A stretch of 64,000 nucleotides of DNA from Rhodopirellula halodulae (GTDB lineage: Bacteria; Planctomycetota; Planctomycetia; Pirellulales; Pirellulaceae), in contig NZ_JAJKFV010000033.1 of assembly GCF_020966775.1 (NCBI RefSeq), positions 1 to 64,000 of the forward strand. The letters are read 5' to 3'. How positions within the stretch are numbered: the stretch's first letter is position 1; each line of letters starts with the position of its first letter. Position numbers and translations under genes: made by a program. This document shows, piece after piece, positions 1 through 64,000 of this stretch. The notes under the pieces are model-generated. The model made no database searches. It saw nothing but the letters and a program-made list of their open reading frames with translations, and was not told the DNA's origin.

Positions 1-93
1 CCGTACAACTATCTTGACGCCGATTACACCGGATCGATTACGGGCGTGACGGGAATTGACTCCTGGTGGATTCGGTACTTCGACTACATTTAG
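1..93 (+). CDS. C-terminal end of an unidentified protein (partial)
   Basis: An open frame runs from the first base of the window to a TAG at 91-93 and encodes 30 residues ending in DSWWIRYFDYI. The start lies outside the window. The fragment is too short to assign to a family. Its stop codon lies only a few bases before the first attC-like element, which is how genes sit in integron cassettes. It could therefore be the gene of an upstream cassette, but that is inference. An open frame of 90 bases can also occur by chance. Confidence 0.45.
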   Translation, partial: PYNYLDADYTGSITGVTGIDSWWIRYFDYI

Positions 94-95
94 CG

Positions 96-186
96 GCGAA
101 CAATTCGATGCACACCGAGCCGCCGAGTAGTGTTTTCACAAGTGGTGAATTGCTTGCGGCGGCCGGGTGATCGCTGCCGTTATGCG
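96..186 (+). repeat. attC-like structured repeat, copy 1
   Basis: The element begins with GCGAACAA and ends with ATCGCTGCCGTTAT (170-183) followed by GCG. The two halves fold together: CGAT 106-109 with ATCG 170-173, CACC with GGGTG, and a perfect 7-bp stem GCCGCCG (119-125) with CGGCGGC (157-163). Mismatches and extra bases lie between the paired blocks. Imperfect dyad symmetry with AAC/GTT ends is the architecture of integron attC sites. One frame through it reads MHTEPPSSVF, a string I associate from memory with many short Rhodopirellula hypothetical ORFs, which would make this a dispersed repeat. No integrase gene is in the window. Confidence 0.55.
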
Positions 187-479
187 TGAGACCAAAGCCC
201 AGATCCATTCTCACGCTCTGTGCTCACTGCCGACACAACCGACGCAAGATACCGCAACGATCTCGTGCTCGGAAATGCCGCGTGAAGTTCATGCCCGCGA
301 TTGCGAACGAACCGTGCTCGAACAACATTCGACACCGCGTCCAATAGTCCTCGACGTCGAACCGCCTGGCGCTCGAGTGCTCGTGACATCACCGACTTTC
401 ATCGAATTGAATTGTTCGACTGACAATCGAACACCTTCTCCAGTCCATGCTCGTGTCCGCGCTCGACTGCCGCGGAAAT
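187..479. other. Cassette-like interval without a convincing gene
   Basis: This stretch lies between the two attC-like elements. The repeat period, measured from right end to right end, is 389 bp. Frames that stay open across it also run through the repeats on both sides and give arginine- and serine-rich translations without recognisable motifs. I see no ribosome binding site followed by a plausible protein. It may be a non-coding cassette or a decayed one. Confidence 0.4.
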
Positions 480-575
480 GCATAACCATTGCATGCACAC
501 GGAGCGGTGGTGGAGACCAACTCGGCGTTCCAGTCACATCGCTCGCCACCGCCCGCATATCGCTACCGTTATCGC
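480..575 (+). repeat. attC-like structured repeat, copy 2
   Basis: This copy starts GCATAAC (480-486) and ends ATCGCTACCGTTAT (559-572). It shares ATGCACAC then GAGC with copy 1 near the left end, and 13 of 14 bases at the right end. The central stem is GCGGTGG (504-510) with CCACCGC (546-552). It occupies the same place as the GCCGCCG/CGGCGGC stem of copy 1, but three base pairs have changed on both sides. The structure is therefore kept while the sequence is not, as in attC sites. GCATAAC at the left end is also the exact complement of GTTATGC at the right end of copy 1. Confidence 0.55.
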
Positions 576-1036
576 GACAACGAATGCTGGACGTGGTTAC
601 GCAGATCTTAGCTACATACAACGCTATCCTCGGTGCTCGTGATCGTCTTCTCGACGATGCGACGTCGACACAATGAAAGCGTTCAACACTTTGAACGTCA
701 AACCCTTCGACGATGAACACGATGGCGGATAAAACTGCGGTCGGTTGCTCGGGACACTCCATCGCTCGATCCTGCAACATCCGTCGCGGTCACTCGAACG
801 GTCGTCAACCTTTCTGACGAACGACTGCGTTCTGGTTGCCAACCGATCGCCTCACCGCGACTCCAACGTTTCACCGCTGCGTAGCCTCCCGGAAACGATG
901 CGAACGATGTCGACTACGTCTGATACAATCCTTTGACGTTCTCCATCGACATCGTTCCCTTCGCTTCCTCACCTGTCGGTGCGCTCGTGAGCGTCACTCG
1001 ACGGTTTTGAACTGCTCGATTGGATCGACGATAGAA
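576..1036. other. Region with no supported gene
   Basis: About 460 bp follow the second repeat. Several short frames are open on both strands, but their translations are low in recognisable motifs and overlap one another. The sequence is rich in TCGA- and CTCG-type words. I find no tRNA, terminator or convincing coding sequence here. Confidence 0.4.
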
Positions 1037-1480
1037 ATCCCGATAACCATGCCGATCGGGATAGGGGCCCGGTTGCCCGGGCCCCCTCCCACACCATCTA
1101 GCATGCGGGACCGCACTGGCGGTTGGGCACGAGTTTCAAAGCAAAGCGTCGCCGCGTTGATCCAAGCCATTGGACCGACAGCTTCGCCGCTAAGAGGTTG
1201 CCATACGGCAACGGTTCCTCTGCGAGATGAAGTCGATGCGTGCTTGCTCGTTCCCTTCAGGCCTTCGCATTGCCATTGAATTCGCCGGATCGCTACGGAG
1301 CCTTCAGCAGTCTCACCACGGGCCCCTCAGCCGACTTCTCTTTGCACGGCCATACGTTGCCGCATTCCGCCCCGCCTTTCGGGCAAGCCCTACTCACGGG
1401 TACGCATCGAGATCTCCCCAAAGAAGGGACGTCGTTGATCACTCGAGAACACGTGATCTGTCACCACTGAAACCCTTGAT
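1037..1480 (-). mobile_element. Possible ORF-less or decayed group II intron (minus strand)
   Basis: The segment is dense in hairpins. ATCCCGAT (1037-1044) pairs with ATCGGGAT (1055-1062). A perfect 9-bp stem GGGGCCCGG (1064-1072) pairs with CCGGGCCCC (1077-1085) around a 4-base loop. Beside it, read on the minus strand, is a domain-V-like hairpin (ACC, CAG and TGCGG pairing across a 2-base loop) followed by GTGTGGGAGGGG. From memory, that order resembles the 3' end of bacterial group II introns (domains V and VI). A further stem near 1190-1230 pairs AGAGGTTGCC with GGCAAC and CCTCT. No reverse transcriptase frame is present, so it would be an ORF-less relic. Open frames here have no family resemblance. 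The 5' boundary is a guess. Confidence 0.35.
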
Positions 1481-1607
1481 TTACCTACTCTCATTCTCTT
1501 GATTCGGCTTTTTGGTCATTCGTCACGCTCGGTGAGCGTCGAGCAACCGCCATCGGGTATCCTATGACTTTTGGATGTCATTAACGTTTGTTAGCTTGCT
1601 CTGTTTT

Positions 1608-2072
1608 ATGTTCAATTCAGAAGAGTACTCGGAACCCTATCCAGAATACAGCAAACACGAAGAGGTGTTCGCTGCACTCCTGCGTCGTTGGCTCAAGCTC
1701 GGGTGGGAGCGAAATGACAATGCGCTGGTGGAAGAACATTTTCACCCAGAATGTATCGTGAGTGGACTTGGCCCAGACGTGGTCGAGGGCATTGACGAGC
1801 TGATTGCGACTCACCGGGCGATTTGCGGACGGATGCTTCATCGAACGGCGCGTTTGCAATCGCTGCTTCTTCGCCACAACCAGTTTGCTGCCACGTTGGA
1901 ATTCGAGGGCAAGCATCGAGATAGCGGCACCGACGTTGCGTTCGAAGTTGCGAGTTTCGGTGTGATGCGCGATGGCCTGATCTATCGAGCCCATAACATT
2001 GTCGACTACACCGGGCTCTACGCGAAATTGGGACTGCTCGACACTGCAAAAATGGCTGAACATTTCGGATGA
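1608..2072 (+). CDS. NTF2/SnoaL-like protein of unknown substrate
   Basis: About 154 residues if translation starts at ATG 1608. An in-frame ATG at 1575 would add eleven mostly hydrophobic residues, and neither start has a clear ribosome binding site. The order KHEEVFAALLRRWLKLGWERND, then HFHPECIVSG, then a beta-rich second half ending in VASFGVMRDGLIYRAHNIVDYTGLY, matches the cone-shaped NTF2/SnoaL-like fold. Proteins of this fold act as small-molecule isomerases, cyclases or polyketide-tailoring enzymes, or as binding proteins. The sequence does not show which. No signal peptide is evident with the later start, so it is probably cytoplasmic. It has no operon partner and stands alone between the intron-like segment and a secreted protein gene. 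Confidence 0.7.
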   Translation: MFNSEEYSEPYPEYSKHEEVFAALLRRWLKLGWERNDNALVEEHFHPECIVSGLGPDVVEGIDELIATHRAICGRMLHRTARLQSLLLRHNQFAATLEFEGKHRDSGTDVAFEVASFGVMRDGLIYRAHNIVDYTGLYAKLGLLDTAKMAEHFG

Positions 2073-2153
2073 GTTGCGTCCCGACGACGAAGCCGTTCCA
2101 TTTGGTCTGAAGCAAACGCGGCTTGTTTCTTATTGAAGGATTGATTGCAGCCT

Positions 2154-2786
2154 ATGAAATCTTTTCAATCAACCCTGGGAAGCAATTCTTTGGTCACACC
2201 ACGTTTGGCCGTGATTGCATCACTTGTCTTTCTGACATCAGACGTTGTCGCCTGGGAATTGCCGGTCGGCGTATCGGACTTGGCCCGTGAATCCGATTGG
2301 GGCGTCGTCGCGTCAACGAGATCCGTGACGCGATTGCTTCCCTCTGATGCGGACGGAAGTTTGGAGTCGCCGGACGCCGACTATCAGGGCCCAACTTCAG
2401 TCGCCGTTTTCCGGATCAATGACGTTTGGAAACGGTCCGATAACACTTGCACGCTGGCAGGGCCTTCGTTTCATGTCGTTTCGCCGCGATTCATCATGGT
2501 GGCGTGTGAGTATGACGTCGAGAGTCGGTCTTCGCCAAGGTTCCTACCCGAATGCGATTACGTTCTCTTTCTTCGCGAGTTAGACGAAAACTTCTTCTCT
2601 TTGGTGAACGACCAAAGTTCTGCACATGAAGTTCGGCATGGAATGGTTCATACGAGTGCGATCAAGGAGTATGCGAAGTTCCAGCGGGTCAGGATCAGTG
2701 AGTTCAAGACGTCTGTTCTCGATCGCTCACTACAGGATGGCGACCAACAGGCTCCGCAGACCTCGGATGCGTCTGGTAGCCAATAG
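2154..2786 (+). CDS. Secreted protein of unknown function
   Basis: About 210 residues from ATG 2154. A TTG at 2145 is an alternative start just after AAGGA (2136-2140). The N-terminus has a long hydrophobic stretch, LAVIASLVFLTSDVVAW, consistent with a signal peptide. The mature part is mixed alpha/beta with two cysteines (in DNTCTLAG and VACEYDV) and one in FLPECDYVLFLREL. The tail is polar and low in complexity (QQAPQTSDASGSQ). The phrase ECDYVLFLRE followed by a variable polar segment is common in small planctomycete exported proteins, but I recognise no family. It precedes the alginate lyase gene by about 200 bp and is probably transcribed separately. Confidence 0.65.
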   Translation: MKSFQSTLGSNSLVTPRLAVIASLVFLTSDVVAWELPVGVSDLARESDWGVVASTRSVTRLLPSDADGSLESPDADYQGPTSVAVFRINDVWKRSDNTCTLAGPSFHVVSPRFIMVACEYDVESRSSPRFLPECDYVLFLRELDENFFSLVNDQSSAHEVRHGMVHTSAIKEYAKFQRVRISEFKTSVLDRSLQDGDQQAPQTSDASGSQ

Positions 2787-2983
2787 CCCACTCCGTTTGT
2801 TGGTGGGATCGCGTCCTTGTACATGCCGCGATTAAGTCTCGCCAAACAATCGAACGGTGATGGTTGGGGCAAGTCGCGGTGGTTACATGCTTGTGGAATG
2901 TAGGCGGTTCTCGGATGAGACGATAGAATCGTCGCTGGGCGGATCCAAAACCTTCAGCTCAAATGCAAGTTGCTCGATTGTCC

Positions 2984-3715
2984 ATGAGAATTTTCGTCGT
3001 CTTTCTTTTCTCGATCGCGCTTTGTATCTCGGCCCCAGCACAGACAGGCGATCCACCGGCCCGGATTTTGGACCTGTCGAATTGGCGTTTGACCCTGCCC
3101 ATCGACTCCAATCAAGCCGGAAAGCCGGATGAGATCAGGCAACCGAATCTCGCTTCATTTGTCGATGATCGATACTTTCGAGCGAACAGCCAAGCCAACG
3201 GCGTCGTCTTCCGAGCACATTGCGGAGGAGTGACGACCAAAGGATCCAAGTACCCGCGTTGTGAACTTCGTGAAATGGTCGAAGACGGAACCAAACGTGC
3301 TTCGTGGAAAACGCATGGGGAAGTGATTCATACGATGGACATGCGAGTCGCGATTACCGCGACACCTGAAGTTAAACCACAGGTTGTATGTGGGCAAATT
3401 CACGATGCCGACGATGATCTGATCATGATCCGTTTAGAAGGTGCCAAGCTGTTTGTGGAACGCAATTCGTTCGGTGACGTGATGCTCAACCAGCATTACC
3501 AACTCGGGACACCGTTTGATGTTCGAATCCAAACTGGCAGGGGCACGGTTGATGTTTGGTACAACGGGAAGCAAATAATGAGCTGGGCGGTCTCGCGATC
3601 GGGATGCTATTTCAAAGCAGGATGCTATACCCAGTCAAACATCAGCAAAGGAGATGAAAGCGAATCGTTTGGCGAGGTTGTCATCTATCGAATGCATGTT
3701 GAACACTCAGACTAA
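2984..3715 (+). CDS. PL7-family alginate lyase, secreted
   Basis: About 243 residues from ATG 2984, which begins a clean signal peptide (MRIFVVFLFSIALCISAPAQ). An upstream ATG at 2963 adds seven residues and is less likely. The mature protein carries the three signature blocks of the PL7 jelly-roll lyases: RCELRE near residue 91 (consensus R-x-E-L/V-R), QIHD near residue 137 (Q-I/V-H) and YFKAGCYTQS near residue 208 (Y-F-K-x-G-x-Y). In this family Q, H, R and Y form the active site that cleaves 1,4-linked uronate chains by beta-elimination. QIH in place of QVH usually goes with activity that includes guluronate bonds; this is family knowledge, not shown here. The length fits a single-domain enzyme. 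The gene is unlinked to an obvious alginate operon. Confidence 0.88.
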   Translation: MRIFVVFLFSIALCISAPAQTGDPPARILDLSNWRLTLPIDSNQAGKPDEIRQPNLASFVDDRYFRANSQANGVVFRAHCGGVTTKGSKYPRCELREMVEDGTKRASWKTHGEVIHTMDMRVAITATPEVKPQVVCGQIHDADDDLIMIRLEGAKLFVERNSFGDVMLNQHYQLGTPFDVRIQTGRGTVDVWYNGKQIMSWAVSRSGCYFKAGCYTQSNISKGDESESFGEVVIYRMHVEHSD

Positions 3716-3827
3716 GAATCGTCGCCACATTCGGTGCTGACAAGAAGATGCCGATTTTGATCGCTAAGATGAGTCAACGTGCGATCTTGCATTTGAAGCA
3801 CATTGGTGCAAGTTGCCGGGCCAAAGT

Positions 3828-5585
3828 TCACTCGAAGTCGAGGGCTCGTCCGGAGGCACGAATGTGTTTGCGAATTTCTTGCTTCGGCAACGCTCGGCTG
3901 TAGAACGCAATCTCGTCGATCTGTCCGACGTAGGGTCGGTAATTCTTGGTTGGATAGAGCTGGCCGATCAAAATTTGCATGTTGGCCGGGAGCGGTTCGT
4001 CAGCTTCTTGTTGGGCGGCTAGATTTCCGTCGATCCACAATGAGAGTTCCTTCGCGGACTTCTGTGCGATCACATGCTGCCAGACTCGTACTTGGTACTG
4101 CTCTTCCGACACCAAATTCTCTCCATCCAGTACCAGACCCGAGGGTGGAGATCGATGGCTGAAACGCATGCGATTGGGGCCCAAAACCTTCAGGGCGTAG
4201 AACCATTCGCGAGCGAACGCTTCGAGTAGCAGCGCTTGATCATGACGCCCCTCCCGTCGTTCGATTGGATCGACGAGGCAAATCATTTCGCCGTGGTGAT
4301 ACAACTGAGGTTTCACCCAGGCTTCGATGGTGTAGTCGTCTAGTGGTTCCGGAGGCCAAAGCGCGTCAGATGTGAAGGCGGAGGCGGAATCAGTGAGGCC
4401 TAATTCGGCAACGCGATTGCCTTGATATTGCCGCCAGCCGGGATTGCCAACCACGGACGCGTTGTGACCGGGAAGGCGTCCTTGATTCTTGACCTGTTGC
4501 GGGAAGTCACCTTCCAAACCTTCGAAACGCCAGTAGATGTCGGGCTCGGAATCCAAAATCGCGTCCACGTAGCGATCGTCCAAGTGCAGAGGGTCAAACG
4601 CGTTGGATCGAGCGGATGCAAAACTGGCCATCGATGCCTCAAATAGCACGACGCCTGAATCGATGCCCTTTGCCGTTGATAGACGAACAGCATCGCCTTC
4701 TTCTAAACGAATGTCCGATGTCCCGAATGCTTGCGAAGGCAACACCAAACAACGTCCCGAAAATAGGTGAACCTCGTGGACGTCGTTTTGCGAGACCAAC
4801 CCGATTGAACTTTGCCCGTCGACCAGAACGAGGCCGATCGGCGTGATCACGGACACTTGCTCGCTACCGAAACCGAGCGATTTTGCAGTCAGTGTTCCGC
4901 TCGCCAGCCCGAGCTGCCCATCTTCTCGAATGAAGATGCTCGCGGGCCCCTCAATTCGTACCAAAGCCTCGTGCGAGGTGCCGTCTCCGACTTTCAGTTC
5001 GGCGACACCTTCGACCAAGTTCAAAATCTCGCCTTGATTGATCGATTGCCCGAGTGTCGGCGTCGCAATGCTGCCTTGCCCCCAAACGCATGCTGTCATG
5101 GAGACAATCTGTGGCGGTTTGGACTCGAGCGTCACGGCCGCAATCGCGGGCTGGTTGCGATCAGGTTTGGCCAAAGACCAAGCGAATGATCCAATCACCA
5201 AATGGCTCGCGGCCAGCCCGACCAACCAATATGCTCGTGTCCAGTTCTTCGATTGAGTGTTCTCATCGTTCCGCCGGTTGTATCCCGAATGCGAACGCTC
5301 GTTCCTCGTTTCTGGAAAGGTGCTGTAGTTGCGTTCGGGGCGAGCGGCTTTCGCGGGCACGTTTGTGAGTGGCATTGAGCACTCATCATGCATCGATAGC
5401 GAATTACCAATCGTCGCGTCAGAAAGGGCGCACAGTTGATCGACTAACTTGGCGGCTTCTTCCGCCCCGCCAGGCAAGTTGATCAAACGGTTCAGCTCCA
5501 TCGCCTCCGCTTCGGATAGTTCTTCACTCTGCGACTTCAAAATCAAGGAGCGAAGTTCAATGAATTCTGCATTCGGATCATTCAT
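3828..5585 (-). CDS. FecR-type anti-sigma/regulator with C-terminal LamG-like domain
   Basis: 585 residues from the ATG that overlaps the stop of the upstream sigma factor gene (ATGA, 4 bp). A short N-terminal cytoplasmic helical part contains the SEELSEAEAMELNRLINLPGG segment typical of planctomycete FecR proteins. One membrane helix follows near residues 119-139 (WLVGLAASHLVIGSFAWSLA). Next come FecR-like repeats (LNLVEGVAELKV, GLASGTLTAKS, VHLFSGRCLVLP). The last 240 residues form a concanavalin A/LamG-like domain (YWRFEG, YTIEAWVKP, IDEIAFYSRAL). The family senses a signal outside the membrane and passes it to the partner sigma factor. The LamG part suggests a glycan or protein ligand. 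Coupled translation with the sigma gene supports a stoichiometric pair. Confidence 0.85.
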   Translation of the reverse strand: MNDPNAEFIELRSLILKSQSEELSEAEAMELNRLINLPGGAEEAAKLVDQLCALSDATIGNSLSMHDECSMPLTNVPAKAARPERNYSTFPETRNERSHSGYNRRNDENTQSKNWTRAYWLVGLAASHLVIGSFAWSLAKPDRNQPAIAAVTLESKPPQIVSMTACVWGQGSIATPTLGQSINQGEILNLVEGVAELKVGDGTSHEALVRIEGPASIFIREDGQLGLASGTLTAKSLGFGSEQVSVITPIGLVLVDGQSSIGLVSQNDVHEVHLFSGRCLVLPSQAFGTSDIRLEEGDAVRLSTAKGIDSGVVLFEASMASFASARSNAFDPLHLDDRYVDAILDSEPDIYWRFEGLEGDFPQQVKNQGRLPGHNASVVGNPGWRQYQGNRVAELGLTDSASAFTSDALWPPEPLDDYTIEAWVKPQLYHHGEMICLVDPIERREGRHDQALLLEAFAREWFYALKVLGPNRMRFSHRSPPSGLVLDGENLVSEEQYQVRVWQHVIAQKSAKELSLWIDGNLAAQQEADEPLPANMQILIGQLYPTKNYRPYVGQIDEIAFYSRALPKQEIRKHIRASGRALDFE

Positions 5586-6226
5586 GCCCAGCCTCCTTCC
5601 ACGGACCGGTCCACGCACCTAGAAAGAGCCCCGTGGATCTTGCTGAGTTCGCGGTAAATCGCATGCGTGGACCGACCGGCTTGCTCAGAAATTTCCGCCA
5701 CGCTTAAACCCTCGAAGTACCGCAGGCGAATCAAATCACGGTCAGGATGGGACAGTTTGCGAATGCAATCGGACAACGCCGATCTGCGATCCGTCAGCTC
5801 GGCGGTGATTGGCATCGCGGCTTCTGCCAGTAGCTCCAACGCGTCGTCACCCAGCAGCTTGATGCGACGTTTCGACTCGCGATACTTCAGCGTTTCAAAA
5901 TAGGCCATGCGAGACGCCCATGCTGAAAAGTTTCCTGATGGATCGTACTGCGAGAACTTTTGCCACAAGACCATGCAAGTCAGTTGAAAGATTTCTTCCG
6001 CGTCGTCTTGCCGGTTCATCGTCAGGATACGAATGAAAGACATGATCTTGCTGGAATGAGCTGAGAGCAACCGCACGAATTCCTCTTGCGAGTTCGCTTC
6101 AGCGGGGTTTGTTGATTGTGGGTCCAAGAAACCATTCCAAATTTCGGTCCAGCGATGACCAGAACCACCGTTCCAGTTGCCTTCCTTCCTGATTGCCGAA
6201 CCTCGTTTTGCGAAAATTCTAGACAC
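5582..6226 (-). CDS. ECF RNA polymerase sigma factor
   Basis: 214 residues. Region 2 is seen in QDDAEEIFQLTCMVLWQKF then WASRMAYFETLKYRESKRR. Region 4 is seen in HPDRDLIRLRYFEGLSVAEISEQAGRS then the recognition helix HAIYRELSKIHGAL. It fits the sigma-70 subgroup described for Rhodopirellula and Verrucomicrobium. The first 45 residues are longer than usual and poorly conserved in appearance, so the true start may be downstream, nearer the SQEEFVRLL segment. The gene overlaps the downstream FecR-LamG gene by 4 bp, so the two are translationally coupled. The upstream 430 bp are shared with a divergent DUF1559 gene, which is a candidate target. Function as an extracytoplasmic-signal sigma factor is family knowledge. 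Confidence 0.9.
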   Translation of the reverse strand: MSRIFAKRGSAIRKEGNWNGGSGHRWTEIWNGFLDPQSTNPAEANSQEEFVRLLSAHSSKIMSFIRILTMNRQDDAEEIFQLTCMVLWQKFSQYDPSGNFSAWASRMAYFETLKYRESKRRIKLLGDDALELLAEAAMPITAELTDRRSALSDCIRKLSHPDRDLIRLRYFEGLSVAEISEQAGRSTHAIYRELSKIHGALSRCVDRSVEGGWA

Positions 6227-6657
6227 AATTTCGATTCTGAGACCGGTTGCAGAAAATGACTCCGGTTTTGCAACGAAACTTGACGCAAATCATTGCCTAG
6301 CTGCACGCTTCTGCGAATGGTTCGCATCGTCTTTGCGTTTGATATCAGCATAGTCGAGCAAGCGTTTCTCAACCTTCGAACCGATCGTGGAAGCCGAGGT
6401 CGCACAACGAATCGGCAGTCAGCAGCGATGTTTGATTGCCGCCGTGCTCATGCATCGCAATCGAAAAGCCCTGTAGGGTGAACATCGTGAGAAATTGAAG
6501 TTTTATTCCAAATAAGCGAGCGAAAGTTCGCGAAAGATCTCCGCAGCGTCGGGAATGACTCCGTACGAGCAACTGTATGGACTTCATGCAGGGTGGAGAC
6601 ACCGCCATCTCTTGGGTTGCTCTTCTTCTCTACTGTTCTGATACGGAGTTTTGGGTG
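6227..6657. other. Divergent intergenic region between the ECF sigma gene and DUF1559 gene
   Basis: 431 bp with no credible gene. It must hold the promoters of both flanking genes. The right part carries the palindrome and two words described in the next entry. I see no clear sigma-70 boxes. Confidence 0.6.
6520..6560 (+). promoter_or_regulatory. Motif cluster upstream of the first DUF1559 gene
   Basis: Three short elements lie 98-138 bp before the start codon: the palindrome GCGAA-AG-TTCGC (6520-6531), TCTCCGCA (6538-6545) and TCGGGAATGACT (6549-6560). The same three occur upstream of the second DUF1559 gene on the other strand (12540-12608), although in a different order. Sharing a 12-base word in two short leaders is unlikely by chance, so common regulation is plausible. 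Which protein binds is unknown; the GGGAAT core would suit an ECF-type -35 box. Confidence 0.35.
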
Positions 6658-7893
6658 ATGAAGCGTCAGCGTTTAGGATTCACGCTCGTCGAGTTGCTGG
6701 TGGTCATTGCGATCATTGGTGTTCTGGTTGGTTTGTTGTTGCCTGCTGTTCAAGCCGCTCGAGAAGCCGCTCGCCGCATGAGCTGCAGCAACAACTTCAA
6801 GCAAATCGGGCTTGGGATTCACAACTATCATTCGGCGTACAACGGAATGCCGATTCACGGCACCGGTACTGACCGGGTCAATGGTCAGCAAATTTATGCT
6901 GGTGACAACAAGACCGATAGCATCAATCGCCGTGGGTCTTTTTTGATCAGCGTGTTGCCTTACATCGAGCAGCAAGCTTTGTGGGAGCAAATCAGCAACC
7001 CGTTGTCGTTCAATGCCGATGGGTCGACGCGAGCCACACCATGGCAAGCAATGGGACCTGGAGTGGCCCGGATCGATTACGGTCCATGGGGCACAACCAT
7101 TCCCACTTTCCGTTGCCCAAGTGACCCTGGACAAGGTTTGCCTTCCTTGGGACGCACGAACTACGGAGCCTGCACGGGTGACTCCTCGGTAATGTCGCGA
7201 GAAGGGCCGATTAACGTCACGTTAGTATCGCGTGGCGCGACGGTTCCCTACACTGAAAACAACAGCACTCTTTCGCAGCGTTCACGCAAAGTGCATCGCG
7301 GTATGTTCGTGATGACTCGTTTGATGAAGTTCCGCGACGTGCTGGACGGACTCAGCAACACCGTCATGTGCGGCGAGCTCGCCACCGACCTTGGTGATCG
7401 TGATGTTCGCACCTCGTTCCCGACTGACAATGCTTACAATGACCGCAGTGGACATGGTCGTGCGGAATGTCGTCGCAACCCGCGTTACATGGATCAGTTC
7501 CATGATCCGGAACGTCCTCAGTTCTGGAACGCTGGCGCCGCTGCATCCGTCAACATCGCGAACTCGCGTGGCTATCGCTGGCACGATGCGGTTCACATGC
7601 ACACGCAAGTTCACACGATTTTGCCTCCCAACTCAGGGGTCTGCACGGGCGGCTTCACCAGCAATGACTCGAACGTCACGGTGTCGAGTCGTCACCAGGG
7701 CGGTGCTCACGTCTTGATGGGTGATGGGGCGGTCAAGTTCATCACCGACAGCATCGAAGCGGGCAACAGCAACGCTGCGATGATCTCGTATCACGGGTCG
7801 CCTGCCACCGTCGCTGGTGCACAGAGCCCGTACGGATTGTGGGGTGCACTGGGAACTCGAGCCAACAAGGAAGTGATCGATACCGAGTTCTGA
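6658..7893 (+). CDS. DUF1559 protein with type IV pilin-like N-terminus
   Basis: 411 residues from ATG 6658, chosen because it places the prepilin signal at the N-terminus: MKRQRLGFTLVELLVVIAII, with processing expected after the glycine and before F. The hydrophobic helix runs into the planctomycete-specific block PAVQAAREAARRMSCSNNFKQ. Near the C-terminus is HQGGAHVLMGDG, the H-x9-DG motif of prepilin-processing-associated proteins. The middle is a beta-rich DUF1559 domain with conserved cysteines. These proteins occur in dozens of copies in planctomycetes and are thought to form pseudopilus- or surface-like structures; their exact role is not established. A terminator follows, then a small lipoprotein gene, and a second DUF1559 gene lies on the opposite strand at 11266-12498. 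Confidence 0.9.
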   Translation: MKRQRLGFTLVELLVVIAIIGVLVGLLLPAVQAAREAARRMSCSNNFKQIGLGIHNYHSAYNGMPIHGTGTDRVNGQQIYAGDNKTDSINRRGSFLISVLPYIEQQALWEQISNPLSFNADGSTRATPWQAMGPGVARIDYGPWGTTIPTFRCPSDPGQGLPSLGRTNYGACTGDSSVMSREGPINVTLVSRGATVPYTENNSTLSQRSRKVHRGMFVMTRLMKFRDVLDGLSNTVMCGELATDLGDRDVRTSFPTDNAYNDRSGHGRAECRRNPRYMDQFHDPERPQFWNAGAAASVNIANSRGYRWHDAVHMHTQVHTILPPNSGVCTGGFTSNDSNVTVSSRHQGGAHVLMGDGAVKFITDSIEAGNSNAAMISYHGSPATVAGAQSPYGLWGALGTRANKEVIDTEF

Positions 7894-7916
7894 TCTGAAT
7901 CGACGTCACGAAACGA

Positions 7917-7950
7917 AAGCCTCGGTGCAATTTGCATCGGGGCTTTTGTC
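7917..7950 (+). terminator. Rho-independent terminator after the DUF1559 gene
   Basis: AAGCCTCGGTGC (7917-7928) pairs with GCATCGGGGCTT (7934-7945) over 12 bp including two G-T pairs, with loop AATTT and a short T run (7944-7947). It begins 24 bp after the stop codon. It should separate the DUF1559 gene from the lipoprotein gene downstream, or reduce read-through into it. Confidence 0.75.
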
Positions 7951-7998
7951 GCTACTTGCGACACCATTTTCTATTTCCTCTACACACGAGCACCAAAC

Positions 7999-8184
7999 AT
8001 GAACAACTTCATTCGCGTGGCACTCCTCACCCTGCCACTCTGTCTCGCAACCGCGTGCACGTCATCCGAACCGACGAACGACCTGGCCGATTTGGAACAA
8101 TCCGCGATTGATGAATACAACGAGATGATCGCCGCCGAAGCCAAGCAATCCAGCGAAGCGGGCGACATTGGAAAGAACGAGTGA
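7999..8184 (+). CDS. Small lipoprotein
   Basis: 61 residues. A type II signal peptide, MNNFIRVALLTLPLCLATAC, ends in the lipobox LATAC, so the mature lipoprotein has about 42 residues. The rest is short and acidic: TSSEPTNDLADLEQSAIDEYNEMIAAEA. It resembles the product of 10908-11102 (CGGSQPVNVKDSADEQSIEDYKAMVAEEE): a cysteine, a S-x-P step, then a helix containing IDEYNEM or IEDYKAM. Each of these genes is paired with a DUF1559 gene, so an accessory role to that family is likely but unproven. A mature size this small suggests a helical tether or chaperone rather than an enzyme. Confidence 0.75.
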   Translation: MNNFIRVALLTLPLCLATACTSSEPTNDLADLEQSAIDEYNEMIAAEAKQSSEAGDIGKNE

Positions 8185-8228
8185 GGACCTATCACTAGGC
8201 TCATTCGTCACATCACGCATCAAAAGAA

Positions 8229-8277
8229 GCGGCGGTTGCCCCGGATGATAACAAGGCAATCGCCGCATCGGGGCAAC
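8229..8277 (+). promoter_or_regulatory. Two mutually exclusive hairpins (attenuator-like)
   Basis: Hairpin A pairs GCGGCGGTTGCC (8229-8240) with GGCAATCGCCGC (8255-8266), 12 bp with one G-T. Hairpin B pairs GTTGCCCCG (8235-8243) with CGGGGCAAC (8269-8277), 9 perfect base pairs, extendable by three through a one-base bulge. The left arms overlap, so only one can form. The element lies 68 bp before the GTG of the DUF1080-GH78 gene. No T run follows either hairpin, so it is not a standard terminator; a regulatory leader or an mRNA processing or stability element is possible. Confidence 0.4.
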
Positions 8278-8344
8278 ATTCCCACCAATTAGCAGCCGGC
8301 GCTCAATCACTTCCAATCGTTCATCACTCCCTGAGTTTCGCACC

Positions 8345-10804
8345 GTGTATCACCGATTTGTCGTTGGAATATCCTTTCTGCTCCTTTGGTCAGGAGCCTT
8401 TGCTTCTGCCGCACCACCTGAAACACTGGCAAAACCTCAGTTGGAAGGGGACGAAACAGCAGGTTTTCACAGTCGTGGCTACAGCCCGCTCTTCAATGGC
8501 AAGGATCTGTCTGGTTGGCACAACCCTTACCCGCATGGCGAGGCCAAGGTGGTGGATGGCGAGATCCATCTGACCGCTGACAAGAAATTTTTCTTGGTCA
8601 CCGAAAGGGCGTTTACGAATTTTCGGCTTAGCATCGACATTCATTTGCCGGAGGGCGAATCAAACTCCGGTGTCATGTTTCGGTGTCATGTGAACGAGGA
8701 CTCAAAGCCAACCGTCTTTGGCTATCAGGCGGAGTGCGATGGTTCGTCACGTCGATGGTCTGGTGGCTTGTTCGATGAAGGAAGACGCAAATGGATTTGG
8801 CCCAGCACCGAAGGGCGATCCACCAAGCAATTCCTGCAGCACGAAGACGAGTCCAAGCAGTTCTTTGCTCAGCCACAAGTGCGGGACGCGCTGAACCGTC
8901 ATGGTTGGAATCGCTATGTCATCACTTGCATGAACGATTTGATCGCGATTGAGCTTAACGGCGTCCAAACCGTTCGTTTTCGAGATTCCGAGGATGCCAG
9001 CGGTTTCATTGGCATTCAACACCACGGTGAATCCGAACAGACCTATCGCTTTCGGAATTTGTTCATCAAAGAGCTGCCTGTTGTACCGGCACGTGAACAT
9101 GTTGCGGTTATCGAACAGGAGCCAATTGCGATCAAGCGAATTAGCGAACGGGTCGTTCAGCTCGATTTTGGAAAAGTCGCGTTTGGGAACATTGTGATGC
9201 CGGTCCCGGATGGCCGAGGCACAGCGAAGGTGCACTTTGGTGAGAAGCTGAAGGACAATCGAATTGATTCAACACCACCCGGAACGGTTCGCTACGGGAT
9301 GACTACGATTCGAAAGGGACAACAACGCGGTAATTGGATCGTGCCGCCACCATTGGATGATCGAACGGTGGAGCAAGCGGGTTTGATGTACGCGAATCCG
9401 CCTGCGGTGTTACTGCCGAGCAAGTGGAAACCGATGATCCCGTTTCGATGGCTCGAATTGGAGGGTCTCGACGATTCATTCGACTATTCGCTCATCCGAC
9501 GTCGAGCTGCTTTTTCAAAGACTTGGAACGAGGACGCGAGTTCGTTTGAATGCTCCAACGAGACACTCAATCGCATTTGGGAATTGTGCAAATACAGCAT
9601 CCGCGCCACGACGTTTGCCGGCATCTATGTGGACGGCGATCGAGAGCGGATTCCCTACGAAGCCGATGCCTATTTGAACCAGCTCAGCCACTACGCCACA
9701 GATGACAACGTCACGATGGCCGCCAGAACTTTTGACTGGTTGATGGAGAACGGGACTTGGCCGACCGAGTGGGCTCCACACATGGTTTTCATGGCTCGCG
9801 CCGAATGGATGCGGTCGGGCGACACCGAATGGCTGCGGCATCGCTACGAATCGTTGAAAACGAAAACACTTCTTGATCGCAGCGGCGATGACGGGCTGGT
9901 CCGCAGCGACGAGATGGATCGCAACCGGCACGACATCGTGGATTGGCCGCAGAAAGAACGCGATGGCTTTGTGTTCACCGAGATCAATACGGTGGTCAAC
10001 GCGTTCCATATTCGGGCACTCGAGCAAATGTCCGAACTCGCCCAAGCCGTCGGCAAGGCAGAAGATGCGACCGCGTTTTCGAATCGAGCAAGGCTCGCGA
10101 GAGAATCATTTCATACGAAGTTGTTTAACGCGGAAACTGGGATTTACCGTGACGGGATCGGCACCGACCACAGCAGCATCCATGCAAACTTTTTTCCGAT
10201 GGCCTTTGGTTTGGTACCACCCGCCCACCAAGCCAGTGTCCTTGATTGGCTGAAATCAAAGCAAATGGATTGCAGCGTCTATGCCGCTCAATACTTCATG
10301 GATGCGTTGTTTGAGAATGGTGGCGGTTCGAAGGCGCTCGAGTTGATCCTTGCTGACGGTGATCGCAGTTGGAAACATATGTTGGACAGTGGAACCACCA
10401 TCACATGGGAAGCATGGGATTTGAAGTACAAACCGAATCAAGATTGGAACCACGCCTGGGGTGCGGCTCCCGCGAACTTGCTCCCTCGGCACGTATTGGG
10501 CGTTCAGCCAATCACCGCAGGTTGGAATCAGATCCGCATTCGACCTTGTTGTGCCGATTTGAAATACGCTCGCGGACGCGTGCCCTCGGCTCGAGGTCCA
10601 ATCGAAATTGCTTGGACCAGCGAAGACGCGTTTCAGCTTTCTGGTCAGTTGCCCGAAGGCGTCAGCGCGTTGCTAGAGCTTCCCATGCAAACCGACACAA
10701 GCGAAGTCACCGTCAACGGATCAAAGGTGTCCACGGAGATCCAAGACGGTCGCATTCGACTTGAGAACGAACTTCAAGGATCTTTCGTCGTACGAGTCGA
10801 ATGA
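8345..10804 (+). CDS. Secreted DUF1080-GH78 fusion, putative alpha-L-rhamnosidase
   Basis: 819 residues from a GTG start that begins a signal peptide (FVVGISFLLLWSGAFASAA). Residues about 45-245 are a DUF1080 domain (3-keto-disaccharide hydrolase or laminin-G-like fold): SPLFNGKDLSGW, SNSGVMFRCHV, HGWNRYVITC. The rest is a GH78 rhamnosidase. The general-acid block is DGDRERIPYEAD near residue 429, the base block TTITWEAWD near residue 687, then DWNHAWGAAP and the usual C-terminal beta domain ending in a VTVNGSKV motif. GH78 enzymes hydrolyse terminal alpha-L-rhamnosides by inversion. The classical N-terminal GH78 domains are missing and replaced by DUF1080, which may help bind or process the glycan. 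The gene stands between the two DUF1559/lipoprotein pairs, away from the main rhamnose locus. Confidence 0.85.
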   Translation: MYHRFVVGISFLLLWSGAFASAAPPETLAKPQLEGDETAGFHSRGYSPLFNGKDLSGWHNPYPHGEAKVVDGEIHLTADKKFFLVTERAFTNFRLSIDIHLPEGESNSGVMFRCHVNEDSKPTVFGYQAECDGSSRRWSGGLFDEGRRKWIWPSTEGRSTKQFLQHEDESKQFFAQPQVRDALNRHGWNRYVITCMNDLIAIELNGVQTVRFRDSEDASGFIGIQHHGESEQTYRFRNLFIKELPVVPAREHVAVIEQEPIAIKRISERVVQLDFGKVAFGNIVMPVPDGRGTAKVHFGEKLKDNRIDSTPPGTVRYGMTTIRKGQQRGNWIVPPPLDDRTVEQAGLMYANPPAVLLPSKWKPMIPFRWLELEGLDDSFDYSLIRRRAAFSKTWNEDASSFECSNETLNRIWELCKYSIRATTFAGIYVDGDRERIPYEADAYLNQLSHYATDDNVTMAARTFDWLMENGTWPTEWAPHMVFMARAEWMRSGDTEWLRHRYESLKTKTLLDRSGDDGLVRSDEMDRNRHDIVDWPQKERDGFVFTEINTVVNAFHIRALEQMSELAQAVGKAEDATAFSNRARLARESFHTKLFNAETGIYRDGIGTDHSSIHANFFPMAFGLVPPAHQASVLDWLKSKQMDCSVYAAQYFMDALFENGGGSKALELILADGDRSWKHMLDSGTTITWEAWDLKYKPNQDWNHAWGAAPANLLPRHVLGVQPITAGWNQIRIRPCCADLKYARGRVPSARGPIEIAWTSEDAFQLSGQLPEGVSALLELPMQTDTSEVTVNGSKVSTEIQDGRIRLENELQGSFVVRVE

Positions 10805-10907
10805 GACCATACGAATCGAAGAGAAACGATGGGATCAGACCGTGCCTTCTAACGATACAGATCCAAATATCCTTTGGTCAACTAACTTTTTACCTTTGAG
10901 AATCTTA

Positions 10908-11102
10908 ATGAAACTTTCCTTTCAAAAGACCGCATCCCTTTTCATTCTGATGTCATGCGTTGGCTGCGGGGGCTCACAGCCGGTCAACGTCAAGGACAGT
11001 GCAGACGAACAAAGCATTGAAGATTACAAAGCCATGGTTGCCGAAGAAGAAGCGGCGAATGCTGGCACGGAGAAGAACGGTATGAAGCCGCCGAAGGAAT
11101 GA
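10908..11102 (+). CDS. Small lipoprotein, relative of the 7999-8184 product
   Basis: 64 residues from ATG 10908; longer in-frame starts upstream would bury the signal peptide. The signal peptide MKLSFQKTASLFILMSCVGC offers two lipobox cysteines, LMSC or CVGC. The mature part is GGSQPVNVKDSADEQSIEDYKAMVAEEEAANAG, then a lysine- and proline-containing tail. The similarity to the 7999-8184 product is visible by eye. It is convergent with the second DUF1559 gene and shares a terminator with it. Confidence 0.75.
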   Translation: MKLSFQKTASLFILMSCVGCGGSQPVNVKDSADEQSIEDYKAMVAEEEAANAGTEKNGMKPPKE

Positions 11103-11206
11103 TCGACTGAAACGAATGGTGGCGGGAACGGAGCGTCACCTGTCCCTGCGTTTAAGTAGCTGCGTTTTGTTTTCTTGCATGCAAAAATCGGCGGTAACTC
11201 ATTGAA

Positions 11207-11240
11207 GAACGCCCAATCCGCATTTGCGAATTGGGCGTTC
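11207..11240. terminator. Bidirectional terminator between lipoprotein and DUF1559 genes
   Basis: GAACGCCCAATCCGC (11207-11221) pairs with GCGAATTGGGCGTTC (11226-11240): 14 of 15 positions pair around a 4-base loop. TGTTTC follows on the plus strand and TTCAATG on the minus strand. It lies between two convergent genes and would serve both. Confidence 0.7.
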
Positions 11241-11265
11241 TGTTTCAGAATCCTGGCAGTGCCGA

Positions 11266-12498
11266 CTAGAACTCGCCGTCGATGACTTCTCGTGCACCAC
11301 GCGTTCCAAGTGCTCCCCACAGACCGTAGGGGCTCGCTGAACCGGGCGAATTGTTGAACGCGGCCGTTCCCCACTGATAAACCATTCGATTGGATTGGTT
11401 TCCAGCTTCGATTGAATCCGTGATGAACTTCACGGCACCGTCACCCATCAGCACATGAGCGCCACCTTGGTGACGGCTGGATACCGACGTCAAGTTGTTC
11501 CGGTCGACCGCGCCCGCCGAACAAATCTCGGAGTTCGGTGGACGAACGGTGTGGATCATGGTGAAAGTTGGGTTGAAGCTTGCCCAGCGGAAACCACGTC
11601 CGGAGGTCGCGCCAACAATGGGTGCCTCTGGACGCCAAAACTGAGGACGCTCGGGATCCAAATGCTGCTCACACCAATTGGGCGTCACAACAATCGTCCA
11701 GTGGTTGTTGTTGGTGCTGTAGGTGCCGCCAGAAGTCAAGCTGGTTCGTGCGTCTTTGTCACCCAGATCGGTTGTCAGTTCGCCCATGGCGATGGTGTTG
11801 GACAGTCCGTCCAAAACATCACGGAACTGACTTGATTTGTGGACAATGAAAAATCCGCGATGCGCGGCGTTGGTGCGCTGTGCTGTTGCATTGGTGGCCG
11901 CATACGGCAACACGGACGAGTCGTTGCGAACATAGACGTAACCGTCACGCATGTAGTCCGTCGAATCACCCAGGTTTGCGGCGTAATTGGTACGTCCTAA
12001 GGAAGGCAACCCCTTCCCAGGATCACTCGGGCAACGAAGCGTCGGAATGTCGGTTGCCCATGGCACATAGTCAATGTTTTCCGGCGTCGGCCCCATCGCG
12101 GGAAAGTCGATCGTGCCGTCCTGATCAAAATCATTCGGGTTGGCGATCATCTCCCACAAGCCTTGTTGCTCGACAAATGGCATCAGCCCAACAAGCATGC
12201 TCAGACGCATGTTGTTTCCCGTGGTCGTGTTGACCCAAGGATGCGTGGCGACCGTCGGGTGCGTCCCGCCGCCGTGCATCGGAAGCTCGTTGTAGGCCGA
12301 GTGATAGTTGTGCAGAGCAAGCCCAAGCTGCTTGAAATTGTTGCTGCAGCTCATCCGACGGGCAGCTTCGCGAGCGGCTTGAACAGCAGGAAGCAAAAGA
12401 CCAACCAAGACGCCGATGATGGCGATCACGACCAACAACTCGACCAAGGTGAAGCCCGAGGCAGTTGCCGGGCGCGAGTGTTTGAAATCACGATGCAT
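11266..12498 (-). CDS. DUF1559 protein with type IV pilin-like N-terminus
   Basis: 410 residues. The N-terminus is MHRDFKHSRPATASGFTLVELL, with the prepilin cleavage site after G15. The same helix and AREAARRMSCSNNFKQ block follow as in the 6658-7893 product. The body is a paralogue with shared phrases: RCPSDPGKGLPSLGRTNY, FRDVLDGLSNT, PERPQFW, SSRHQGGAHVLMGDGAVKF. The C-terminal HQGGAHVLMGDG is the H-x9-DG motif. The two genes differ mainly in the middle third. Being in opposite orientation with related lipoprotein genes inside, they look like an old inverted duplication around the rhamnosidase gene. Role as for the family: a surface or pseudopilus-like component, not experimentally fixed. 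Confidence 0.9.
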   Translation of the reverse strand: MHRDFKHSRPATASGFTLVELLVVIAIIGVLVGLLLPAVQAAREAARRMSCSNNFKQLGLALHNYHSAYNELPMHGGGTHPTVATHPWVNTTTGNNMRLSMLVGLMPFVEQQGLWEMIANPNDFDQDGTIDFPAMGPTPENIDYVPWATDIPTLRCPSDPGKGLPSLGRTNYAANLGDSTDYMRDGYVYVRNDSSVLPYAATNATAQRTNAAHRGFFIVHKSSQFRDVLDGLSNTIAMGELTTDLGDKDARTSLTSGGTYSTNNNHWTIVVTPNWCEQHLDPERPQFWRPEAPIVGATSGRGFRWASFNPTFTMIHTVRPPNSEICSAGAVDRNNLTSVSSRHQGGAHVLMGDGAVKFITDSIEAGNQSNRMVYQWGTAAFNNSPGSASPYGLWGALGTRGAREVIDGEF

Positions 12499-12539
12499 AG
12501 AAATTTCTCAAGAGTGCGATACGAAAGCAAAACGCCAGA

Positions 12540-12608
12540 CCGCGAAAATTCGCGGTGGAAACTGGCCAATGCAGTCATTCCCGAAAGAAACGCACTCTCT
12601 TGCGGAGA
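12540..12608 (-). promoter_or_regulatory. Motif cluster upstream of the second DUF1559 gene
   Basis: On the minus strand, reading toward the gene: TCTCCGCA (12608-12601), TCGGGAATGACT (12584-12573) and the perfect palindrome CCGCGAA-TT-TTCGCGG (12555-12540). All three words recur upstream of the other DUF1559 gene. The palindrome core GCGAA-NN-TTCGC is a plausible operator. Confidence 0.35.
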
Positions 12609-12710
12609 AATCTATGGATTCGTGTTGAATTTCACGGAAAATCGTATTCCTGCTGAATTTGCCAGCGTTTCGGCCGGCTTGAACAGCGGCGACGGACGTA
12701 CTGAGAAGGT

Positions 12711-14183
12711 TTAGGAGATGATTCCTTCAATCACTTTCGCTGGCTCGACTCCCGTCAGTTTCTGCTCCAATCCTTGAAACGGAAATGTCAGTCGATTGTG
12801 GTCAATTCCCAGCAGGGAAAGCATGGTCGCGTGCAGGTCTCGCACATGCACCGGATCGGCGACCACGTTATAGCTAAATTCGTCGGTCGCTCCGTAACGC
12901 ATTCCACCGCGAATTCCGCCTCCGGCCAGCAAAGCGGTGAAACATCGCGGATGGTGATCGCGGCCGTATGTTTTCATGTTCAATTTGCCTTGGCCGTAAA
13001 CGGTTCGTCCAAACTCACCAGCGAACACCACCAGGGTGTCGTCCAACAACCCGCGTTGTTCCAAGTCCTTCAACAATGCTGCGGTGGGCTGGTCGACATC
13101 TTGGCATTGGCCGGGCAAGTTGTCGGGCAGCTTCGAGTGGTGGTCCCAGCCTCGGTGGAAGAGCTGGATGAAGCGAACATCCCGTTCCGCCATTCGCCGG
13201 GCCAACAAGCAGTTGCGTGCATACGATCCGGGATTGTTCACTTCGGGACCATACATCGCGAGAGTCTCAGCGGATTCGTCCGCGATGTCGGTCAGATCTG
13301 GGACGGACGTTTGCATTCGAAACGCCATCTCTTGTTGCGCGATGGTGGTTTCGATTTCGGGATCACCAATTTCACCGAAGTGCTTGCGGTTCAAGTCACC
13401 CAGTGAGTCCAACATTCGTCGTCGAATGCCCGCATCAATGCCTTTCGGATTGGAAAGAAACAACACTGGATCGCCAGACGTTTGAAAGCTGGTCCCTTGG
13501 TGCTTGGACGGCAGAAACCCACTGCCCCAAAGCCGCGAATACAACGCTTGGACGTTGACCTTTCCACTCCAATAAGCCGACGGCATCACAATGTAATCGG
13601 GCAAGTCTTTGTTGAGCGTCCCCAGTCCGTAGCTTAGCCAGGCTCCCATGCTTGGCTTGCCAGGCAGTTCCGTTCCGGTGCAGAAAGCGGTCTTGCCTGG
13701 ATCATGGTTAATCGATTCCGTGTGCATGGAATCAACAAAACAAAGCTTGTCCACTTGAGTCGACAAATGCGGCAGCAGATCGCTCATCCAAATGCCGCTG
13801 TCACCTTGTTGCGAAAAACCAAAGCCGCTGGGGACCACCAGTTGTTCCTGCCCACGCGTCATGGCGGTCACGCGTTGTCCTTGGCTGACCGATGGTGGCA
13901 AAGGCTGGTTGAACTGCTTCGCCAATTCAGGCTTGTAGTCGAACAAATCGATTTGGCTGGGCGCCCCCGCCATGAATAAAAAGATGACGCGTTTGGCCTT
14001 GGGTGCAAAATGGCAACCCGGCGGTAACGTGGCGTCGCTGGCCGCCTTTTCGCTGGCCGAATTTGCCGAAGCCGACCTGGTGCCCAAAACCAACGAAGTG
14101 AGCGCGGAGGTTCCCAATCCCATCCCGGCATTGGCCAAGAATCGACGGCGATTTTCAATGATCGAGAGATCGTTGTGAAGCAT
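12711..14183 (-). CDS. DUF1501 protein (exported, sulfatase/alkaline phosphatase-like fold)
   Basis: 490 residues from the ATG that lies 5 bp after the stop of the upstream DUF1553 gene. The N-terminus has a twin-arginine-like segment (ENRRRFLANAGMGLGTSALTSLVLG), so export is probably by Tat. Family phrases follow: KRVIFLFMAGAPSQIDLFDYKP, the SFQTSGDPVLFLSNP block, RFIQLFHRGWDHH and VFAGEFGRTVYGQG. The C-terminal part LSLLGIDHNRLTFPFQGLEQKLTGVEP is standard. DUF1501 proteins share a fold with sulfatases but lack the formylglycine cysteine motif; their substrate is unknown. The tight spacing with the DUF1553 gene marks a two-gene operon seen throughout planctomycetes. Confidence 0.88.
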   Translation of the reverse strand: MLHNDLSIIENRRRFLANAGMGLGTSALTSLVLGTRSASANSASEKAASDATLPPGCHFAPKAKRVIFLFMAGAPSQIDLFDYKPELAKQFNQPLPPSVSQGQRVTAMTRGQEQLVVPSGFGFSQQGDSGIWMSDLLPHLSTQVDKLCFVDSMHTESINHDPGKTAFCTGTELPGKPSMGAWLSYGLGTLNKDLPDYIVMPSAYWSGKVNVQALYSRLWGSGFLPSKHQGTSFQTSGDPVLFLSNPKGIDAGIRRRMLDSLGDLNRKHFGEIGDPEIETTIAQQEMAFRMQTSVPDLTDIADESAETLAMYGPEVNNPGSYARNCLLARRMAERDVRFIQLFHRGWDHHSKLPDNLPGQCQDVDQPTAALLKDLEQRGLLDDTLVVFAGEFGRTVYGQGKLNMKTYGRDHHPRCFTALLAGGGIRGGMRYGATDEFSYNVVADPVHVRDLHATMLSLLGIDHNRLTFPFQGLEQKLTGVEPAKVIEGIIS

Positions 14184-14188
14184 GTTGT

Positions 14189-16909
14189 TCAATCCTTCGT
14201 CTTGGTGATGTCCAGGTTGTAAAGCGTGCTGCACAAGACCGTCCAAGCAGCAAGTTCCGCGTTGTCACGAGGCTCCTTCGTCGCCATGTCCTCGCACAGT
14301 TGCTCGGCCAATTCAGGTGCCGTCGCGTATTGATTTCGCAAATCGTCCAGCAGAGTTTGCAACACTTCCACTTCCTCTACATCAGGCAACTTGGCCGTGA
14401 CGGTTTCGTAAGCGAACATGATTCGAGATTCGGCGGGCTGGCCCAACACATTTTGTGCAAGCTTTCTCGCCGCCCGGATGTATTCGCCTTCGTTTAACAA
14501 CAGCAAAGCCTGAGTCGGCGTGTTGGTGCGTTCGCGTCGTGCGATGCAGGCGTCTCGATTGGGGGCGTTGAGGATTGTCATCTGAGGCGGCGGCATCGCT
14601 CGTTTCCAAAACGTGTAAACGCTTCTTCGATAGCGAGATTCGCCTTCGTCCGCACGAAAGCGTTCACCAGTCATGGAGACCGCTCGCCACAAACCATCCG
14701 GTTGTGGTGGCTTCACGCTTGGGCCGTACATGCGAGTGGACAGCAAACCGCTCTGAAACAAAATTTGATCGCGAATCATCTCGGCATCGAGACGGTAACG
14801 CGGGCCTCGACTCAACAACCGATTCTCAGCGTCCGCGTTGAAGGCTTCCGGCGTCGCGTTGGAGGATTGGCGATAGGTTTTGCTCATGACGATCCGCTTG
14901 AGCAAGGCTTTGACGTCCCATCCTGATTCAACAAAGGAAACCGTTAGCTCATCGAGCAACTCGGGATGACTTGGAACTTCGCCTTGATTGCCAAAGTCTT
15001 CCGAAGTTTTCACCAATCCAACGCCGAACAACAATTGCCAAAAACGGTTCACCGCCACTCGGGCGGTCAATGGGTTCGAGGGATCCACCAACCAGTTTGC
15101 CAGATCCATCCGAGAAGGGACTTCGCCTTCGACCTCGAGTGGTGGCAGGAAACTGGGAACGCCGCGTTGGACTTCTTCACCGGGCGCGTCGTATTGGCCG
15201 CGGATTAAAACGTATGTCTTTCGAACCTCGTCCCGTTCCTTCATCACCATGACTTTGTCGACGCGGCGTTCGGTCATGTTTCGTTGACGTTGGATCTTCT
15301 CGCGTTCTTTTTGCAGTTCTTCCAGAGGTTTCTTTGCCTTGGCGATCTCATTCTGCAGGGAATGCTTGCGAGCGTCTCTTTCACGAATTCTTTCCGCGTC
15401 GGCTTCCTGCTGTCGAGCAAATTCGTTGGCGGCAAACTCGGTGAGCTCCGCTAGCTCCCCTCGTACCTCCTCCGTTTGCTCGGCGTTTGTGTCCGCGTCG
15501 ATGTTGTCGACGTTGGAGTCCTCTGGTTCGGCCGCTTCGGATTCAGCAGCGTTTTTTTGTTTCTCTTCCGCTTCTTCAGCCTGAATGTCCTTGAGCTGCT
15601 TCGACAACTCCTGCACTTGCTTGCTGAGCGGATTGATCTGCGCCGCGAGTTTCGATAGTTCCGAGTCCAAACGATCGAGTTCCGCCGTTTGTTCCCGCGT
15701 CGGGAAACGAACGAAAGGTTCCTGATAGCCATCGACGACTTCGCGCGGGTTTGTTTCTGGTTCCGCGTCGATGTTGTTGAAAAACGCGTAGAGCGAGAAG
15801 AATTCCTTCTGCGAGATCGGATCGAATTTGTGATCGTGGCATTGAGCGCACTGCACCGTCAGCCCCATGAACGCCGTGCCAACGGCGGTGACGCGATCCA
15901 ACACATTTTTCACATGACTCTCTTCGGGCAATGCCGTTCCTCGGTCGATGATCAAATGCAAACGGTTGAAACCGGACGCCACCCACTGATCGCGAGTCGG
16001 TTCCGGGTGCAAATCACCAGCGATTTGATCGCGAACGAATTCGTCGTAGGGCAAGTTCTGATTGAACGACTGGATCACCCAATCACGGTAGGCGACGTGA
16101 TTACGGTAGAAATCCTTGTGCATGCCGTTGGTGTCCGCGAAACGAACAAGATCCAACCAGTGACGAGCGATGTGCTCACCGTACTGCGGACGCGAGAGCA
16201 GTTCGTCAACCAACTCTTCCCAGGCCAACTCGGGCGATTCTCCGTACGCCAACTCGAATCGCCGAATCTCGTCTCGCGTCGGTGGCAAGCCCGTCAAATC
16301 GAATGTCACGCGCCTCAACAGAGTTCTGGGATCTGCTTCGGCGGCGGGCCGCGTTTGTTGCTTCTCGAGTTTGCGAAGCACAAATCGATCCAGCTCGTAA
16401 GGACTCCAATCAGGATTTCGAGTGATTGGCAGTTCTGGTCGTTTCGCAGGTTGGAAAGCCCAGAAGTCCTCGTACACAGCGCCTTCTTCAATCCATCGGC
16501 GAATCAATGACCGTTCATTTTCATCGAATGGTTTCAAGTGCGATTCCGGCGGCGGCATCAACATGGAATCGTCGTCGGTCGTGATGCGATGCCAAACTTC
16601 GCTTTCCTCCACAGAGCCTGGTTCGATCGCGTATCCGATCGCCCCCTCATCCCCGTCGGCTTGATCCAGTCGCAATCCTGCTTCGCGAGATTCGGCGTCC
16701 GGGCCGTGACACGCGAAGCAGCGGTTTGAAAGCAGCGGCCGAATGTCTCGACTGAAGGAAACCGTCGACTCCGCGGCATCCTTGTTTGCCGGTTGCTCGT
16801 CCGACACCGAGTTGGTTTCTGCGGACACGCATCGCGCTGCTGGTGCGGCCACGAGAGCGAATAAACTCAGCAGCGAAAATATGGCAGAAGAAGGATGCCG
16901 CCGACGCAT
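14189..16909 (-). CDS. Planctomycete cytochrome C-like/DUF1549/DUF1553 protein
   Basis: 906 residues from the ATG at 16909, which has GGAG ten bases upstream and begins a signal peptide (IFSLLSLFALVAAPAARCVSAE). An ATG at 16954 would add 15 residues. The PSCyt1 domain carries a haem-binding CFACH motif at about residues 64-68. DUF1549 follows, with RHWLDLVRFADTNGMHKD, DQIAGDLHPEP and the second CAQCHDHKFDP motif. A charged coiled-coil insertion, rich in E, K, Q and A, takes up roughly residues 415-545. DUF1553 then closes the protein (NPLTARVAVNRFWQLLFGVGLVKTSEDFG, NTPTQALLLLN). The role is unknown; extracytoplasmic redox with the DUF1501 partner is the usual inference. The gene heads the two-gene operon. 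Confidence 0.88.
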   Translation of the reverse strand: MRRRHPSSAIFSLLSLFALVAAPAARCVSAETNSVSDEQPANKDAAESTVSFSRDIRPLLSNRCFACHGPDAESREAGLRLDQADGDEGAIGYAIEPGSVEESEVWHRITTDDDSMLMPPPESHLKPFDENERSLIRRWIEEGAVYEDFWAFQPAKRPELPITRNPDWSPYELDRFVLRKLEKQQTRPAAEADPRTLLRRVTFDLTGLPPTRDEIRRFELAYGESPELAWEELVDELLSRPQYGEHIARHWLDLVRFADTNGMHKDFYRNHVAYRDWVIQSFNQNLPYDEFVRDQIAGDLHPEPTRDQWVASGFNRLHLIIDRGTALPEESHVKNVLDRVTAVGTAFMGLTVQCAQCHDHKFDPISQKEFFSLYAFFNNIDAEPETNPREVVDGYQEPFVRFPTREQTAELDRLDSELSKLAAQINPLSKQVQELSKQLKDIQAEEAEEKQKNAAESEAAEPEDSNVDNIDADTNAEQTEEVRGELAELTEFAANEFARQQEADAERIRERDARKHSLQNEIAKAKKPLEELQKEREKIQRQRNMTERRVDKVMVMKERDEVRKTYVLIRGQYDAPGEEVQRGVPSFLPPLEVEGEVPSRMDLANWLVDPSNPLTARVAVNRFWQLLFGVGLVKTSEDFGNQGEVPSHPELLDELTVSFVESGWDVKALLKRIVMSKTYRQSSNATPEAFNADAENRLLSRGPRYRLDAEMIRDQILFQSGLLSTRMYGPSVKPPQPDGLWRAVSMTGERFRADEGESRYRRSVYTFWKRAMPPPQMTILNAPNRDACIARRERTNTPTQALLLLNEGEYIRAARKLAQNVLGQPAESRIMFAYETVTAKLPDVEEVEVLQTLLDDLRNQYATAPELAEQLCEDMATKEPRDNAELAAWTVLCSTLYNLDITKTKD

Positions 16910-16954
16910 TTCGTGGCGACTCCAAGAAGCGGCTGAACGCCTAGTTGTCGGCAT

Positions 16955-17352
16955 GGTTGAAAATCAGTTTTAGGCGGGAAGGTTGGCAGGACTCAATTAA
17001 AAGAACGATCGGCACTGCGTCCATCTGTTCTCGTCTGCGTTGGACTGCTGGATGACCATTCACCGAATGATCAACGCTCCGAAGCAGCGTTCGGTTTGAA
17101 CATACGCGCACTCATTCTCCGTGAATCTATTCAGATTCACAGACGAATTTTTGCGGTGAATTCAGGAGAAGAACGAGCGATTTTCGCGAATCCTGCATGA
17201 TTTGAAGAAAACAACGCAAGGGATCGCCTTGTCGGCGGGAGGACTACGTGGGTCTCATCGACCATAGAGTACCCCTGACGAACCATCAGGCACCGCTAGG
17301 GTCACTGACCAACGCTGTTGTCACTCTCCCAGTTTGATTGAAGACTTTTTCG
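16955..17352. other. Divergent intergenic region between DUF1553 operon and the polysaccharide locus
   Basis: About 400 bp with no credible gene. It should contain the promoters of the leftward DUF1553 operon and the rightward locus. Besides the palindrome reported separately I see GCGATTTTCGC near 17177, similar to the GCGAA-TTCGC type near the DUF1559 genes, and no clear sigma-70 boxes. Confidence 0.55.
17121..17140. promoter_or_regulatory. Perfect palindrome, possible operator
   Basis: GTGAATCT (17121-17128), four bases, AGATTCAC (17133-17140): an 8-bp perfect inverted repeat. It sits between two divergent operons. A further GTGAATTC occurs at 17156. It could be a repressor site or a small hairpin. 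Confidence 0.3.
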
Positions 17353-19311
17353 ATGCTTCGACGCGAATTTGCTCGTTTGATTTCGCTCGGTACCCTTGGC
17401 GGCCTGTACGGCACCCGCCAAGTCGGTGCGGCCGGACCGGTTGAAGAGCCCAAAAAAATCATCACGAAGGAATTGCATACACTCGCGAAGGACCTGCTAT
17501 CCGAGTGGTGCGATGGCATGCTGCGTCGACAGATTCGTGCGACCGGCGATATCACCTTGGATGGGGCGTTGCGTTGTGACGCGTGCGCGCATCTGCATGG
17601 TCGGTGCAGCGATGCGTTGTATCCATTTCTGAAAGTGGCAAACACAACGAAGCAACCGAAATACTTGGACGCTGCCGTCGCGGCGTTCGACTGGGCCGAA
17701 AACAATGTCAGTCGCGAAGACGGCAGTTGGACAACCGGCACCAATCCGCGATCCTGGCGAGGGACCAGTATTTTTGGTGCGATCGCCCGAGCCGAAGCCC
17801 TTCACTATCACGGTGAGATGCTCGATGAATCGCGTCGGAACACTTGGCTTGAACGACTGGACCGAGCCGCCGGCGGATATCTTTACAGCGACTTCCGTCA
17901 AATTGATTTTACGAACCTAAACTATGGGATGACTGCTGTTTACGGCTTTCACCTGTTCGGCCGCCTACTGAATGACCCGAAATACACTCGTCGAAGTGAG
18001 CAGTTGGCGGCCAGCGTGAAAGAGTTCTTTACCGAACCGAACCGACTGCTTTGGGGCGAGGGGAAACCCAACGACAACCGCAGTGGTCGTGGCTTGCCGG
18101 CGGTCGATTTGGGTTACAACGTTGAAGAATCACTGAATGGGTTGGTGCTATACGCCCTGGACGTGAACGACGTGTCATTGCTGGAGTTTCTAACAAAGTC
18201 GTTGGAAGGACATCTTCAGTTCATGCTGCCCGACGGTGCTTGGGATAACAGTTGGGGGACACGTTCCGCGAAATGGTCGTATTGGGGCAGTCGGACAACG
18301 GACGGATGCCAACCCGCCTACGCTTTGATGGCTGACCGCAATCCGGCTTTCGAAACGGCAGCACTCCGAAACGCGGAGCTATTGAAACGATGCACATCCG
18401 ACGGACTTCTCCACGGTGGACCGCATTACGTCTCCCATCAAGTTGCTCCCTGCGTCCATCACACGTTTGCTCACGCCAAAGCGATGGCGTTACTTTTGGA
18501 CAAGACGCAGCCAACTGAAACGAAACGCGAGCTTCAGCCGCTTCCTCGGTTGTCGTCGACTGGGGTGAAACACTTTCCCGAACTGGATGTTTGGTTGGCT
18601 TCGAAGGGACCATGGCGTGCAACGGTCTCCGCCTATGATTCGATCTACAAGACCAAATCCACGGATCATATTCAGCAGCCGACTGGCGGTTCATTGGCAT
18701 TGCTGTATCACACTCGCGTTGGCACGGTCTTGGCCTCCAGCATGGCAAGGTATCTGCTGGTCGAGCCTCTGAATCAACAACCTCAGCCCGGTCAAGATTT
18801 CCCTCTGACAACTCGAATTGAGCGTCGGCTGGACGAGCACTGGTACACCAACCTTTACGATTTAGAAGCAACGGTCACTTCGCATGAGACCGGCAAGGAA
18901 ATTCGATTCGAAGTTGCAACCCAGCTACAGGACGAGGACCGACAACGCGACGAAGCTTCGCGTGATCAGTTCCAGTTGAACTATTGCCTCCAGGACGATC
19001 GCGTGCAGATTTCCGCTTCGCCGCTGACTTCCGGTCAGGACCAGGGAGTTTTTTCGCTCGTCGTTCCGATCATCTCGCCGAGTGGCGAAACAGTTCGCTT
19101 CGTATCGAAGACGCAAATTGAAATTGAGAAACCCGAAGGCCGAGTTGTTTGCTCCGCGAATGTTCCGCTGAGACTGGAAGCGAATGCAATCGACGGGAAA
19201 TCGCCACGGCGAATCTTCAACATGGTGCCTGGCATGGAGGCGTTGCCGATCATCGCGGAGTATTCTGGCGAAGACCTCGACGAGATCCGTGTCGAGATCT
19301 CAGTTGTCTAG
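17353..19311 (+). CDS. Exported alpha/alpha-toroid protein, possible polysaccharide lyase or glycosidase
   Basis: 652 residues from ATG 17353. The N-terminus MLRREFARLISLGTLGGLYG resembles a twin-arginine signal. Residues to about 390 are helical with repeated W, Y and H patterns (YPFLKVANTTKQPKYLDAAVAAFDWAE, NLNYGMTAVYGFHLFGRLLND, GYNVEESLNGLVLYAL, GAWDNSWGTR, CVHHTFAHAKAMALLLD), as in six-hairpin glycosidases and toroid polysaccharide lyases. The C-terminal 260 residues look like a beta-sandwich (GSLALLYHTRVGTVLASSM, RIERRLDEHWYTNLYDL). That two-part layout is typical of lyase families such as PL8, PL15 and PL21, but I cannot place it in one. It opens the sulfatase/rhamnosidase locus, so a backbone-cleaving role is a fair inference. 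Possible catalytic residues are H and Y in VHHTFAH and NLNYG. Confidence 0.7.
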   Translation: MLRREFARLISLGTLGGLYGTRQVGAAGPVEEPKKIITKELHTLAKDLLSEWCDGMLRRQIRATGDITLDGALRCDACAHLHGRCSDALYPFLKVANTTKQPKYLDAAVAAFDWAENNVSREDGSWTTGTNPRSWRGTSIFGAIARAEALHYHGEMLDESRRNTWLERLDRAAGGYLYSDFRQIDFTNLNYGMTAVYGFHLFGRLLNDPKYTRRSEQLAASVKEFFTEPNRLLWGEGKPNDNRSGRGLPAVDLGYNVEESLNGLVLYALDVNDVSLLEFLTKSLEGHLQFMLPDGAWDNSWGTRSAKWSYWGSRTTDGCQPAYALMADRNPAFETAALRNAELLKRCTSDGLLHGGPHYVSHQVAPCVHHTFAHAKAMALLLDKTQPTETKRELQPLPRLSSTGVKHFPELDVWLASKGPWRATVSAYDSIYKTKSTDHIQQPTGGSLALLYHTRVGTVLASSMARYLLVEPLNQQPQPGQDFPLTTRIERRLDEHWYTNLYDLEATVTSHETGKEIRFEVATQLQDEDRQRDEASRDQFQLNYCLQDDRVQISASPLTSGQDQGVFSLVVPIISPSGETVRFVSKTQIEIEKPEGRVVCSANVPLRLEANAIDGKSPRRIFNMVPGMEALPIIAEYSGEDLDEIRVEISVV

Positions 19312-19357
19312 GAAAAAGTTCGCCTGCCCGCTCCCCATTCAATCTTTTGACATTGGA

Positions 19358-20104
19358 ATGCAAGTTTTCGTTCACGCCCTGATCCCAGTTTTACTTTTTG
19401 CAATGTTCGCTGACGCCTCGGGGCACGCTCAAGAGAATGCAGAGGTCAATGCGAACCGTGCAATCGTGGATGTCGATCCATTTCACGATCTCAAACAAGA
19501 ACTTCGTCTTACTTGGCCAAAGAATCGACTGGTTCGGTTCGTGTTCCATGGGCATTCGGTCCCTGCCGGCTACTTTCGAACTCCGGTCGTTCGACGTTTT
19601 GACTCGTATCCGATGCTCTTTCACCAGGAGATGTGCAAGCGTTACCCAAATGCGGTGATTGATGTCAGCATCACCGCGATTGGCGGCGAGAATTCAGCGA
19701 GTGGGGCGAAACGTTTCGCGGATGACGTGCTGGTGCTGAAGCCTGACGTGATCTTCATCGACTATTGCTTGAACGACCGCCGCATTGGCGTTGAGGAAGC
19801 GAGCAAGCACTGGCGATCCATGATTCAGCAGGCACGCGAAAAGAAGATTCCCGTCGTGTTGCTCACCCCAACACCGGATTCCAACGAGGACATCACGAAC
19901 CCACAGTCGCCTTTGGCTGCTCATGCGGAGTCGGTTCGCAAATTGGGATCGGAGTTCAATCTACCAGTCGTTGATTCCTACGCCGCGTTCCAACGCCTGG
20001 TTTCTGACGGAGCGGAAGTTTCGACGTATTTATCGCAGCCAAACCATCCCAATCGACTGGGTCACCAGGTTGTTGCCGATGCGATTCTGAAATGGTTTGA
20101 CTGA
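19358..20104 (+). CDS. SGNH/GDSL hydrolase, probably a carbohydrate esterase
   Basis: 248 residues from ATG 19358, chosen because it starts a signal peptide (MQVFVHALIPVLLFAMFADASGHA); the longer open frame overlaps the previous gene. Block I reads FHGHSVPAG, so the usual GDS is GHS with the nucleophile serine kept. Block II glycine is in AIGGENSASG, block III asparagine in DYCLNDRR, and the last block is NHPNRLGHQV with the catalytic histidine. The asparagine of NHPN replaces the common aspartate. The closest known role is deacetylation of pectin- or rhamnan-like chains, as in rhamnogalacturonan acetylesterases. The gene is 46 bp downstream of the toroid protein gene and 114 bp before the isomerase-like gene, so it is probably in the same transcript. 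Confidence 0.8.
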   Translation: MQVFVHALIPVLLFAMFADASGHAQENAEVNANRAIVDVDPFHDLKQELRLTWPKNRLVRFVFHGHSVPAGYFRTPVVRRFDSYPMLFHQEMCKRYPNAVIDVSITAIGGENSASGAKRFADDVLVLKPDVIFIDYCLNDRRIGVEEASKHWRSMIQQAREKKIPVVLLTPTPDSNEDITNPQSPLAAHAESVRKLGSEFNLPVVDSYAAFQRLVSDGAEVSTYLSQPNHPNRLGHQVVADAILKWFD

Positions 20105-20218
20105 CGATCGCGAAAAAGATGCAGCTTGAATTCATCGAACGACAACGAGTTTATTTTGCAGCATCTTGGCCTTGCAGCATCACAGTTCGGCTCGAAGACA
20201 CTCGCAGGACGAACGACC

Positions 20219-21142
20219 ATGAAACGAAGATATCTTCTGCGCACCTCTGCGGCGATGACGCTCGCTCCTCTTTGGATGCGGTCATTCGAAAACACCAACG
20301 TGAAAGCTGAAGAGCATGCGAATGACGAACCAAACATTCGATTGAAGTTGGGTCTCAACGCGTTCACTTTCAACACGGCGCTGATCGATGGTGAAATGAC
20401 GCGCAACGATGTGATCGATTTCTGCCGCGACCATCAGATCGATGGCGTGGACATGACGGGATACTACTTCCAACAATATCCGGAAGTCCCCGATGACAGG
20501 TTGCTGTTCGAGTTCAAGAGGTATGCCTTCGAGAATGGTGTCACCGTCAGCGGCACGGGTGTAAAAAATAACTTTTCAGTGGCCGATGCGGAGCAGTTTC
20601 AACACGAGGTCCAGTTGGTGAAGAACTGGATCCCGGTGACGGCCAAACTCGGCGGCGATGTGCTGCGGATCTTCTCGGGGCGACGGTTGGCAAAGTCTCA
20701 GAATCGACGCGCTATCTTCGACCGAATGGTGACCACGCTTCAAGACTGCGCAAAAGTGGCGGCTGACCATGGTGTGATTCTTGGCGTCCAGCCCCATCAT
20801 GACTTTCTAAAGACAGCCGAACAGACAATCGAGCTTCTCGACGCGGTGGATGATCCGTGGCTGAAGGTCGTTTTGGACACGGGCAGTCTTCGAGACGAAC
20901 CGGTCTACGATGAAATTGAAAAATTGCTGCCTCACTCGGTCACATGGCAACTGAAGAAAGGCACCTGGATCGACGGGAATTTGGGTCCCGTGGATTTGCC
21001 TCGTATCAAGGCAATCATCAACAAGGTTGGCTACTCTGGCTTCTTGCCATTTGAGCTTACAGGGAGCTTTGACGATCTTCGCCAGCGACGTCGACAAGCC
21101 GCAGACTTCGCCACATCCATTCGTGATGAAGTCATTGGATGA
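20219..21142 (+). CDS. Exported TIM-barrel sugar phosphate isomerase/epimerase-like protein
   Basis: 307 residues from ATG 20219. MKRRYLLRTSAAMTLAPLW is a Tat-like signal, so the mature protein is likely outside the cytoplasm, as with many planctomycete members of this superfamily. Barrel motifs: KLGLNAFTFN at strand 1, DGVDMTGYYF at strand 2, GVTVSGTGVKNNF, GGDVLRIFSG, GVILGVQPHHDF, LKVVLDTGS (a metal-binding region) and GFLPFELTGSFDD at the end. The conserved E, D, H, E metal site of AP-endonuclease-2-like enzymes can be traced, although the H position (PHHDF) is not certain. Substrate unknown. Between an esterase and a sulfatase gene, a role on a released sugar or sugar acid is plausible. 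Confidence 0.78.
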   Translation: MKRRYLLRTSAAMTLAPLWMRSFENTNVKAEEHANDEPNIRLKLGLNAFTFNTALIDGEMTRNDVIDFCRDHQIDGVDMTGYYFQQYPEVPDDRLLFEFKRYAFENGVTVSGTGVKNNFSVADAEQFQHEVQLVKNWIPVTAKLGGDVLRIFSGRRLAKSQNRRAIFDRMVTTLQDCAKVAADHGVILGVQPHHDFLKTAEQTIELLDAVDDPWLKVVLDTGSLRDEPVYDEIEKLLPHSVTWQLKKGTWIDGNLGPVDLPRIKAIINKVGYSGFLPFELTGSFDDLRQRRRQAADFATSIRDEVIG

Positions 21143-21279
21143 CAAGGAAACGCAACTGATTCAGAACACACCGCCGAGCCGGATCGAATCTCTCCAATCG
21201 TTGTCGAGCTCCAGTTGCTGAACAGCAAAGCTGCGTGAAAAACGAAGACTGCTCTACAAACACGAGACGAATTACCACG

Positions 21280-22701
21280 ATGAAACAACGAGCTAGTATC
21301 GGCGTGTCTGCTTTGATGATACCCGCTTTGATCTTTTTCACCTTTGCAATGAATCCAACGTTCGCCGAAAGGCCGAACATCATTTTCATCATGGCGGATG
21401 ATCTCGGATTCAATCAGATCGGCTGTTACGGGGATACTCCGATCAAGACACCGAACCTGGATCGACTTGCCGCGAACGGTATTCGGTTCACGCAAGCGTA
21501 CGCGGGAAACACGGTGTGTTCACCCTCGCGCGTGTCGCTGTTCACGGGACGCGACAGCAGGTTGATGCATGACAACTCCAACAAGGTCCAGTTGCGAGAC
21601 ATCGACGTCACAATCGCCCACGTTTTGAAACACGCTGACTACGACACGGCGTTGTTCGGCAAATATTCCATCGGTTCGCAGATGGGAGTGACCGATCCAT
21701 TGGCCATGGGCTTCGATACTTGGTTCGGCATGTATTCCATTCTGGAAGGCCACCGCCAATACCCGCACCTCTTGTGGCGAGACGGAAAGAAGATTCGCAT
21801 CGAAGCCAATGAGGGCGGCAAGCAGGGTGCCTACGCGCAAGAGTTGTTCACCAACGAGGCCATCCAATACATCCAGCAAGACCACTCGAATCCTTTCTTC
21901 GTCTTGTTGGCGTATTCGTCTCCTCACGCGGAACTGGCGGCACCTTCGGAATTCGTTGAACCTTACAAGAAGGCATTTTCCGAAACGCGTTACGACGGCA
22001 TGTCGGGCGGAACGCCGTCGGACAAATACGCTTGGTACTATCCCACTCCCGTCGAACGTCCACGAGCTACCATGGCGGGAATGGTGACGGCACTTGACGC
22101 CTATGTCGGCCGAATCGTGGAAACGCTCGAGTCCATCGATGAGGCCGAAAACACGCTGATCGTCTTCACCTCGGACAACGGACCGCACGATGAAGGCGGC
22201 GGCGACCCGACGTTCTTTCGTGCGTCCAAGCCATACAAAGGTATGAAGCGAGACCTTTACGATGGTGGCATCCACGTTCCAATGATCGTTCATTGGCCAG
22301 CGGCGATCTCAATGCCGCGAGTTGATGACACGCCCTGGGCATTTGCCGACGTGCTGCCAACATTCGCGGAGATCGCCGGAGTTCCTTTGGAGACCGTCCC
22401 ACGGGTTCAAACCAATGGCGTGTCCGTGATGCCGCGGCTGTCTGATCAACCACAGCCGCTGCCCGATCGGACCCTGTACTGGGAATTCGGAAAGCAGGCA
22501 GGCGATCCAAACTCGGGGGTGGTGGGCGAGGTCTACCAAGCGGCACGTCGTGGGAAGTGGAAGGCTGTTCGGTACGACGTTGACGGCCCCATCGAGTTGT
22601 ACGACTTGGGATCGGATCCTGGCGAAACCAAGGATCTTGCCGCCTCCGAGGATCAACTGCGAGAGGAGTTCACGGCGCTGTTCGAGAATCCCAAGGACTA
22701 G
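21280..22701 (+). CDS. Secreted sulfatase (family S1)
   Basis: 473 residues from ATG 21280, followed by a signal peptide (IGVSALMIPALIFFTFAMNPTFA). The metal-binding start NIIFIMADDLG is intact. The formylglycine motif is CSPSR at about residue 79 in NTVCSPSRVSLFTGR, so the cysteine would be matured by a formylglycine-generating enzyme. Further family blocks are ALFGKYSIG, IVFTSDNGPHDEGGG and YKGMKRDLYDGGIHVPMIVHWPA. The C-terminus YDLGSDPGETKDLA is typical of the small C-terminal domain. The family removes sulfate esters from carbohydrates; the position and sugar cannot be read from the sequence. The SGNH, isomerase, sulfatase and GH78 genes are consecutive on the same strand. Confidence 0.92.
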   Translation: MKQRASIGVSALMIPALIFFTFAMNPTFAERPNIIFIMADDLGFNQIGCYGDTPIKTPNLDRLAANGIRFTQAYAGNTVCSPSRVSLFTGRDSRLMHDNSNKVQLRDIDVTIAHVLKHADYDTALFGKYSIGSQMGVTDPLAMGFDTWFGMYSILEGHRQYPHLLWRDGKKIRIEANEGGKQGAYAQELFTNEAIQYIQQDHSNPFFVLLAYSSPHAELAAPSEFVEPYKKAFSETRYDGMSGGTPSDKYAWYYPTPVERPRATMAGMVTALDAYVGRIVETLESIDEAENTLIVFTSDNGPHDEGGGDPTFFRASKPYKGMKRDLYDGGIHVPMIVHWPAAISMPRVDDTPWAFADVLPTFAEIAGVPLETVPRVQTNGVSVMPRLSDQPQPLPDRTLYWEFGKQAGDPNSGVVGEVYQAARRGKWKAVRYDVDGPIELYDLGSDPGETKDLAASEDQLREEFTALFENPKD

Positions 22702-22942
22702 GTCCGACCGATCGGTAGCAATGCGAAATGCCTGCTCCATAGACTTGGCACGTTTGTGCTGTTTCTTTGCACGATCGCAAAGGTTTCGAAGAAGAGAGCG
22801 GTTTAGATTACGGCTGTTCGGTCGCCGCTAGTAACCCGGACGAGAGTTTTCGCGTCCCTTCGCTGTCCTGCAACGGCGAAACGGCGGCTGGCACGATTCA
22901 CGCTAGTCCTGGCCGTTTCGCCACCATTGAGGCCACGAAGCG

Positions 22943-25900
22943 ATGTCCCGCCAAGCTTCCTCCCCTCCGGTCGGTCCATTGAAGACACTGCTTCCGTATC
23001 TGTTTCTCGCAGCGATTTTCTTTTCGTCGGCACAGCCGCTCGCCGCACTCGAACCACAGCGACTGCGGTGCGAGTACTTGAACAATCCGATCGGGATCGA
23101 CGTCGCGAAACCTCGGTTGAGTTGGCAGGTCGCCTCCGATCGAAACGCCGAATTTCAATCTGCGTATCGGGTGTTGGTGGCTTCCACGCCGGAACAATTG
23201 GATGCCAACGTCGGCGACCGTTGGGATTCTGGCAAAGTTCAATCAGATCAAACGCTGTTTGTGGAATACGCCGGCGAAGCGTTGGCCAGCCGCCAAGCCT
23301 GTCATTGGAAAGTTCAGGTCTGGGACAACGATGGCAACAGCACGTGGAGCGATCCCGCATCGTGGTCCATGGGATTGCTGAACAAAGACGATTGGTCAGC
23401 CGACTACATCAGCTTTCGCGACGAGTCACCAATTCACACCGACACGTCGACGTTGCATTTGCCACCGGCCCGCCAGTACCGCAAGGAGTTTGCGACTGAC
23501 CGACCCATCAAACGAGCAACCGTCTACGCGACGGCACTCGGGATCTACGAGTTGCATTTGAATGGTCAACGGATCGGTGACGCATTGTTCGCTCCCGGTT
23601 GGACGGACTATCGGCAAAGAGCCTACTACAACACTTACGACGTCACGGATTTGGTTCGCGAAGGCGACAACGCGATTGGGGCTTGGGTTGCCGATGGTTG
23701 GTACAGCGGATACGTCGGATTTGGATTGTTAACAGGTATCGGAACGGAAAAAAACGGACGTTCCACTTATGGAAAGACGCCCGCGTTCATGTCACAACTC
23801 GAAATCGAGTTCGAAGACGGCACGACACAAACCGTTGCTAGCGATGCGACTTGGAAGGTCACCGGCGAAGGCCCGATTCGCGAAGCGGACTTGTTGATGG
23901 GTGAGTTCTACGACGCTCGCCGCGAAATGAGTGGTTGGTCTTCACCGGACTTTGACGATTCCAATTGGGACACTGCGATTTTGGCGGAGCAGAATGGACG
24001 CGTGGAAGCGACCTTCTACGAGTTTCGCAATCCCACCGAACCCGGCGCTGGTGTGAAGAAGGTCGGCGAGGCGCGCGATTTTGGTTTTGTGCGTCCAAAG
24101 CTGGAAGCCTTTCCCGGTGTCCCCGTGCGGGTCACGGAAGAGATCCCCTCGCAATCCGTTTCTGACCTGTCGCGCAACACCTTCGTGTTCAACCTCGGTC
24201 AAAACTTCGCCGGGACCATTCGCTTGAAGGTGAAAGGAAAGGCCGGTGAAAAGATCCGCCTGCGTTATGGCGAGATGCTGCATCCCGACGGTCGTTTGAT
24301 GACAGAGAACCTTCGGAAGGCAAGAGCCACCGACCACTACATCTGCAAGGGCGATCCAGAAGGTGAAGTCTACGAACCGCGGTTTACCTTTCACGGTTTT
24401 CAATACGTCGAGGTGAGTCGCGACTCCGACGATGACGAAGCCCATCCAACACCACCATTGGACATGGTGACGGGATTGGTGCTGCACAGCGACACGCCGA
24501 TGGCCAGCACATTCCAGTGCAGCGATCCGATGGTCAATCAACTCTTTCGAAATGTGGTGTGGACTCAACGAGCCAACTTCCTGGATTTGCCCACCGACTG
24601 CCCGCAACGAGATGAACGAATGGGTTGGACGGGCGATGCGCAGGCGTACGTTGGCACAGCGGCCTACAACGCCGACATCGGTGCTTTCTACACGAAGTGG
24701 CTACGTGAACTGATGGAATCGCAGCGTGAGAGTGGAGCCTTCCCCGGTTATGCACCGTATCCGTTCCAACATGGTTGGGACTTTGGGACCGCGTGGGCGG
24801 ATGCCGGCGTGATCTGTCCGTGGACGATCTGGCAATTCTACGGCGACACCCGAGTCATCAATGAATGCTGGGAACCGATGACGCGTTTCATGCAGTGGCG
24901 AAAACGCACCAGCGTCGATGATTTGGGTGTGTCACACGGAAACGCGTGGGGCGATTGGCTGTCGCAGGGCGAGGAAACGCCGCTTGCGTATATCGACACG
25001 GTGTACTACGCGATCTCTTCACGAATGATGGCTGAGATGGCAGAAGCAACCGGTCGCACCAAAGAAGCCAAGACGTACCGTGACCAACGCGATGCAATTG
25101 AGTCGGCGTTTCAAAAGAAGTATCTGAACAAAGACGGAAGCATCAACGTTCGCACGCAAACCGCGCAGGCCCTGGCGTTGTTCGCTGACTTGGTACCGGA
25201 AAGTCAGCGAAAAGACACGGGCGAGTACCTCGCGAAACGGTTGCAGGAAAACGGCAATCACATGGCGACGGGGTTCCTCGGTACCCGACCGCTGTTGCCG
25301 GTGCTCTCGAATTCCGGCCAACACGATCTGGCAACGTTCCTGCTGCAGTCTCGCGAATTTCCATCTTGGGGTTACGAGATCGCTAATGGCGCGACCACGA
25401 TTTGGGAACGTTGGGACAGCTACACGAAAGAAGACGCTTTCGGTCGACACAACGCTGCAATGAATTCCTTCTCACACTACGCGTTTGGTGCGGTGTGTGA
25501 GTGGATGTTCGCGACGCTGGCGGGAATTCAATCCGATGGCCCAGGTTTCAAACGCATCGTCATTCGCCCTATTGTACCTTCCCCCGGAAGCAACGCGATG
25601 CACGAACCGATTGACTGGGTTCGAGCGTCTTACGATTCCATCCGAGGCACGATTCGCAGCGAGTGGAAACTATCCGACGGGAAGTTCGAACTGAATGTTT
25701 CAATCCCCGCCAACACAACCGCAAACGTCTACCTTCCGACCGATGATTCGGACAGCATCACGGAAAGTGGCGAATCGTTGAGTTTGTCCAGACACGTTCG
25801 AGTCCTTCGGACAGAAGATCGCGTGGCGGTGCTTTCGGTTCCATCAGGTGACTATCAGTTTTCGGCGAAGAGCGCGATCACTGCGGTTGAGACTCCGCTG

Positions 25901-26386
25901 ACAAGCTCAGCTCCTAGAGATACATCGATCAATCCCAATGAAATCGATCTAACGGGAGCGAAGAAGCTTGAATCGTGGGATTTCCGCGATCCAGATGATT
26001 TGGCGAAATGGAGCGAACGAAAAAGCCTGGAAATTCAAAGGCGAGGCGACTCCGCCTTCGTGGTGGCAACCGGAGATGATTCTCAAATGGCGGTCAAGTT
26101 TCGACAACCACGCTCGGGCAAACTGGTCATCGAAATGCGAGCCACACCGATTCAAAATTCGACCAGCCAATTCTATTGGTCACAACCCGGACGCGGATTC
26201 AACGCTCAGCATCAAACGAAACGCTTGCTTCGCAAATCCGAGAAGACGAATGCCTATCTTTTCGCAATTCCGGATGGATTGACGATCAACAAGCTTCGAT
26301 TTGATCCCTTCGCGACTTACGATCAGTATGCCAATCCCGGTGAGATGAAGATCGAGACCATTTCGGTTTACCAACTCGCCGAATGA
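22943..26386 (+). CDS. Large secreted GH78 alpha-L-rhamnosidase with extra C-terminal module
   Basis: 1147 residues. A signal peptide ([20 protein letters not shown]) precedes the full GH78 architecture. An Fn3-like start ([34 protein letters not shown]) is followed by the jelly-roll N domain ([52 protein letters not shown]). Next come the rhamnosidase domain, then the (alpha/alpha)6 catalytic domain with [14 protein letters not shown] near residue 548 and [10 protein letters not shown] near 818, and the C-terminal beta domain. After about residue 1010 comes an extra 130-residue module ([28 protein letters not shown]) that resembles the end of the next gene's product. The enzyme would release L-rhamnose from the ends of oligosaccharides. 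It lies 240 bp after the sulfatase gene and 31 bp before a DUF1080-sulfatase gene. Confidence 0.93.
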
Positions 26387-26417
26387 AGGCAACTCCCACC
26401 CCACTTTCCCACCTATC

Positions 26418-29081
26418 ATGATGCCCCTCCAAACCCACATCATTTTCGCGATCGCGGTCTGTCTCTTCGCGAGCCACGGGCTGTCTGCCGCTGAGCTCGA
26501 TCCGCAGCAATCCGCTTGGCATGCCAAATACAAAAAGCAGGTCAACGCTCCTTTGCCGGAGGAGATGCTGCTGAACACCGATGCGGAGCCCAATCTTTCG
26601 GAAGGTTTCACTTCCTTGTTCAACGGAAAGGACTTGCAAGGCTGGACCGTTCGCGGAGGAACGTGCACGTTCGAGGTCCAAGACGACACCATCGTTGGCA
26701 AAGTGGTTCCTGGTTCCAACAGCACCTATTTGTCGACCGAACGTGACTTTGGCGACTTTGTGTTCAGTTGCGAAATGAAGTGGGAGGAACAATGCAACAG
26801 CGGCGTCATGTTCCGAGCTCAAACCAAAGCGAATTCGGACGGGACGGAAACGGTATTCGGCCCGCAAGCTGAGATGGAAGGCGTTGCAAAGGACCGGCAT
26901 TGGTCCGGCGGAATCTACGGCCAAAGCTGCAACGGTTTCTTTTATCCATTGTGGCTGAAAGAACATGCCGATGCGCGGGCCGCCTTTCGCCCAAACGAGT
27001 GGAATCGCTTGACGATTTCCGCCCGTGGCAAGGTGGTGAAAACATGGGTCAATGGTGTGCCGGCCGCACACTGGGTGGATGACGGAACCTACTCGAAAGG
27101 ATTCTTTGGGCTGCAAATGCACAAAGGCGCAACAGGCGAAGTGCACTGGAGAAACCTGCGCATGAAATCGCTTACGCACGAACCAGTCGCCAAGGTGTCC
27201 CCCACGCCAAGCAAGCGTCCCAATGTGTTGTTCATTCTGGCTGACGATCTAGGTTGGAGTGACACCACGCTGTTCGGCACGACGAAGCTCTATCAAACCC
27301 CGAACTTGGAGCGTTTGGCCGAACGTGGCATGACGTTCACACGGGCCTATTCGTCGAGTCCACTCTGTTCACCAACGCGTGCGAGTGTGTTGACGGGACT
27401 CAGCCCGGCACGTCACGGCATCACATCCCCAACTTGCCATCTCCCGCGAGTGATTTTGAAACCGGAAGCCCCAAAAACGGGACCGCCGAACAAGTTCTCA
27501 ACTGTCCCCAGTTCTGTTTCCCGGCTCGACACAAAGTACTACACGCTTGCCGAAATGTTCCGGGACAACGGATACGCCACGGGGCACTTTGGAAAGTGGC
27601 ACTTGGGTGCCGAACCCTACTCACCCCTCGAACATGGTTTTGATGTTGATGTGCCGCACCATCCCGGTCCCGGCCCCGCGGGTAGCTACGTCGCTCCGTG
27701 GAAGTTCAAGGATTTTGACCATGACCCGATGATTCCCGACGAGCATTTGGAAGACCGCATGGCAAAGGAAGCCGTGCGGTTCCTGGAACAGCATTCCGAA
27801 CAGCCGTTCTTTCTGAACTACTGGATGTTCAGCGTCCACGCTCCGTTCGATGCAAAAGCCAAGCTGATCGACAAGTATCGCGAAAAAGTCGATCCCGAGG
27901 ATGCTCAGCGCAGTCCCACCTACGCCGCGATGATCGAAAGCATGGACGACGCGATTGGAACCCTGCTAGACACACTGGATCGATTGGGAATCGCCGATGA
28001 AACAATCATCATTTTCGCGTCGGACAACGGCGGCAACATGTACAACCAAGTTGACGGGACAACACCCACCAGCAACGCCCCGCTGCGTGGCGGCAAGGCT
28101 TCGATGTATGAAGGCGGCGTGCGAGGCCCCGCGATTGTCGTGCAACCAGGAGTCGTCCGCGCGGGCAGCACGAGCGACGCTATCGTTCAAAGCGTCGACT
28201 ATTACCCGACGTTGCTGGAAATGCTTTCCATTGATCCTCAACCCGGACAATCGTTCGATGGTGTTAGCATCGTACCTGCGCTAAATGGCGATGACTTTCA
28301 GCGGGAGCCTATTTTTACGTACTTCCCACACGCCCCCGGTGTTCCGGATTGGTTGCCGCCTTCTGTGAGTGTTCACCATGGTGATTGGAAGCTGATTCGT
28401 ATCTTCCATGGCGGTGAGGATGGCGGCCATCGATACAAGCTCTTTCACCTCAAAGACGACATCAGCGAAGAGCACAACTTGGCCGCCGAGCATCCGCAAC
28501 GCGTGAAGCAACTGGATAACTTGATTGAACAGCACTTGGTAGCGACCCATGCCGTCCGCCCGCTCGCTAATCCGAACTTTGATCCCGCCAAGTACGACAT
28601 CGCAGCCGAAGGCAAGGCGACTCTCAAAGGCGGTGCCAATGCACCGAAGAGGCCCAAATCCAAGGTGCGCCGAAAACCGGTCGCGGGTTGGCTTCCGGCA
28701 GGCACCTGTGATTTGACTCTTGCCAAGAACTTTTTGAAAGTTGAAAGCTCAGGCGGCGATCCGCACTTCAGCCACGCGTTTCCCGAGACGATTCCTGGGC
28801 GACCAATGACGTTTGTCGTTGAGATGAAGTCCAACTCGTCCGGTCGAGGACAAGTGTTTTGGAAGGAAACTCAACTTCCGTATTCAGCCGAACGCAGCGA
28901 AGGCTTCGACGTGAACCATGACGGCGTGTTTCATACCTATTCGATCGAATTGTCTCCGTCCGGAACGGTTCAAGGCGTTCGTTTGGATCCGTCCAATGGT
29001 CCAGGCATCATTCAAATTCGCAGCATGCGTTTGCAGGATGAGAATGACCAGGTGATCCATGAATGGTCGTTCGGAAAGTAG
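26418..29081 (+). CDS. DUF1080-sulfatase fusion with C-terminal beta module
   Basis: 887 residues with three parts after a signal peptide ([19 protein letters not shown]). Residues about 63-255 are DUF1080: [42 protein letters not shown]. Residues about 270-720 are an S1 sulfatase: [12 protein letters not shown], the formylglycine motif CSPTR at about 316 in [28 protein letters not shown] and [11 protein letters not shown]. Residues about 750-887 form a beta-rich module ([31 protein letters not shown]) that matches the end of the upstream rhamnosidase in pattern. The enzyme would desulfate a glycan; DUF1080 and the tail may bind it. The start overlaps two ATGs (26418, 26421). It is in line with the GH78 gene, 31 bp apart. 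Confidence 0.92.
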
Positions 29082-29146
29082 GCTGATCGCTGCGACACCC
29101 TCTCATTGCACAACAAAATTGAAAACGAGATCGGAAGGCTTTTGAC

Positions 29147-30796
29147 ATGAACGATCGTCGACGGACACGCACCGCATTCGCTTTCGCGTTTGCATGGTTT
29201 TGCCTGACGGGTGTATCCACGCAAGCAGCGGAGCAAACGAACTTCCTCGTGATCCTGGCGGATGACTTGGGCTATTCCGATCTTGGTTGCTACGGCGGCG
29301 AGATCAACACGCCCAACTTGGACGCGTTGGCGGCCGGCGGCTTGAAGTACACCCAGTTCTACAACACCGCTCGCTGCTGGCCCACACGTGCGGCCTTGAT
29401 GACGGGGTACTACCCACAACAAGTTCGACGCGACGGGATGCCGGGGACGACACGTCAGTACGGCGGTGGTGGAAAGCGACCCGATTGGGCGCTCACGCTT
29501 GCGGAACGTTTGAGACCGGCCGGTTATCGAACCTATCACTCCGGTAAATGGCACATTGATGGGAAGCCAATCGAACATGGATTCGATCGATCCGATGAAG
29601 CCACTCGCAGTCCGGGATTCTTCGATTCCATCCGAAAAAAGAACCGTGATCCGAAGTTCTATCGCACCACCGCGACCGCGCAACACGCGATTGAATGTCT
29701 GCAAGAACACGGGGAACTCTATCCGGAGCAGCCGTTCTTTCACTACCTCGCCTTTCACGCACCGCACTTTCCTCTTCATGCGTTGCCGGAAGACATCGAA
29801 CGTTACCGAGACCGATACCTCGCGGGATGGGACGCACTGAGAGAGCAACGTAAACAACGTCAGGCAACGCTTGGCCTCGGTGTGGGCGAACTGTCACCAA
29901 TCGAAACCGAGGTGGGGCCGCCCTATGACTTCCCTGATCAAATCAAACAGCTCGGTGCCGGTGAGATCAACCGCCCTGTGGCCTGGGACACGCTGACGGA
30001 ACAGCAACAGCGTTTTCAAGCGACCAAGATGGCCATCCACACCGCGATGGTCGACCGAATGGATCGAGAGATCGGGCGAGTGATCGATCAACTGGAAGAG
30101 ATGGGTGAGTTCGAAAACACTTGGATTTGCTTTTTGTCTGACAACGGCGCCAGTGCGGAAATCATGGTCCGAGGTGAAGGGCACGATCCCACAGCCTCCC
30201 CCGGATCAGCCGAAACGTATCTGTGTTTGGGGCCCGGATTCAGCAGCGCTGCCAACACACCGTTTCGCCGCCACAAAACGTGGGTCCACGAGGGTGGCAC
30301 TTCCACGCCGTTCATCGTTCATTGGCCGAAGGGGATCGGTTCTTCCGATGAACGCAGAACCAACGTCGGCCACGCGATCGACATCACTCCGACGGTTCTG
30401 GAGATCGCCGAAGTCCAACCGAAGTTCGGCGATGCACCCCCGATGAGCGGTCGAAGCTTGGTGCCAACCTTCGAAAACGAGCAGGCCGTCATTCACGACG
30501 AGCTGTGGTTCTATCATGAAGGCAACTGGGCTCTCCGTCAGGGAGATTGGAAAATCATTCACTCCAACATCGCACGTCCGTTTCCCTGGCAAAGATCCGA
30601 AACCGCCGCCAACGAGTCCAAAGGCGATGCCCATTGGAAATTGTACGACTTGAGTCACGACCGCGCGGAACAGCACGACTTGGCTGACCAGCATCCCGAT
30701 CGCGTCAAGCAAATGGCGAATCGTTGGTGGGAACTGCAAGGTCAGTTCCTCAAGGATTCAACATGGTCGATTGGCAAGGCGGTTGGCAGCAATTGA
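29147..30796 (+). CDS. Secreted sulfatase with CWPTR active-site motif
   Basis: 549 residues. The start ATG 29147 is preceded by GGAAGG at 29133-29138, a good ribosome binding site. The signal peptide is FAFAFAWFCLTGVSTQAAE. The metal site is in FLVILADDLGYSDLGCYGG. The formylglycine motif is CWPTR near residue 76 (RCWPTRAALMTGYYPQ), which satisfies C-x-P-x-R. FLSDNGAS and TWVHEGGTSTPFIVHWP are also present. The last part, LYDLSHDRAEQHDLADQHPDRVKQM, is the usual C-terminal subdomain. The stop codon shares a base with the start of the next sulfatase gene (TGATG), which implies coupled translation. Confidence 0.92.
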   Translation: MNDRRRTRTAFAFAFAWFCLTGVSTQAAEQTNFLVILADDLGYSDLGCYGGEINTPNLDALAAGGLKYTQFYNTARCWPTRAALMTGYYPQQVRRDGMPGTTRQYGGGGKRPDWALTLAERLRPAGYRTYHSGKWHIDGKPIEHGFDRSDEATRSPGFFDSIRKKNRDPKFYRTTATAQHAIECLQEHGELYPEQPFFHYLAFHAPHFPLHALPEDIERYRDRYLAGWDALREQRKQRQATLGLGVGELSPIETEVGPPYDFPDQIKQLGAGEINRPVAWDTLTEQQQRFQATKMAIHTAMVDRMDREIGRVIDQLEEMGEFENTWICFLSDNGASAEIMVRGEGHDPTASPGSAETYLCLGPGFSSAANTPFRRHKTWVHEGGTSTPFIVHWPKGIGSSDERRTNVGHAIDITPTVLEIAEVQPKFGDAPPMSGRSLVPTFENEQAVIHDELWFYHEGNWALRQGDWKIIHSNIARPFPWQRSETAANESKGDAHWKLYDLSHDRAEQHDLADQHPDRVKQMANRWWELQGQFLKDSTWSIGKAVGSN

Positions 30797-32727
30797 TGAT
30801 GCGTTCAATTTTTCTCGCAAGTGTATGTCTGCTGACGCTGCTCGTTTCGCCATGCCTCATCCGAGCCGCGGAACGGCCCAATGTTCTATTGATTGTCGCG
30901 GACGATGTTGGTTACAGCGATCTGGGTTGCTACGGCGGTGAAATCGACACGCCCAACCTTGACCGATTGGCGGCAGAAGGCATTCGCTTCAGCGAGTTCC
31001 ACGTCAATCCAATGTGCACGGTCACGCGAACGAGTCTGATGACTGGGCACACGCATTGTCAGTCCGACGAGTATCGCCGCTCCATTCCGGTGGCTAGTTT
31101 GTTGAAAGACGCCGGGTACTCAACTTCTCTTTCGGGGAAATGGCACCAGCCCAAAAATCCGCTGGACGCCGGATTTGAATCTTTCTACGGATTCCTCGGC
31201 GGAGCCATCGATAGCTGGACTGGCAAAGAAGGCAGTCGCCACGCGATTCAAACGGACCGTGAAAAACCTCGGCCTGTCGAGCAGGGTTGGTACAGCAGCG
31301 ATGCATTCACCAACCGCACGATCCAAGACATCGATCGAGCTAAGCAAGCGAACAAGCCGTTCTTCGCGTTCCTGGCGTTCAACGCTCCTCACACGCCATT
31401 GCATGCGCCGCGAGCCAACGTTGAAAAGTATTACCAGCGATATCAGGCCGGTTGGCAGACGCTTCGTCAAAATCGATACCAGCGATTGAAGACGATGGGC
31501 ATGATCGACGATCGCTACGTAATGACCGAACCGGATGGAGAGGTACGGCGGTGGGAGGAACTGCCCGCGAAGATCCAGAAGCAAGAAGCTCGACGCATGG
31601 CCGCCTACGCAGGCATGCTGGATCGGCTGGATTGGAACGTCGGTCGACTGTTGCAGCATCTGAGTGATGAAGGACTCCGTGAAAACACCATGGTGATTTT
31701 TATGGCGGACAACGGAGGCGCGTACAACAACGGTGACATTCGCACGTACAACCAACAAATCCCATGGCAAGCCGGCTCGAATGCGTTTGTTTCCAACGGA
31801 TGGGGCTATCTGAAGAACACTCCGTTTCGTTGGTACAAATCTTGTGCTCAGGAGGGTGGCGTGTCCGTGCCGTTGATCATTCACTGGCCCCAAACACTGG
31901 CGAGCCAATCCGGTCAAATTCGGCACCAACGGCTGCACGTCACCGATCTCTATCCAACGCTTCTGGAGTTAGCGCACGCGAATTACCCGGCCGTTGACGG
32001 TGATCGAGATTTAGAGCCTCTTTATGGGCAATCGATCTTGCCGTTGCTTCGCGATCCCGAGATCGATGAGCTTGGAATCCATGACGAGATGTTCTGGGCA
32101 TTCAATCAAACGGGCAAAGGACTGACTCGAGGGCACTGGAAAATCTCCAGCATCAGCGATGGACCATGGCGTCTGTACGACATTCACAAAGACCCCGCCG
32201 AGTCGCGTGATTTGGCACGCGAAAGGCCGGATGTCTTGAGGGAGATGAGTGCGACCTGGTTCAAATTCGCGAAAGAACGCACCGCGATGCCGACGTCATG
32301 GCGAAGTCCACTCAAACCCTATCAAGAGGGTTGGGGATTTCATCGAGCCAGAATGGTCATGCCGGGCTATGTCCGCGCCGTACCAGCGATGGCAGCCACA
32401 AATGTCAGTGTGCAAACGGACCTAACGTTTCACTTTGCAGAACCAATCCGCTTCGCCAATTCGAAGGGAAAAACGCTGCGGTTGTATGAGGCGTCCGAAG
32501 TCGAACATCCAATCTGGGAGGCTGACCCTGCACCGGGCGATCCTGCGGAAGGTTCTCGTTCGATTTGTTTTTCGGATTTGCCGGAATTGAAATCCAACAC
32601 CACGTACTTCGCACTGGCGGATCCAGGCTGGATCACCATTGGAGGACACCCAGCAGGTCCGCTGAATGACGGAGCCTATTGGTACCGTTTCCGGACCGGC
32701 ATGGGTGAGGACGTCTCGGAGAAATAG
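30796..32727 (+). CDS. Secreted sulfatase with CTVTR motif and Ig-like C-terminal domain
   Basis: 643 residues from the ATG whose first base is the last base of the previous stop; a second ATG follows at once. Signal peptide FLASVCLLTLLVSPCLIRAAE. Family blocks: NVLLIVADDVGYSDLGCYGG, the active-site segment MCTVTRTSLMTG (cysteine near residue 74), LSGKWHQPK, IFMADNGG and CAQEGGVSVPLIIHWP. Valine stands where the C-x-P-x-R motif has proline. The cysteine and arginine are kept, so maturation may still occur but less surely. After about residue 510 is an added beta domain (VQTDLTFHFAEPI, LRLYEAS, LKSNTTYFALADPGWI, YWYRFRTG) of the Big_5 Ig-like kind. Likely role: sulfate removal in the rhamnan-type locus, coupled to its neighbour. 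Confidence 0.88.
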   Translation: MMRSIFLASVCLLTLLVSPCLIRAAERPNVLLIVADDVGYSDLGCYGGEIDTPNLDRLAAEGIRFSEFHVNPMCTVTRTSLMTGHTHCQSDEYRRSIPVASLLKDAGYSTSLSGKWHQPKNPLDAGFESFYGFLGGAIDSWTGKEGSRHAIQTDREKPRPVEQGWYSSDAFTNRTIQDIDRAKQANKPFFAFLAFNAPHTPLHAPRANVEKYYQRYQAGWQTLRQNRYQRLKTMGMIDDRYVMTEPDGEVRRWEELPAKIQKQEARRMAAYAGMLDRLDWNVGRLLQHLSDEGLRENTMVIFMADNGGAYNNGDIRTYNQQIPWQAGSNAFVSNGWGYLKNTPFRWYKSCAQEGGVSVPLIIHWPQTLASQSGQIRHQRLHVTDLYPTLLELAHANYPAVDGDRDLEPLYGQSILPLLRDPEIDELGIHDEMFWAFNQTGKGLTRGHWKISSISDGPWRLYDIHKDPAESRDLARERPDVLREMSATWFKFAKERTAMPTSWRSPLKPYQEGWGFHRARMVMPGYVRAVPAMAATNVSVQTDLTFHFAEPIRFANSKGKTLRLYEASEVEHPIWEADPAPGDPAEGSRSICFSDLPELKSNTTYFALADPGWITIGGHPAGPLNDGAYWYRFRTGMGEDVSEK

Positions 32728-32769
32728 ACGGACGCGAATGTGGTTGGCTGTCGATCAGTTTTCATCAGC

Positions 32770-33642
32770 TCACCGCATTTGCTTGCGGTATTCACGTGGC
32801 GATAGATCGAGGTGTGCTCGGAACTGCCGGCTGAAATAGTTGCTGTCCGAGAAACCGACGTCGAAAGCGATGTCCGTGATCGACCGTTCCGTCGTTCGCA
32901 ACAAGCGGCTGGCCTCTTGGATCCTCACCTGAATCAAATACTTGATGGGCGAGGTATGCATGGTTCCTTCGAAGGTGCGAATGAAGTTCCGCCTCGACAT
33001 GCCAGAAATCTCCACCAAATCATCCAGCGTGATGGGTGTCGCGAAGTGACGCTGGATGTGCGAGATCGCTTCCGCGATACGAAGCAATTTCTTGCTCTCT
33101 GGGTTGCGTGTGCGGCTGTAACATCGTGATAGGAATGTCACCAGTTGCAACATCGTGACCGTCGCCATCGTTTGAAATCCTGCCGCTCGGTTTTTAAGTT
33201 CCTGATCCAACGACTCGACGTACTTCAACGTTTCAATCAGCTCAGCGGGATTGAGTTGCAACCGGCTGGTGAATTGGTGTCGTTTTCGCCACGCGGGCTC
33301 CAAGGTGAACAACGCGTGATAGCCGGAAAGAGATTGCAAGTCGCCCAATCCCAACGGCAGTTCTTCCGGATCAAAGAGGATGTTGATCAAGCTCAATCGA
33401 TCCATATTGAGATAGTCATGCGGCCGATCGCCTCCGATGACGAATGTGTCGCCGGTCACCAACTCGTAACTGTCCTCGCCCGTGATGTGGACGCCTTGGC
33501 CGCCGGTGATGATGACGACCTCTGCGAACTCGTGGCAATGCAACCCAAACGGCTCCTGCGGATCACGTCGTTCCACCACGATCGGAAACCCATCGCTGTG
33601 GAACCAATCCTCCTTTTTGAGCTTTGGAATGGAGGCAGACAT
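32770..33642 (-). CDS. AraC-family regulator, probably of rhamnose genes
   Basis: 290 residues from the ATG at 33642; an earlier in-frame start would add 25 cysteine-rich residues and is less likely. The N-terminal cupin ([37 protein letters not shown]) is a sugar-binding AraC_binding domain. The C-terminal pair of helix-turn-helices is clear: [21 protein letters not shown] and [32 protein letters not shown]. The arrangement is like RhaR/RhaS. The gene is divergent from rhaA with about 190 bp between them, and convergent with the last sulfatase gene. Control of rhaA and the downstream genes by L-rhamnose is the obvious inference, not shown by the sequence. Confidence 0.88.
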
Positions 33643-33833
33643 GGTCGCAGAGTCCCAAAAAACGCCGTGTTTCGGTCGCTCGCAGCAACCGCACTGGATG
33701 GCATGATTGTGCTGCAACCGGCAAGAATGTCAAGGTTCATTGTTTTCCTGCATGGTACGCTACGGTCCGTTCAGTCACCACAATGGCCTGAATGGACAAT
33801 GCAGACGCCCTTCGATCAAACATCGGGATCACC
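33643..33833. promoter_or_regulatory. Divergent promoter region of araC-type regulator and rhaA
   Basis: About 190 bp separate the two start codons, the typical place for AraC-family operators. I see only a weak dyad, CATTGT (33738-33743) and ACAATG (33780-33785), and no confident -35/-10 pair. The assignment rests on gene order. Confidence 0.35.
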
Positions 33834-35117
33834 ATGGACCCTGGCAAAATAGACAAGGCTTACGAGTTAGCAAAAGAGGCCTATCAAGAGATTGGCGTCG
33901 ATGTGGACGCAGCGCTGAAGCAAATGCGGAACGTGCAAATCTCCGTTCATTGCTGGCAAGGCGATGATGTGATGGGATTCGAGGGCGACACCGGCGCGCT
34001 CGGCAACGGCTTGGCGGTGACAGGCAACTATCCAGGACGTGCTCGCAACATAGACGAGTTGCAAAGCGACCTCGAATTCGCTTACTCGCTGATTCCCGGT
34101 CGCCACCGGTTGAACCTGCATGCTCTCTATGGTGACTTTCCAACGCCAGTGGATCGCGATGAGATTGGCGTGGAACATTTTCGAGGCTGGATCGACTGGG
34201 CACGGGGCCAACAGATCCAATTGGATTTCAACCCCAGCTACTTTTCGCACCCCCACGCGACCGACGGTTTCACGTTGTCGCATCCGGACGCGGGAATTCG
34301 TCAGTTTTGGATCGACCATGGCATCGCAAGCCGAAAGATTGCCGCTGCCATGGGTGAGGCGCAAGACACCCCCTGCATCAATAATTTTTGGGTTCCCGAC
34401 GGTTACAAGGACACGCCGGCGGATCGCAAAGCTCCTCGAGAAAGACTTGCGGCAGCGCTCGATTCGATTTTCTCAACCGATCTGCCGGCCGAGCACACTT
34501 TGGACGCGGTCGAATGCAAACTCTTCGGCATCGGCAGCGAAAGCTATGTGGTTGGTTCTCACGAGTTTTACATGGGCTACGCGATCTCTCGGAACAAAGT
34601 GTTGTGTTTGGACGCGGGGCACTTCCATCCGACGGAAGTGATCTCGGACAAAATTTCGTCCGTCATGATGTACGTCCCTGAGCTCCTTTTGCACGTTAGC
34701 CGTGGCGTTCGTTGGGACAGCGATCATGTCGTGACCTACACCGATGAGCTTCAATCCATTTTGCAAGAAGTGGTTCGCGGCGACTATCTAAACCGTGTCC
34801 ACATTGGATTGGACTTCTTTGACGCCAGCATCAACCGAGTGGCAGCGTGGGCCATCGGCACTCGCAATACGCTCAAGGCGTTGCTCGCGGCCTTGCTCGA
34901 GCCGACCCAACAGTTGCAACAACTGGAGCTCGAAGGCGACTACACCGGTCGATTGGCGTTGTTGGAAGAACAAAAAACGTTGCCTCTGGGTGCTATTTGG
35001 AACCACTACTGTCAACAAGCCGGGGTTCCAGCCGGTGCGGATTGGTTGGGATTGGTCAGGCAGTACGAGAATGATGTTCTCTCACATCGCGATCGAAACC
35101 CAACCTTGGTTGGATGA
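33834..35117 (+). CDS. rhaA: L-rhamnose isomerase
   Basis: 427 residues from ATG 33834, which aligns with the known start of RhaA ([17 protein letters not shown] against the E. coli N-terminus); ATG 33792 would add 14 residues. The whole length resembles E. coli Rha[117 protein letters not shown]. The metal-binding residues in DAGHFHPTE and the DFFDASINR block are kept. The enzyme turns L-rhamnose into L-rhamnulose in the cytoplasm. It starts a run of same-strand genes (permease, small membrane protein, aldehyde dehydrogenase, aldolase), so it is the entry step of the rhamnose route. No rhamnulokinase gene is next to it. Confidence 0.97.
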
Positions 35118-35197
35118 CTTTCTGAAAGACACTTCACTGATGGCGGATGAGTGCTTTCGGAGGGATGAAGCCGAAAGCGGTACACACGAGAACTTTG

Positions 35198-36622
35198 ATG
35201 AGCGAAGACAGCAACAACGCAAGTGGCGAATTTGAACGCGAACCGGTTCCCGAATCAGCTCGACTCGGAAACGGTAAGTTTTGGGGAATGTACGCCGGCG
35301 AGCACGCGGCGGGCACCGAGTTCATGATCGGCCCTCTGTTTTTAGCGGCCGGTGCCAGCCTTTCGGATTTGTTGCTGGGACTATTGCTGGGCAACATCTT
35401 GGCTGTGTTGACCTGGCGATTTCTGGTCGTGCCGATTGCGATGGTCAAGCGATTGACGCTGTACTACCAATTGGAACGCATTGCGGGCGATTCGCTTGTG
35501 AAGCTTTACAACCTCGTCAACGGTTTGTTGTTTTGCTTTCTAGCAGGGGCGATGGTCACCGTCTCCGCGTCCGCGGTTGGCGTGCCGTTTGACATTCGGT
35601 TCGAGGTACCCGAAAACGTTTTCGGTCTCAGCAATCCTTCGTTCACGCTGTTGGTTGTGATTGTCGGTGCGGTCATCACAGCGGTTGCGGCGGGCGGATA
35701 CGAACGAGTGGCGCGTTTCGCGAATATTGCGGCACCTTGGATGATCGCCGTGTTCGCGTGCTGCGGAATTGTTTCGCTCGCGCAAATGGGTGCCACCAGC
35801 ACGACGGCTCTTTCGGAGGGCACGTTTTGGTCGGACGCGATCACGTTTGTGCAGGAAAAGAACGGCCCCGCGACATTTAGCTTTTGGCAGATCGTCGTGT
35901 TCGCTTGGTTGTGCAATGGTGCGATGCACTTTGGCATGTCTGATTTGACCATCTTCCGTTTTGCTCGCCACAAATCATCCGGCTGGGCACCAGCAATTGG
36001 AATGTTCTTGGGCCACTACATGGCATGGATCGCCGCAGCATTGTTGTTGGCAGCTTTGATCAAACTTCAGCCCTCCTTGGTGGTTGGTGATGACGGGAAA
36101 GTCACCGCGAACCCCGGTTTGCTGGCTTATCAAGCGGTCGGGTGGACGGGAATCATTTGCGTTGTCATCGCCGGATGGACGACCGCCAACCCCACGATCT
36201 ACCGTGCTGGGTTGGCTTTCCAAGGCATGGTGCCAAATAGCTCCCGCACCGCAATGACACTGGTCGCTGGGCTGGTGGCCACCATCGCGGGTGCATTCCC
36301 GAACTTGTCTGCCCAATTGCTGGACTTCGTGGGGATGTACGGAACCATCTTGGGCACCATGGGGGCCGTCATTTTTGTTGACTTCTACTTGATCCACAAG
36401 TTTGGCCTTCGTCCGGAATACGCGTCCAGCACAGGCATCCGCATCAACGCGGCGGTTTTGATTGCGTGGACGCTTCCGGTGGCGGTTGCGTTGTACTGGA
36501 TCATGGCCAAAGGACTGTTTGCCGCTTATGCGGTCATACCATGTTGGTTCGCGTGCGGAATCTTGTACCTGGTGCTCAGCAAATTCCTGCAGCGTCCAGG
36601 CGTGCAACAGTCCACCGTGTGA
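35198..36622 (+). CDS. NCS1-family (cytosine/purine permease-like) transporter, possible rhamnose carrier
   Basis: 474 residues from ATG 35198. About 12 membrane segments are visible, such as LFLAAGASLSDLLLGLLLGNILAVLTW, LLVVIVGAVITAVAAGG, IAAPWMIAVFACCGIVSLAQ, MFLGHYMAWIAAALLLAALI and LLDFVGMYGTILGTMGAVIFVDFYLI. The pattern of an early FMIGPLFLAAGASLSD loop, NIAAPWMI, and DFYLIHKFGL near the end is that of NCS1 nucleobase:cation symporters. Substrates of the family include cytosine, allantoin and hydantoins. Its place directly after rhaA, before the lactaldehyde step, suggests use for rhamnose or a pathway intermediate. That is inference; known rhamnose carriers belong to other families. Confidence 0.82.
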   Translation: MSEDSNNASGEFEREPVPESARLGNGKFWGMYAGEHAAGTEFMIGPLFLAAGASLSDLLLGLLLGNILAVLTWRFLVVPIAMVKRLTLYYQLERIAGDSLVKLYNLVNGLLFCFLAGAMVTVSASAVGVPFDIRFEVPENVFGLSNPSFTLLVVIVGAVITAVAAGGYERVARFANIAAPWMIAVFACCGIVSLAQMGATSTTALSEGTFWSDAITFVQEKNGPATFSFWQIVVFAWLCNGAMHFGMSDLTIFRFARHKSSGWAPAIGMFLGHYMAWIAAALLLAALIKLQPSLVVGDDGKVTANPGLLAYQAVGWTGIICVVIAGWTTANPTIYRAGLAFQGMVPNSSRTAMTLVAGLVATIAGAFPNLSAQLLDFVGMYGTILGTMGAVIFVDFYLIHKFGLRPEYASSTGIRINAAVLIAWTLPVAVALYWIMAKGLFAAYAVIPCWFACGILYLVLSKFLQRPGVQQSTV

Positions 36623-36668
36623 ACAGGAACGAGTGCACAAGAGAGAAGATTCAAGAAAACGAAGACTT

Positions 36669-36866
36669 ATGAAAAACATTGCCAAGATGATTTCGTTGAT
36701 CGCTTTTTGCTTGATCGTGGTTCCGTGCTCGCTCTTCTTTGCGGGAGCGATCGACCTGCCTTTGGTGAAGACACTCGCACTGATCGGAACCATCATTTGG
36801 TTCGCGTCCACTCCGTTGTGGATGAGCCGAGAACTGCAGGTGGATTCAGCCGAAGTCGAGATCTAA
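36669..36866 (+). CDS. Small two-helix membrane protein
   Basis: 65 residues from ATG 36669, 46 bp after the permease. Two hydrophobic helices, ISLIAFCLIVVPCSLFFAGAI and VKTLALIGTIIWFASTPLWM, are followed by a short acidic tail (ELQVDSAEVEI). The arrangement suggests a small companion of the transporter, but no family is recognised. The gene is flanked by the permease and the aldehyde dehydrogenase on the same strand. Confidence 0.65.
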   Translation: MKNIAKMISLIAFCLIVVPCSLFFAGAIDLPLVKTLALIGTIIWFASTPLWMSRELQVDSAEVEI

Positions 36867-37081
36867 ACGCATCGGCATCCTTTTATCCGCGCATTGGGCC
36901 CAGGCATTGCCTCGGCACCCGCATCCGGGAATTGCAGCGGTGTTTCCGGTATAAGCTGCGTTCGCCCTCACACGTTCGGAAGCGAACGGCTCCAGCTCCG
37001 CAAATGCGGGACGATGAACTCCATAGACATCTGTTGTAGACTGTCCATCACAATTCACCCCCATCACGAATGAGAAAATCG

Positions 37082-38569
37082 ATGAACGTCGCTAGCCAAC
37101 AATCTTTGCTCCCCGAAGTCCAATCATTCTTGGATCAGTCTCCACTGCCGAGTTTCGTGGGAGGCAAACCGCTTCCCAACGCCAACGGGAATTTGGTGGC
37201 CACCATCGACCCCGGATCGGGCGATCAATTGGCTGAAATTCATGATTTGGATGCCAGTGAGATCGATCAGGCCGTTCAAGTCGCGAGTGATGCATTCCCC
37301 GCCTGGGCGGCTTTGTCCCAAGACGAACGTGGATCGATCTTGCTGAAGTTGGCCGATGCGGTCGAACAACACAAACCGATCATTGCCCAGATCGAGGCAT
37401 TGGATGCGGGAAAGATTGAGGCCCAAGCGGCGGGTGACGTTCAGAATTTCGTGGATACCCTTCGCTACTTTGTTGGGTTGGCGTCCAAAGTCGAAAAACG
37501 CACCAAGCTCGACGTGCCTGGTCACGAAGCTTGGACCGTCAAGCAACCTTGGGGTGCTTGTGCGTTTATCTTCCCATGGAACTTTCCGTTCTTGTTGATC
37601 GGATGGGGAATTTCGCCGGCTTTGGCAGCGGGCAACACGGTAGTGATCAAGCCCGCGGAAGACACGTCGTTGTCGGCACTTTATCTGGCACAGCTCGCGA
37701 AAGAAGTTGGCGTGCCGGATGGCGTGATCAACGTGGTCACCGGGCGTGGTGCAACCGCGGGAGCCGCTCTGACCAACAACAAGCAAATCAAACGCATGTC
37801 ATTCACCGGTTCGCCCGAAGTGGGACAATTGGTCGGCGAAGCATGCGGTCGCAACTTGGTTCCGGTGAAGTTGGAACTGGGCGGCAAAGGCGCTGCTGTC
37901 GTGTTCGACGATGTGGACGTCGCGGCCACCGCCAAGGCTCTCGTAGGAGCAATCACGTTCCACACCGGCCAAGTTTGCTGCGACGCGACGCGGTGGTTGA
38001 TCCACGAGAACATCTACGATGAATTTGTCGCCGAATGCCAACGTTTGATGGAGGAGGTCAAGATTGGTCACCCGTTGGACCCATCCAGTCAAATGGGCCC
38101 CGTCGTGAACCCGAAACAACGCGAACGTGTTCTGGGCTATCAAGAGAAGGGAATCGCGGGCGGAGCCAAATGTGTTTGTGGTGGTGGCGCCGCCACGGTC
38201 GACGGCATGGATGGGAACTATGTCAAACCAACCTTGCTGGCGGGAACGCTCGACAACATCGCCGCGCGTGATGAGATTTTCGGCCCCGTGGCTTACTTGG
38301 CGACATTCTCAAACGAAGAAGAGGCCATCGCGATGGCCAACGACACGGACTACGGGTTGGCCAACAGCGTTTGGACACCTGACGAAGCCAAAGCGAATCG
38401 AGTCGCGGAAGCTATGGTCGCTGGAAACAGTTGGATCAACGCTCACAACGTGTTCGCTCATGGGGTACCTTACGGCGGCGTGAACAAGAGCGGCATGGGT
38501 GGCGGAGTTTTGTCGATCGAGACTCTGATGGACTACTACCGCAGCCAATCCGTCGTGCGGCCTTTGTAA
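37082..38569 (+). CDS. Aldehyde dehydrogenase, probable lactaldehyde dehydrogenase
   Basis: 495 residues from ATG 37082; an ATG at 37070 adds four. All ALDH marks are present: WGACAFIFPWNFPFLL with the cofactor-site asparagine, KPAEDTSLSAL, FTGSPEVGQLV, the general base glutamate in KLELGGKG and the nucleophile cysteine in HTGQVCCDATR. The later DEIFGPVAYLATF and SGMGGG close the family pattern. The product uses NAD(P)+ to oxidise an aldehyde. In rhamnose catabolism the aldolase gives L-lactaldehyde plus dihydroxyacetone phosphate, so lactaldehyde is the likely substrate. That is inferred from gene order, and betaine or other aldehydes cannot be excluded. A terminator follows the gene, before the aldolase. 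Confidence 0.9.
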   Translation: MNVASQQSLLPEVQSFLDQSPLPSFVGGKPLPNANGNLVATIDPGSGDQLAEIHDLDASEIDQAVQVASDAFPAWAALSQDERGSILLKLADAVEQHKPIIAQIEALDAGKIEAQAAGDVQNFVDTLRYFVGLASKVEKRTKLDVPGHEAWTVKQPWGACAFIFPWNFPFLLIGWGISPALAAGNTVVIKPAEDTSLSALYLAQLAKEVGVPDGVINVVTGRGATAGAALTNNKQIKRMSFTGSPEVGQLVGEACGRNLVPVKLELGGKGAAVVFDDVDVAATAKALVGAITFHTGQVCCDATRWLIHENIYDEFVAECQRLMEEVKIGHPLDPSSQMGPVVNPKQRERVLGYQEKGIAGGAKCVCGGGAATVDGMDGNYVKPTLLAGTLDNIAARDEIFGPVAYLATFSNEEEAIAMANDTDYGLANSVWTPDEAKANRVAEAMVAGNSWINAHNVFAHGVPYGGVNKSGMGGGVLSIETLMDYYRSQSVVRPL

Positions 38570-38615
38570 GTTCACCGAGTCCCCGTCTCGGCGACACCGC
38601 AACGCCACACTGCAT

Positions 38616-38657
38616 TGGGCGGACCTACCGATCCATCGGAAGGGTTCGCCCATTTTT
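38616..38657 (+). terminator. Terminator after the aldehyde dehydrogenase gene
   Basis: TGGGCGGACCT (38616-38626) pairs with GGGTTCGCCCA (38642-38652) over 11 bp with two G-T pairs, and TTTTT follows (38653-38657). The loop itself holds a small stem (CCGAT/ATCGG). It lies 47 bp past the stop and would divide the locus before the aldolase gene. Confidence 0.75.
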
Positions 38658-38703
38658 GTAGCAGTTTGTTTTCAAGCCAATTGCACTCCCATCTGGAATC
38701 ATC

Positions 38704-39996
38704 ATGACCGACTCGCGTGACGTGCAGCATCCTCGAGACAGAATCATGCAGACGATGGACCGAATCTATCGGTACCGCATGACGACCACTTCAGGAGGCA
38801 ATCTGTCGATTCGCGATTCGGAGGGGAACATCTGGATCACGCCGGCCCGCGTCGACAAAGGCAACCTGACTCGCAACGACATCATTTGCGTGCGAGCCGA
38901 CGGCACCGTCGAAGGCCCCCATCCGCCGTCCTCGGAATTTCCATTCCACAAAGCGATCTATGAGGCTCGCGACGACGTGCACGCAATCGTGCACGCTCAC
39001 CCGGTTGCGTTGGTGGCATTCAGCATTTGTCAACAGGTTCCCGACACCCGCCTGTTTCACCAAGCCCACAGCGTATGTGGCAAAGTCGGGTTTGCACCGT
39101 ACGCCTGCCCTGGTTCGCAAGCCTTGGGCAAAAGCATCGCGGATCAATTCGCCCAAGGTTGCGACAGCGTGATCTTGGAAAATCACGGCGTCGTGGTGGC
39201 CGGAGTGGATTTTGCCAGCGCGTTCCAACGATTTGAAGCCTTCGAATTCGCGGGCAAAACGCTGATCAAAGCCAAGCAGTTGGGCCGAGTCCTTTCACTC
39301 ACTGACGAGCAGCTTCAGCAGGCGGCATCGAGGAGTGTTGACTTCACCAGCTATGAACCCGGCGTCGCTTGCACGCGAGAGCAAGAGTTGCGAAGGCAAC
39401 TTTGCGAGTTCATTCGACGGGGATGCCGACAACGATTGTTGATCAGCACAGAAGGCAGCTTCTCCGCTCGCGTGAACGACAACACGTTCTTGATCACGCC
39501 AACTCAACGTGACCGCGAACAGCTTCGCGCGGAAGACTTCGTGCTGGTCGACGGCGAACGTCGCGAAGCGGGCAAATTGGCCAGTCGAGCGGCGAATGCT
39601 CACCGAGCCATCTACGAGATGCACCCGCACGTCAACGCGATCGTGTTTGCTCATCCAGTCAACGCCACCGCGTTCAGCGTGACGGATGTTTCACTGGACG
39701 TGCGAACGATTCCCGAGAGCTACGTCTTCCTGCGAGATGTCGCTCGCGTCCCATACGGAATTCAATATGGCAACGATGGGACGATTGCGGATCACGTGAC
39801 CGAGCGAAACCCGGCGGCGATTCTGGAGAACGATGGCGTTTTGGTGACTGGATCAACGGTATTGGATGCGTTCGACCGGCTGGAAGTCCTGGAGTCCACC
39901 GCGGAGGCTGTCATCAATGCGAAAGCCATTGGCGAAGTCTCCGTGATGCCGCCTCAGGTCATCGACGAACTTTGCCAAGAGTTCAATCTGGGCTGA
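38704..39996 (+). CDS. Tandem class II aldolase/adducin protein, second half degenerate
   Basis: 430 residues made of two copies of the class II aldolase fold, about 8-205 and 225-425. In the first, the zinc-site residues of L-fuculose/L-rhamnulose phosphate aldolases are in place: E78 in SSEFPFH, H97 and H99 in HAHP, H161 in ENHG. In the second, the matching positions are A296 in SRAANAH, F315 and H317 in FAHP, and D377 in ENDG, so three of four ligands are lost. The first half is likely a working aldolase for rhamnulose-1-phosphate, giving lactaldehyde. The second half may be structural, regulatory, or fill a subunit interface. The gene follows the ALDH gene, after a terminator. Confidence 0.85.
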
Positions 39997-40030
39997 GCCT
40001 GCCTTGGCTGTAGCGTACGTCGTGCAGGCT
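39996..40030. repeat. Inverted repeat between convergent genes
   Basis: AGCCTGC (39996-40002) and GCAGGCT (40024-40030) form a perfect 7-bp stem with a 21-base loop. It starts on the last base of the aldolase stop. No T run follows, so a terminator role is doubtful. It may be a copy of an intergenic palindromic repeat, to be checked against the genome. Confidence 0.3.
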
Positions 40031-40053
40031 GGCGTCTGCAATCAGCATCTGCA

Positions 40054-40362
40054 CTACGGGGCGTCGTTCTCGATTGAGATTGGATCAGTGTCTGAAATCG
40101 GATCCGCGTCGGCCTGAAACACCGATCCAAGTTCGATAGGGTCGCCGTTGGCGTGGATCCCCGCCGCTTCGTCCATCGCGCGAATGTCCGATTCAACCAA
40201 GTCAACTTTGATCGGCTCTGACGTATCGCATCCAACACAGAACACCGACAACGCCAGCGCAGAACCAAACGAACGTGACCACGACACGGTGAACTGCCCC
40301 CGGCGATTCGATCGTTTCACCGACGTCACCGTCACTCCAATTCGCGTCCAGCCGATTCGCAT
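40054..40362 (-). CDS. Small lipoprotein
   Basis: 102 residues from the ATG at 40362, which lies just after the stop of the upstream zinc-ribbon gene. A GTG at 40287 could be the true start, since it would begin directly with a signal peptide: SWSRSFGSALALSVFCVGC. The lipobox cysteine is in CVGC, followed by DTSEPIKVDLVESDIRAMDEAAG. The S-E-P step and acidic helix recall the two small lipoproteins at 7999 and 10908, but weakly. The tail is acidic (DADPISDTDPISIENDAP). Probably anchored in a membrane. It ends the pyrH-frr operon. Confidence 0.65.
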   Translation of the reverse strand: MRIGWTRIGVTVTSVKRSNRRGQFTVSWSRSFGSALALSVFCVGCDTSEPIKVDLVESDIRAMDEAAGIHANGDPIELGSVFQADADPISDTDPISIENDAP

Positions 40363-40363
40363 T

Positions 40364-42181
40364 TCATTGTCCTGATTGACGTGCCCGCTCCGCTTCTCGC
40401 ACTTCATCGATGTCATTCGGACGCGGTTTTTCGTTGACCGATTGACCGATTGCTTTTGCCAAACGTCCCAGCATCCCGAAGTAGATGAAGGTGGCGGCGG
40501 TGGCCGTGAAGATGCAAATCACCGCGGCGCCGATCGGTGGCACCAAACTGGCGGCGGCAAAGACCATGAACACGCCGAAGAAGACCAACGCACTGGAAAG
40601 GTAAAACCCACCCCAAGCTTCTTCGCACCTTGTCACGCTGCGTCCAACCTCGGGTGAGAACGGCACGAAGATGTTTTGCATATCCAACATGGACAGCAGA
40701 ACAAACGGGAACAGCAAGAAAATCGACAGCATGATCAAACACACCGTCGCTAAGTTTTCACCAAAAGCCATGTGTCCAAGCAGCCAAGCCGGGCCACCCG
40801 TCAATCCGACTGCCGCGAAACAGAAGATGGTCGGAGCCATCCATTCCAGGGGCTCCAACGTGAGCGGCCAATCCGATACTGATTCCTCGTCGTTGCTGAC
40901 GGACTGCAAAATCACAAAGCCGCATGCCAACACCATTGCGCCGTAAAAAACACCCGCCGGGAACAGAAACATCAACCCCGCGGCGTAACCAGACGCCAGC
41001 ACGAGTCCGGCGAGCGTGGAAGCGATGGCCGATAGGATCAACCAGTGAACCACCACGCCGAACTGAAAGAAGATGCCAAAGACACCTTTCGCCCAGTCCG
41101 TAATCTTAGGGACGTCGTACTCGGCCGCCGGTGATTCTTCCTCGACCTTTGCCGCTTCCGCCAGCAATTCTTCAGCGGAACGCCGGAATGGGTCGGCCGG
41201 ACGATCTTTTTGAGTGACGGCTGATTCGTTGAACTGAAACGACTCGGCGCGATCCATGTCGATCACGACCTTCTTTTTCTTCTTTGGCGGCGGTGGCACC
41301 TTCACCATCTTGTGGCAATCGTGACAGCGAACCTGCTTGCCTGCCTTGTTCGCGGTGACGTTGATCACGGTCGAACAAACCGGGCAACGAACGCGATAGT
41401 TCGTTTCGTACTCCACGTTGTGAGCAACCGGCTCATCGGAAGCAGACGCGCGGGCTCCAGACAATCCGGCCCCAGACGCCTTGTTCGCGTACGAGTTGGC
41501 TTTTTCAAACAATGGATCCACCGTTGGATCGCCGGACGCCGACGACTGCGAATCGGGGAACGCCGATGTTTCCTCCATCGCATCCAAATTGAACGGATCG
41601 TCCGGATCGTCAAAGGGATCCAATGAACTCGCCGCGGCAGCTGCTGAAGGTTTGCCATGGGACGCATTCTGAATGGCGTCGGAGAGATCTTGCAATTCGA
41701 ACGGGTCCGATCCGTCATCATCGCCGACGTCCATGGGCGGCAGGTCCAACCCACCAAACATGTCGTCTTCATCGGCAGTGGAGGAGGACGATGAGCCAGA
41801 CGAATTGTTCAACAACGCCCCCAAATCACCAAGTGCCGAACCACCAAGCGACGAATCTTCCGACGCCGACTCATCCGACGCCGGTTGCGACTTGGCCTGA
41901 ACGGGAGGACTGGTCGCTGCTGGTTTCGGGGTGGTCGCGGGAGTCGACGCGGCGGGTTTGGGCGTCGCGGCCGGCGAGGAGCCGACGGTGGTCGTCGGCT
42001 TCGGCCGCGGTGGTGGATCACTCAGCTCCAACCAATCGTCATCGTCGTTGGTGGAGCTGGCCGAGATTCCAGGAACTAGAAACGTCTCTTCACACTTCGG
42101 GCACAGAACGCGAGTGCCTCCGGCATCATCGCTCACCGCGACGGCCGCCATACATCGCGGGCATTGCACCGATTGTGTCAT
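40364..42181 (-). CDS. Zinc-ribbon and low-complexity membrane protein
   Basis: 605 residues. The N-terminus has an MJ0042-type zinc ribbon (CPRCMAAVAVSDD ... LCPKCEETF). A 200-residue stretch rich in S, D, P, A and T follows. A second zinc ribbon appears near residue 270 (CPVCSTVINV ... CHDCHKMVKVP), then a run of lysines (PPPPKKKKK). The C-terminal third has about six membrane helices (VVHWLILSAIASTLAGLVLA, LMFLFPAGVFYGAMVLACGFVIL, MAPTIFCFAAVGLTGG, LATVCLIMLSIFLLFPFVLLSML). Function unknown; planctomycetes have many such zinc-ribbon membrane proteins. It lies 6 bp after frr, in the same direction, so it is co-transcribed with pyrH-frr. Confidence 0.82.
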   Translation of the reverse strand: MTQSVQCPRCMAAVAVSDDAGGTRVLCPKCEETFLVPGISASSTNDDDDWLELSDPPPRPKPTTTVGSSPAATPKPAASTPATTPKPAATSPPVQAKSQPASDESASEDSSLGGSALGDLGALLNNSSGSSSSSTADEDDMFGGLDLPPMDVGDDDGSDPFELQDLSDAIQNASHGKPSAAAAASSLDPFDDPDDPFNLDAMEETSAFPDSQSSASGDPTVDPLFEKANSYANKASGAGLSGARASASDEPVAHNVEYETNYRVRCPVCSTVINVTANKAGKQVRCHDCHKMVKVPPPPKKKKKVVIDMDRAESFQFNESAVTQKDRPADPFRRSAEELLAEAAKVEEESPAAEYDVPKITDWAKGVFGIFFQFGVVVHWLILSAIASTLAGLVLASGYAAGLMFLFPAGVFYGAMVLACGFVILQSVSNDEESVSDWPLTLEPLEWMAPTIFCFAAVGLTGGPAWLLGHMAFGENLATVCLIMLSIFLLFPFVLLSMLDMQNIFVPFSPEVGRSVTRCEEAWGGFYLSSALVFFGVFMVFAAASLVPPIGAAVICIFTATAATFIYFGMLGRLAKAIGQSVNEKPRPNDIDEVREAERARQSGQ

Positions 42182-42187
42182 CGACGA

Positions 42188-42748
42188 TCAGTCCTCCATC
42201 ACTTCCGCTTCACGAGCTTTGGCAGAATCGTTGACGCTGTTTTCAGCGTTCTTGGTCAATTCTTGCACCTGTTCTTTGGTCTTGTCGCGATCGTCTTCGG
42301 TCATCTCTTTGTCCTTTTCCGCCGAGTCCGCCGCTTTGTTGGCATCGCGACGAATGTTGCGGATCGAGACCTTGGCTTCTTCGGCCAATTCCTTGATCCG
42401 CGCGACCATCTTCTTTCGGACTTCGCCGGACAAAGGTGGAACGTTCAAACGAATGACGCGGCCATCGTTTTGCGGGTTCAGTCCCAGATCGCCAGCGACG
42501 ATCGCCTTTTCGATCTCTTTGATTGTCGATGCGTCGTAGGGACGAATCAAGATTTGCTGTGGCTCAGGCGTTCCGATACTGGCCAATTGCTTCAGTGGTG
42601 TCAGCGAACCATAAACCTCGACCTTGATCGAATCGACCAAGCCTGGGTTGGCTCGTCCGGTGCGAATCCCCGACAAATTGTGTTGCAGCACCGAAACCGC
42701 TTTCTCCATGCGTTCTTCGGCATCCATCAAAATCTCGTCGCTCGTCAT
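42188..42748 (-). CDS. frr: Ribosome recycling factor
   Basis: 186 residues from ATG 42748; the longer open frame would add 14 residues before the conserved start. Recognisable throughout: DEILMDAEERMEKAVSVLQHNLSGIRTGRANPGLVD, VEVYGSLTPLKQLASI, PQQILIRPYDAS, GLNPQNDGRVIRLNVPPL and SIRNIRRDANKAADS. The protein splits the post-termination ribosome together with EF-G. It is directly downstream of pyrH, the order usual in bacteria, with a 42-bp gap. Confidence 0.97.
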   Translation of the reverse strand: MTSDEILMDAEERMEKAVSVLQHNLSGIRTGRANPGLVDSIKVEVYGSLTPLKQLASIGTPEPQQILIRPYDASTIKEIEKAIVAGDLGLNPQNDGRVIRLNVPPLSGEVRKKMVARIKELAEEAKVSIRNIRRDANKAADSAEKDKEMTEDDRDKTKEQVQELTKNAENSVNDSAKAREAEVMED

Positions 42749-42790
42749 CGTGTCATCCTGGGGATTGAGTGGGGAAAAAGCGGATTGCAA

Positions 42791-43567
42791 TCATCGTTGG
42801 TTGGTTTGGGAATCTTGCGGGTCACCAATCCAAGTGCCCACGGATTCGCCGCGAACGGCACGCACGATGTTGCCGTCCTGTTTGAAATTAAACACCAAGA
42901 TTGGCTTGCGATGTTCGTTGCACAAAGCGATTGCCGTGGCATCCATGACACGCAGCTTCTTTTGGATCACTTCGTTATAACCGAGTTGCTCGTACAAGAC
43001 CGCATGGGGATTCTTTTCAGGGTCGTCACTGTAGACCCCGTCCACTCGCGTTGCTTTGAGGATCACGTCGGCTTCGATCTCCAGCGCTCGTTGAGCCGCA
43101 GCGGTGTCTGTCGTGACGAACGGGCTGCCGATTCCTCCGGAAAGGATGATCACGCGGCCTTTTTCGAGATGACGGATTGCACGGCGTCGAATGAACTGCT
43201 CAGCGACTCGGTCCACCGGCAAAGCGCTCATGACCCGCGTTTGCAAACCGATCGAATCCAACGCGTCTTGCAACGCCAGCGAATTGATGACCGTGGCCAG
43301 CATTCCCATGTAGTGCGCCGTGGCTTCTTGAACCGCCGCGTTGGCACCCGAGAACGACGCACCGCGAAGAATGTTTCCGCCGCCGTTGACAATCGCGATT
43401 TGGCAACCGGATTCGTGAGCCGCCTTGATCTGTTTGGCAATCGCCAGCAATTCGTTGCCGCTGATGCCTTTGCCTGATTCAGCCAAACTTTCGCCGCTGA
43501 GTTTCAAAATCACTCTGCGATAACGTAAATCACCTTCGGGCGGAGTCAGGGGGGCTGTGTCGGGCAT
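42791..43567 (-). CDS. pyrH: UMP kinase
   Basis: 258 residues from ATG 43567; the open frame runs further upstream, but the conserved part starts at residue 16 ([14 protein letters not shown]). Family motifs: [73 protein letters not shown] and [15 protein letters not shown]. The C-terminal [20 protein letters not shown] closes the fold. It phosphorylates UMP to UDP in pyrimidine synthesis. It is the first gene of a minus-strand run with frr and the zinc-ribbon gene. Confidence 0.97.
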
Positions 43568-43887
43568 CTCGGAGGTCAGGTCCGCTCTAAAGAAAGTTTT
43601 CGAAATCAGGAAGCCGGTCAACGCGGGGCGATGTGCCTGCAATGCGTGCTATCCCGTACGTCGCCAGCAGACAAAACGGTAACGATTTCGAGAACTTTGC
43701 GAAACCAGTCGCGAATTCCAACGGATCGGTTTGACTAACGCGAATCATCGTTCCAAACCTCCTCGCAAGATGGGGGTGAAAAATGCTATTTGCCCACCGA
43801 GGGAAAGATTTTGACCTAGGGTTGTGGTGAAGGGTCTCTCCGCTCGTGAGAAAGACACGTTCGAACCTCCCGTGAGGAACAAAATTC
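43568..43887. other. Divergent intergenic region upstream of pyrH
   Basis: 320 bp without a credible gene. It should contain the pyrH promoter on the minus strand and that of the small gene at 43888. Frames crossing it on the minus strand are arginine-rich with no family. I see no clear terminator or palindrome. Confidence 0.5.
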
Positions 43888-44220
43888 ATGCCGATGACAA
43901 CGACGACAACCGGTTCTTCCGCGCCGCCCGTGACCGTGATTCCACCTCGGAGATCTCGGGACGCCAACATTCCTGCGCAAGAAAGTTCCGTGACCTCCGC
44001 CGCCAGTCGATCGTTTCAAAGTGACCGTCGTCGCAATCGCGAATCGTCGGACGGATTCGCACGTGAACGCCGCCAATTCGGCAGCTCTCACGCTGATCTG
44101 TCCGAAGACGGCCGCGAATTGGCTGCGGCAATCGACCAGTACAAAATGCAGCATCACCGTCGGTACATCACCTGCGATGAAATGTTGTTGGTGATGCGAC
44201 AACTGGGTTACAGCAAGTAG
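43888..44220 (+). CDS. Small conserved planctomycete protein
   Basis: 110 residues. The first 65 are polar, with many T, S and R (MPMTTTTTGSSAPPVTVIPP). The C-terminal 40 carry a compact domain, ELAAAIDQYKMQHHRRYITCDEMLLVMRQLGYSK. I recall the pattern 'AIDQYK..H.R.(F/Y)IT.(D/E)E...V...LGY.K' from many planctomycete genomes. Function unknown; the shape recalls a short helical DNA- or protein-binding unit. No operon partner. Confidence 0.6.
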   Translation: MPMTTTTTGSSAPPVTVIPPRRSRDANIPAQESSVTSAASRSFQSDRRRNRESSDGFARERRQFGSSHADLSEDGRELAAAIDQYKMQHHRRYITCDEMLLVMRQLGYSK

Positions 44221-44247
44221 CGATTGCCCAAAGTAGCGACTGCCCAA
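44216..44247 (+). repeat. Tandem 16-bp duplication over a stop codon
   Basis: AGTAGCGATTGCCCAA (44216-44231) is followed directly by AGTAGCGACTGCCCAA (44232-44247), one mismatch. The first copy includes the TAG of the small gene, so the duplication repeats the end of the coding region and its stop. Confidence 0.75.
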
Positions 44248-44526
44248 GGTAATATTCGCCCAGCCATGCATTCGGCCATGCGACTTGGTCAATTGTCCCG
44301 CCTAACGCTCCCGATTTGTTGAAGCGATTCGGCCAAGCAACACGAGCCACGGTTCAAAGCAACGAGTCGTTCCCATCAAGACTCCTCGCTCGTGTTCTTT
44401 TCGCGGACGATTTTTCCGTTCTCCCGTTTTCCGCGCTCTCGGTTCACCCTTCCCGCTGTTGAACCAACCACGTGTTTGATCAGCCCGACGCCTGCCCCGG
44501 CGTCACCGGCTGGCTTCTCTCCACGT
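44221..44526. other. Convergent intergenic region
   Basis: 306 bp between a plus-strand small gene and the minus-strand DUF5722 gene. Besides the tandem duplication it has a direct repeat GCCATGC near 44273 and 44288, and one hairpin, GACGCC (44487-44492) with GGCGTC (44499-44504), that could be a weak terminator for the DUF5722 gene. No T run is seen. Confidence 0.45.
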
Positions 44527-46707
44527 TCATTCGCTCGACGAACTCCAGACGTCCTTGTACCGCGAAAGCAGTTCGGATTCTTGTGGTGTTCCGATCGCGC
44601 GAAACGCATTCCACGCCGGTTTCGGTTTGCCTCGTGGATGTTCCTTGCTGCTCAATCCACGAAGCCCGAGAAGCAGCCCGCCTTCGCCGCTGTGATCGAC
44701 TGATCGATGGTAATCAAATGCCAACACGCTATCGAACTGGCGTAGCTGCTGGAACGTGTACAACACGGCCGCGACTTGTTGCTGCAGCGATTGCTCGTCG
44801 TCCTCGGGAGCATGAAACCCTTGTTCGCTTAGCAACACAGGTCGCACGTTGCCCTCGGCGTCACGCAAGCGGTCGCTCTTCATGTATTCATCCAAGACCG
44901 ACCAATTCTTCAGCGTGAACATTTTGGCGTCCAAGTCAAACTTCACGTTGTCGTTCCAGGTGTCGGATTCCCAAAGGCTTTCCGGGTACGGATGGTGAGC
45001 CATTCCCCATGGGAAGTCACCTTCGACCTCGCCGTGCTTGACCAACGATTCCATGATTTCTTTGGATCGGTACCAACGCCAATGAGCCGGGTTGGGCAGG
45101 TTCCAGTAGTGAGTCAACGAGATGAACGTGCGTGCGTGAGGGTTGATTCGACGTGTCGCGATGTCGACCATCCGCATGGAGCGAAAGTAGTGGTCCAAGT
45201 AAACGTGGTGCGGTGTTTCACCCATGTTGGTCCACTGCCACCCCGCATCGATCTCGTTGTGAACGATCCAGTGGTCGATTCGCAGATCACCTTCGCTGTA
45301 TCGCTCAGCCAAATAATCCAACGTGATCGCGTACAAGTTGGCGGAGTCCGGATCGGTCAAGTTCGGCATCGTATAGACGCCGGCCGGATCCGCATTCGGA
45401 TGCTGCAATGTCGGTCGCTGGCTGTCACGTGCAGACCTGTTCGTCTGATTCCCGATCAACAAAATTCCTGCCAACACCAATCCGGCCTCGCGTCCCATAC
45501 GGACACGCTTGTCTAAGTGCTGTTCCGCACCTTGGCGGACAAAGACCTGCTTGCCGCGAATGGTGACGGGAACGTAGCCCGGTTTGGGATGCAACTCGAT
45601 TAAACCGTTCAGCAAAATATTGACGGTGGCGTGCTGCAACCCAAGTTCACGGATCATTTCCGAGTTCAATTCCGACACGCAGGTGACTCCCTTCGCCGCA
45701 TGCAGCGTCGGCGTTGGCGGCAGTGTCTTTGCTTCGCTTTGATCGAGGACGTCGACATAGCGGACCGCGGAATACGGCGTGCAGGTGCGGCTGCCGTCGT
45801 CGCGAAGTGCACTGCTGATTGAAACCACTTGCCAACGCATTCCGGTTCGCTTCAACCAGGAACCGGGTGCGGCGGGGAACTTCACCTCGAATGTCCCATC
45901 ACTTCGCAGTCGGACCGATCGGAAATGCGTTTTGGAGTCAATGGTTGCCGGCAACGCCGAGATCTCGTCCAAATCACGAGCGATCAAACTCAGATTCGCC
46001 GTGGCAACTTCGCCAACAGCCTTTCCTGAAACCACCACATGCTCGGGCGAGTGTCGAACCTCGGTCAAACGGATCGGAAAATCGGTGTGATAGTAATTCG
46101 CAATGCGTTCGTCCAACTGCTGAAGTTGTTGCACGTGGGCGGCACGCTGCTGACGTTGCTTCCATTCGCGGTCATTCTCCGGACGCAGTGTCACCTTGCG
46201 AATACGAAACCGGACATCCTCTTTGCGACCAAAGTCCAATCGCAATGTGGTCGGTCCATCATCGTTCAAAAATAATTCGCCTTCCGATAGATCACAACTG
46301 TAGACCGTCCATCCTTCGGCGCGGTGCAAATACGGAAGGTCCAATCGTCGCTTCTCGCTGAACGGTTGGCCGATGAAGAGTTGCATGTTCTGAATGCCTT
46401 CTGGACAGAAGACTTCCATCGCCAGCATCCAATGACGATCGACGACAGGAGTGGCCGGGATGTCAAAGACGATATAAGGATCGTTGCCGGTTGAATCCAG
46501 AACCAACGCGCCACCGTCCTGCTGAATCGTCAAGTGATGACGGGACGCCGAGTCGACGGGGAGATTGATCGCATGGGATTGAGCCCTCACCGTTTGAGCC
46601 AGACCGCTCATCGCGATCAAACAACCAATCGCAATCGCGAATTGAATGCGAGTGCGTCGAGAGCACATTTCTCGCGCAATGCGAGACGGGTGCATGAACG
46701 TATGCAT
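44527..46707 (-). CDS. Secreted DUF5722 protein, glycosidase-like
   Basis: 726 residues. A signal peptide (IQFAIAIGCLIAMSGLAQTVRAQ) follows 20 N-terminal residues, so a later ATG may be the start. An N-terminal beta domain (VFDIPATPVVDRHWMLAMEVFCPEG, TTLRLDFGRKEDVRFRIRKVTL) precedes the DUF5722 catalytic-like barrel. HNEID near residue 481 and LSEQGF near 626 look like an acid/base glutamate and a nucleophile glutamate of a clan GH-A barrel, with LTHYWNLP and WGMAHHPYP between. DUF5722 proteins are thought to be glycoside hydrolases; the substrate is not known. No carbohydrate gene is next to it. Confidence 0.8.
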   Translation of the reverse strand: MHTFMHPSRIAREMCSRRTRIQFAIAIGCLIAMSGLAQTVRAQSHAINLPVDSASRHHLTIQQDGGALVLDSTGNDPYIVFDIPATPVVDRHWMLAMEVFCPEGIQNMQLFIGQPFSEKRRLDLPYLHRAEGWTVYSCDLSEGELFLNDDGPTTLRLDFGRKEDVRFRIRKVTLRPENDREWKQRQQRAAHVQQLQQLDERIANYYHTDFPIRLTEVRHSPEHVVVSGKAVGEVATANLSLIARDLDEISALPATIDSKTHFRSVRLRSDGTFEVKFPAAPGSWLKRTGMRWQVVSISSALRDDGSRTCTPYSAVRYVDVLDQSEAKTLPPTPTLHAAKGVTCVSELNSEMIRELGLQHATVNILLNGLIELHPKPGYVPVTIRGKQVFVRQGAEQHLDKRVRMGREAGLVLAGILLIGNQTNRSARDSQRPTLQHPNADPAGVYTMPNLTDPDSANLYAITLDYLAERYSEGDLRIDHWIVHNEIDAGWQWTNMGETPHHVYLDHYFRSMRMVDIATRRINPHARTFISLTHYWNLPNPAHWRWYRSKEIMESLVKHGEVEGDFPWGMAHHPYPESLWESDTWNDNVKFDLDAKMFTLKNWSVLDEYMKSDRLRDAEGNVRPVLLSEQGFHAPEDDEQSLQQQVAAVLYTFQQLRQFDSVLAFDYHRSVDHSGEGGLLLGLRGLSSKEHPRGKPKPAWNAFRAIGTPQESELLSRYKDVWSSSSE

Positions 46708-46840
46708 CGTTAGTCAGGTGGGCAGGAAGGGGCGGGACCGTTCTCGCGGAACGGTGAAAGGCATTGTCGATGACCACCACCAATGTCGCTCTCGCATCGA
46801 CAGTATCGTTGCGAGAATACGGAGCAGCCAGACACGACCT

Positions 46841-48526
46841 TTATAGTTCAGTCGAAGCGTCTGCGGGGGAGGTTTCGCGGGTGACCACCGGCGAAGTCAT
46901 CAACTCGCCTTTTTGTGGCATGCCTCCGTCGACATCGATTTGCACGCTCAGATGGCAACGCCAATTTTCGTCGTCCGGCTCAGGGAAATCGCTCCGTAAA
47001 TGGACGCCTCGCGATTCAGTTCGAGCCAGCGCGGAGGATGCCATGCAGTGCGCGGTGAGCAACAGGTTCTGAAGCTCCCAGCCCTCGACTTTGTCGAACT
47101 GATATCGCATCACGTAGGCTGCCAGAGACCGGATCTGGGCGTCCGCCTGCCGCAGTCCTTCCGCGTCGCGCTGCACGCCGACCAAACGCCCCATCAAACT
47201 TTTGAGCGAAACGCGAACATCGGCAATGTCGATGGATTCAGATTGTGCGTGACTAGCATGTTGAATACGACGAGCCACCATCTTGTGCGGCCCCTCGGCT
47301 GCCGAACGACTGGCGGCTTCACCAGCATGAGCCCCGTACACCAAACCTTCCAACAAGCTGTTGCTGGCCAAACGGTTCGCACCATGCAACCCTGAACTGG
47401 TCGCTTCACCCGCCGCCCACAAACCGGGCAAGCTCGTGCGTCCTTGCATGTCGACTTTGACACCACCGATCATGTAGTGAGCCCCCGGTCGGACGGGGAT
47501 TCGATCCGTCGCGATGTCCAAGTCAAACTTGCGACACGTTTCCGCGATGCCGGGGAAGCGGGCTCGAACGTGTTCCGCATTCAAATGTGACAAGTCCAAA
47601 TACACGCACGGATGCGCGGTCTCGTTCATCTGATTGACGATCGATTGGCTGACCACGTCCCGCGGCGCGAGTTCACCGCGTGAATCGTAGTCTGGCATGA
47701 ATCGATGCCCGGTGGCGTCTCGCAAGTAAGCGCCATCGCCTCGAACGGCCTCCGTGATCAGCGATCGCGACGACCCTGCGATGTAGAGCACCGTGGGATG
47801 GAACTGGATGAACTCCATGTCGCGTAGTTGCACGCCGGCCCGATACGCCAGTGAGGTTCCGTCCCCCGTCGCGACCGGTGGGTTGGTCGATTCGCGATAG
47901 ACCTGCCCCACGCCGCCAGTACACAGAATCGTTTCCTTCGCCCAAACCATCGTTGGACGTCCATCACTGGAAACGACGATCGCGCCGTGACAGCGACCTT
48001 CTTGACTGAGCAGATCGACCGTGAACGCGTTTTCCCAAATGTCGATGTTAGACGCCTCACGCGAACGAGCGATCACGGCTCGCATGACTTCTCGTCCCGT
48101 GGCATCGCCCATCGCATGAACGATGCGTTCGTGGCTGTGACCACCTTCGCGTCCCAACGCAAGCTCACCTTCGCTTTTGTCGAATTGGGTTCCCCAGTGG
48201 ATCAATTCCTCGATCCGCCGCGGGCCTTCGTGAACCACCCGTTCCACCACCTCGCGATCGCACAAATTGCCGCCAGCGATCAGTGTGTCACGAATGTGGT
48301 CATCGAAGCAGTCCTCGGGATCCAGCACCCCCGCGATGCCACCCTGGGCGTAGTTGCTGTTGGACTCTCGCAATTCGTCCTTGGTGATCACCAACACGGA
48401 CAAATTGGGTTCGACCGCGTTAGCCGCACGCAAACCAGCCAACCCACCGCCGATGACCAGAACGTCGGTGAAACGATGCAGGGCTCTTCGCGAATCGAAT
48501 GGCAAAAGATACCGGGGTGTGATCAT
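46841..48526 (-). CDS. nadB: L-aspartate oxidase
   Basis: 561 residues. The FAD site is in DVLVIGGGLAGLRAANAV. Then follow the family segments SNSNYAQGGIAGVL, EGGHSHERIVHAMGDATGREVM, FIQFHPTVLY, SRSLITEAVRGDGAYL, RPGAHYMIGGVKVD, GLWAAGEATSSGLHGANRLASNSLLEGLVYG. The C-terminal helical part is present. The enzyme oxidises L-aspartate to iminoaspartate in NAD synthesis. It is close to fumarate reductase flavoproteins, but the HGANRLASNSLLE and HSHERI blocks support NadB. No nadA or nadC is beside it. Confidence 0.95.
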   Translation of the reverse strand: MITPRYLLPFDSRRALHRFTDVLVIGGGLAGLRAANAVEPNLSVLVITKDELRESNSNYAQGGIAGVLDPEDCFDDHIRDTLIAGGNLCDREVVERVVHEGPRRIEELIHWGTQFDKSEGELALGREGGHSHERIVHAMGDATGREVMRAVIARSREASNIDIWENAFTVDLLSQEGRCHGAIVVSSDGRPTMVWAKETILCTGGVGQVYRESTNPPVATGDGTSLAYRAGVQLRDMEFIQFHPTVLYIAGSSRSLITEAVRGDGAYLRDATGHRFMPDYDSRGELAPRDVVSQSIVNQMNETAHPCVYLDLSHLNAEHVRARFPGIAETCRKFDLDIATDRIPVRPGAHYMIGGVKVDMQGRTSLPGLWAAGEATSSGLHGANRLASNSLLEGLVYGAHAGEAASRSAAEGPHKMVARRIQHASHAQSESIDIADVRVSLKSLMGRLVGVQRDAEGLRQADAQIRSLAAYVMRYQFDKVEGWELQNLLLTAHCMASSALARTESRGVHLRSDFPEPDDENWRCHLSVQIDVDGGMPQKGELMTSPVVTRETSPADASTEL

Positions 48527-49129
48527 CGTCCGTCCGTCGTGTTAACAAATTCGAGCGCGAGCGTTCTCGGCAATTTCACAGTGTAACCCGTGATATCTCG
48601 CTTGACCGGCCCCCTGAAAATCGCGTTCGCCGCGGTGGTCGCCGGTGATCTGACCCAATACACACGCACCAATGTGGGGGTCCAAGTTGTCTGAGCCGGA
48701 CCATGCGAGAGCGGAATCATAACCGGACGGCAAAAAATCCGATCACAGCAGGCGTTTTGGAACCACCGCACACCACAGAAGCCCCGCGAATCGTTCGTGT
48801 TATGCGGAATCGGTGGACAGATCCGCACAAGACGAATTTCCGGCGCCGAGGTGTCTCGGTCAGAATAGGCATCTCCTTGCGAGCACAACTGAACGCGGGA
48901 GTGAAAATGAATCAACAGATCCTTTCACACCGGGATGCAAACCTTCGCGGCGCGGGTAAACTTTTGGTTTCCGTTCGTCGGTTTTGAATGGATTCGCGCG
49001 AAAACGAATCGGCTGGCGACTGATCATCGCGGTCGCCGCCTTTCGCCGCCGCGTGATCAGAAACCTCGATCGGCCTTTCATTGCACACCGTCGCGATGTG
49101 TTCGCCGGTCGTCTGCCTGTTGGAACAAA
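48527..49129. other. Long divergent intergenic region between nadB and pssA
   Basis: About 600 bp with only arginine-rich shadow frames on both strands. It holds the promoters of both genes. I see no tRNA, riboswitch-like structure or palindrome of note here. The plus-strand frame continuous with pssA begins at 48935, but the conserved protein starts at 49130. Confidence 0.5.
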
Positions 49130-50083
49130 ATGAGCGAACTCAAACCACGACACCCCCTGGTCGACGACGAGATGCTCGAGGACGACCTCGAGATGGATCT
49201 CGAATCGGAACAGCAACGATCGCGACTGGGCCGCCGCCGAAAACGAAAGCGTGGTCATCGGCGACGTCTGACGTTGGCCGTGCTGCCAACCATTTTGACG
49301 CTGGGCAACGGTGTGTGTGGTTTGGCCGCGATCGCGATCGCCGTCAGCACCGCCTCGCTTGATTGGACGCCCGAATCGAAATTGTTCGCTGCCGGTTTGC
49401 TGATCTTTGGCGGCATGCTGTTCGATGCGTTGGATGGATCGGCGGCACGTTTGACGGGACAAGCCAGCCGCTTTGGTGCTGAATTGGATTCTTTGTGCGA
49501 CGCGGTGACCTTTGGTGTTGCTCCGGCGGTCATCGTGTGGCGGATCAGCGACGTGCTGCTACAACGATTGACGTGGGGTATCGGCGTGCTGTTCGCGTTG
49601 TGTGTGTTGATCCGGTTGGCGCGTTTCAATGTCGAAACGCCCGAAGACGACGACCACGAAGGCTTCGAAGGCTTGCCCTCACCCGCCGCGGCCGGAACCA
49701 TCGCGGCATTCGCCATTGCAATCCCCGACTTGGCTGACTTTGCCGTCGAAGAAACCTATCCCGAATGGATTCATCAACTGGCGCAGTTCGCTCTAAACGG
49801 ATCGCACTACGTGATTCCGATCTTGGCATTGGTGCTCGCGTTCCTGATGGTTTCGCGTTACGAGTACCCACACGTATTCGCTCAACTGGTTCGCGGCCGA
49901 CGAGCACCACACCAAATTGGTCAAGCCTTGTTCGCTGTCGTTGGTGTTGTGTTGCTGCACTGGGTCGCTCTGCCCGTTGTCTTTTGTTACTTCGCGTTCA
50001 TGTCACCCGTGCGTAGTTTCCTGCAAGGCAAATCAGCGAGCACCGCTGGTTCGAATCCAACAACGTCGGCCGAAAGCGGATGA
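49130..50083 (+). CDS. pssA: CDP-diacylglycerol-serine O-phosphatidyltransferase
   Basis: 317 residues from ATG 49130. An acidic, then very basic N-terminus (DDEMLEDDLEMDLE, RRRKRKRGHRRR) precedes about eight membrane helices. The CDP-alcohol phosphotransferase motif D-G-x2-A-R-x8-G-x3-D-x3-D is seen in LDGSAARLTGQASRFGAELDSLCD. Helices such as LAVLPTILTLGNGVCGLAAIAIAVS and HYVIPILALVLAFLMVSRY follow. It would make phosphatidylserine in the membrane from CDP-diacylglycerol. The stop overlaps the next start by 4 bp (ATGA). Confidence 0.88.
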   Translation: MSELKPRHPLVDDEMLEDDLEMDLESEQQRSRLGRRRKRKRGHRRRLTLAVLPTILTLGNGVCGLAAIAIAVSTASLDWTPESKLFAAGLLIFGGMLFDALDGSAARLTGQASRFGAELDSLCDAVTFGVAPAVIVWRISDVLLQRLTWGIGVLFALCVLIRLARFNVETPEDDDHEGFEGLPSPAAAGTIAAFAIAIPDLADFAVEETYPEWIHQLAQFALNGSHYVIPILALVLAFLMVSRYEYPHVFAQLVRGRRAPHQIGQALFAVVGVVLLHWVALPVVFCYFAFMSPVRSFLQGKSASTAGSNPTTSAESG

Positions 50084-51135
50084 TCGCCCGTTGGCTGGTG
50101 GGGATGATCTTTGGCACGTTGATCGTTGCGATCACGTCGCCGCTGTTTGTCCGCAGCTACGTTCCTCGTCAATGGGATGACGCCAGACAGCAAATCATTC
50201 TCCGGCCAGGTGACAGCTATCGTTGGCGAAGCGAAGGATACGCCACCACCGCGATCGGGCCTCACGGCATGATGGGGCGGACTAGTTTGCCTACCCGTCC
50301 TTCGGCAACTGAACGCGAACTTGAAACATCGCCGGCAACGGTTGCTCTTTGGGGAGACTCTCAAGCCGAAGGCGTCAGCGTTGCTGACACGAACAAGCTT
50401 TTTCGCCAAATCGAACGTTTTGCGGACCAACGGGCGTCGGGCACGGTTCACGTTTTGCCACTCGGAAAAAGCGGCGATGACGCGAATGCCTGGATCGCGC
50501 AGATGCCTTTGGTGGAAGACAACCTGGGCGTCACCAACCACGTGATCTTGTTGTGCGAAACGGTGGACTTGTTGGTTCAGCCACCAACCGACACTACTGA
50601 GTATTCAGCACCGGTCATCACAAACGATCCAGTCGGAAAGCTTCCCGACTTCCTGCTGCAAGCCGCGAAAAACTTGGTGATCGATGACCGAAACGGTGGT
50701 CCCCGCAGTCTTCGTTTTCAAGTCGGACCGGTTAACTCGGATACCGATCTAACGCACCAAATGAACGAAGCTGTCGATTCGTTGGAACAACGAAGCAACT
50801 TTGTCGAGACCTTGACTCGAATCCGCGAGGCCAGCGATCGCGATGTAACTTTGGTCTACGCACCTCGATCCCCCGTCGTGTTCGCGGGCGGCCTGCGTTG
50901 GCATGATCCCGACGCAACTTCCTTCACGATGATTCGCGAGACTTGCGAAGACCTTGGAATCGACGTCATCGATTGTCGCCAAGCGTTTCGCGAGATGGTT
51001 CAACGCGGCGTTTTTCCACACGGCTTCCACAACGGTGAGATCGGCAACGGCCACCTGAACGAAGATGGCTACCGCGTCATCGCGGAACAATTGATCCAGT
51101 CGTGGAAAGGTGATACTCGGGGAGCCACCGAGTGA
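50080..51135 (+). CDS. SGNH-like membrane-anchored protein, AlgJ/AlgX-like
   Basis: 351 residues. An N-terminal membrane helix (WLVGMIFGTLIVAITSPLFV) is followed by an SGNH-type domain: WGDSQAEGVSV at the nucleophile serine, LLCETVDLL, and GHLNEDGYRVIA with the aspartate and histidine. This layout, next to an MBOAT gene, is that of AlgJ/AlgX-like or DltD-like partners of O-acyltransferases. It overlaps pssA by 4 bp at its start and the MBOAT gene by 4 bp at its end (GTGA), so the three genes should be translated together. Probably transfers or binds an acyl group outside the membrane. Confidence 0.78.
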   Translation: MIARWLVGMIFGTLIVAITSPLFVRSYVPRQWDDARQQIILRPGDSYRWRSEGYATTAIGPHGMMGRTSLPTRPSATERELETSPATVALWGDSQAEGVSVADTNKLFRQIERFADQRASGTVHVLPLGKSGDDANAWIAQMPLVEDNLGVTNHVILLCETVDLLVQPPTDTTEYSAPVITNDPVGKLPDFLLQAAKNLVIDDRNGGPRSLRFQVGPVNSDTDLTHQMNEAVDSLEQRSNFVETLTRIREASDRDVTLVYAPRSPVVFAGGLRWHDPDATSFTMIRETCEDLGIDVIDCRQAFREMVQRGVFPHGFHNGEIGNGHLNEDGYRVIAEQLIQSWKGDTRGATE

Positions 51136-52550
51136 ATTTTACTCAGTTGGAGTTTTTGATCTTCCTTGCGGTCGTCGTTGCCGTGACTTGGTGCCTTCGC
51201 CAACGCAACGCACGCAACGTTTGGTTGCTGGTCGCCAGCTACTACTTCTATGCGTATTGGGACTTTCGATTCTGCGGATTGTTGTTGCTTTCGACGATCG
51301 TTGACTTCGCCGTTGCTCAGCAGATCCATCGCTCGCACGAAGCAACGGTTCGCAGACGCTGGCTTTGGGTGAGTCTGGCCGTCAACTTAGGAATGCTGGG
51401 GTTTTTCAAGTATTTCAACTTCTTTCTCGATACCGCCAAGCCATTGGTCGAAGCCGTCGGCCTGAACGCCAGCACGCTTCCAATCGTGTTGCCAGTGGGA
51501 ATTTCCTTCTTCACGTTTCAAACGCTCAGCTACACGATCGACGTTTACCGGCGAAAGCTCACACCCACGTCGCGGTTCCTTGACTTCGCCTTGTATGTGG
51601 CATTCTTCCCGCAATTGGTGGCCGGCCCCATCGTTCGCGCGGTGCATCTGCTGCCGCAACTATCAACCGTGCCCCGATGGAGAAAGCTGCGTTTCTACAA
51701 CGGATTTCAACAGTTGCTTCGCGGCGCGGTCAAGAAAGTGCTGATCGCGGACCACTTGGCCGCGCTGGTCGACGGCGTTTTCGCTGGGCCTGAGTTGTAT
51801 TCCTCGCTGACGGTTTGGCTCGCTGTGGTCGGGTACGCCGGTCAGATCTACTACGACTTTTCCGGCTACAGCGACATGGCGATTGGAATCGCGAAAATGC
51901 TGGGGTACCGGTTCCCGGTCAACTTTCGACATCCCTATTGGTCCGTCTCCATCGGTGAGTTTTGGCACCGATGGCACATCACATTGTCCACCTGGCTGCG
52001 CGACTATCTTTTCATCCCGCTTGGTGGTTCACGTGGATCCCAATTGCAAACCGCCCGGAACTTGATGCTGACGATGACGCTCGGCGGACTCTGGCACGGC
52101 GCCGCCATGACGTTTGTCCTATGGGGCATTTGGCACGGACTCGCATTGGTTGCCAGTCGCGTTCGAACATTCCGTTTCCCCCGGTTCACCAATTGGTTGA
52201 TGACGTTGGGCATCGTGCTGTTTGGCTGGGTGCTGTTCCGAGCCGAAACCGCCGCGGACGCTTGGGTAATCTATCAACGTCTGATCGGACTAAGAGTTGA
52301 CGTTCCCTTGACCGCTGACGGTTCACTGATGTGGCAACAACCGGGCTCGATGCTTTGGCTGCCTCCGCTTCCGCTCTTGGCGATCGCGTGCATGTTCGCC
52401 GAACACTTGGCTTGGCGAACGCAACTGAGACGGTGGATGCGACTGCCGATAGACAATTGGTTCTCGCCGGTTGCGACGTCGATCTTGTTGTGGGCGCTGT
52501 TGCTGTACGCCCCTCGCGGCTTTCGTCCGTTCGTCTACTTTCAGTTTTGA
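51132..52550 (+). CDS. MBOAT O-acyltransferase (AlgI-like)
   Basis: 472 residues with a GTG start that overlaps the previous stop by 4 bp. About ten membrane helices. Typical MBOAT blocks: VASYYFYAYWD, LPVGISFFTFQTLSYTIDVYRR, FFPQLVAGPIVRA, YYDFSGYSDMAIGIAKMLGYRFPVNFRHPYWS, FWHRWHITLSTWLRDYLFIPLGG, and the active-site histidine in GLWHGAAMTFVLWG. AlgI-type proteins move acetyl groups across the membrane to acetylate polysaccharides. With the SGNH-like protein it should form an O-acylation system; the target polymer is unknown. It converges on a dehydrogenase gene 30 bp away. Confidence 0.92.
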   Translation: MNFTQLEFLIFLAVVVAVTWCLRQRNARNVWLLVASYYFYAYWDFRFCGLLLLSTIVDFAVAQQIHRSHEATVRRRWLWVSLAVNLGMLGFFKYFNFFLDTAKPLVEAVGLNASTLPIVLPVGISFFTFQTLSYTIDVYRRKLTPTSRFLDFALYVAFFPQLVAGPIVRAVHLLPQLSTVPRWRKLRFYNGFQQLLRGAVKKVLIADHLAALVDGVFAGPELYSSLTVWLAVVGYAGQIYYDFSGYSDMAIGIAKMLGYRFPVNFRHPYWSVSIGEFWHRWHITLSTWLRDYLFIPLGGSRGSQLQTARNLMLTMTLGGLWHGAAMTFVLWGIWHGLALVASRVRTFRFPRFTNWLMTLGIVLFGWVLFRAETAADAWVIYQRLIGLRVDVPLTADGSLMWQQPGSMLWLPPLPLLAIACMFAEHLAWRTQLRRWMRLPIDNWFSPVATSILLWALLLYAPRGFRPFVYFQF

Positions 52551-52580
52551 ATCAAATAGCAACGCCGCACTTCGCTCAAT

Positions 52581-53495
52581 TCACGTCCGCGTCTTCCAAT
52601 CCAAACCGGACAAATTCGCGATTGCCAATGCGAGTGCCTGCGTGCCATCGCGTTCGTGCCCTTGTGCGGCGACGGCTTGATAAAGCTGTTCCGCCAAGGC
52701 CAACCCAGGCATCGACAACTTCATTCGGCGTGACTCAGCCAAAGCGATGCCCATGTCCTTGATGAAGTGTTCCACGTAGAAACCCGGGTCAAAATCATTG
52801 CCGATGATTCGCGGTCCCAAGTTGCTGAGCGACCAACTTCCCGCCGCGCCCGAACCGACCGACTGCAACACCGTTGGCAGATCCAAACCGGCACGATGCC
52901 CATAAATCAAAGCTTCGCAAACGCCGATCATGTTCGTCGCGATCAAAATTTGATTGACCATTTTGGTGTGCTGACCGGCACCCGGTCCACCTTGATGGAC
53001 AATCGTTTTGCCCATGATCTCTAGCATCGGACGAACGCGTTGCAACGCATCCGCATCGCCGCCGACCATGATGGACAGTGCCCCGTTGCGTGCTCCCGTG
53101 TCGCCGCCGGAAACCGGTGCATCCAACGATGCCACCTGTTTCTGCGCGGCATGCTCCGCGATCTCGACGGCCAGCGATGGTTCGCTGGTGGTCATGTCCA
53201 CCACGACGCTACCGGGCTTCGCACCCGCCAGCACTCCCGATTCAGGATCCAGAATGACCTGCCGGACGTCTCGCGGGTAACCAACGATGGTGAAGATCAC
53301 GTCGCTCTGTTCCGCGACTTCTTTCGGTGTTGCACACCACGTTGCCCCCGCCGCCAACAAATCGCTGGCCTTTTCTTTGGTTCGCGTGGTGACCGCGACG
53401 GCGTAACCACCTTTCAGCAAGTGACCGCACATGCTGGATCCCATCACTCCCGTTCCAATCCATCCGATTCGTGGAAGTGATTGGGTGTCTGACAT
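52581..53495 (-). CDS. NAD(P)-dependent beta-hydroxyacid dehydrogenase
   Basis: 304 residues. Rossmann motif [13 protein letters not shown] at the N-terminus, substrate-binding [16 protein letters not shown], and the catalytic lysine in [14 protein letters not shown]. The C-terminal all-helical part includes FVEHF-like [13 protein letters not shown] and [10 protein letters not shown]. Members include 3-hydroxyisobutyrate and tartronate semialdehyde reductases and 6-phosphogluconate-like enzymes. The exact substrate cannot be read. It is 6 bp downstream of the NHL gene's stop but starts upstream of it: the genes are on the same strand with 52581-53495 after 53502-54566. Confidence 0.9.
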
Positions 53496-53501
53496 GGCGA
53501 G

Positions 53502-54566
53502 TTACCTGGTGGGTAGGGGGACTCTCAAGATGCGATGATGAAAACTGTCAGCAATGTAAAGCTGATCGTCGTGTATGCAAACGCCATGAGGCCTGCGCAG
53601 TTGGTATTCACCAAGATTCAATGTGCCGACGGTGCCGTTTTGCGGGTCATAGACACGGACTAAATGGTTCACATCGTCGGCGATAAAAACACGCCCATCG
53701 GATGCAACGTCCATGTGTTTTGGGCCGTTGAACGAGGATGCCAGACCCTCACCGTCAACACTGCCTTTCTTGCCGTTGCCCGCCAGCACCGTCGCGGAAT
53801 GATCCTCGTCCATTCTTCGCAAACGATTCCCATTTCGTTCCAGTACCAGCAACCGCCCTTGCGGATCCAGGTCGACCGCCCGCGGGTCCTTCAACTTGGC
53901 ATCTCGTCCCACCAAAACATCCACAATCCCCGTTTCGAGATAGATCGAACGAACCACTTGATTGCCGATGTCCGCGACTAGCAACCGACGACGGTCCGGC
54001 GTCAACGTGACACAGATTGGCTCATGAAACGTCGCCTCGTGCCGAACGACTCGCTCCTTCGACGGACCTTCTTTGCCTGTCCCCGCGAACGTGTCCACAA
54101 ACCACTCTCCCGAGGCGTTTTGTTGCAAACGACGCACCGAATGATTGCTGTGATCCGACAAATACAGGACGTCATGGTCATCGATCGCCAAGTTATGCAG
54201 CTTGTTGAATCGAGCCTGTTTGGCCGGACCGTCGACATAGCCCAACGCATTGGCGTCGCTTGCTGATTCGGGACCCGCGATCACCTTTGGTTCCGTCGGG
54301 TTATCGGGAGCACAACGCAAGACACGACCGCCATCAAACTCAACGATCCACATTCGGTTGTGGGAATCAAACTCCACCGCGAAGGGTGTATTGAGCGGAC
54401 CGGGTGCAGGCTGCGAGTCAAAGCTTGGCGAATCGGGACCAATCAGCACCTCCACCGGCAAAGCCTCCGAAGGAACCAAAATTCGGGGATCTTCGGCTTC
54501 GAGTGAGAGGCAAGGAAACAGACCAATCGCCACAGCTGCTGCGGTCGCAAGACATCGTGATTTCAT
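53502..54566 (-). CDS. Secreted NHL-repeat protein
   Basis: 354 residues from the ATG at 54566, which begins a signal peptide (CLATAAAVAIGLFPCLSLEAE). The rest is a beta-propeller of NHL type: NTPFAVEFDSHNRMWIVEFDGGRVLR, NKLHNLAIDDHDVLYLSDHSNHSVRRL, HEPICVTLTPDRRRLLVADIGNQVVRSI, DPRAVDLDPQGRLLVLERNGNRLRRM, GPKHMDVASDGRVFIADDVNHLVRVY, RRPHGVCIHDDQLYIADSFHHRILRV. The six repeats make a closed six-blade propeller. Such proteins bind ligands or are paired with the cytochrome-like operon. It lies 52 bp downstream of a DUF1501 gene on the same strand, so it is probably the third gene of that operon. Confidence 0.85.
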   Translation of the reverse strand: MKSRCLATAAAVAIGLFPCLSLEAEDPRILVPSEALPVEVLIGPDSPSFDSQPAPGPLNTPFAVEFDSHNRMWIVEFDGGRVLRCAPDNPTEPKVIAGPESASDANALGYVDGPAKQARFNKLHNLAIDDHDVLYLSDHSNHSVRRLQQNASGEWFVDTFAGTGKEGPSKERVVRHEATFHEPICVTLTPDRRRLLVADIGNQVVRSIYLETGIVDVLVGRDAKLKDPRAVDLDPQGRLLVLERNGNRLRRMDEDHSATVLAGNGKKGSVDGEGLASSFNGPKHMDVASDGRVFIADDVNHLVRVYDPQNGTVGTLNLGEYQLRRPHGVCIHDDQLYIADSFHHRILRVPLPTR

Positions 54567-54618
54567 TAAAGTTGTGCAATTCCAGTTTGAGACGTATTCC
54601 ACGTGAACGAGGCTACTT

Positions 54619-55926
54619 TCAGACCAACAATTCTCGAATCGGTTTGCCGTTGTCCGTGATGGGAATCGGCCGATCGCCGTCGTAGAGCAACTTGTTCGGA
54701 TCAATCCCCAGCGACGCATGCACGGTCGCAAAGAGATCGGGCACGCCAACAGGTGACTCGACGATGTTCTGCGACAGTTCATCGGTCACACCAAACGCCC
54801 CCGAGTGATTCAAACCACCACCGGCCAACACACACGTGAACGTTTTGCCTTGGTGCCCACGTCCACCACCTGAGTCAAATCCCGGTGGTCGACCAAACTC
54901 GGACGAGACCATGATCAGTGTCTTATCGAGAAGACCATGTTGGTCCAAATCATCCATCAACGTCGCCATGGATGTGTCGAGATCCTGGATCAGCTCGTGT
55001 TGCTTCTCGATTCCATCGTTGTGAACGTCCCAACCCGTTCCGTTGATGAAGTTCAGGTTATGCGAAACCTCGACAAACCGCACACCGCGTTGAATCAGAC
55101 GCCGCGAAAGCAAGCAACGCTGGCCGAACTCGCTGCCATACTGATTCCGCAGGGAATCCGGTTCACGATTCAGCTCGAAGACGCTGCCAAAGTCAGGTCC
55201 GCTCAGTTTCAAGGACTGCTGAATCGCCGAATCGTAATCCGCGACCGATGGGTCACCGTCAAATCGCTGCAATGCCGACTGGCGAGTCATCGACAGCAAA
55301 CGCTTGCGTTTCTCCTGCCGTGCGTTGTCGACACCGTACGGAAGCGACAAACCAGCGGGCCCCTTGGACGTGTCCGTCAAATACAGGTATCCAGCCGATG
55401 CACCCAAAAATCCAGGACCGCGCGTCACGTTTGGATAACCGATCAAAACGTAAGGCGGAACACCGTCATCCGCGGCACCCAATTCGTGTGCAACTGTGCT
55501 GCCGAGCGAGGGATAGGTGACCGTCCCCGTCACGATTCGCCCGGTGTGCATGCGATTGGTCGCCGCCGCGTGCTCATCGATCACATCATGATGGACCGTT
55601 CGTACTGCCGTGACTCGGTCCATCCGCTCTGCCAACATGGGCAGGTACTCACAAACGGAGACCCCCGGCACGGCGGTGTCGATCGATCGGTACAACGATC
55701 CAGGCTTCTTGGCTTTCGGATCGCCGACACGCTTCGGATCGAACGTGTCGATCTGCCCCATTCCGCCACCTAACCAGATGGAGATGACGTGTTCGGCTTT
55801 GCCAAACGGCGTCGACTCACTTTCGTTTGCCAACAGCGAGTTTGGAAAACGCACGTTGCCGGACAACGACAGAGCGGTTCCCGCCGCGGCGGTTTGCATC
55901 CAGTGCCTGCGAGTTGGCTTCATCAT
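54619..55926 (-). CDS. DUF1501 protein (exported)
   Basis: 435 residues from the ATG that overlaps the DUF1553 stop by 4 bp (ATGA); a second ATG follows. Tat-like start [22 protein letters not shown]. Family features: [108 protein letters not shown]. The C-terminus [29 protein letters not shown] is standard. It is shorter than the other DUF1501 protein here. The role is unknown; it is coupled to the upstream DUF1553 gene. Confidence 0.9.
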
Positions 55927-58900
55927 GGGATCCACACAAATTCGGGGGAGTTGACCAACGACCAAACAACGTCTTCATAGTTTTGTCGCCAGGAGGATCG
56001 GAGACGGACATCCGGAGGGTCACCGTGCACCGCACGTTCTTCCAGTTCCAATTTGATACTGTTGGCGCGGTCGGCCAAATGATTCGACCAAGACACGTGC
56101 TCGAGCGGTGGCAGTGCGTCCAAAGAGATTCGATGAGCTTCCGGGACGACGCGGTCTTCAAACCCATCCGCTAACACTTCCGCGATGACGTGCAACTCAT
56201 CGGGATTCGGCGAACGCGAAAGGAATCGTGTGTAGAGCGATGTGGCCAAGCCGTTTGGCGTTTTAGCACTTACGGCCAAATCAGCCAACTCGCTGCCATT
56301 TGACGCGGCAACCATCCAGGAACCAAACACTGAATTGCCAATCGCCCCCGGTTGCAGCACGTTCGGATCATGATCGCGGCGATCAATCGCTGACTGGCGA
56401 GATCCGGTCCAACCAAACGTTTCGAGCACCGTGACCACGGCTCCCGCTCGTGGGAATGCCAAACTCGGCCGGTCGCGTTCGTTGGACAACGTGGTGAATT
56501 GCCACGCACGTTCGGGCGGAGCCAAATGAATCATGGTCGCGGGCGGACGACGAGCTTCTTGGTCAAACGTCAACGCTTCGACCTGCATCGGCTTTCCCGA
56601 CCCAACGACCATCGAGTCCACAATTTGTTCGGCCGTCAAACGCCGTCGGTCCGGAGCCGCAAACAACCGCTCGCCCGGTCCCACCGACGCATTGTTGCCG
56701 ATAGCTTCGCGTTGATAGGTCTGTGACTTCATGATCGAGCCAATCAAATCACGAAAGTCATAACCTCCGCCGACAAAGTCTCTCGCCAACCACTGCAGGA
56801 GCTCCGGGTGACTCGGTTGCGAGTTCTCCCAATCACCGAGCGGCTCAACGAAACCTGCTCCGACCAAACGTTGCCAAACTCGATTGACGATGACTTCGGC
56901 GAATCGCGCGTTTTCAGGAATCGTGATCGCCGCCGCCAATCGTTCGCGAGGATCAGCCGGGTCGCGCATCCAGCGATCCAATCGGTCTTCCGCCACCAAG
57001 TTTGCAAACGGCCACGTTGGAGCAACAGGCTTGCCAGGCGGCAAGGTCACCTGGATCAACGAAGCACGGCCCGGATGGTCTTCGAAGAACGCCGCCGGAA
57101 CGCTGCTGCTGGCGGGAACCTTCAGTGGTTTGCGGGCCAGCAGCGCTGCCAACGAATACAGATCTTGCTGCGTCGTTTCATGATACGGCGAATCGTGACA
57201 GCGAGCGCATTGCAAGTTCATGCCCATGAATGCGGATGCCGCCACGATGCAACGCGTCGCTTCCGGAGCGTCATTGTCGGCCGCCATCCCAAACCCAGCA
57301 CTGCCACCTTCGTACCGGCTGCCACGAAGCATCAACAACTCGGTCGCCATCCGGTCCAAAGGTTTGTGGTCCGAGAGCGATTCATGCAAGAAGAATCGAA
57401 AAGGGCCAGTGTTGTTCAATGATGGCTTGAGCAAGTTCGGATTTTCTGCCAACACGTCCTGCCAGAAGCTGACCCAGTGATCAGCGAAGCCGCTGTGGTT
57501 CAGCAAATCGTCCACCAATCGATCGCGTTTGTTCGGCGAGTCATCCTGGACAAATGCGTTGTACTGCGACTCCGTCGGTGGCACGCCGATCACGTCCAAA
57601 TAGGCTCGACGGACGAAAGAAGCGTCGTCCGTCAACCGAGCCAGCTTGATCTCGACGGATGATGTCTCCTCGGGCCACATCGCGCCATCCGCGATCCATC
57701 GATCCAACGTTTCCATTTCCTCGTTAGACAAAGGCTCCGATGGCGGCATGCGTTCCGATTCATCTTCGCTTCGAACACGCCGCATCAATTCGCTTGCATG
57801 CGGATCGCCCGCGGTCACCACGGCCTCGCCGGAATCGCCGCCCTTTCGAATGGCTTCCGCTGAACTCAATCGCAGCCCGCCTTCATCACTTTCGTCGTGA
57901 CAACGAAAACATCGATCGCGAAGGATCGGCAAAACTTCTTGCTTGAAGTGTTTGTCGTGCTCCGCGTTTGTACCCGAGCGACGATCACCGGCTTCCTGAC
58001 GTTCCAGCAAAGGCTGAATTTTCGCGGCAATGAAACGATCGATTGGATGCGGCGATTTGAGCCCGTCGTTGACGACCTTCAATTTCGGTGGGTTGATCGG
58101 CGGCAACTGCTTGATCCACGTGGACGCCATGTCATGACGTTCTTGCCAGTAATCGTTGTGCTTCGCGGCCCGCGAAATGCGATTCTTTCGGTCGTGGTGC
58201 CACAAGTCTGCTTCGAGGATCGCAGTCTGTTCCTCGATGACTTCGTCGGTCATCGGCAACCAATCCATGGCTGAATCCGGCGTGGAGTCGCCGCTGTCAG
58301 GCTGCAGCAACCGGAACGGCCCCCGACCGTGAAACTGCACCGCCACCAAAGTCTCACCGGGTTCGGTCCGGTACCTCGGACCGCCCACTACGGTTTCCAA
58401 AATGATGTCGTGTTGGCCGTCTTTCGGAAGCGAATGCTCCACGAGCGTTTCCTGCACACCGTAGGCCAAGCGTCGCATTCCCGGCCCCGGGCGTTCCGGC
58501 AATGGTTGGACTGGGTTGTGCCCATCGGTTCGTCCGGTCTGAGGTTTCACCGTCGCAATGGTTTGATCGTCCAACCAAAGCTTGGCCAAACCACGAGTCC
58601 GCACCAACCATCGATGCTCCCCCGCTGGCAAACTGGCTTTCAATCCCAAACGCAGATGAGTCGCCCCATCGTAAGATTCACGAATCCCGTAGTCGTCGTA
58701 TTTCAACGGCAATCGATGGATCAGCAACGGCCCGCGTGTTTCCAGCGTCGATCCGATCTCAGGAATCTCTTCGTCCCACTGCGTATGCGATCGGACGCTG
58801 TCATTCCACCACCAATCGATGCTCCCCACATTCAGCGGCATCTTTGGCGCGGTGGGTGGAGGCGATGGCAACGGATTCCAAGCTTTCGCGATTCTTTCCG

Positions 58901-59684
58901 CGTCCAACGATTTTCGCGAAACAACCATGCGGTCGATTCGGCCTCGGAAGCTCGATGCGGCCTGGCCACCCATCGACGAACCCACCCAGACTTCAGAATC
59001 GTCCACGACCGGAGCGTTTTGCGTTGGCCCGCCCATGTCCCATTTGCCGCTGACCCGTTCACCATTCAACCAAGCCTGCAGGCTGTTTGGTTCACCGAAC
59101 TCATAGGTCAACGCCAAATGATGCCAGGTCCGTCGCGTTGTAAAACCTTTGTCCGATGTCCAGCGATGCCATGGGCTGCCATTGATCGGTTCCGGCGTCG
59201 CGAACAAGAAACTCAAACGGCTGGTTCCATTCAGTTGCCTCAGCCGGATCGCCCAGTTCTGATTGTTGGCCGAGAAGCCTTTTGCATGCGTGCGACCTTT
59301 GCCAATCAAATAGACATTCTGACCTTCGCCGATTTCATCCACACGAACGATGGCTTCGAATGAAAAGCGATCGCCATTGTCAAAATCCCAAAACGACTTC
59401 GTCCCAGGGTCTTTGACCACCAACCGGCTTCCCTTCCCGCCGAACAACGCCGCCCGATTCTCTGCTTGTGCGTCGGGATAGCGAGGCGGCTTTGGCCCGG
59501 CGATCTCCCAGTCAACATCGCCCGCCTGCCTCAGTTCGTCAAAACTCGCTTCGGCTTCATCCAGCGAATCAAAGTCCAACACCCATGCGGCATCAGCATG
59601 TTGGTCATCCGCCGCCGCGTCCACGGAAGGCAACAACAACGCCATGCCGATCAAGCAGAAAGCGTACAAACCAGCTTTCTTCAT
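55923..59684 (-). CDS. LamG-PSCyt1-DUF1549-DUF1553 protein
   Basis: 1253 residues from ATG 59684, which starts a signal peptide ([22 protein letters not shown]); upstream in-frame ATGs at 59744 and further are possible. A LamG-like domain comes first ([61 protein letters not shown]). A middle region has a second beta domain ([23 protein letters not shown]). The PSCyt1 haem motif is CFRCH in [15 protein letters not shown]1549 has [23 protein letters not shown] and [19 protein letters not shown]1553 ends it ([26 protein letters not shown]). The added LamG and beta domains suggest glycan contact. First gene of a three-gene operon. Confidence 0.88.
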
Positions 59685-60010
59685 GCCCGCACGCGGCGCA
59701 CGCCAGTGGTCACTCAATCTCAGCCGTCCGGAATTCACACTCATCACGGGCTCACCGTCTTCGCCAGCGGAAGATGGCATCATTCCAGGACTCAACGTCC
59801 GAGCGTGCTCGCACGCTCTCGTTGGCAAAGCAAACGAAAACATCGCGTTTTGAGGTGGGAGGGAAGGAAGGTGGGTAGGCGGGAGCCGCGGCAGAACCAC
59901 AGCGATCTCAACACTATAGACAACATTGCCTGGTCAATGTGACGCTGATCCCCACATTTCACCTCCTGCGGAGCCGCAACTCCCGTAACCAGCCCTCGAT
60001 TACCGAGAAC
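59685..60010. other. Intergenic region upstream of the second PSCyt operon
   Basis: About 326 bp between the minus-strand PSCyt operon start and the end of the minus-strand monooxygenase-like gene. If the PSCyt start is at 59744 the gap is shorter. It should hold the PSCyt operon promoter. No palindrome or terminator of note. Confidence 0.45.
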
Positions 60011-60352
60011 TCAATCACCGAACCCATATTCGCGCTCTACTCGGCACACGCGGACTCGGTATTGTTCGTACCACTTCGCACGCCCATCGGACTGTGCCTG
60101 CCGGTGCTCGGTCGCCGCTCGCCAACGAGCGATGGCATCAAGGTCTCGCCAATAAGAAACGGTGATTCCCCCGCCATCTCCATCGCGGACACTTTCTACG
60201 CCCAAGTAGCCGTCCTGCTCAGCCGCTAATGCCAACATGCGTTCTGCCGTCGCGGAATAGCCTTCGTCATCAACGGCTGTCCGGCACGATGTGAACACCA
60301 CAGCGTAATACGGCGTCGGTGGGGTGGACGCGAGCAAGTTGTCTTCCGCCAT
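60011..60352 (-). CDS. Antibiotic biosynthesis monooxygenase-domain protein
   Basis: 113 residues from ATG 60352; the longer open frame would add 20 residues with no similarity. Pattern of a small ABM dimeric alpha+beta barrel: PYYAVVFTSCRT, MLALAAEQDGYLGVESVRDGDGGGITVSYWRDLDAIARWRAATEHRQAQSDGRAKWYEQYRVRVCRVER. The GITVSYW, AIARWR and AQ..GR..WY..Y phrases are a common subgroup of 'antibiotic biosynthesis monooxygenase family' proteins. The substrate is unknown. Probably cytoplasmic and dimeric. It has no clear operon partner. Confidence 0.78.
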   Translation of the reverse strand: MAEDNLLASTPPTPYYAVVFTSCRTAVDDEGYSATAERMLALAAEQDGYLGVESVRDGDGGGITVSYWRDLDAIARWRAATEHRQAQSDGRAKWYEQYRVRVCRVEREYGFGD

Positions 60353-60538
60353 CGCATGGTTCCGATCAAAACAGTTTCCAGGGTGTCCGGCCGCGAAGTC
60401 GAACCAATCCACTTCGTGTTCAACGAGCCAAACGGGGATGGATTCAGTTTGGCAGTCTGAGGGGCGGCGTCGAACTGGTCCAATGATGGATCAGCCCCAA
60501 TGATGGATCAGCGACTGAACAGACGGTTACTCGCTGTG

Positions 60539-60883
60539 TTACTCACTCCCCGCCTGGTCGCGTTCCAGAAATCGCTTGGCACGATCAGCCGCGGCTTCCA
60601 TCAGAGCATCCGTACGTTCCGTAGCAGTCTCCGACAGTCTCTCCGCGTCCATCTGTTGAATCGTCTCGATCGCCTTTCCGGCGCTCGCCGTCACGACAGG
60701 TTGGACTTCATCGGCGAATCGCTGGAAACGGGCCTCCATCCGCTCCGTTGTGCTGACGGCACGCTCCACCTTCGGCAACAGGCCAAATACCAATCCCGCA
60801 ACTGCCAAAGAGGTGACGAACAGATTCGCCGCCAATAGTCGCACCATCCACGTCAGCTTTTTTGACAGATCGGTCTCGTTCAA
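60539..60883 (-). CDS. Small membrane-anchored coiled-coil protein
   Basis: 114 residues. A short N-terminal cytoplasmic part and a membrane helix (MVRLLAANLFVTSLAVAGLVFGLL) are followed by a long helix rich in A, E, R and T (VERAVSTTERMEARFQRFADEV, AGKAIETIQQMDAERLSETATERTDALMEAAADRAKRFL) likely to be a coiled coil. No family recognised. Confidence 0.6.
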   Translation of the reverse strand: MNETDLSKKLTWMVRLLAANLFVTSLAVAGLVFGLLPKVERAVSTTERMEARFQRFADEVQPVVTASAGKAIETIQQMDAERLSETATERTDALMEAAADRAKRFLERDQAGSE

Positions 60884-61062
60884 TGGAATTCACCAGCAGG
60901 AAAAATGGATTGCGTGCGTGTGCCTCTGAGTCGGCTCCAGGATTCTACCACCCCGCACCACCGCCCTGGACAACCTCGACATTTGTCCGCTGCTGGAGGT
61001 TCTGCCTCAACGATCTTCTCGTACTGGCTTCATTTCAACTTAAAAAAACACCAAAAGAAACT

Positions 61063-61416
61063 TTAGACATCAGCATTCGTTCTACGTCTCCACCAAGCGA
61101 TGCCGATGTTGACGACCACGAGCGTAAGGAAAAGGCCACCCAGCAAGAGCCCAACCGCAAAGTCCCGATTGATGAAGAATGCATGGCTTGTAACCGTGAT
61201 GTCGCCCATCGACGTTGTGTTCGATGACGAGCTGGTGAACTGAAACACAATGTCTCCATCCTGCAAACTCACGTCGTCTGAAGCATAAAACCACCAAAGA
61301 GTGATCGCCCAACAACCTAGGATGAAAGCAGAAACGAACCAGTGAGCTCGAAGCGAACTGGATCGCACTGCTCCAGGCGACAGCACTGTTGAAGACTCGT
61401 ACGGATTGTCTGTCAT
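61063..61416 (-). CDS. Small planctomycete membrane protein (MTDNPYES type)
   Basis: 117 residues from ATG 61416, chosen because MTDNPYESS is a start I recall in many planctomycete membrane proteins; the open frame runs 50 residues further upstream. Two helices: AHWFVSAFILGCWAITLWWFY and FAVGLLLGGLFLTLVVVNIGIAWW, with a polar loop of about 45 residues between (DVSLQDGDIVFQFTSSSSN). The C-terminus is basic (RRRTNADV). Function unknown. Confidence 0.6.
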   Translation of the reverse strand: MTDNPYESSTVLSPGAVRSSSLRAHWFVSAFILGCWAITLWWFYASDDVSLQDGDIVFQFTSSSSNTTSMGDITVTSHAFFINRDFAVGLLLGGLFLTLVVVNIGIAWWRRRTNADV

Positions 61417-61605
61417 AGCAGAACGCCTCACCGGTAAGATCTCCTGGTAGTACCGCGTGTCGATCAGGAAGCCGATCCGTTCTATCGAACAGCCATTGCG
61501 GGAAAAGTCTAAACGATCGGCAGCTCTCACAGAGGTTGAGCTGCGCAGATGGGACGTGAAGTTCACATCAAGCGATATGACCTGCCAACTCCGGTCTGTC
61601 GAATT

Positions 61606-61764
61606 CTATCGGCGTGGGTAGCGCTCTTTGACTTGAAATCCAACAGTTTTCTCAATCGCGTCTAGCTCAACCTCCATTTCGGCGTCCGCATCATCCACGT
61701 CAAACACTTCGTTAGTGAAGAAAGTCTTGACGACTTTCGCTACGACCGTTTTCTCGCGAATCAT
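61606..61764 (-). CDS. Possible small acidic protein
   Basis: 52 residues from ATG 61764: MIREKTVVAKVVKTFFTNEV, then an acidic stretch VDDADAEMEVELDAIEKTV. The acidic composition differs from the arginine-rich shadow frames around it, which is the only support. The frame is open further upstream through a GC-rich repeat. Confidence 0.3.
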   Translation of the reverse strand: MIREKTVVAKVVKTFFTNEVFDVDDADAEMEVELDAIEKTVGFQVKERYPRR

Positions 61765-62135
61765 TGAGCAACAAAACAACCAACAGCACCAAAAACATCC
61801 CGGCTCCCCTCGCCCCGCTTCGGGGAGAGGGGTTGGGGGAGAGGGGCCACGATCCACAGCTCACCGCACAGGATCCACCGTTGGCCATCCGATCCGCTCC
61901 ACTTGCATCCACCAAACGCCACCCCCAAATCCACAACGACAAGTGGCGTCCACTGGTGCGTACAACATCGCTCGGGATGATTGGCGATCAAATGGTCCCG
62001 GCTTCGTGCCCCGAACGCGCAAACGGTCGAGGTTCCCTTGGTCGGTGCGCGCCCTGATGCGACAATGGTTCAGCCCATCCCTGTGCCTGCCCGTTTCAGA
62101 CCCTCAGACCATTTCCGCTCTCTCGCAGTCAACCG
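61765..62135. other. Intergenic region with GC-rich hairpin repeat
   Basis: 371 bp with no credible gene besides the repeat in the next entry. Frames across it are proline- and arginine-rich shadows. It separates the minus-strand small genes from the Coa1-type gene and should contain the promoter of the latter. Confidence 0.45.
61804..61846. repeat. GC-rich hairpin repeat
   Basis: CTCCCCTCGCCCCG then CTT and CGGGGAGAGGGG fold back on each other, followed by a second GGGGGAGAGGGG. I remember near-identical 'CTCCCCTCGCCCCGCTTCGG' type sequences dispersed between genes of many bacteria, including planctomycetes. It is most likely an intergenic repeat and not a terminator. Confidence 0.5.
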
Positions 62136-62585
62136 ATGTCTCAATCACCGATCGTCGAACCGATGCATCCCCAGCCCGCTCACGCTGAAGCCAAAAAGTC
62201 GAACACAGGTTGCCTCTTGCTCGGCCTGGGCGGTGGTTGTCTCGTCGTTGTATTGATTTGCGGCGGTTTGATTGGAGCAGGCATCTTCGGTGTCTTTGCG
62301 ATGATCAAATCGAGTGAACCGTACACCGAGTCGCTCGCCAAAGCACAAACGAATGTGGAGTTGCAATCAGCGATCGGGGATCCAATCGAGCCGTCTGTTC
62401 TCGTTCAAGGAAACATCAATCTCAACAACGATGACGGCAAAGCGGATCTGAACTATTCCGTCAGCGGCCCCGATGGATCGGCGACGGTGCATGTGGTCGG
62501 AACCAAAACCGACGGAAACTGGGATTACACCCGGATGGACGCAACCACAGCAGACGGGACGACCATTGACCTATTGGCCGATTAG
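62136..62585 (+). CDS. Coa1-domain membrane protein
   Basis: 149 residues. A polar N-terminus (about 22 residues), then a membrane helix with a glycine-rich stretch (CLLLGLGGGCLVVVLICGGLIGAGIFGVFAM). The rest, EPYTESLAKAQTNVELQSAIGDPIEPSVLVQGNINLNNDDGKADLNYSVSGPDGSATVHVVGTKTDGNWDY, matches the Coa1 pattern (cytochrome oxidase complex assembly protein 1). In mitochondria Coa1 helps cytochrome oxidase assembly; the bacterial role is not established. No cytochrome oxidase gene is in the window. Confidence 0.75.
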   Translation: MSQSPIVEPMHPQPAHAEAKKSNTGCLLLGLGGGCLVVVLICGGLIGAGIFGVFAMIKSSEPYTESLAKAQTNVELQSAIGDPIEPSVLVQGNINLNNDDGKADLNYSVSGPDGSATVHVVGTKTDGNWDYTRMDATTADGTTIDLLAD

Positions 62586-62713
62586 ACCGACGCGTCGACT
62601 TCGTGTTCCCCCGGGCGAGCAACACGCCATTACCCATTCCACTGATTCGAACTGCCTTTGCTTTCTGCGGACCGATTTGCCTCGTCGCTGATCGTGTTGC
62701 ACAGAAGCCCTTT

Positions 62714-63193
62714 TCACACCAGACATGGACGTCGCAGCAACAACCAGGCAACCAAACCGAAAGTTGCAATCAAACACAGCAACGGAAATTCAACCGCCGC
62801 GTAGTCCTCACTCCACGAAGAATCAAATCGAAAGGGTTGAATCACATCACCTGGCGATTCGGCAAACAGATGAAACGGACCTCGCTTCAGAAGATCAACG
62901 TGCCAATAGCCAGAAAGCGTCCCTGTCCATTGCGTCAACGGTTCAGCTTCCATGTCGCCAGTGATTGGATGTGATGCGATGGCATTGTGGGAAACTCCGG
63001 AAGCACCGCCAAGTACGATTTCTTGTGAGCCGACATCGATGAACAAATACAAATTGCAGCCCAAAAGATTGAGCGTTAAGACCATCAATGCAACAGTGGA
63101 TGCGATACCGCAGCACCAGCCGGCAATCCGCCGTGAAGTCCGCTTGTGAATTGGGCGAGTCGCTAGTGCAGATGCTTCGTACGGACGGACCAA
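62714..63193 (-). CDS. Two-helix membrane protein of unknown function
   Basis: 159 residues. Helix one is GWCCGIASTVALMVLTLNLLGCNLYLFI, helix two AAVEFPLLCLIATFGLVAWLLL near the C-terminus. The 80 residues between are likely outside (ASGVSHNAIASHPITGDMEAEPLTQWTGTLSGYWHVD). No family recognised. Convergent with the Coa1-type gene. Confidence 0.55.
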   Translation of the reverse strand: MVRPYEASALATRPIHKRTSRRIAGWCCGIASTVALMVLTLNLLGCNLYLFIDVGSQEIVLGGASGVSHNAIASHPITGDMEAEPLTQWTGTLSGYWHVDLLKRGPFHLFAESPGDVIQPFRFDSSWSEDYAAVEFPLLCLIATFGLVAWLLLRRPCLV

Positions 63194-63367
63194 ATTGAAC
63201 CAGCCCAGGTTTAGGTAGATTGGAAAACGACACCGGCATGAACGACGCGAGTATTGCCTGAACTACGGCGGCTCGTCAAATTGATTGAATATCATCGCGA
63301 ACGACCGAAGGTGCACCCGAATGGCAATAGCTTGAAAACCATGTTGCGTGACCAATCGCGATCGGGG

Positions 63368-63778
63368 TTACGACCAGAAGAATAGTTGAACGAATTCAGC
63401 GTATTCAGAACCGCCGATCAATTTCGTGCATTCTTCACGCATTTGTCGATCGGCTGATTCGTCGTCCGCTAAATCGCCGTCGTCTGCACATCGCTCGAAA
63501 AACACGTCCATTTCACAAAGTGCTGCAACAAGCGACGTTTGATTGGGAGCAGCCATGCACAGCGTTCGGTTAACAATCTCATGATCGTAAAGACAGAGTC
63601 TCCCGTCAGCGAGCAGGCAAAGCGCATCGCATTCAAGGACGCCTAGGAACGTGGACGTATCGGGAAGTTTCCAGTACGGGAAACGTTCTGTAGCGGATTC
63701 GGTTGGAACAAATTCGAGCACGCCAATTTCGCGAAGCGAGGATTGCCATGCAGCGATTGTGAGATCAATAGCCGGCAT
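63368..63778 (-). CDS. Small protein of unknown function
   Basis: 136 residues. Acidic, mixed alpha/beta, with FPYWKLPDTSTFLGVLECDALCLLADGRLCLYDHEIVNRTL then a helical end (MREECTKLIGGSEYAEFVQLFFW). The layout has some look of SUKH/SMI1-type immunity proteins, but no motif is firm. It sits near the right edge, next to the start of a likely toxin-antitoxin gene. Confidence 0.5.
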   Translation of the reverse strand: MPAIDLTIAAWQSSLREIGVLEFVPTESATERFPYWKLPDTSTFLGVLECDALCLLADGRLCLYDHEIVNRTLCMAAPNQTSLVAALCEMDVFFERCADDGDLADDESADRQMREECTKLIGGSEYAEFVQLFFWS

Positions 63779-63957
63779 ATTGAAAGATTCGGCCGCACAA
63801 CGGAAGGTTTTTGCAAAACCGACGCAACCGAAGCGAAGGTGGATTGAATTGCATTCGACTGTACAATGGGGACGAGGCCTGCACCATGGCGTAGGTATGC
63901 CCGTAGGTCCTTAGCGTAAAGACCATGTTATGTGCCCCGGCCCACCGGAGAAGAGCC

Positions 63958-64000
63958 ATGAATCTTAACCTGCCGAGCGAACTCAACGATTTTGTGAAAG
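63958..64000 (+). CDS. Start of a probable ribbon-helix-helix antitoxin (partial)
   Basis: The ATG at 63958-63960 has GGAGAAG six bases upstream, a good ribosome binding site, and the frame is open to the window edge: MNLNLPSELNDFVK. That opening resembles ParD/CopG-type antitoxins, which begin with a short beta strand then a helix of the form 'M.(V/L)(S/N)LP.EL..FV...V'. Only 14 residues are visible, so the family is a guess. A toxin gene would be expected just beyond the edge. Confidence 0.5.
   Translation, partial: MNLNLPSELNDFVK

Follow-up and report, generated by a model that had tools for sequence, protein, structure and literature searches.

A fused class II aldolase of Rhodopirellula halodulae with active-site parts apparently divided between two paralogous domains

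Introduction

What is the role of a class II aldolase domain that has lost its metal site and is fused to one that has kept it? The question is raised by a gene at 38704..39996 (+) of the window, i.e. the whole stretch of 64,000 nucleotides that was analysed. The gene is an open reading frame from ATG to stop and encodes a tandem class II aldolase of 430 aa. A preliminary description of the sequence had named the protein a live/dead fusion and had proposed either a changed assembly or a regulatory pseudo-domain.

FucA is a tetramer of like subunits. The active sites of AraD, FucA and RhaD are formed by two adjacent subunits (PMC5434028, in extract). The key residue contributed by the adjacent monomer is Glu171' in RhaD and Tyr113' in FucA, according to an extract of PMC6202814. 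For FucA, an extract of PMC11841055 gives Tyr113' and Glu73 as key residues and Asn29, Thr43, Gly44, Ser71 and Ser72 as phosphate contacts.

Sequence sets and alignments

In the genome collection, 202 stretches were confirmed and the best 80 were kept as loci. 104 tandem proteins were aligned; alignment A2 holds 99 of the 104. In addition, 59 single-domain rows with an intact E/D-H-H-H site were gathered, 25 of which share the KG motif found in the N half of the tandem. The column test was restricted to columns with a conservation of 85% or more among these rows, which were selected for both the KG motif and an intact site. The tables for the N and C halves were made from 26 tandems of A2.

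Results

Domain organization and metal site

Pfam PF00596 matched the protein twice (261.8 bits, cut-off 22.2); the two halves scored 158.1 and 108.4 bits separately. The N half (residues 1–215, 38704..39348, +) contains the metal and phosphate site, with the Pfam match at 13–185. The C half (residues 216–430 plus stop, 39349..39996, +; modelled from residue 218) has the aldolase fold without a metal site. All further coordinates within the gene refer to the same strand.

The eight residues on which the preliminary description was built (E78, H97, H99 and H161; A296, F315, H317 and D377) were all found in the translation of the reading frame, as were the fold phrases of the second half, AIYEMHP (302), FAHP (315) and ILENDG (373). 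In the N half, E78 (38935..38937), the metal ligands H97 and H99 (38992..39000) and the metal ligand H161 (39184..39186) were each intact in 104/104 tandems, so that three histidines and an acidic residue are present in at least one domain of every protein. E78 had been listed simply as a metal ligand. It aligns with FucA Glu73, which, in an extract of PMC11841055, is a catalytic acid/base, and it is therefore not only a possible ligand.

The corresponding places of the C half are differently occupied. R295 and A296 (39586..39591) stand at the places of FucA Ser72 and Glu73 (295: R in 101 and K in 3 tandems; 296: A in 79, S in 23 and G in 2; n = 104). F315 and H317 (39646..39654) stand where the first and second histidine ligands would be (315: F 53, H 1; 317: H 53, Q 44), and D377 (39832..39834) where the third would be (D 102, N 2). 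None of the 104 aligned tandems keeps more than one of the four ligands in this half: all four are lost in 50 and three in 54, the survivor being H at 317 in 53 tandems and H at 315 in one (L073); such uniformity goes far beyond chance. A full set of ligands in every domain, as in a homotetramer with four like sites, was thus found in none of the 104. Alignment of the two halves with each other (31% identity over 189 columns, E = 1e-24) revealed no shift, and the reading of displaced ligands in the C half was rejected.

Structure models

Structure prediction, which had been suggested as a check, yielded a confident two-domain AlphaFold model (pLDDT 93.5, pTM 0.91). The N half of the model (6–210) was matched to E. 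coli FucA 1e47 with Z 24.6 and an rmsd of 2.4 over 201 residues. The C half modelled alone (pLDDT 93.2) was matched to E. coli FucA 1dzz with Z 27.1 and an rmsd of 2.0 over 202 residues. FucA was the top-ranked solved fold for both halves, and by these models the C half is predicted to keep the aldolase fold.

Conservation and selection

The 104 tandems belong to Bacteroidota (40), Planctomycetota (33) and other phyla (5); 25, mostly from relatives of the genome analysed here, carry no taxonomy, and the remaining one is the window's own tandem. Full-length matches were present in 24 of 60 genomes in the search of relatives and in 13 of 294 genomes in a phylum-wide draw, the own genome being counted in both.

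Pairwise dN/dS was 0.03–0.06 for the C half (computable in 9 of 11 pairs) and 0.01–0.08 for the N half (10 of 11), with several pairs near saturation at synonymous sites. Purifying selection on the C half is about as strong as on the N half, and the 'dead' half is therefore constrained. It is also the more divergent one (mean p-distance 0.461 vs 0.343). New residues are nearly fixed at its pocket positions: R271 and N376 in 104, R295 in 101 and D377 in 102 of 104 tandems. In one stretch, L180 (G468:C1:3002400-3004900), the first ~100 tandem residues run in frame into sulfatase-like sequence, as judged by eye; this is a rearranged or mis-assembled copy.

Residues kept by one half only

In the column test, the N half alone retained ten columns: Y22, N33, K52, G53, E78, R89, D91, H97, G126 and H161. 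H99 falls outside this class because the C half often keeps H317. A single column passed the cut for being kept by the C half and lost by the N half, that of E338. Here Glu was found in 25/25 KG-motif relatives, in 26/26 C halves and in 0/26 N halves; over all 104 tandems the counts were 104/104 for the C half and 0/104 for the N half. E338 lies in the loop I336-P337-E338-S339 (39709..39720), each residue of which is invariant (104/104). The same column of the N half holds Q120 (39061..39063; Q 100, T 2, K 1, A 1; n = 104). E338 is not quite alone as a C-only column, given a narrow miss at W44 (N)/L263 (C), where Leu occurs in 24/25 relatives and 22/26 C halves and Trp in 26/26 N halves.

At the E338 column the 59 intact rows have E (31), H (18), P (4), Q (2), I (2), A (1) or a gap (1). 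Of the 34 rows that are not in the KG set, just 6 show Glu, and those of AraD type show His or Gln; Glu at this place is a subfamily trait. Whichever of three methods was used, and whether AraD-type rows were included or not, E338 and Q120 stood opposite RhaD E171 (6/6 alignments). When fewer RhaD-type rows had been used, in an earlier alignment, E338 had faced RhaD E167. FucA Tyr113 is opposite I336, two residues from E338, and is not supported as its exact equivalent.

The phosphate-site residues N33, S76 and S77 are kept in the N half. The C half lacks them at the places of N33 and S77 and keeps Ser294. The phosphate loop of the tandem differs from that of FucA (A48/R49 instead of T43/G44). 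The presence of Glu338 in all C halves, its absence from all N halves and the Glu of all 25 relatives agree with a half that lends its neighbour a catalytic residue. The live/dead description holds for the metal site, lost in one half and conserved in the other in 104/104 tandems, and has less support for a half that is simply dead or regulatory, since Glu338 is kept in 104/104. By loss of catalytic residues and retention of the fold the C half qualifies as a pseudoenzyme domain, with a residue of catalytic type, E338, still in place.

Origin of the fusion

A phylogeny had been proposed for dating the fusion. In an ML tree, which left out nine rows and has several long branches, the N halves formed one group and the C halves another (100/100 each). 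The N halves adjoin (96/82) six single-domain enzymes that have a DKG motif, and N halves, the six DKG enzymes and C halves together form one group (99/91). A constraint joining N and C halves as one clade was not rejected (p-AU 0.456). By these groupings one fusion event suffices, either by tandem duplication or by joining of two close paralogues.

Gene neighbourhood in the window and the own genome

The gene before the tandem (37070..38569, +) encodes an aldehyde dehydrogenase (Pfam PF00171, 524.5 bits); among its best 25 matches listed, no NCBIfam subfamily cut-off was reached. L-rhamnose isomerase RhaA is encoded at 33792..35117 (+; TIGR01748, 671.3 bits, cut-off 584.95) and an AraC-family regulator at 32770..33717 (-), whose best NCBIfam match is RhaS (149.2 bits, below the cut-off of 288). 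Between RhaA and the dehydrogenase lies a permease of distant cytosine-permease type (35147..36622, +; NF008241 38.4 bits, far below the cut-off of 326). It has no Pfam match at 0.001, and its relatives recur beside tandems, some of them in Bacteroidota. It is followed by a small membrane-like ORF of 66 residues without Pfam match (36665-36863). Upstream of the rhamnose genes, the stretch 21235-32727 encodes a GH78 rhamnosidase amid four sulfatases, a set that would suit the use of a sulfated rhamnose polymer. A gene of 726 aa with DUF5722 is found at 44527-46707 (-). In a promoter scan of 36800-40300 no promoter-like site was found, an uninformative result.

No RhaB was found in the window, and none of the four FGGY_C genes of the own genome is on the window's contig. 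The closest rhamnulokinase match of this genome is on another contig (434.5 bits, below the cut-off of 527.95). Apart from the tandem, PF00596 is found in a single gene of the genome, which belongs to a locus of microcompartment type. This locus, L136 (G000:C12:170000-182000), includes acetate kinase, a vertex protein of EutN/CcmL type (under cut-offs), aldehyde dehydrogenase, a KG-motif aldolase and lactate/malate dehydrogenase.

Gene context in relatives

Partners were counted in the 80 loci (best 80 of 202) by best match to named query proteins, some flanks being short. An isomerase was found in 21 loci, a kinase in 27, another aldolase, of RhaE type, in 30, aldehyde dehydrogenase in 8, lactate oxidation in 8, a Zn-alcohol dehydrogenase in 15 and none of the sought partners in 31. 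Several loci, L007, L009, L010 and L011 among them, have full-length flanks and still none of the sought partner genes. L062 contains a periplasmic sugar-binding protein, RhaT, RhaM, RhaA, an FGGY kinase and the tandem, without another aldolase in the stretch; its genome has two other PF00596 genes. Further genes, for RhaEW, RhaI and lactate oxidation, are present in Bacteroidota loci, for example L060 and L077. In certain Bacteroidales loci (L048, L055, L083 and similar) the tandem is accompanied by a Zn-alcohol dehydrogenase and a fusion of aldolase and dehydrogenase, with no rhamnose isomerase in the stretch; these loci perhaps serve another substrate.

In the search of relatives, tandem and RhaA were close together in G000, G004, G005, G007 and G008, and tandem, kinase and FucI in G001, G003, G009, G012 and G025. 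Neither RhaA nor a strong FucI match was found in 10 of the 24 tandem-bearing genomes. RhaA occurred in 13/24 tandem genomes vs 6/36 others (Fisher p 0.004); the association is weak because the signal is lost outside the own genus (3/11 vs 6/36, p 0.42). Where the pathway is readable, the common thread is deoxyhexose breakdown.

The proposal that the companion aldolases are worn-out copies replaced by the tandem was unsupported, as their consensus keeps E/D-H-H-H. Misses of the motif are fragments or motif variants; the RhaEW miss in L060 reads GHG at the third site, with the His kept.

Discussion

It is reasonably likely that the protein is an asymmetric fused class II sugar-phosphate aldolase with a deoxyhexulose-1-phosphate as substrate, in which two paralogous domains each hold part of one active site. 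Complementary loss is the best reading of the aligned residues: the first half probably gives the metal site and the second the acid. The N half would supply the metal ligands H97, H99 and H161 together with Glu78 and the phosphate site, and Glu338 from the C half of the same or of a partner chain would supply the acid. If the halves pack as neighbouring subunits of FucA and RhaD do, Glu338 would reach the N-half metal site and take over the role that Glu171' has in RhaD. The pocket of the C half itself may be closed, perhaps by an R295-D377 pair, for which a salt bridge filling the empty site is a guess. Weighing against this reading are the rarity of the Glu outside the KG set, the offset of FucA Tyr113, the earlier placement opposite E167, the near miss of the W44/L263 column and the deviating phosphate loop. 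Two chains would form a pseudo-fourfold ring with two working sites, because only the N halves have ligands. Such a fusion implies an assembly unlike that of a plain homotetramer, and to this extent the expectation of the preliminary description would be borne out.

Cleavage of rhamnulose-1-phosphate or fuculose-1-phosphate is the most likely reaction, because an L-rhamnose cluster is present here and rhamnose or fucose clusters in part of the relatives. L-rhamnulose-1-phosphate, perhaps also L-fuculose-1-phosphate, would be cleaved to DHAP and L-lactaldehyde, and the latter would then be oxidised by the adjacent aldehyde dehydrogenase of the window. Against this substrate speak the 30 loci with a RhaE-type aldolase, the 31 with no sought partner, the low count of aldehyde dehydrogenase (8 of 80) and the 10 of 24 tandem-bearing genomes that have neither RhaA nor a strong FucI match. 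As a doubtful alternative, the same composite site might catalyse a 4-epimerisation, dehydration or decarboxylation in a deoxyhexose pathway, alongside a true aldolase encoded separately. Relatives by fold and profile include L-ribulose-5-phosphate 4-epimerase and decarboxylases, and in relatives the tandem is also found near isomerase genes for rhamnose or fucose. In 11 of the 80 loci (best 80 of 202) the tandem is joined by an isomerase, a kinase and another aldolase, and the companion types keep the E/D-H-H-H consensus (motif passed in 6/7, 13/17 and 5/5 rows); the frequent RhaE-type aldolase with an intact consensus site leaves room for a different reaction of the tandem. On the other hand, isomerase and kinase stand without another aldolase seen in the stretch in 7 of the same 80 loci (best 80 of 202), the adjacent aldehyde dehydrogenase of the window fits an aldehyde product, and the proposed acid matches RhaD, not AraD. 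A more far-reaching version, in which a symmetric site shared between subunits was irreversibly divided between fused copies in several phyla, metal and phosphate binding staying with one copy and nothing but the trans acid with the other, so as to form a natural two-component site within one chain, and is used for a fucose or rhamnose step other than the ordinary aldolase one, is proposed because other aldolases often stand beside the tandem; it is speculative and rather improbable.

The remaining explanations deny the C half a catalytic part. Pro-Glu is a usual helix start, and in the model the Glu338 loop sits at the start of a helix (337–343), so Glu338 could be kept for folding, as a helix cap or as an interface residue of a half that only fills a structural ring; the higher p-distance of the C half agrees with this. 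That explanation is unlikely, since the equivalent N-half helix (119–125) carries Gln in 100/104 tandems, by which Glu is not needed for the fold, and since Glu is present in all 25 intact KG-motif enzymes. The regulatory pseudo-domain of the preliminary description, sensing a metabolite in an altered pocket, could account for the new near-fixed residues R271, N376, R295 and D377. It leaves the absence of Glu from the N half and its retention in the C half unexplained, no sign of a ligand-binding role appeared among the features examined, and its probability is accordingly small. Ligand loss taken alone would also be seen in a decaying duplicate or a sequencing artefact, an explanation of negligible probability with the same pattern in 104/104 sequences from several phyla and the low dN/dS of the C half; a local pseudogene is excluded on the same grounds.

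If the composite site is real, it would be a clean case of complementary degeneration in a fused protein, with neither copy able to work alone and one site for every two domains. It would also explain the strong selection on a 'dead' domain, and it would mark an enzyme common in Planctomycetota and Bacteroidota, in some of which genes for rhamnose or fucose polymers stand beside it.

Comparison with known systems

The literature searched yielded no paper describing such a tandem; PMC3870299 treats RhaD and RhaEW and, in extract, not the tandem protein. The cut-offs of the following family profiles were not reached. The tandem scored 81.5 bits against the RhaD profile NF002963 (cut-off 170), 125.6 bits against FucA TIGR01086 (cut-off 400.25), 175.4 bits in two stretches against 3-oxo-tetronate 4-phosphate decarboxylase NF043034 (cut-off 250) and 71.3 bits against one further family profile (cut-off 389.1).

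E. coli RhaD shares with the tandem the Zn-dependent class II fold, the setting in a rhamnose operon and a Glu at the E338 column, which in RhaD is the acid from the adjacent monomer (Glu171'; PMC6202814, in extract). It has one domain, and every site is alike. E. coli FucA matches the N half with E73, H92, H94 and H155, but is again of one domain, and its trans residue is Tyr113. The single-domain aldolase of a PVM microcompartment locus (L001) belongs to the KG-motif subfamily, has E-H-H-H and carries the same Glu in an LPEV loop. Unlike the tandem it has one domain and stands beside a shell-vertex-like gene (matches under family cut-offs); its C-terminal tail presumably resembles an encapsulation peptide. 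In PVM loci that serve fucose and rhamnose, a class II aldolase is the signature enzyme (PMC4207490, in extract). RhaEW, which adjoins the tandem in several Bacteroidota loci, likewise has two domains, one of them PF00596, and acts in rhamnose catabolism, as described in part of PMC3870299; its aldolase is fused to a short-chain dehydrogenase and not to a second aldolase domain. The adducin head domain was also among the fold matches (8iah). This domain has a class II aldolase fold without catalysis; adducin is a eukaryotic cytoskeletal protein and is not known to have a link to sugar metabolism. The parts of the tandem are rated as known, and the arrangement, with a site divided between fused copies, as new.
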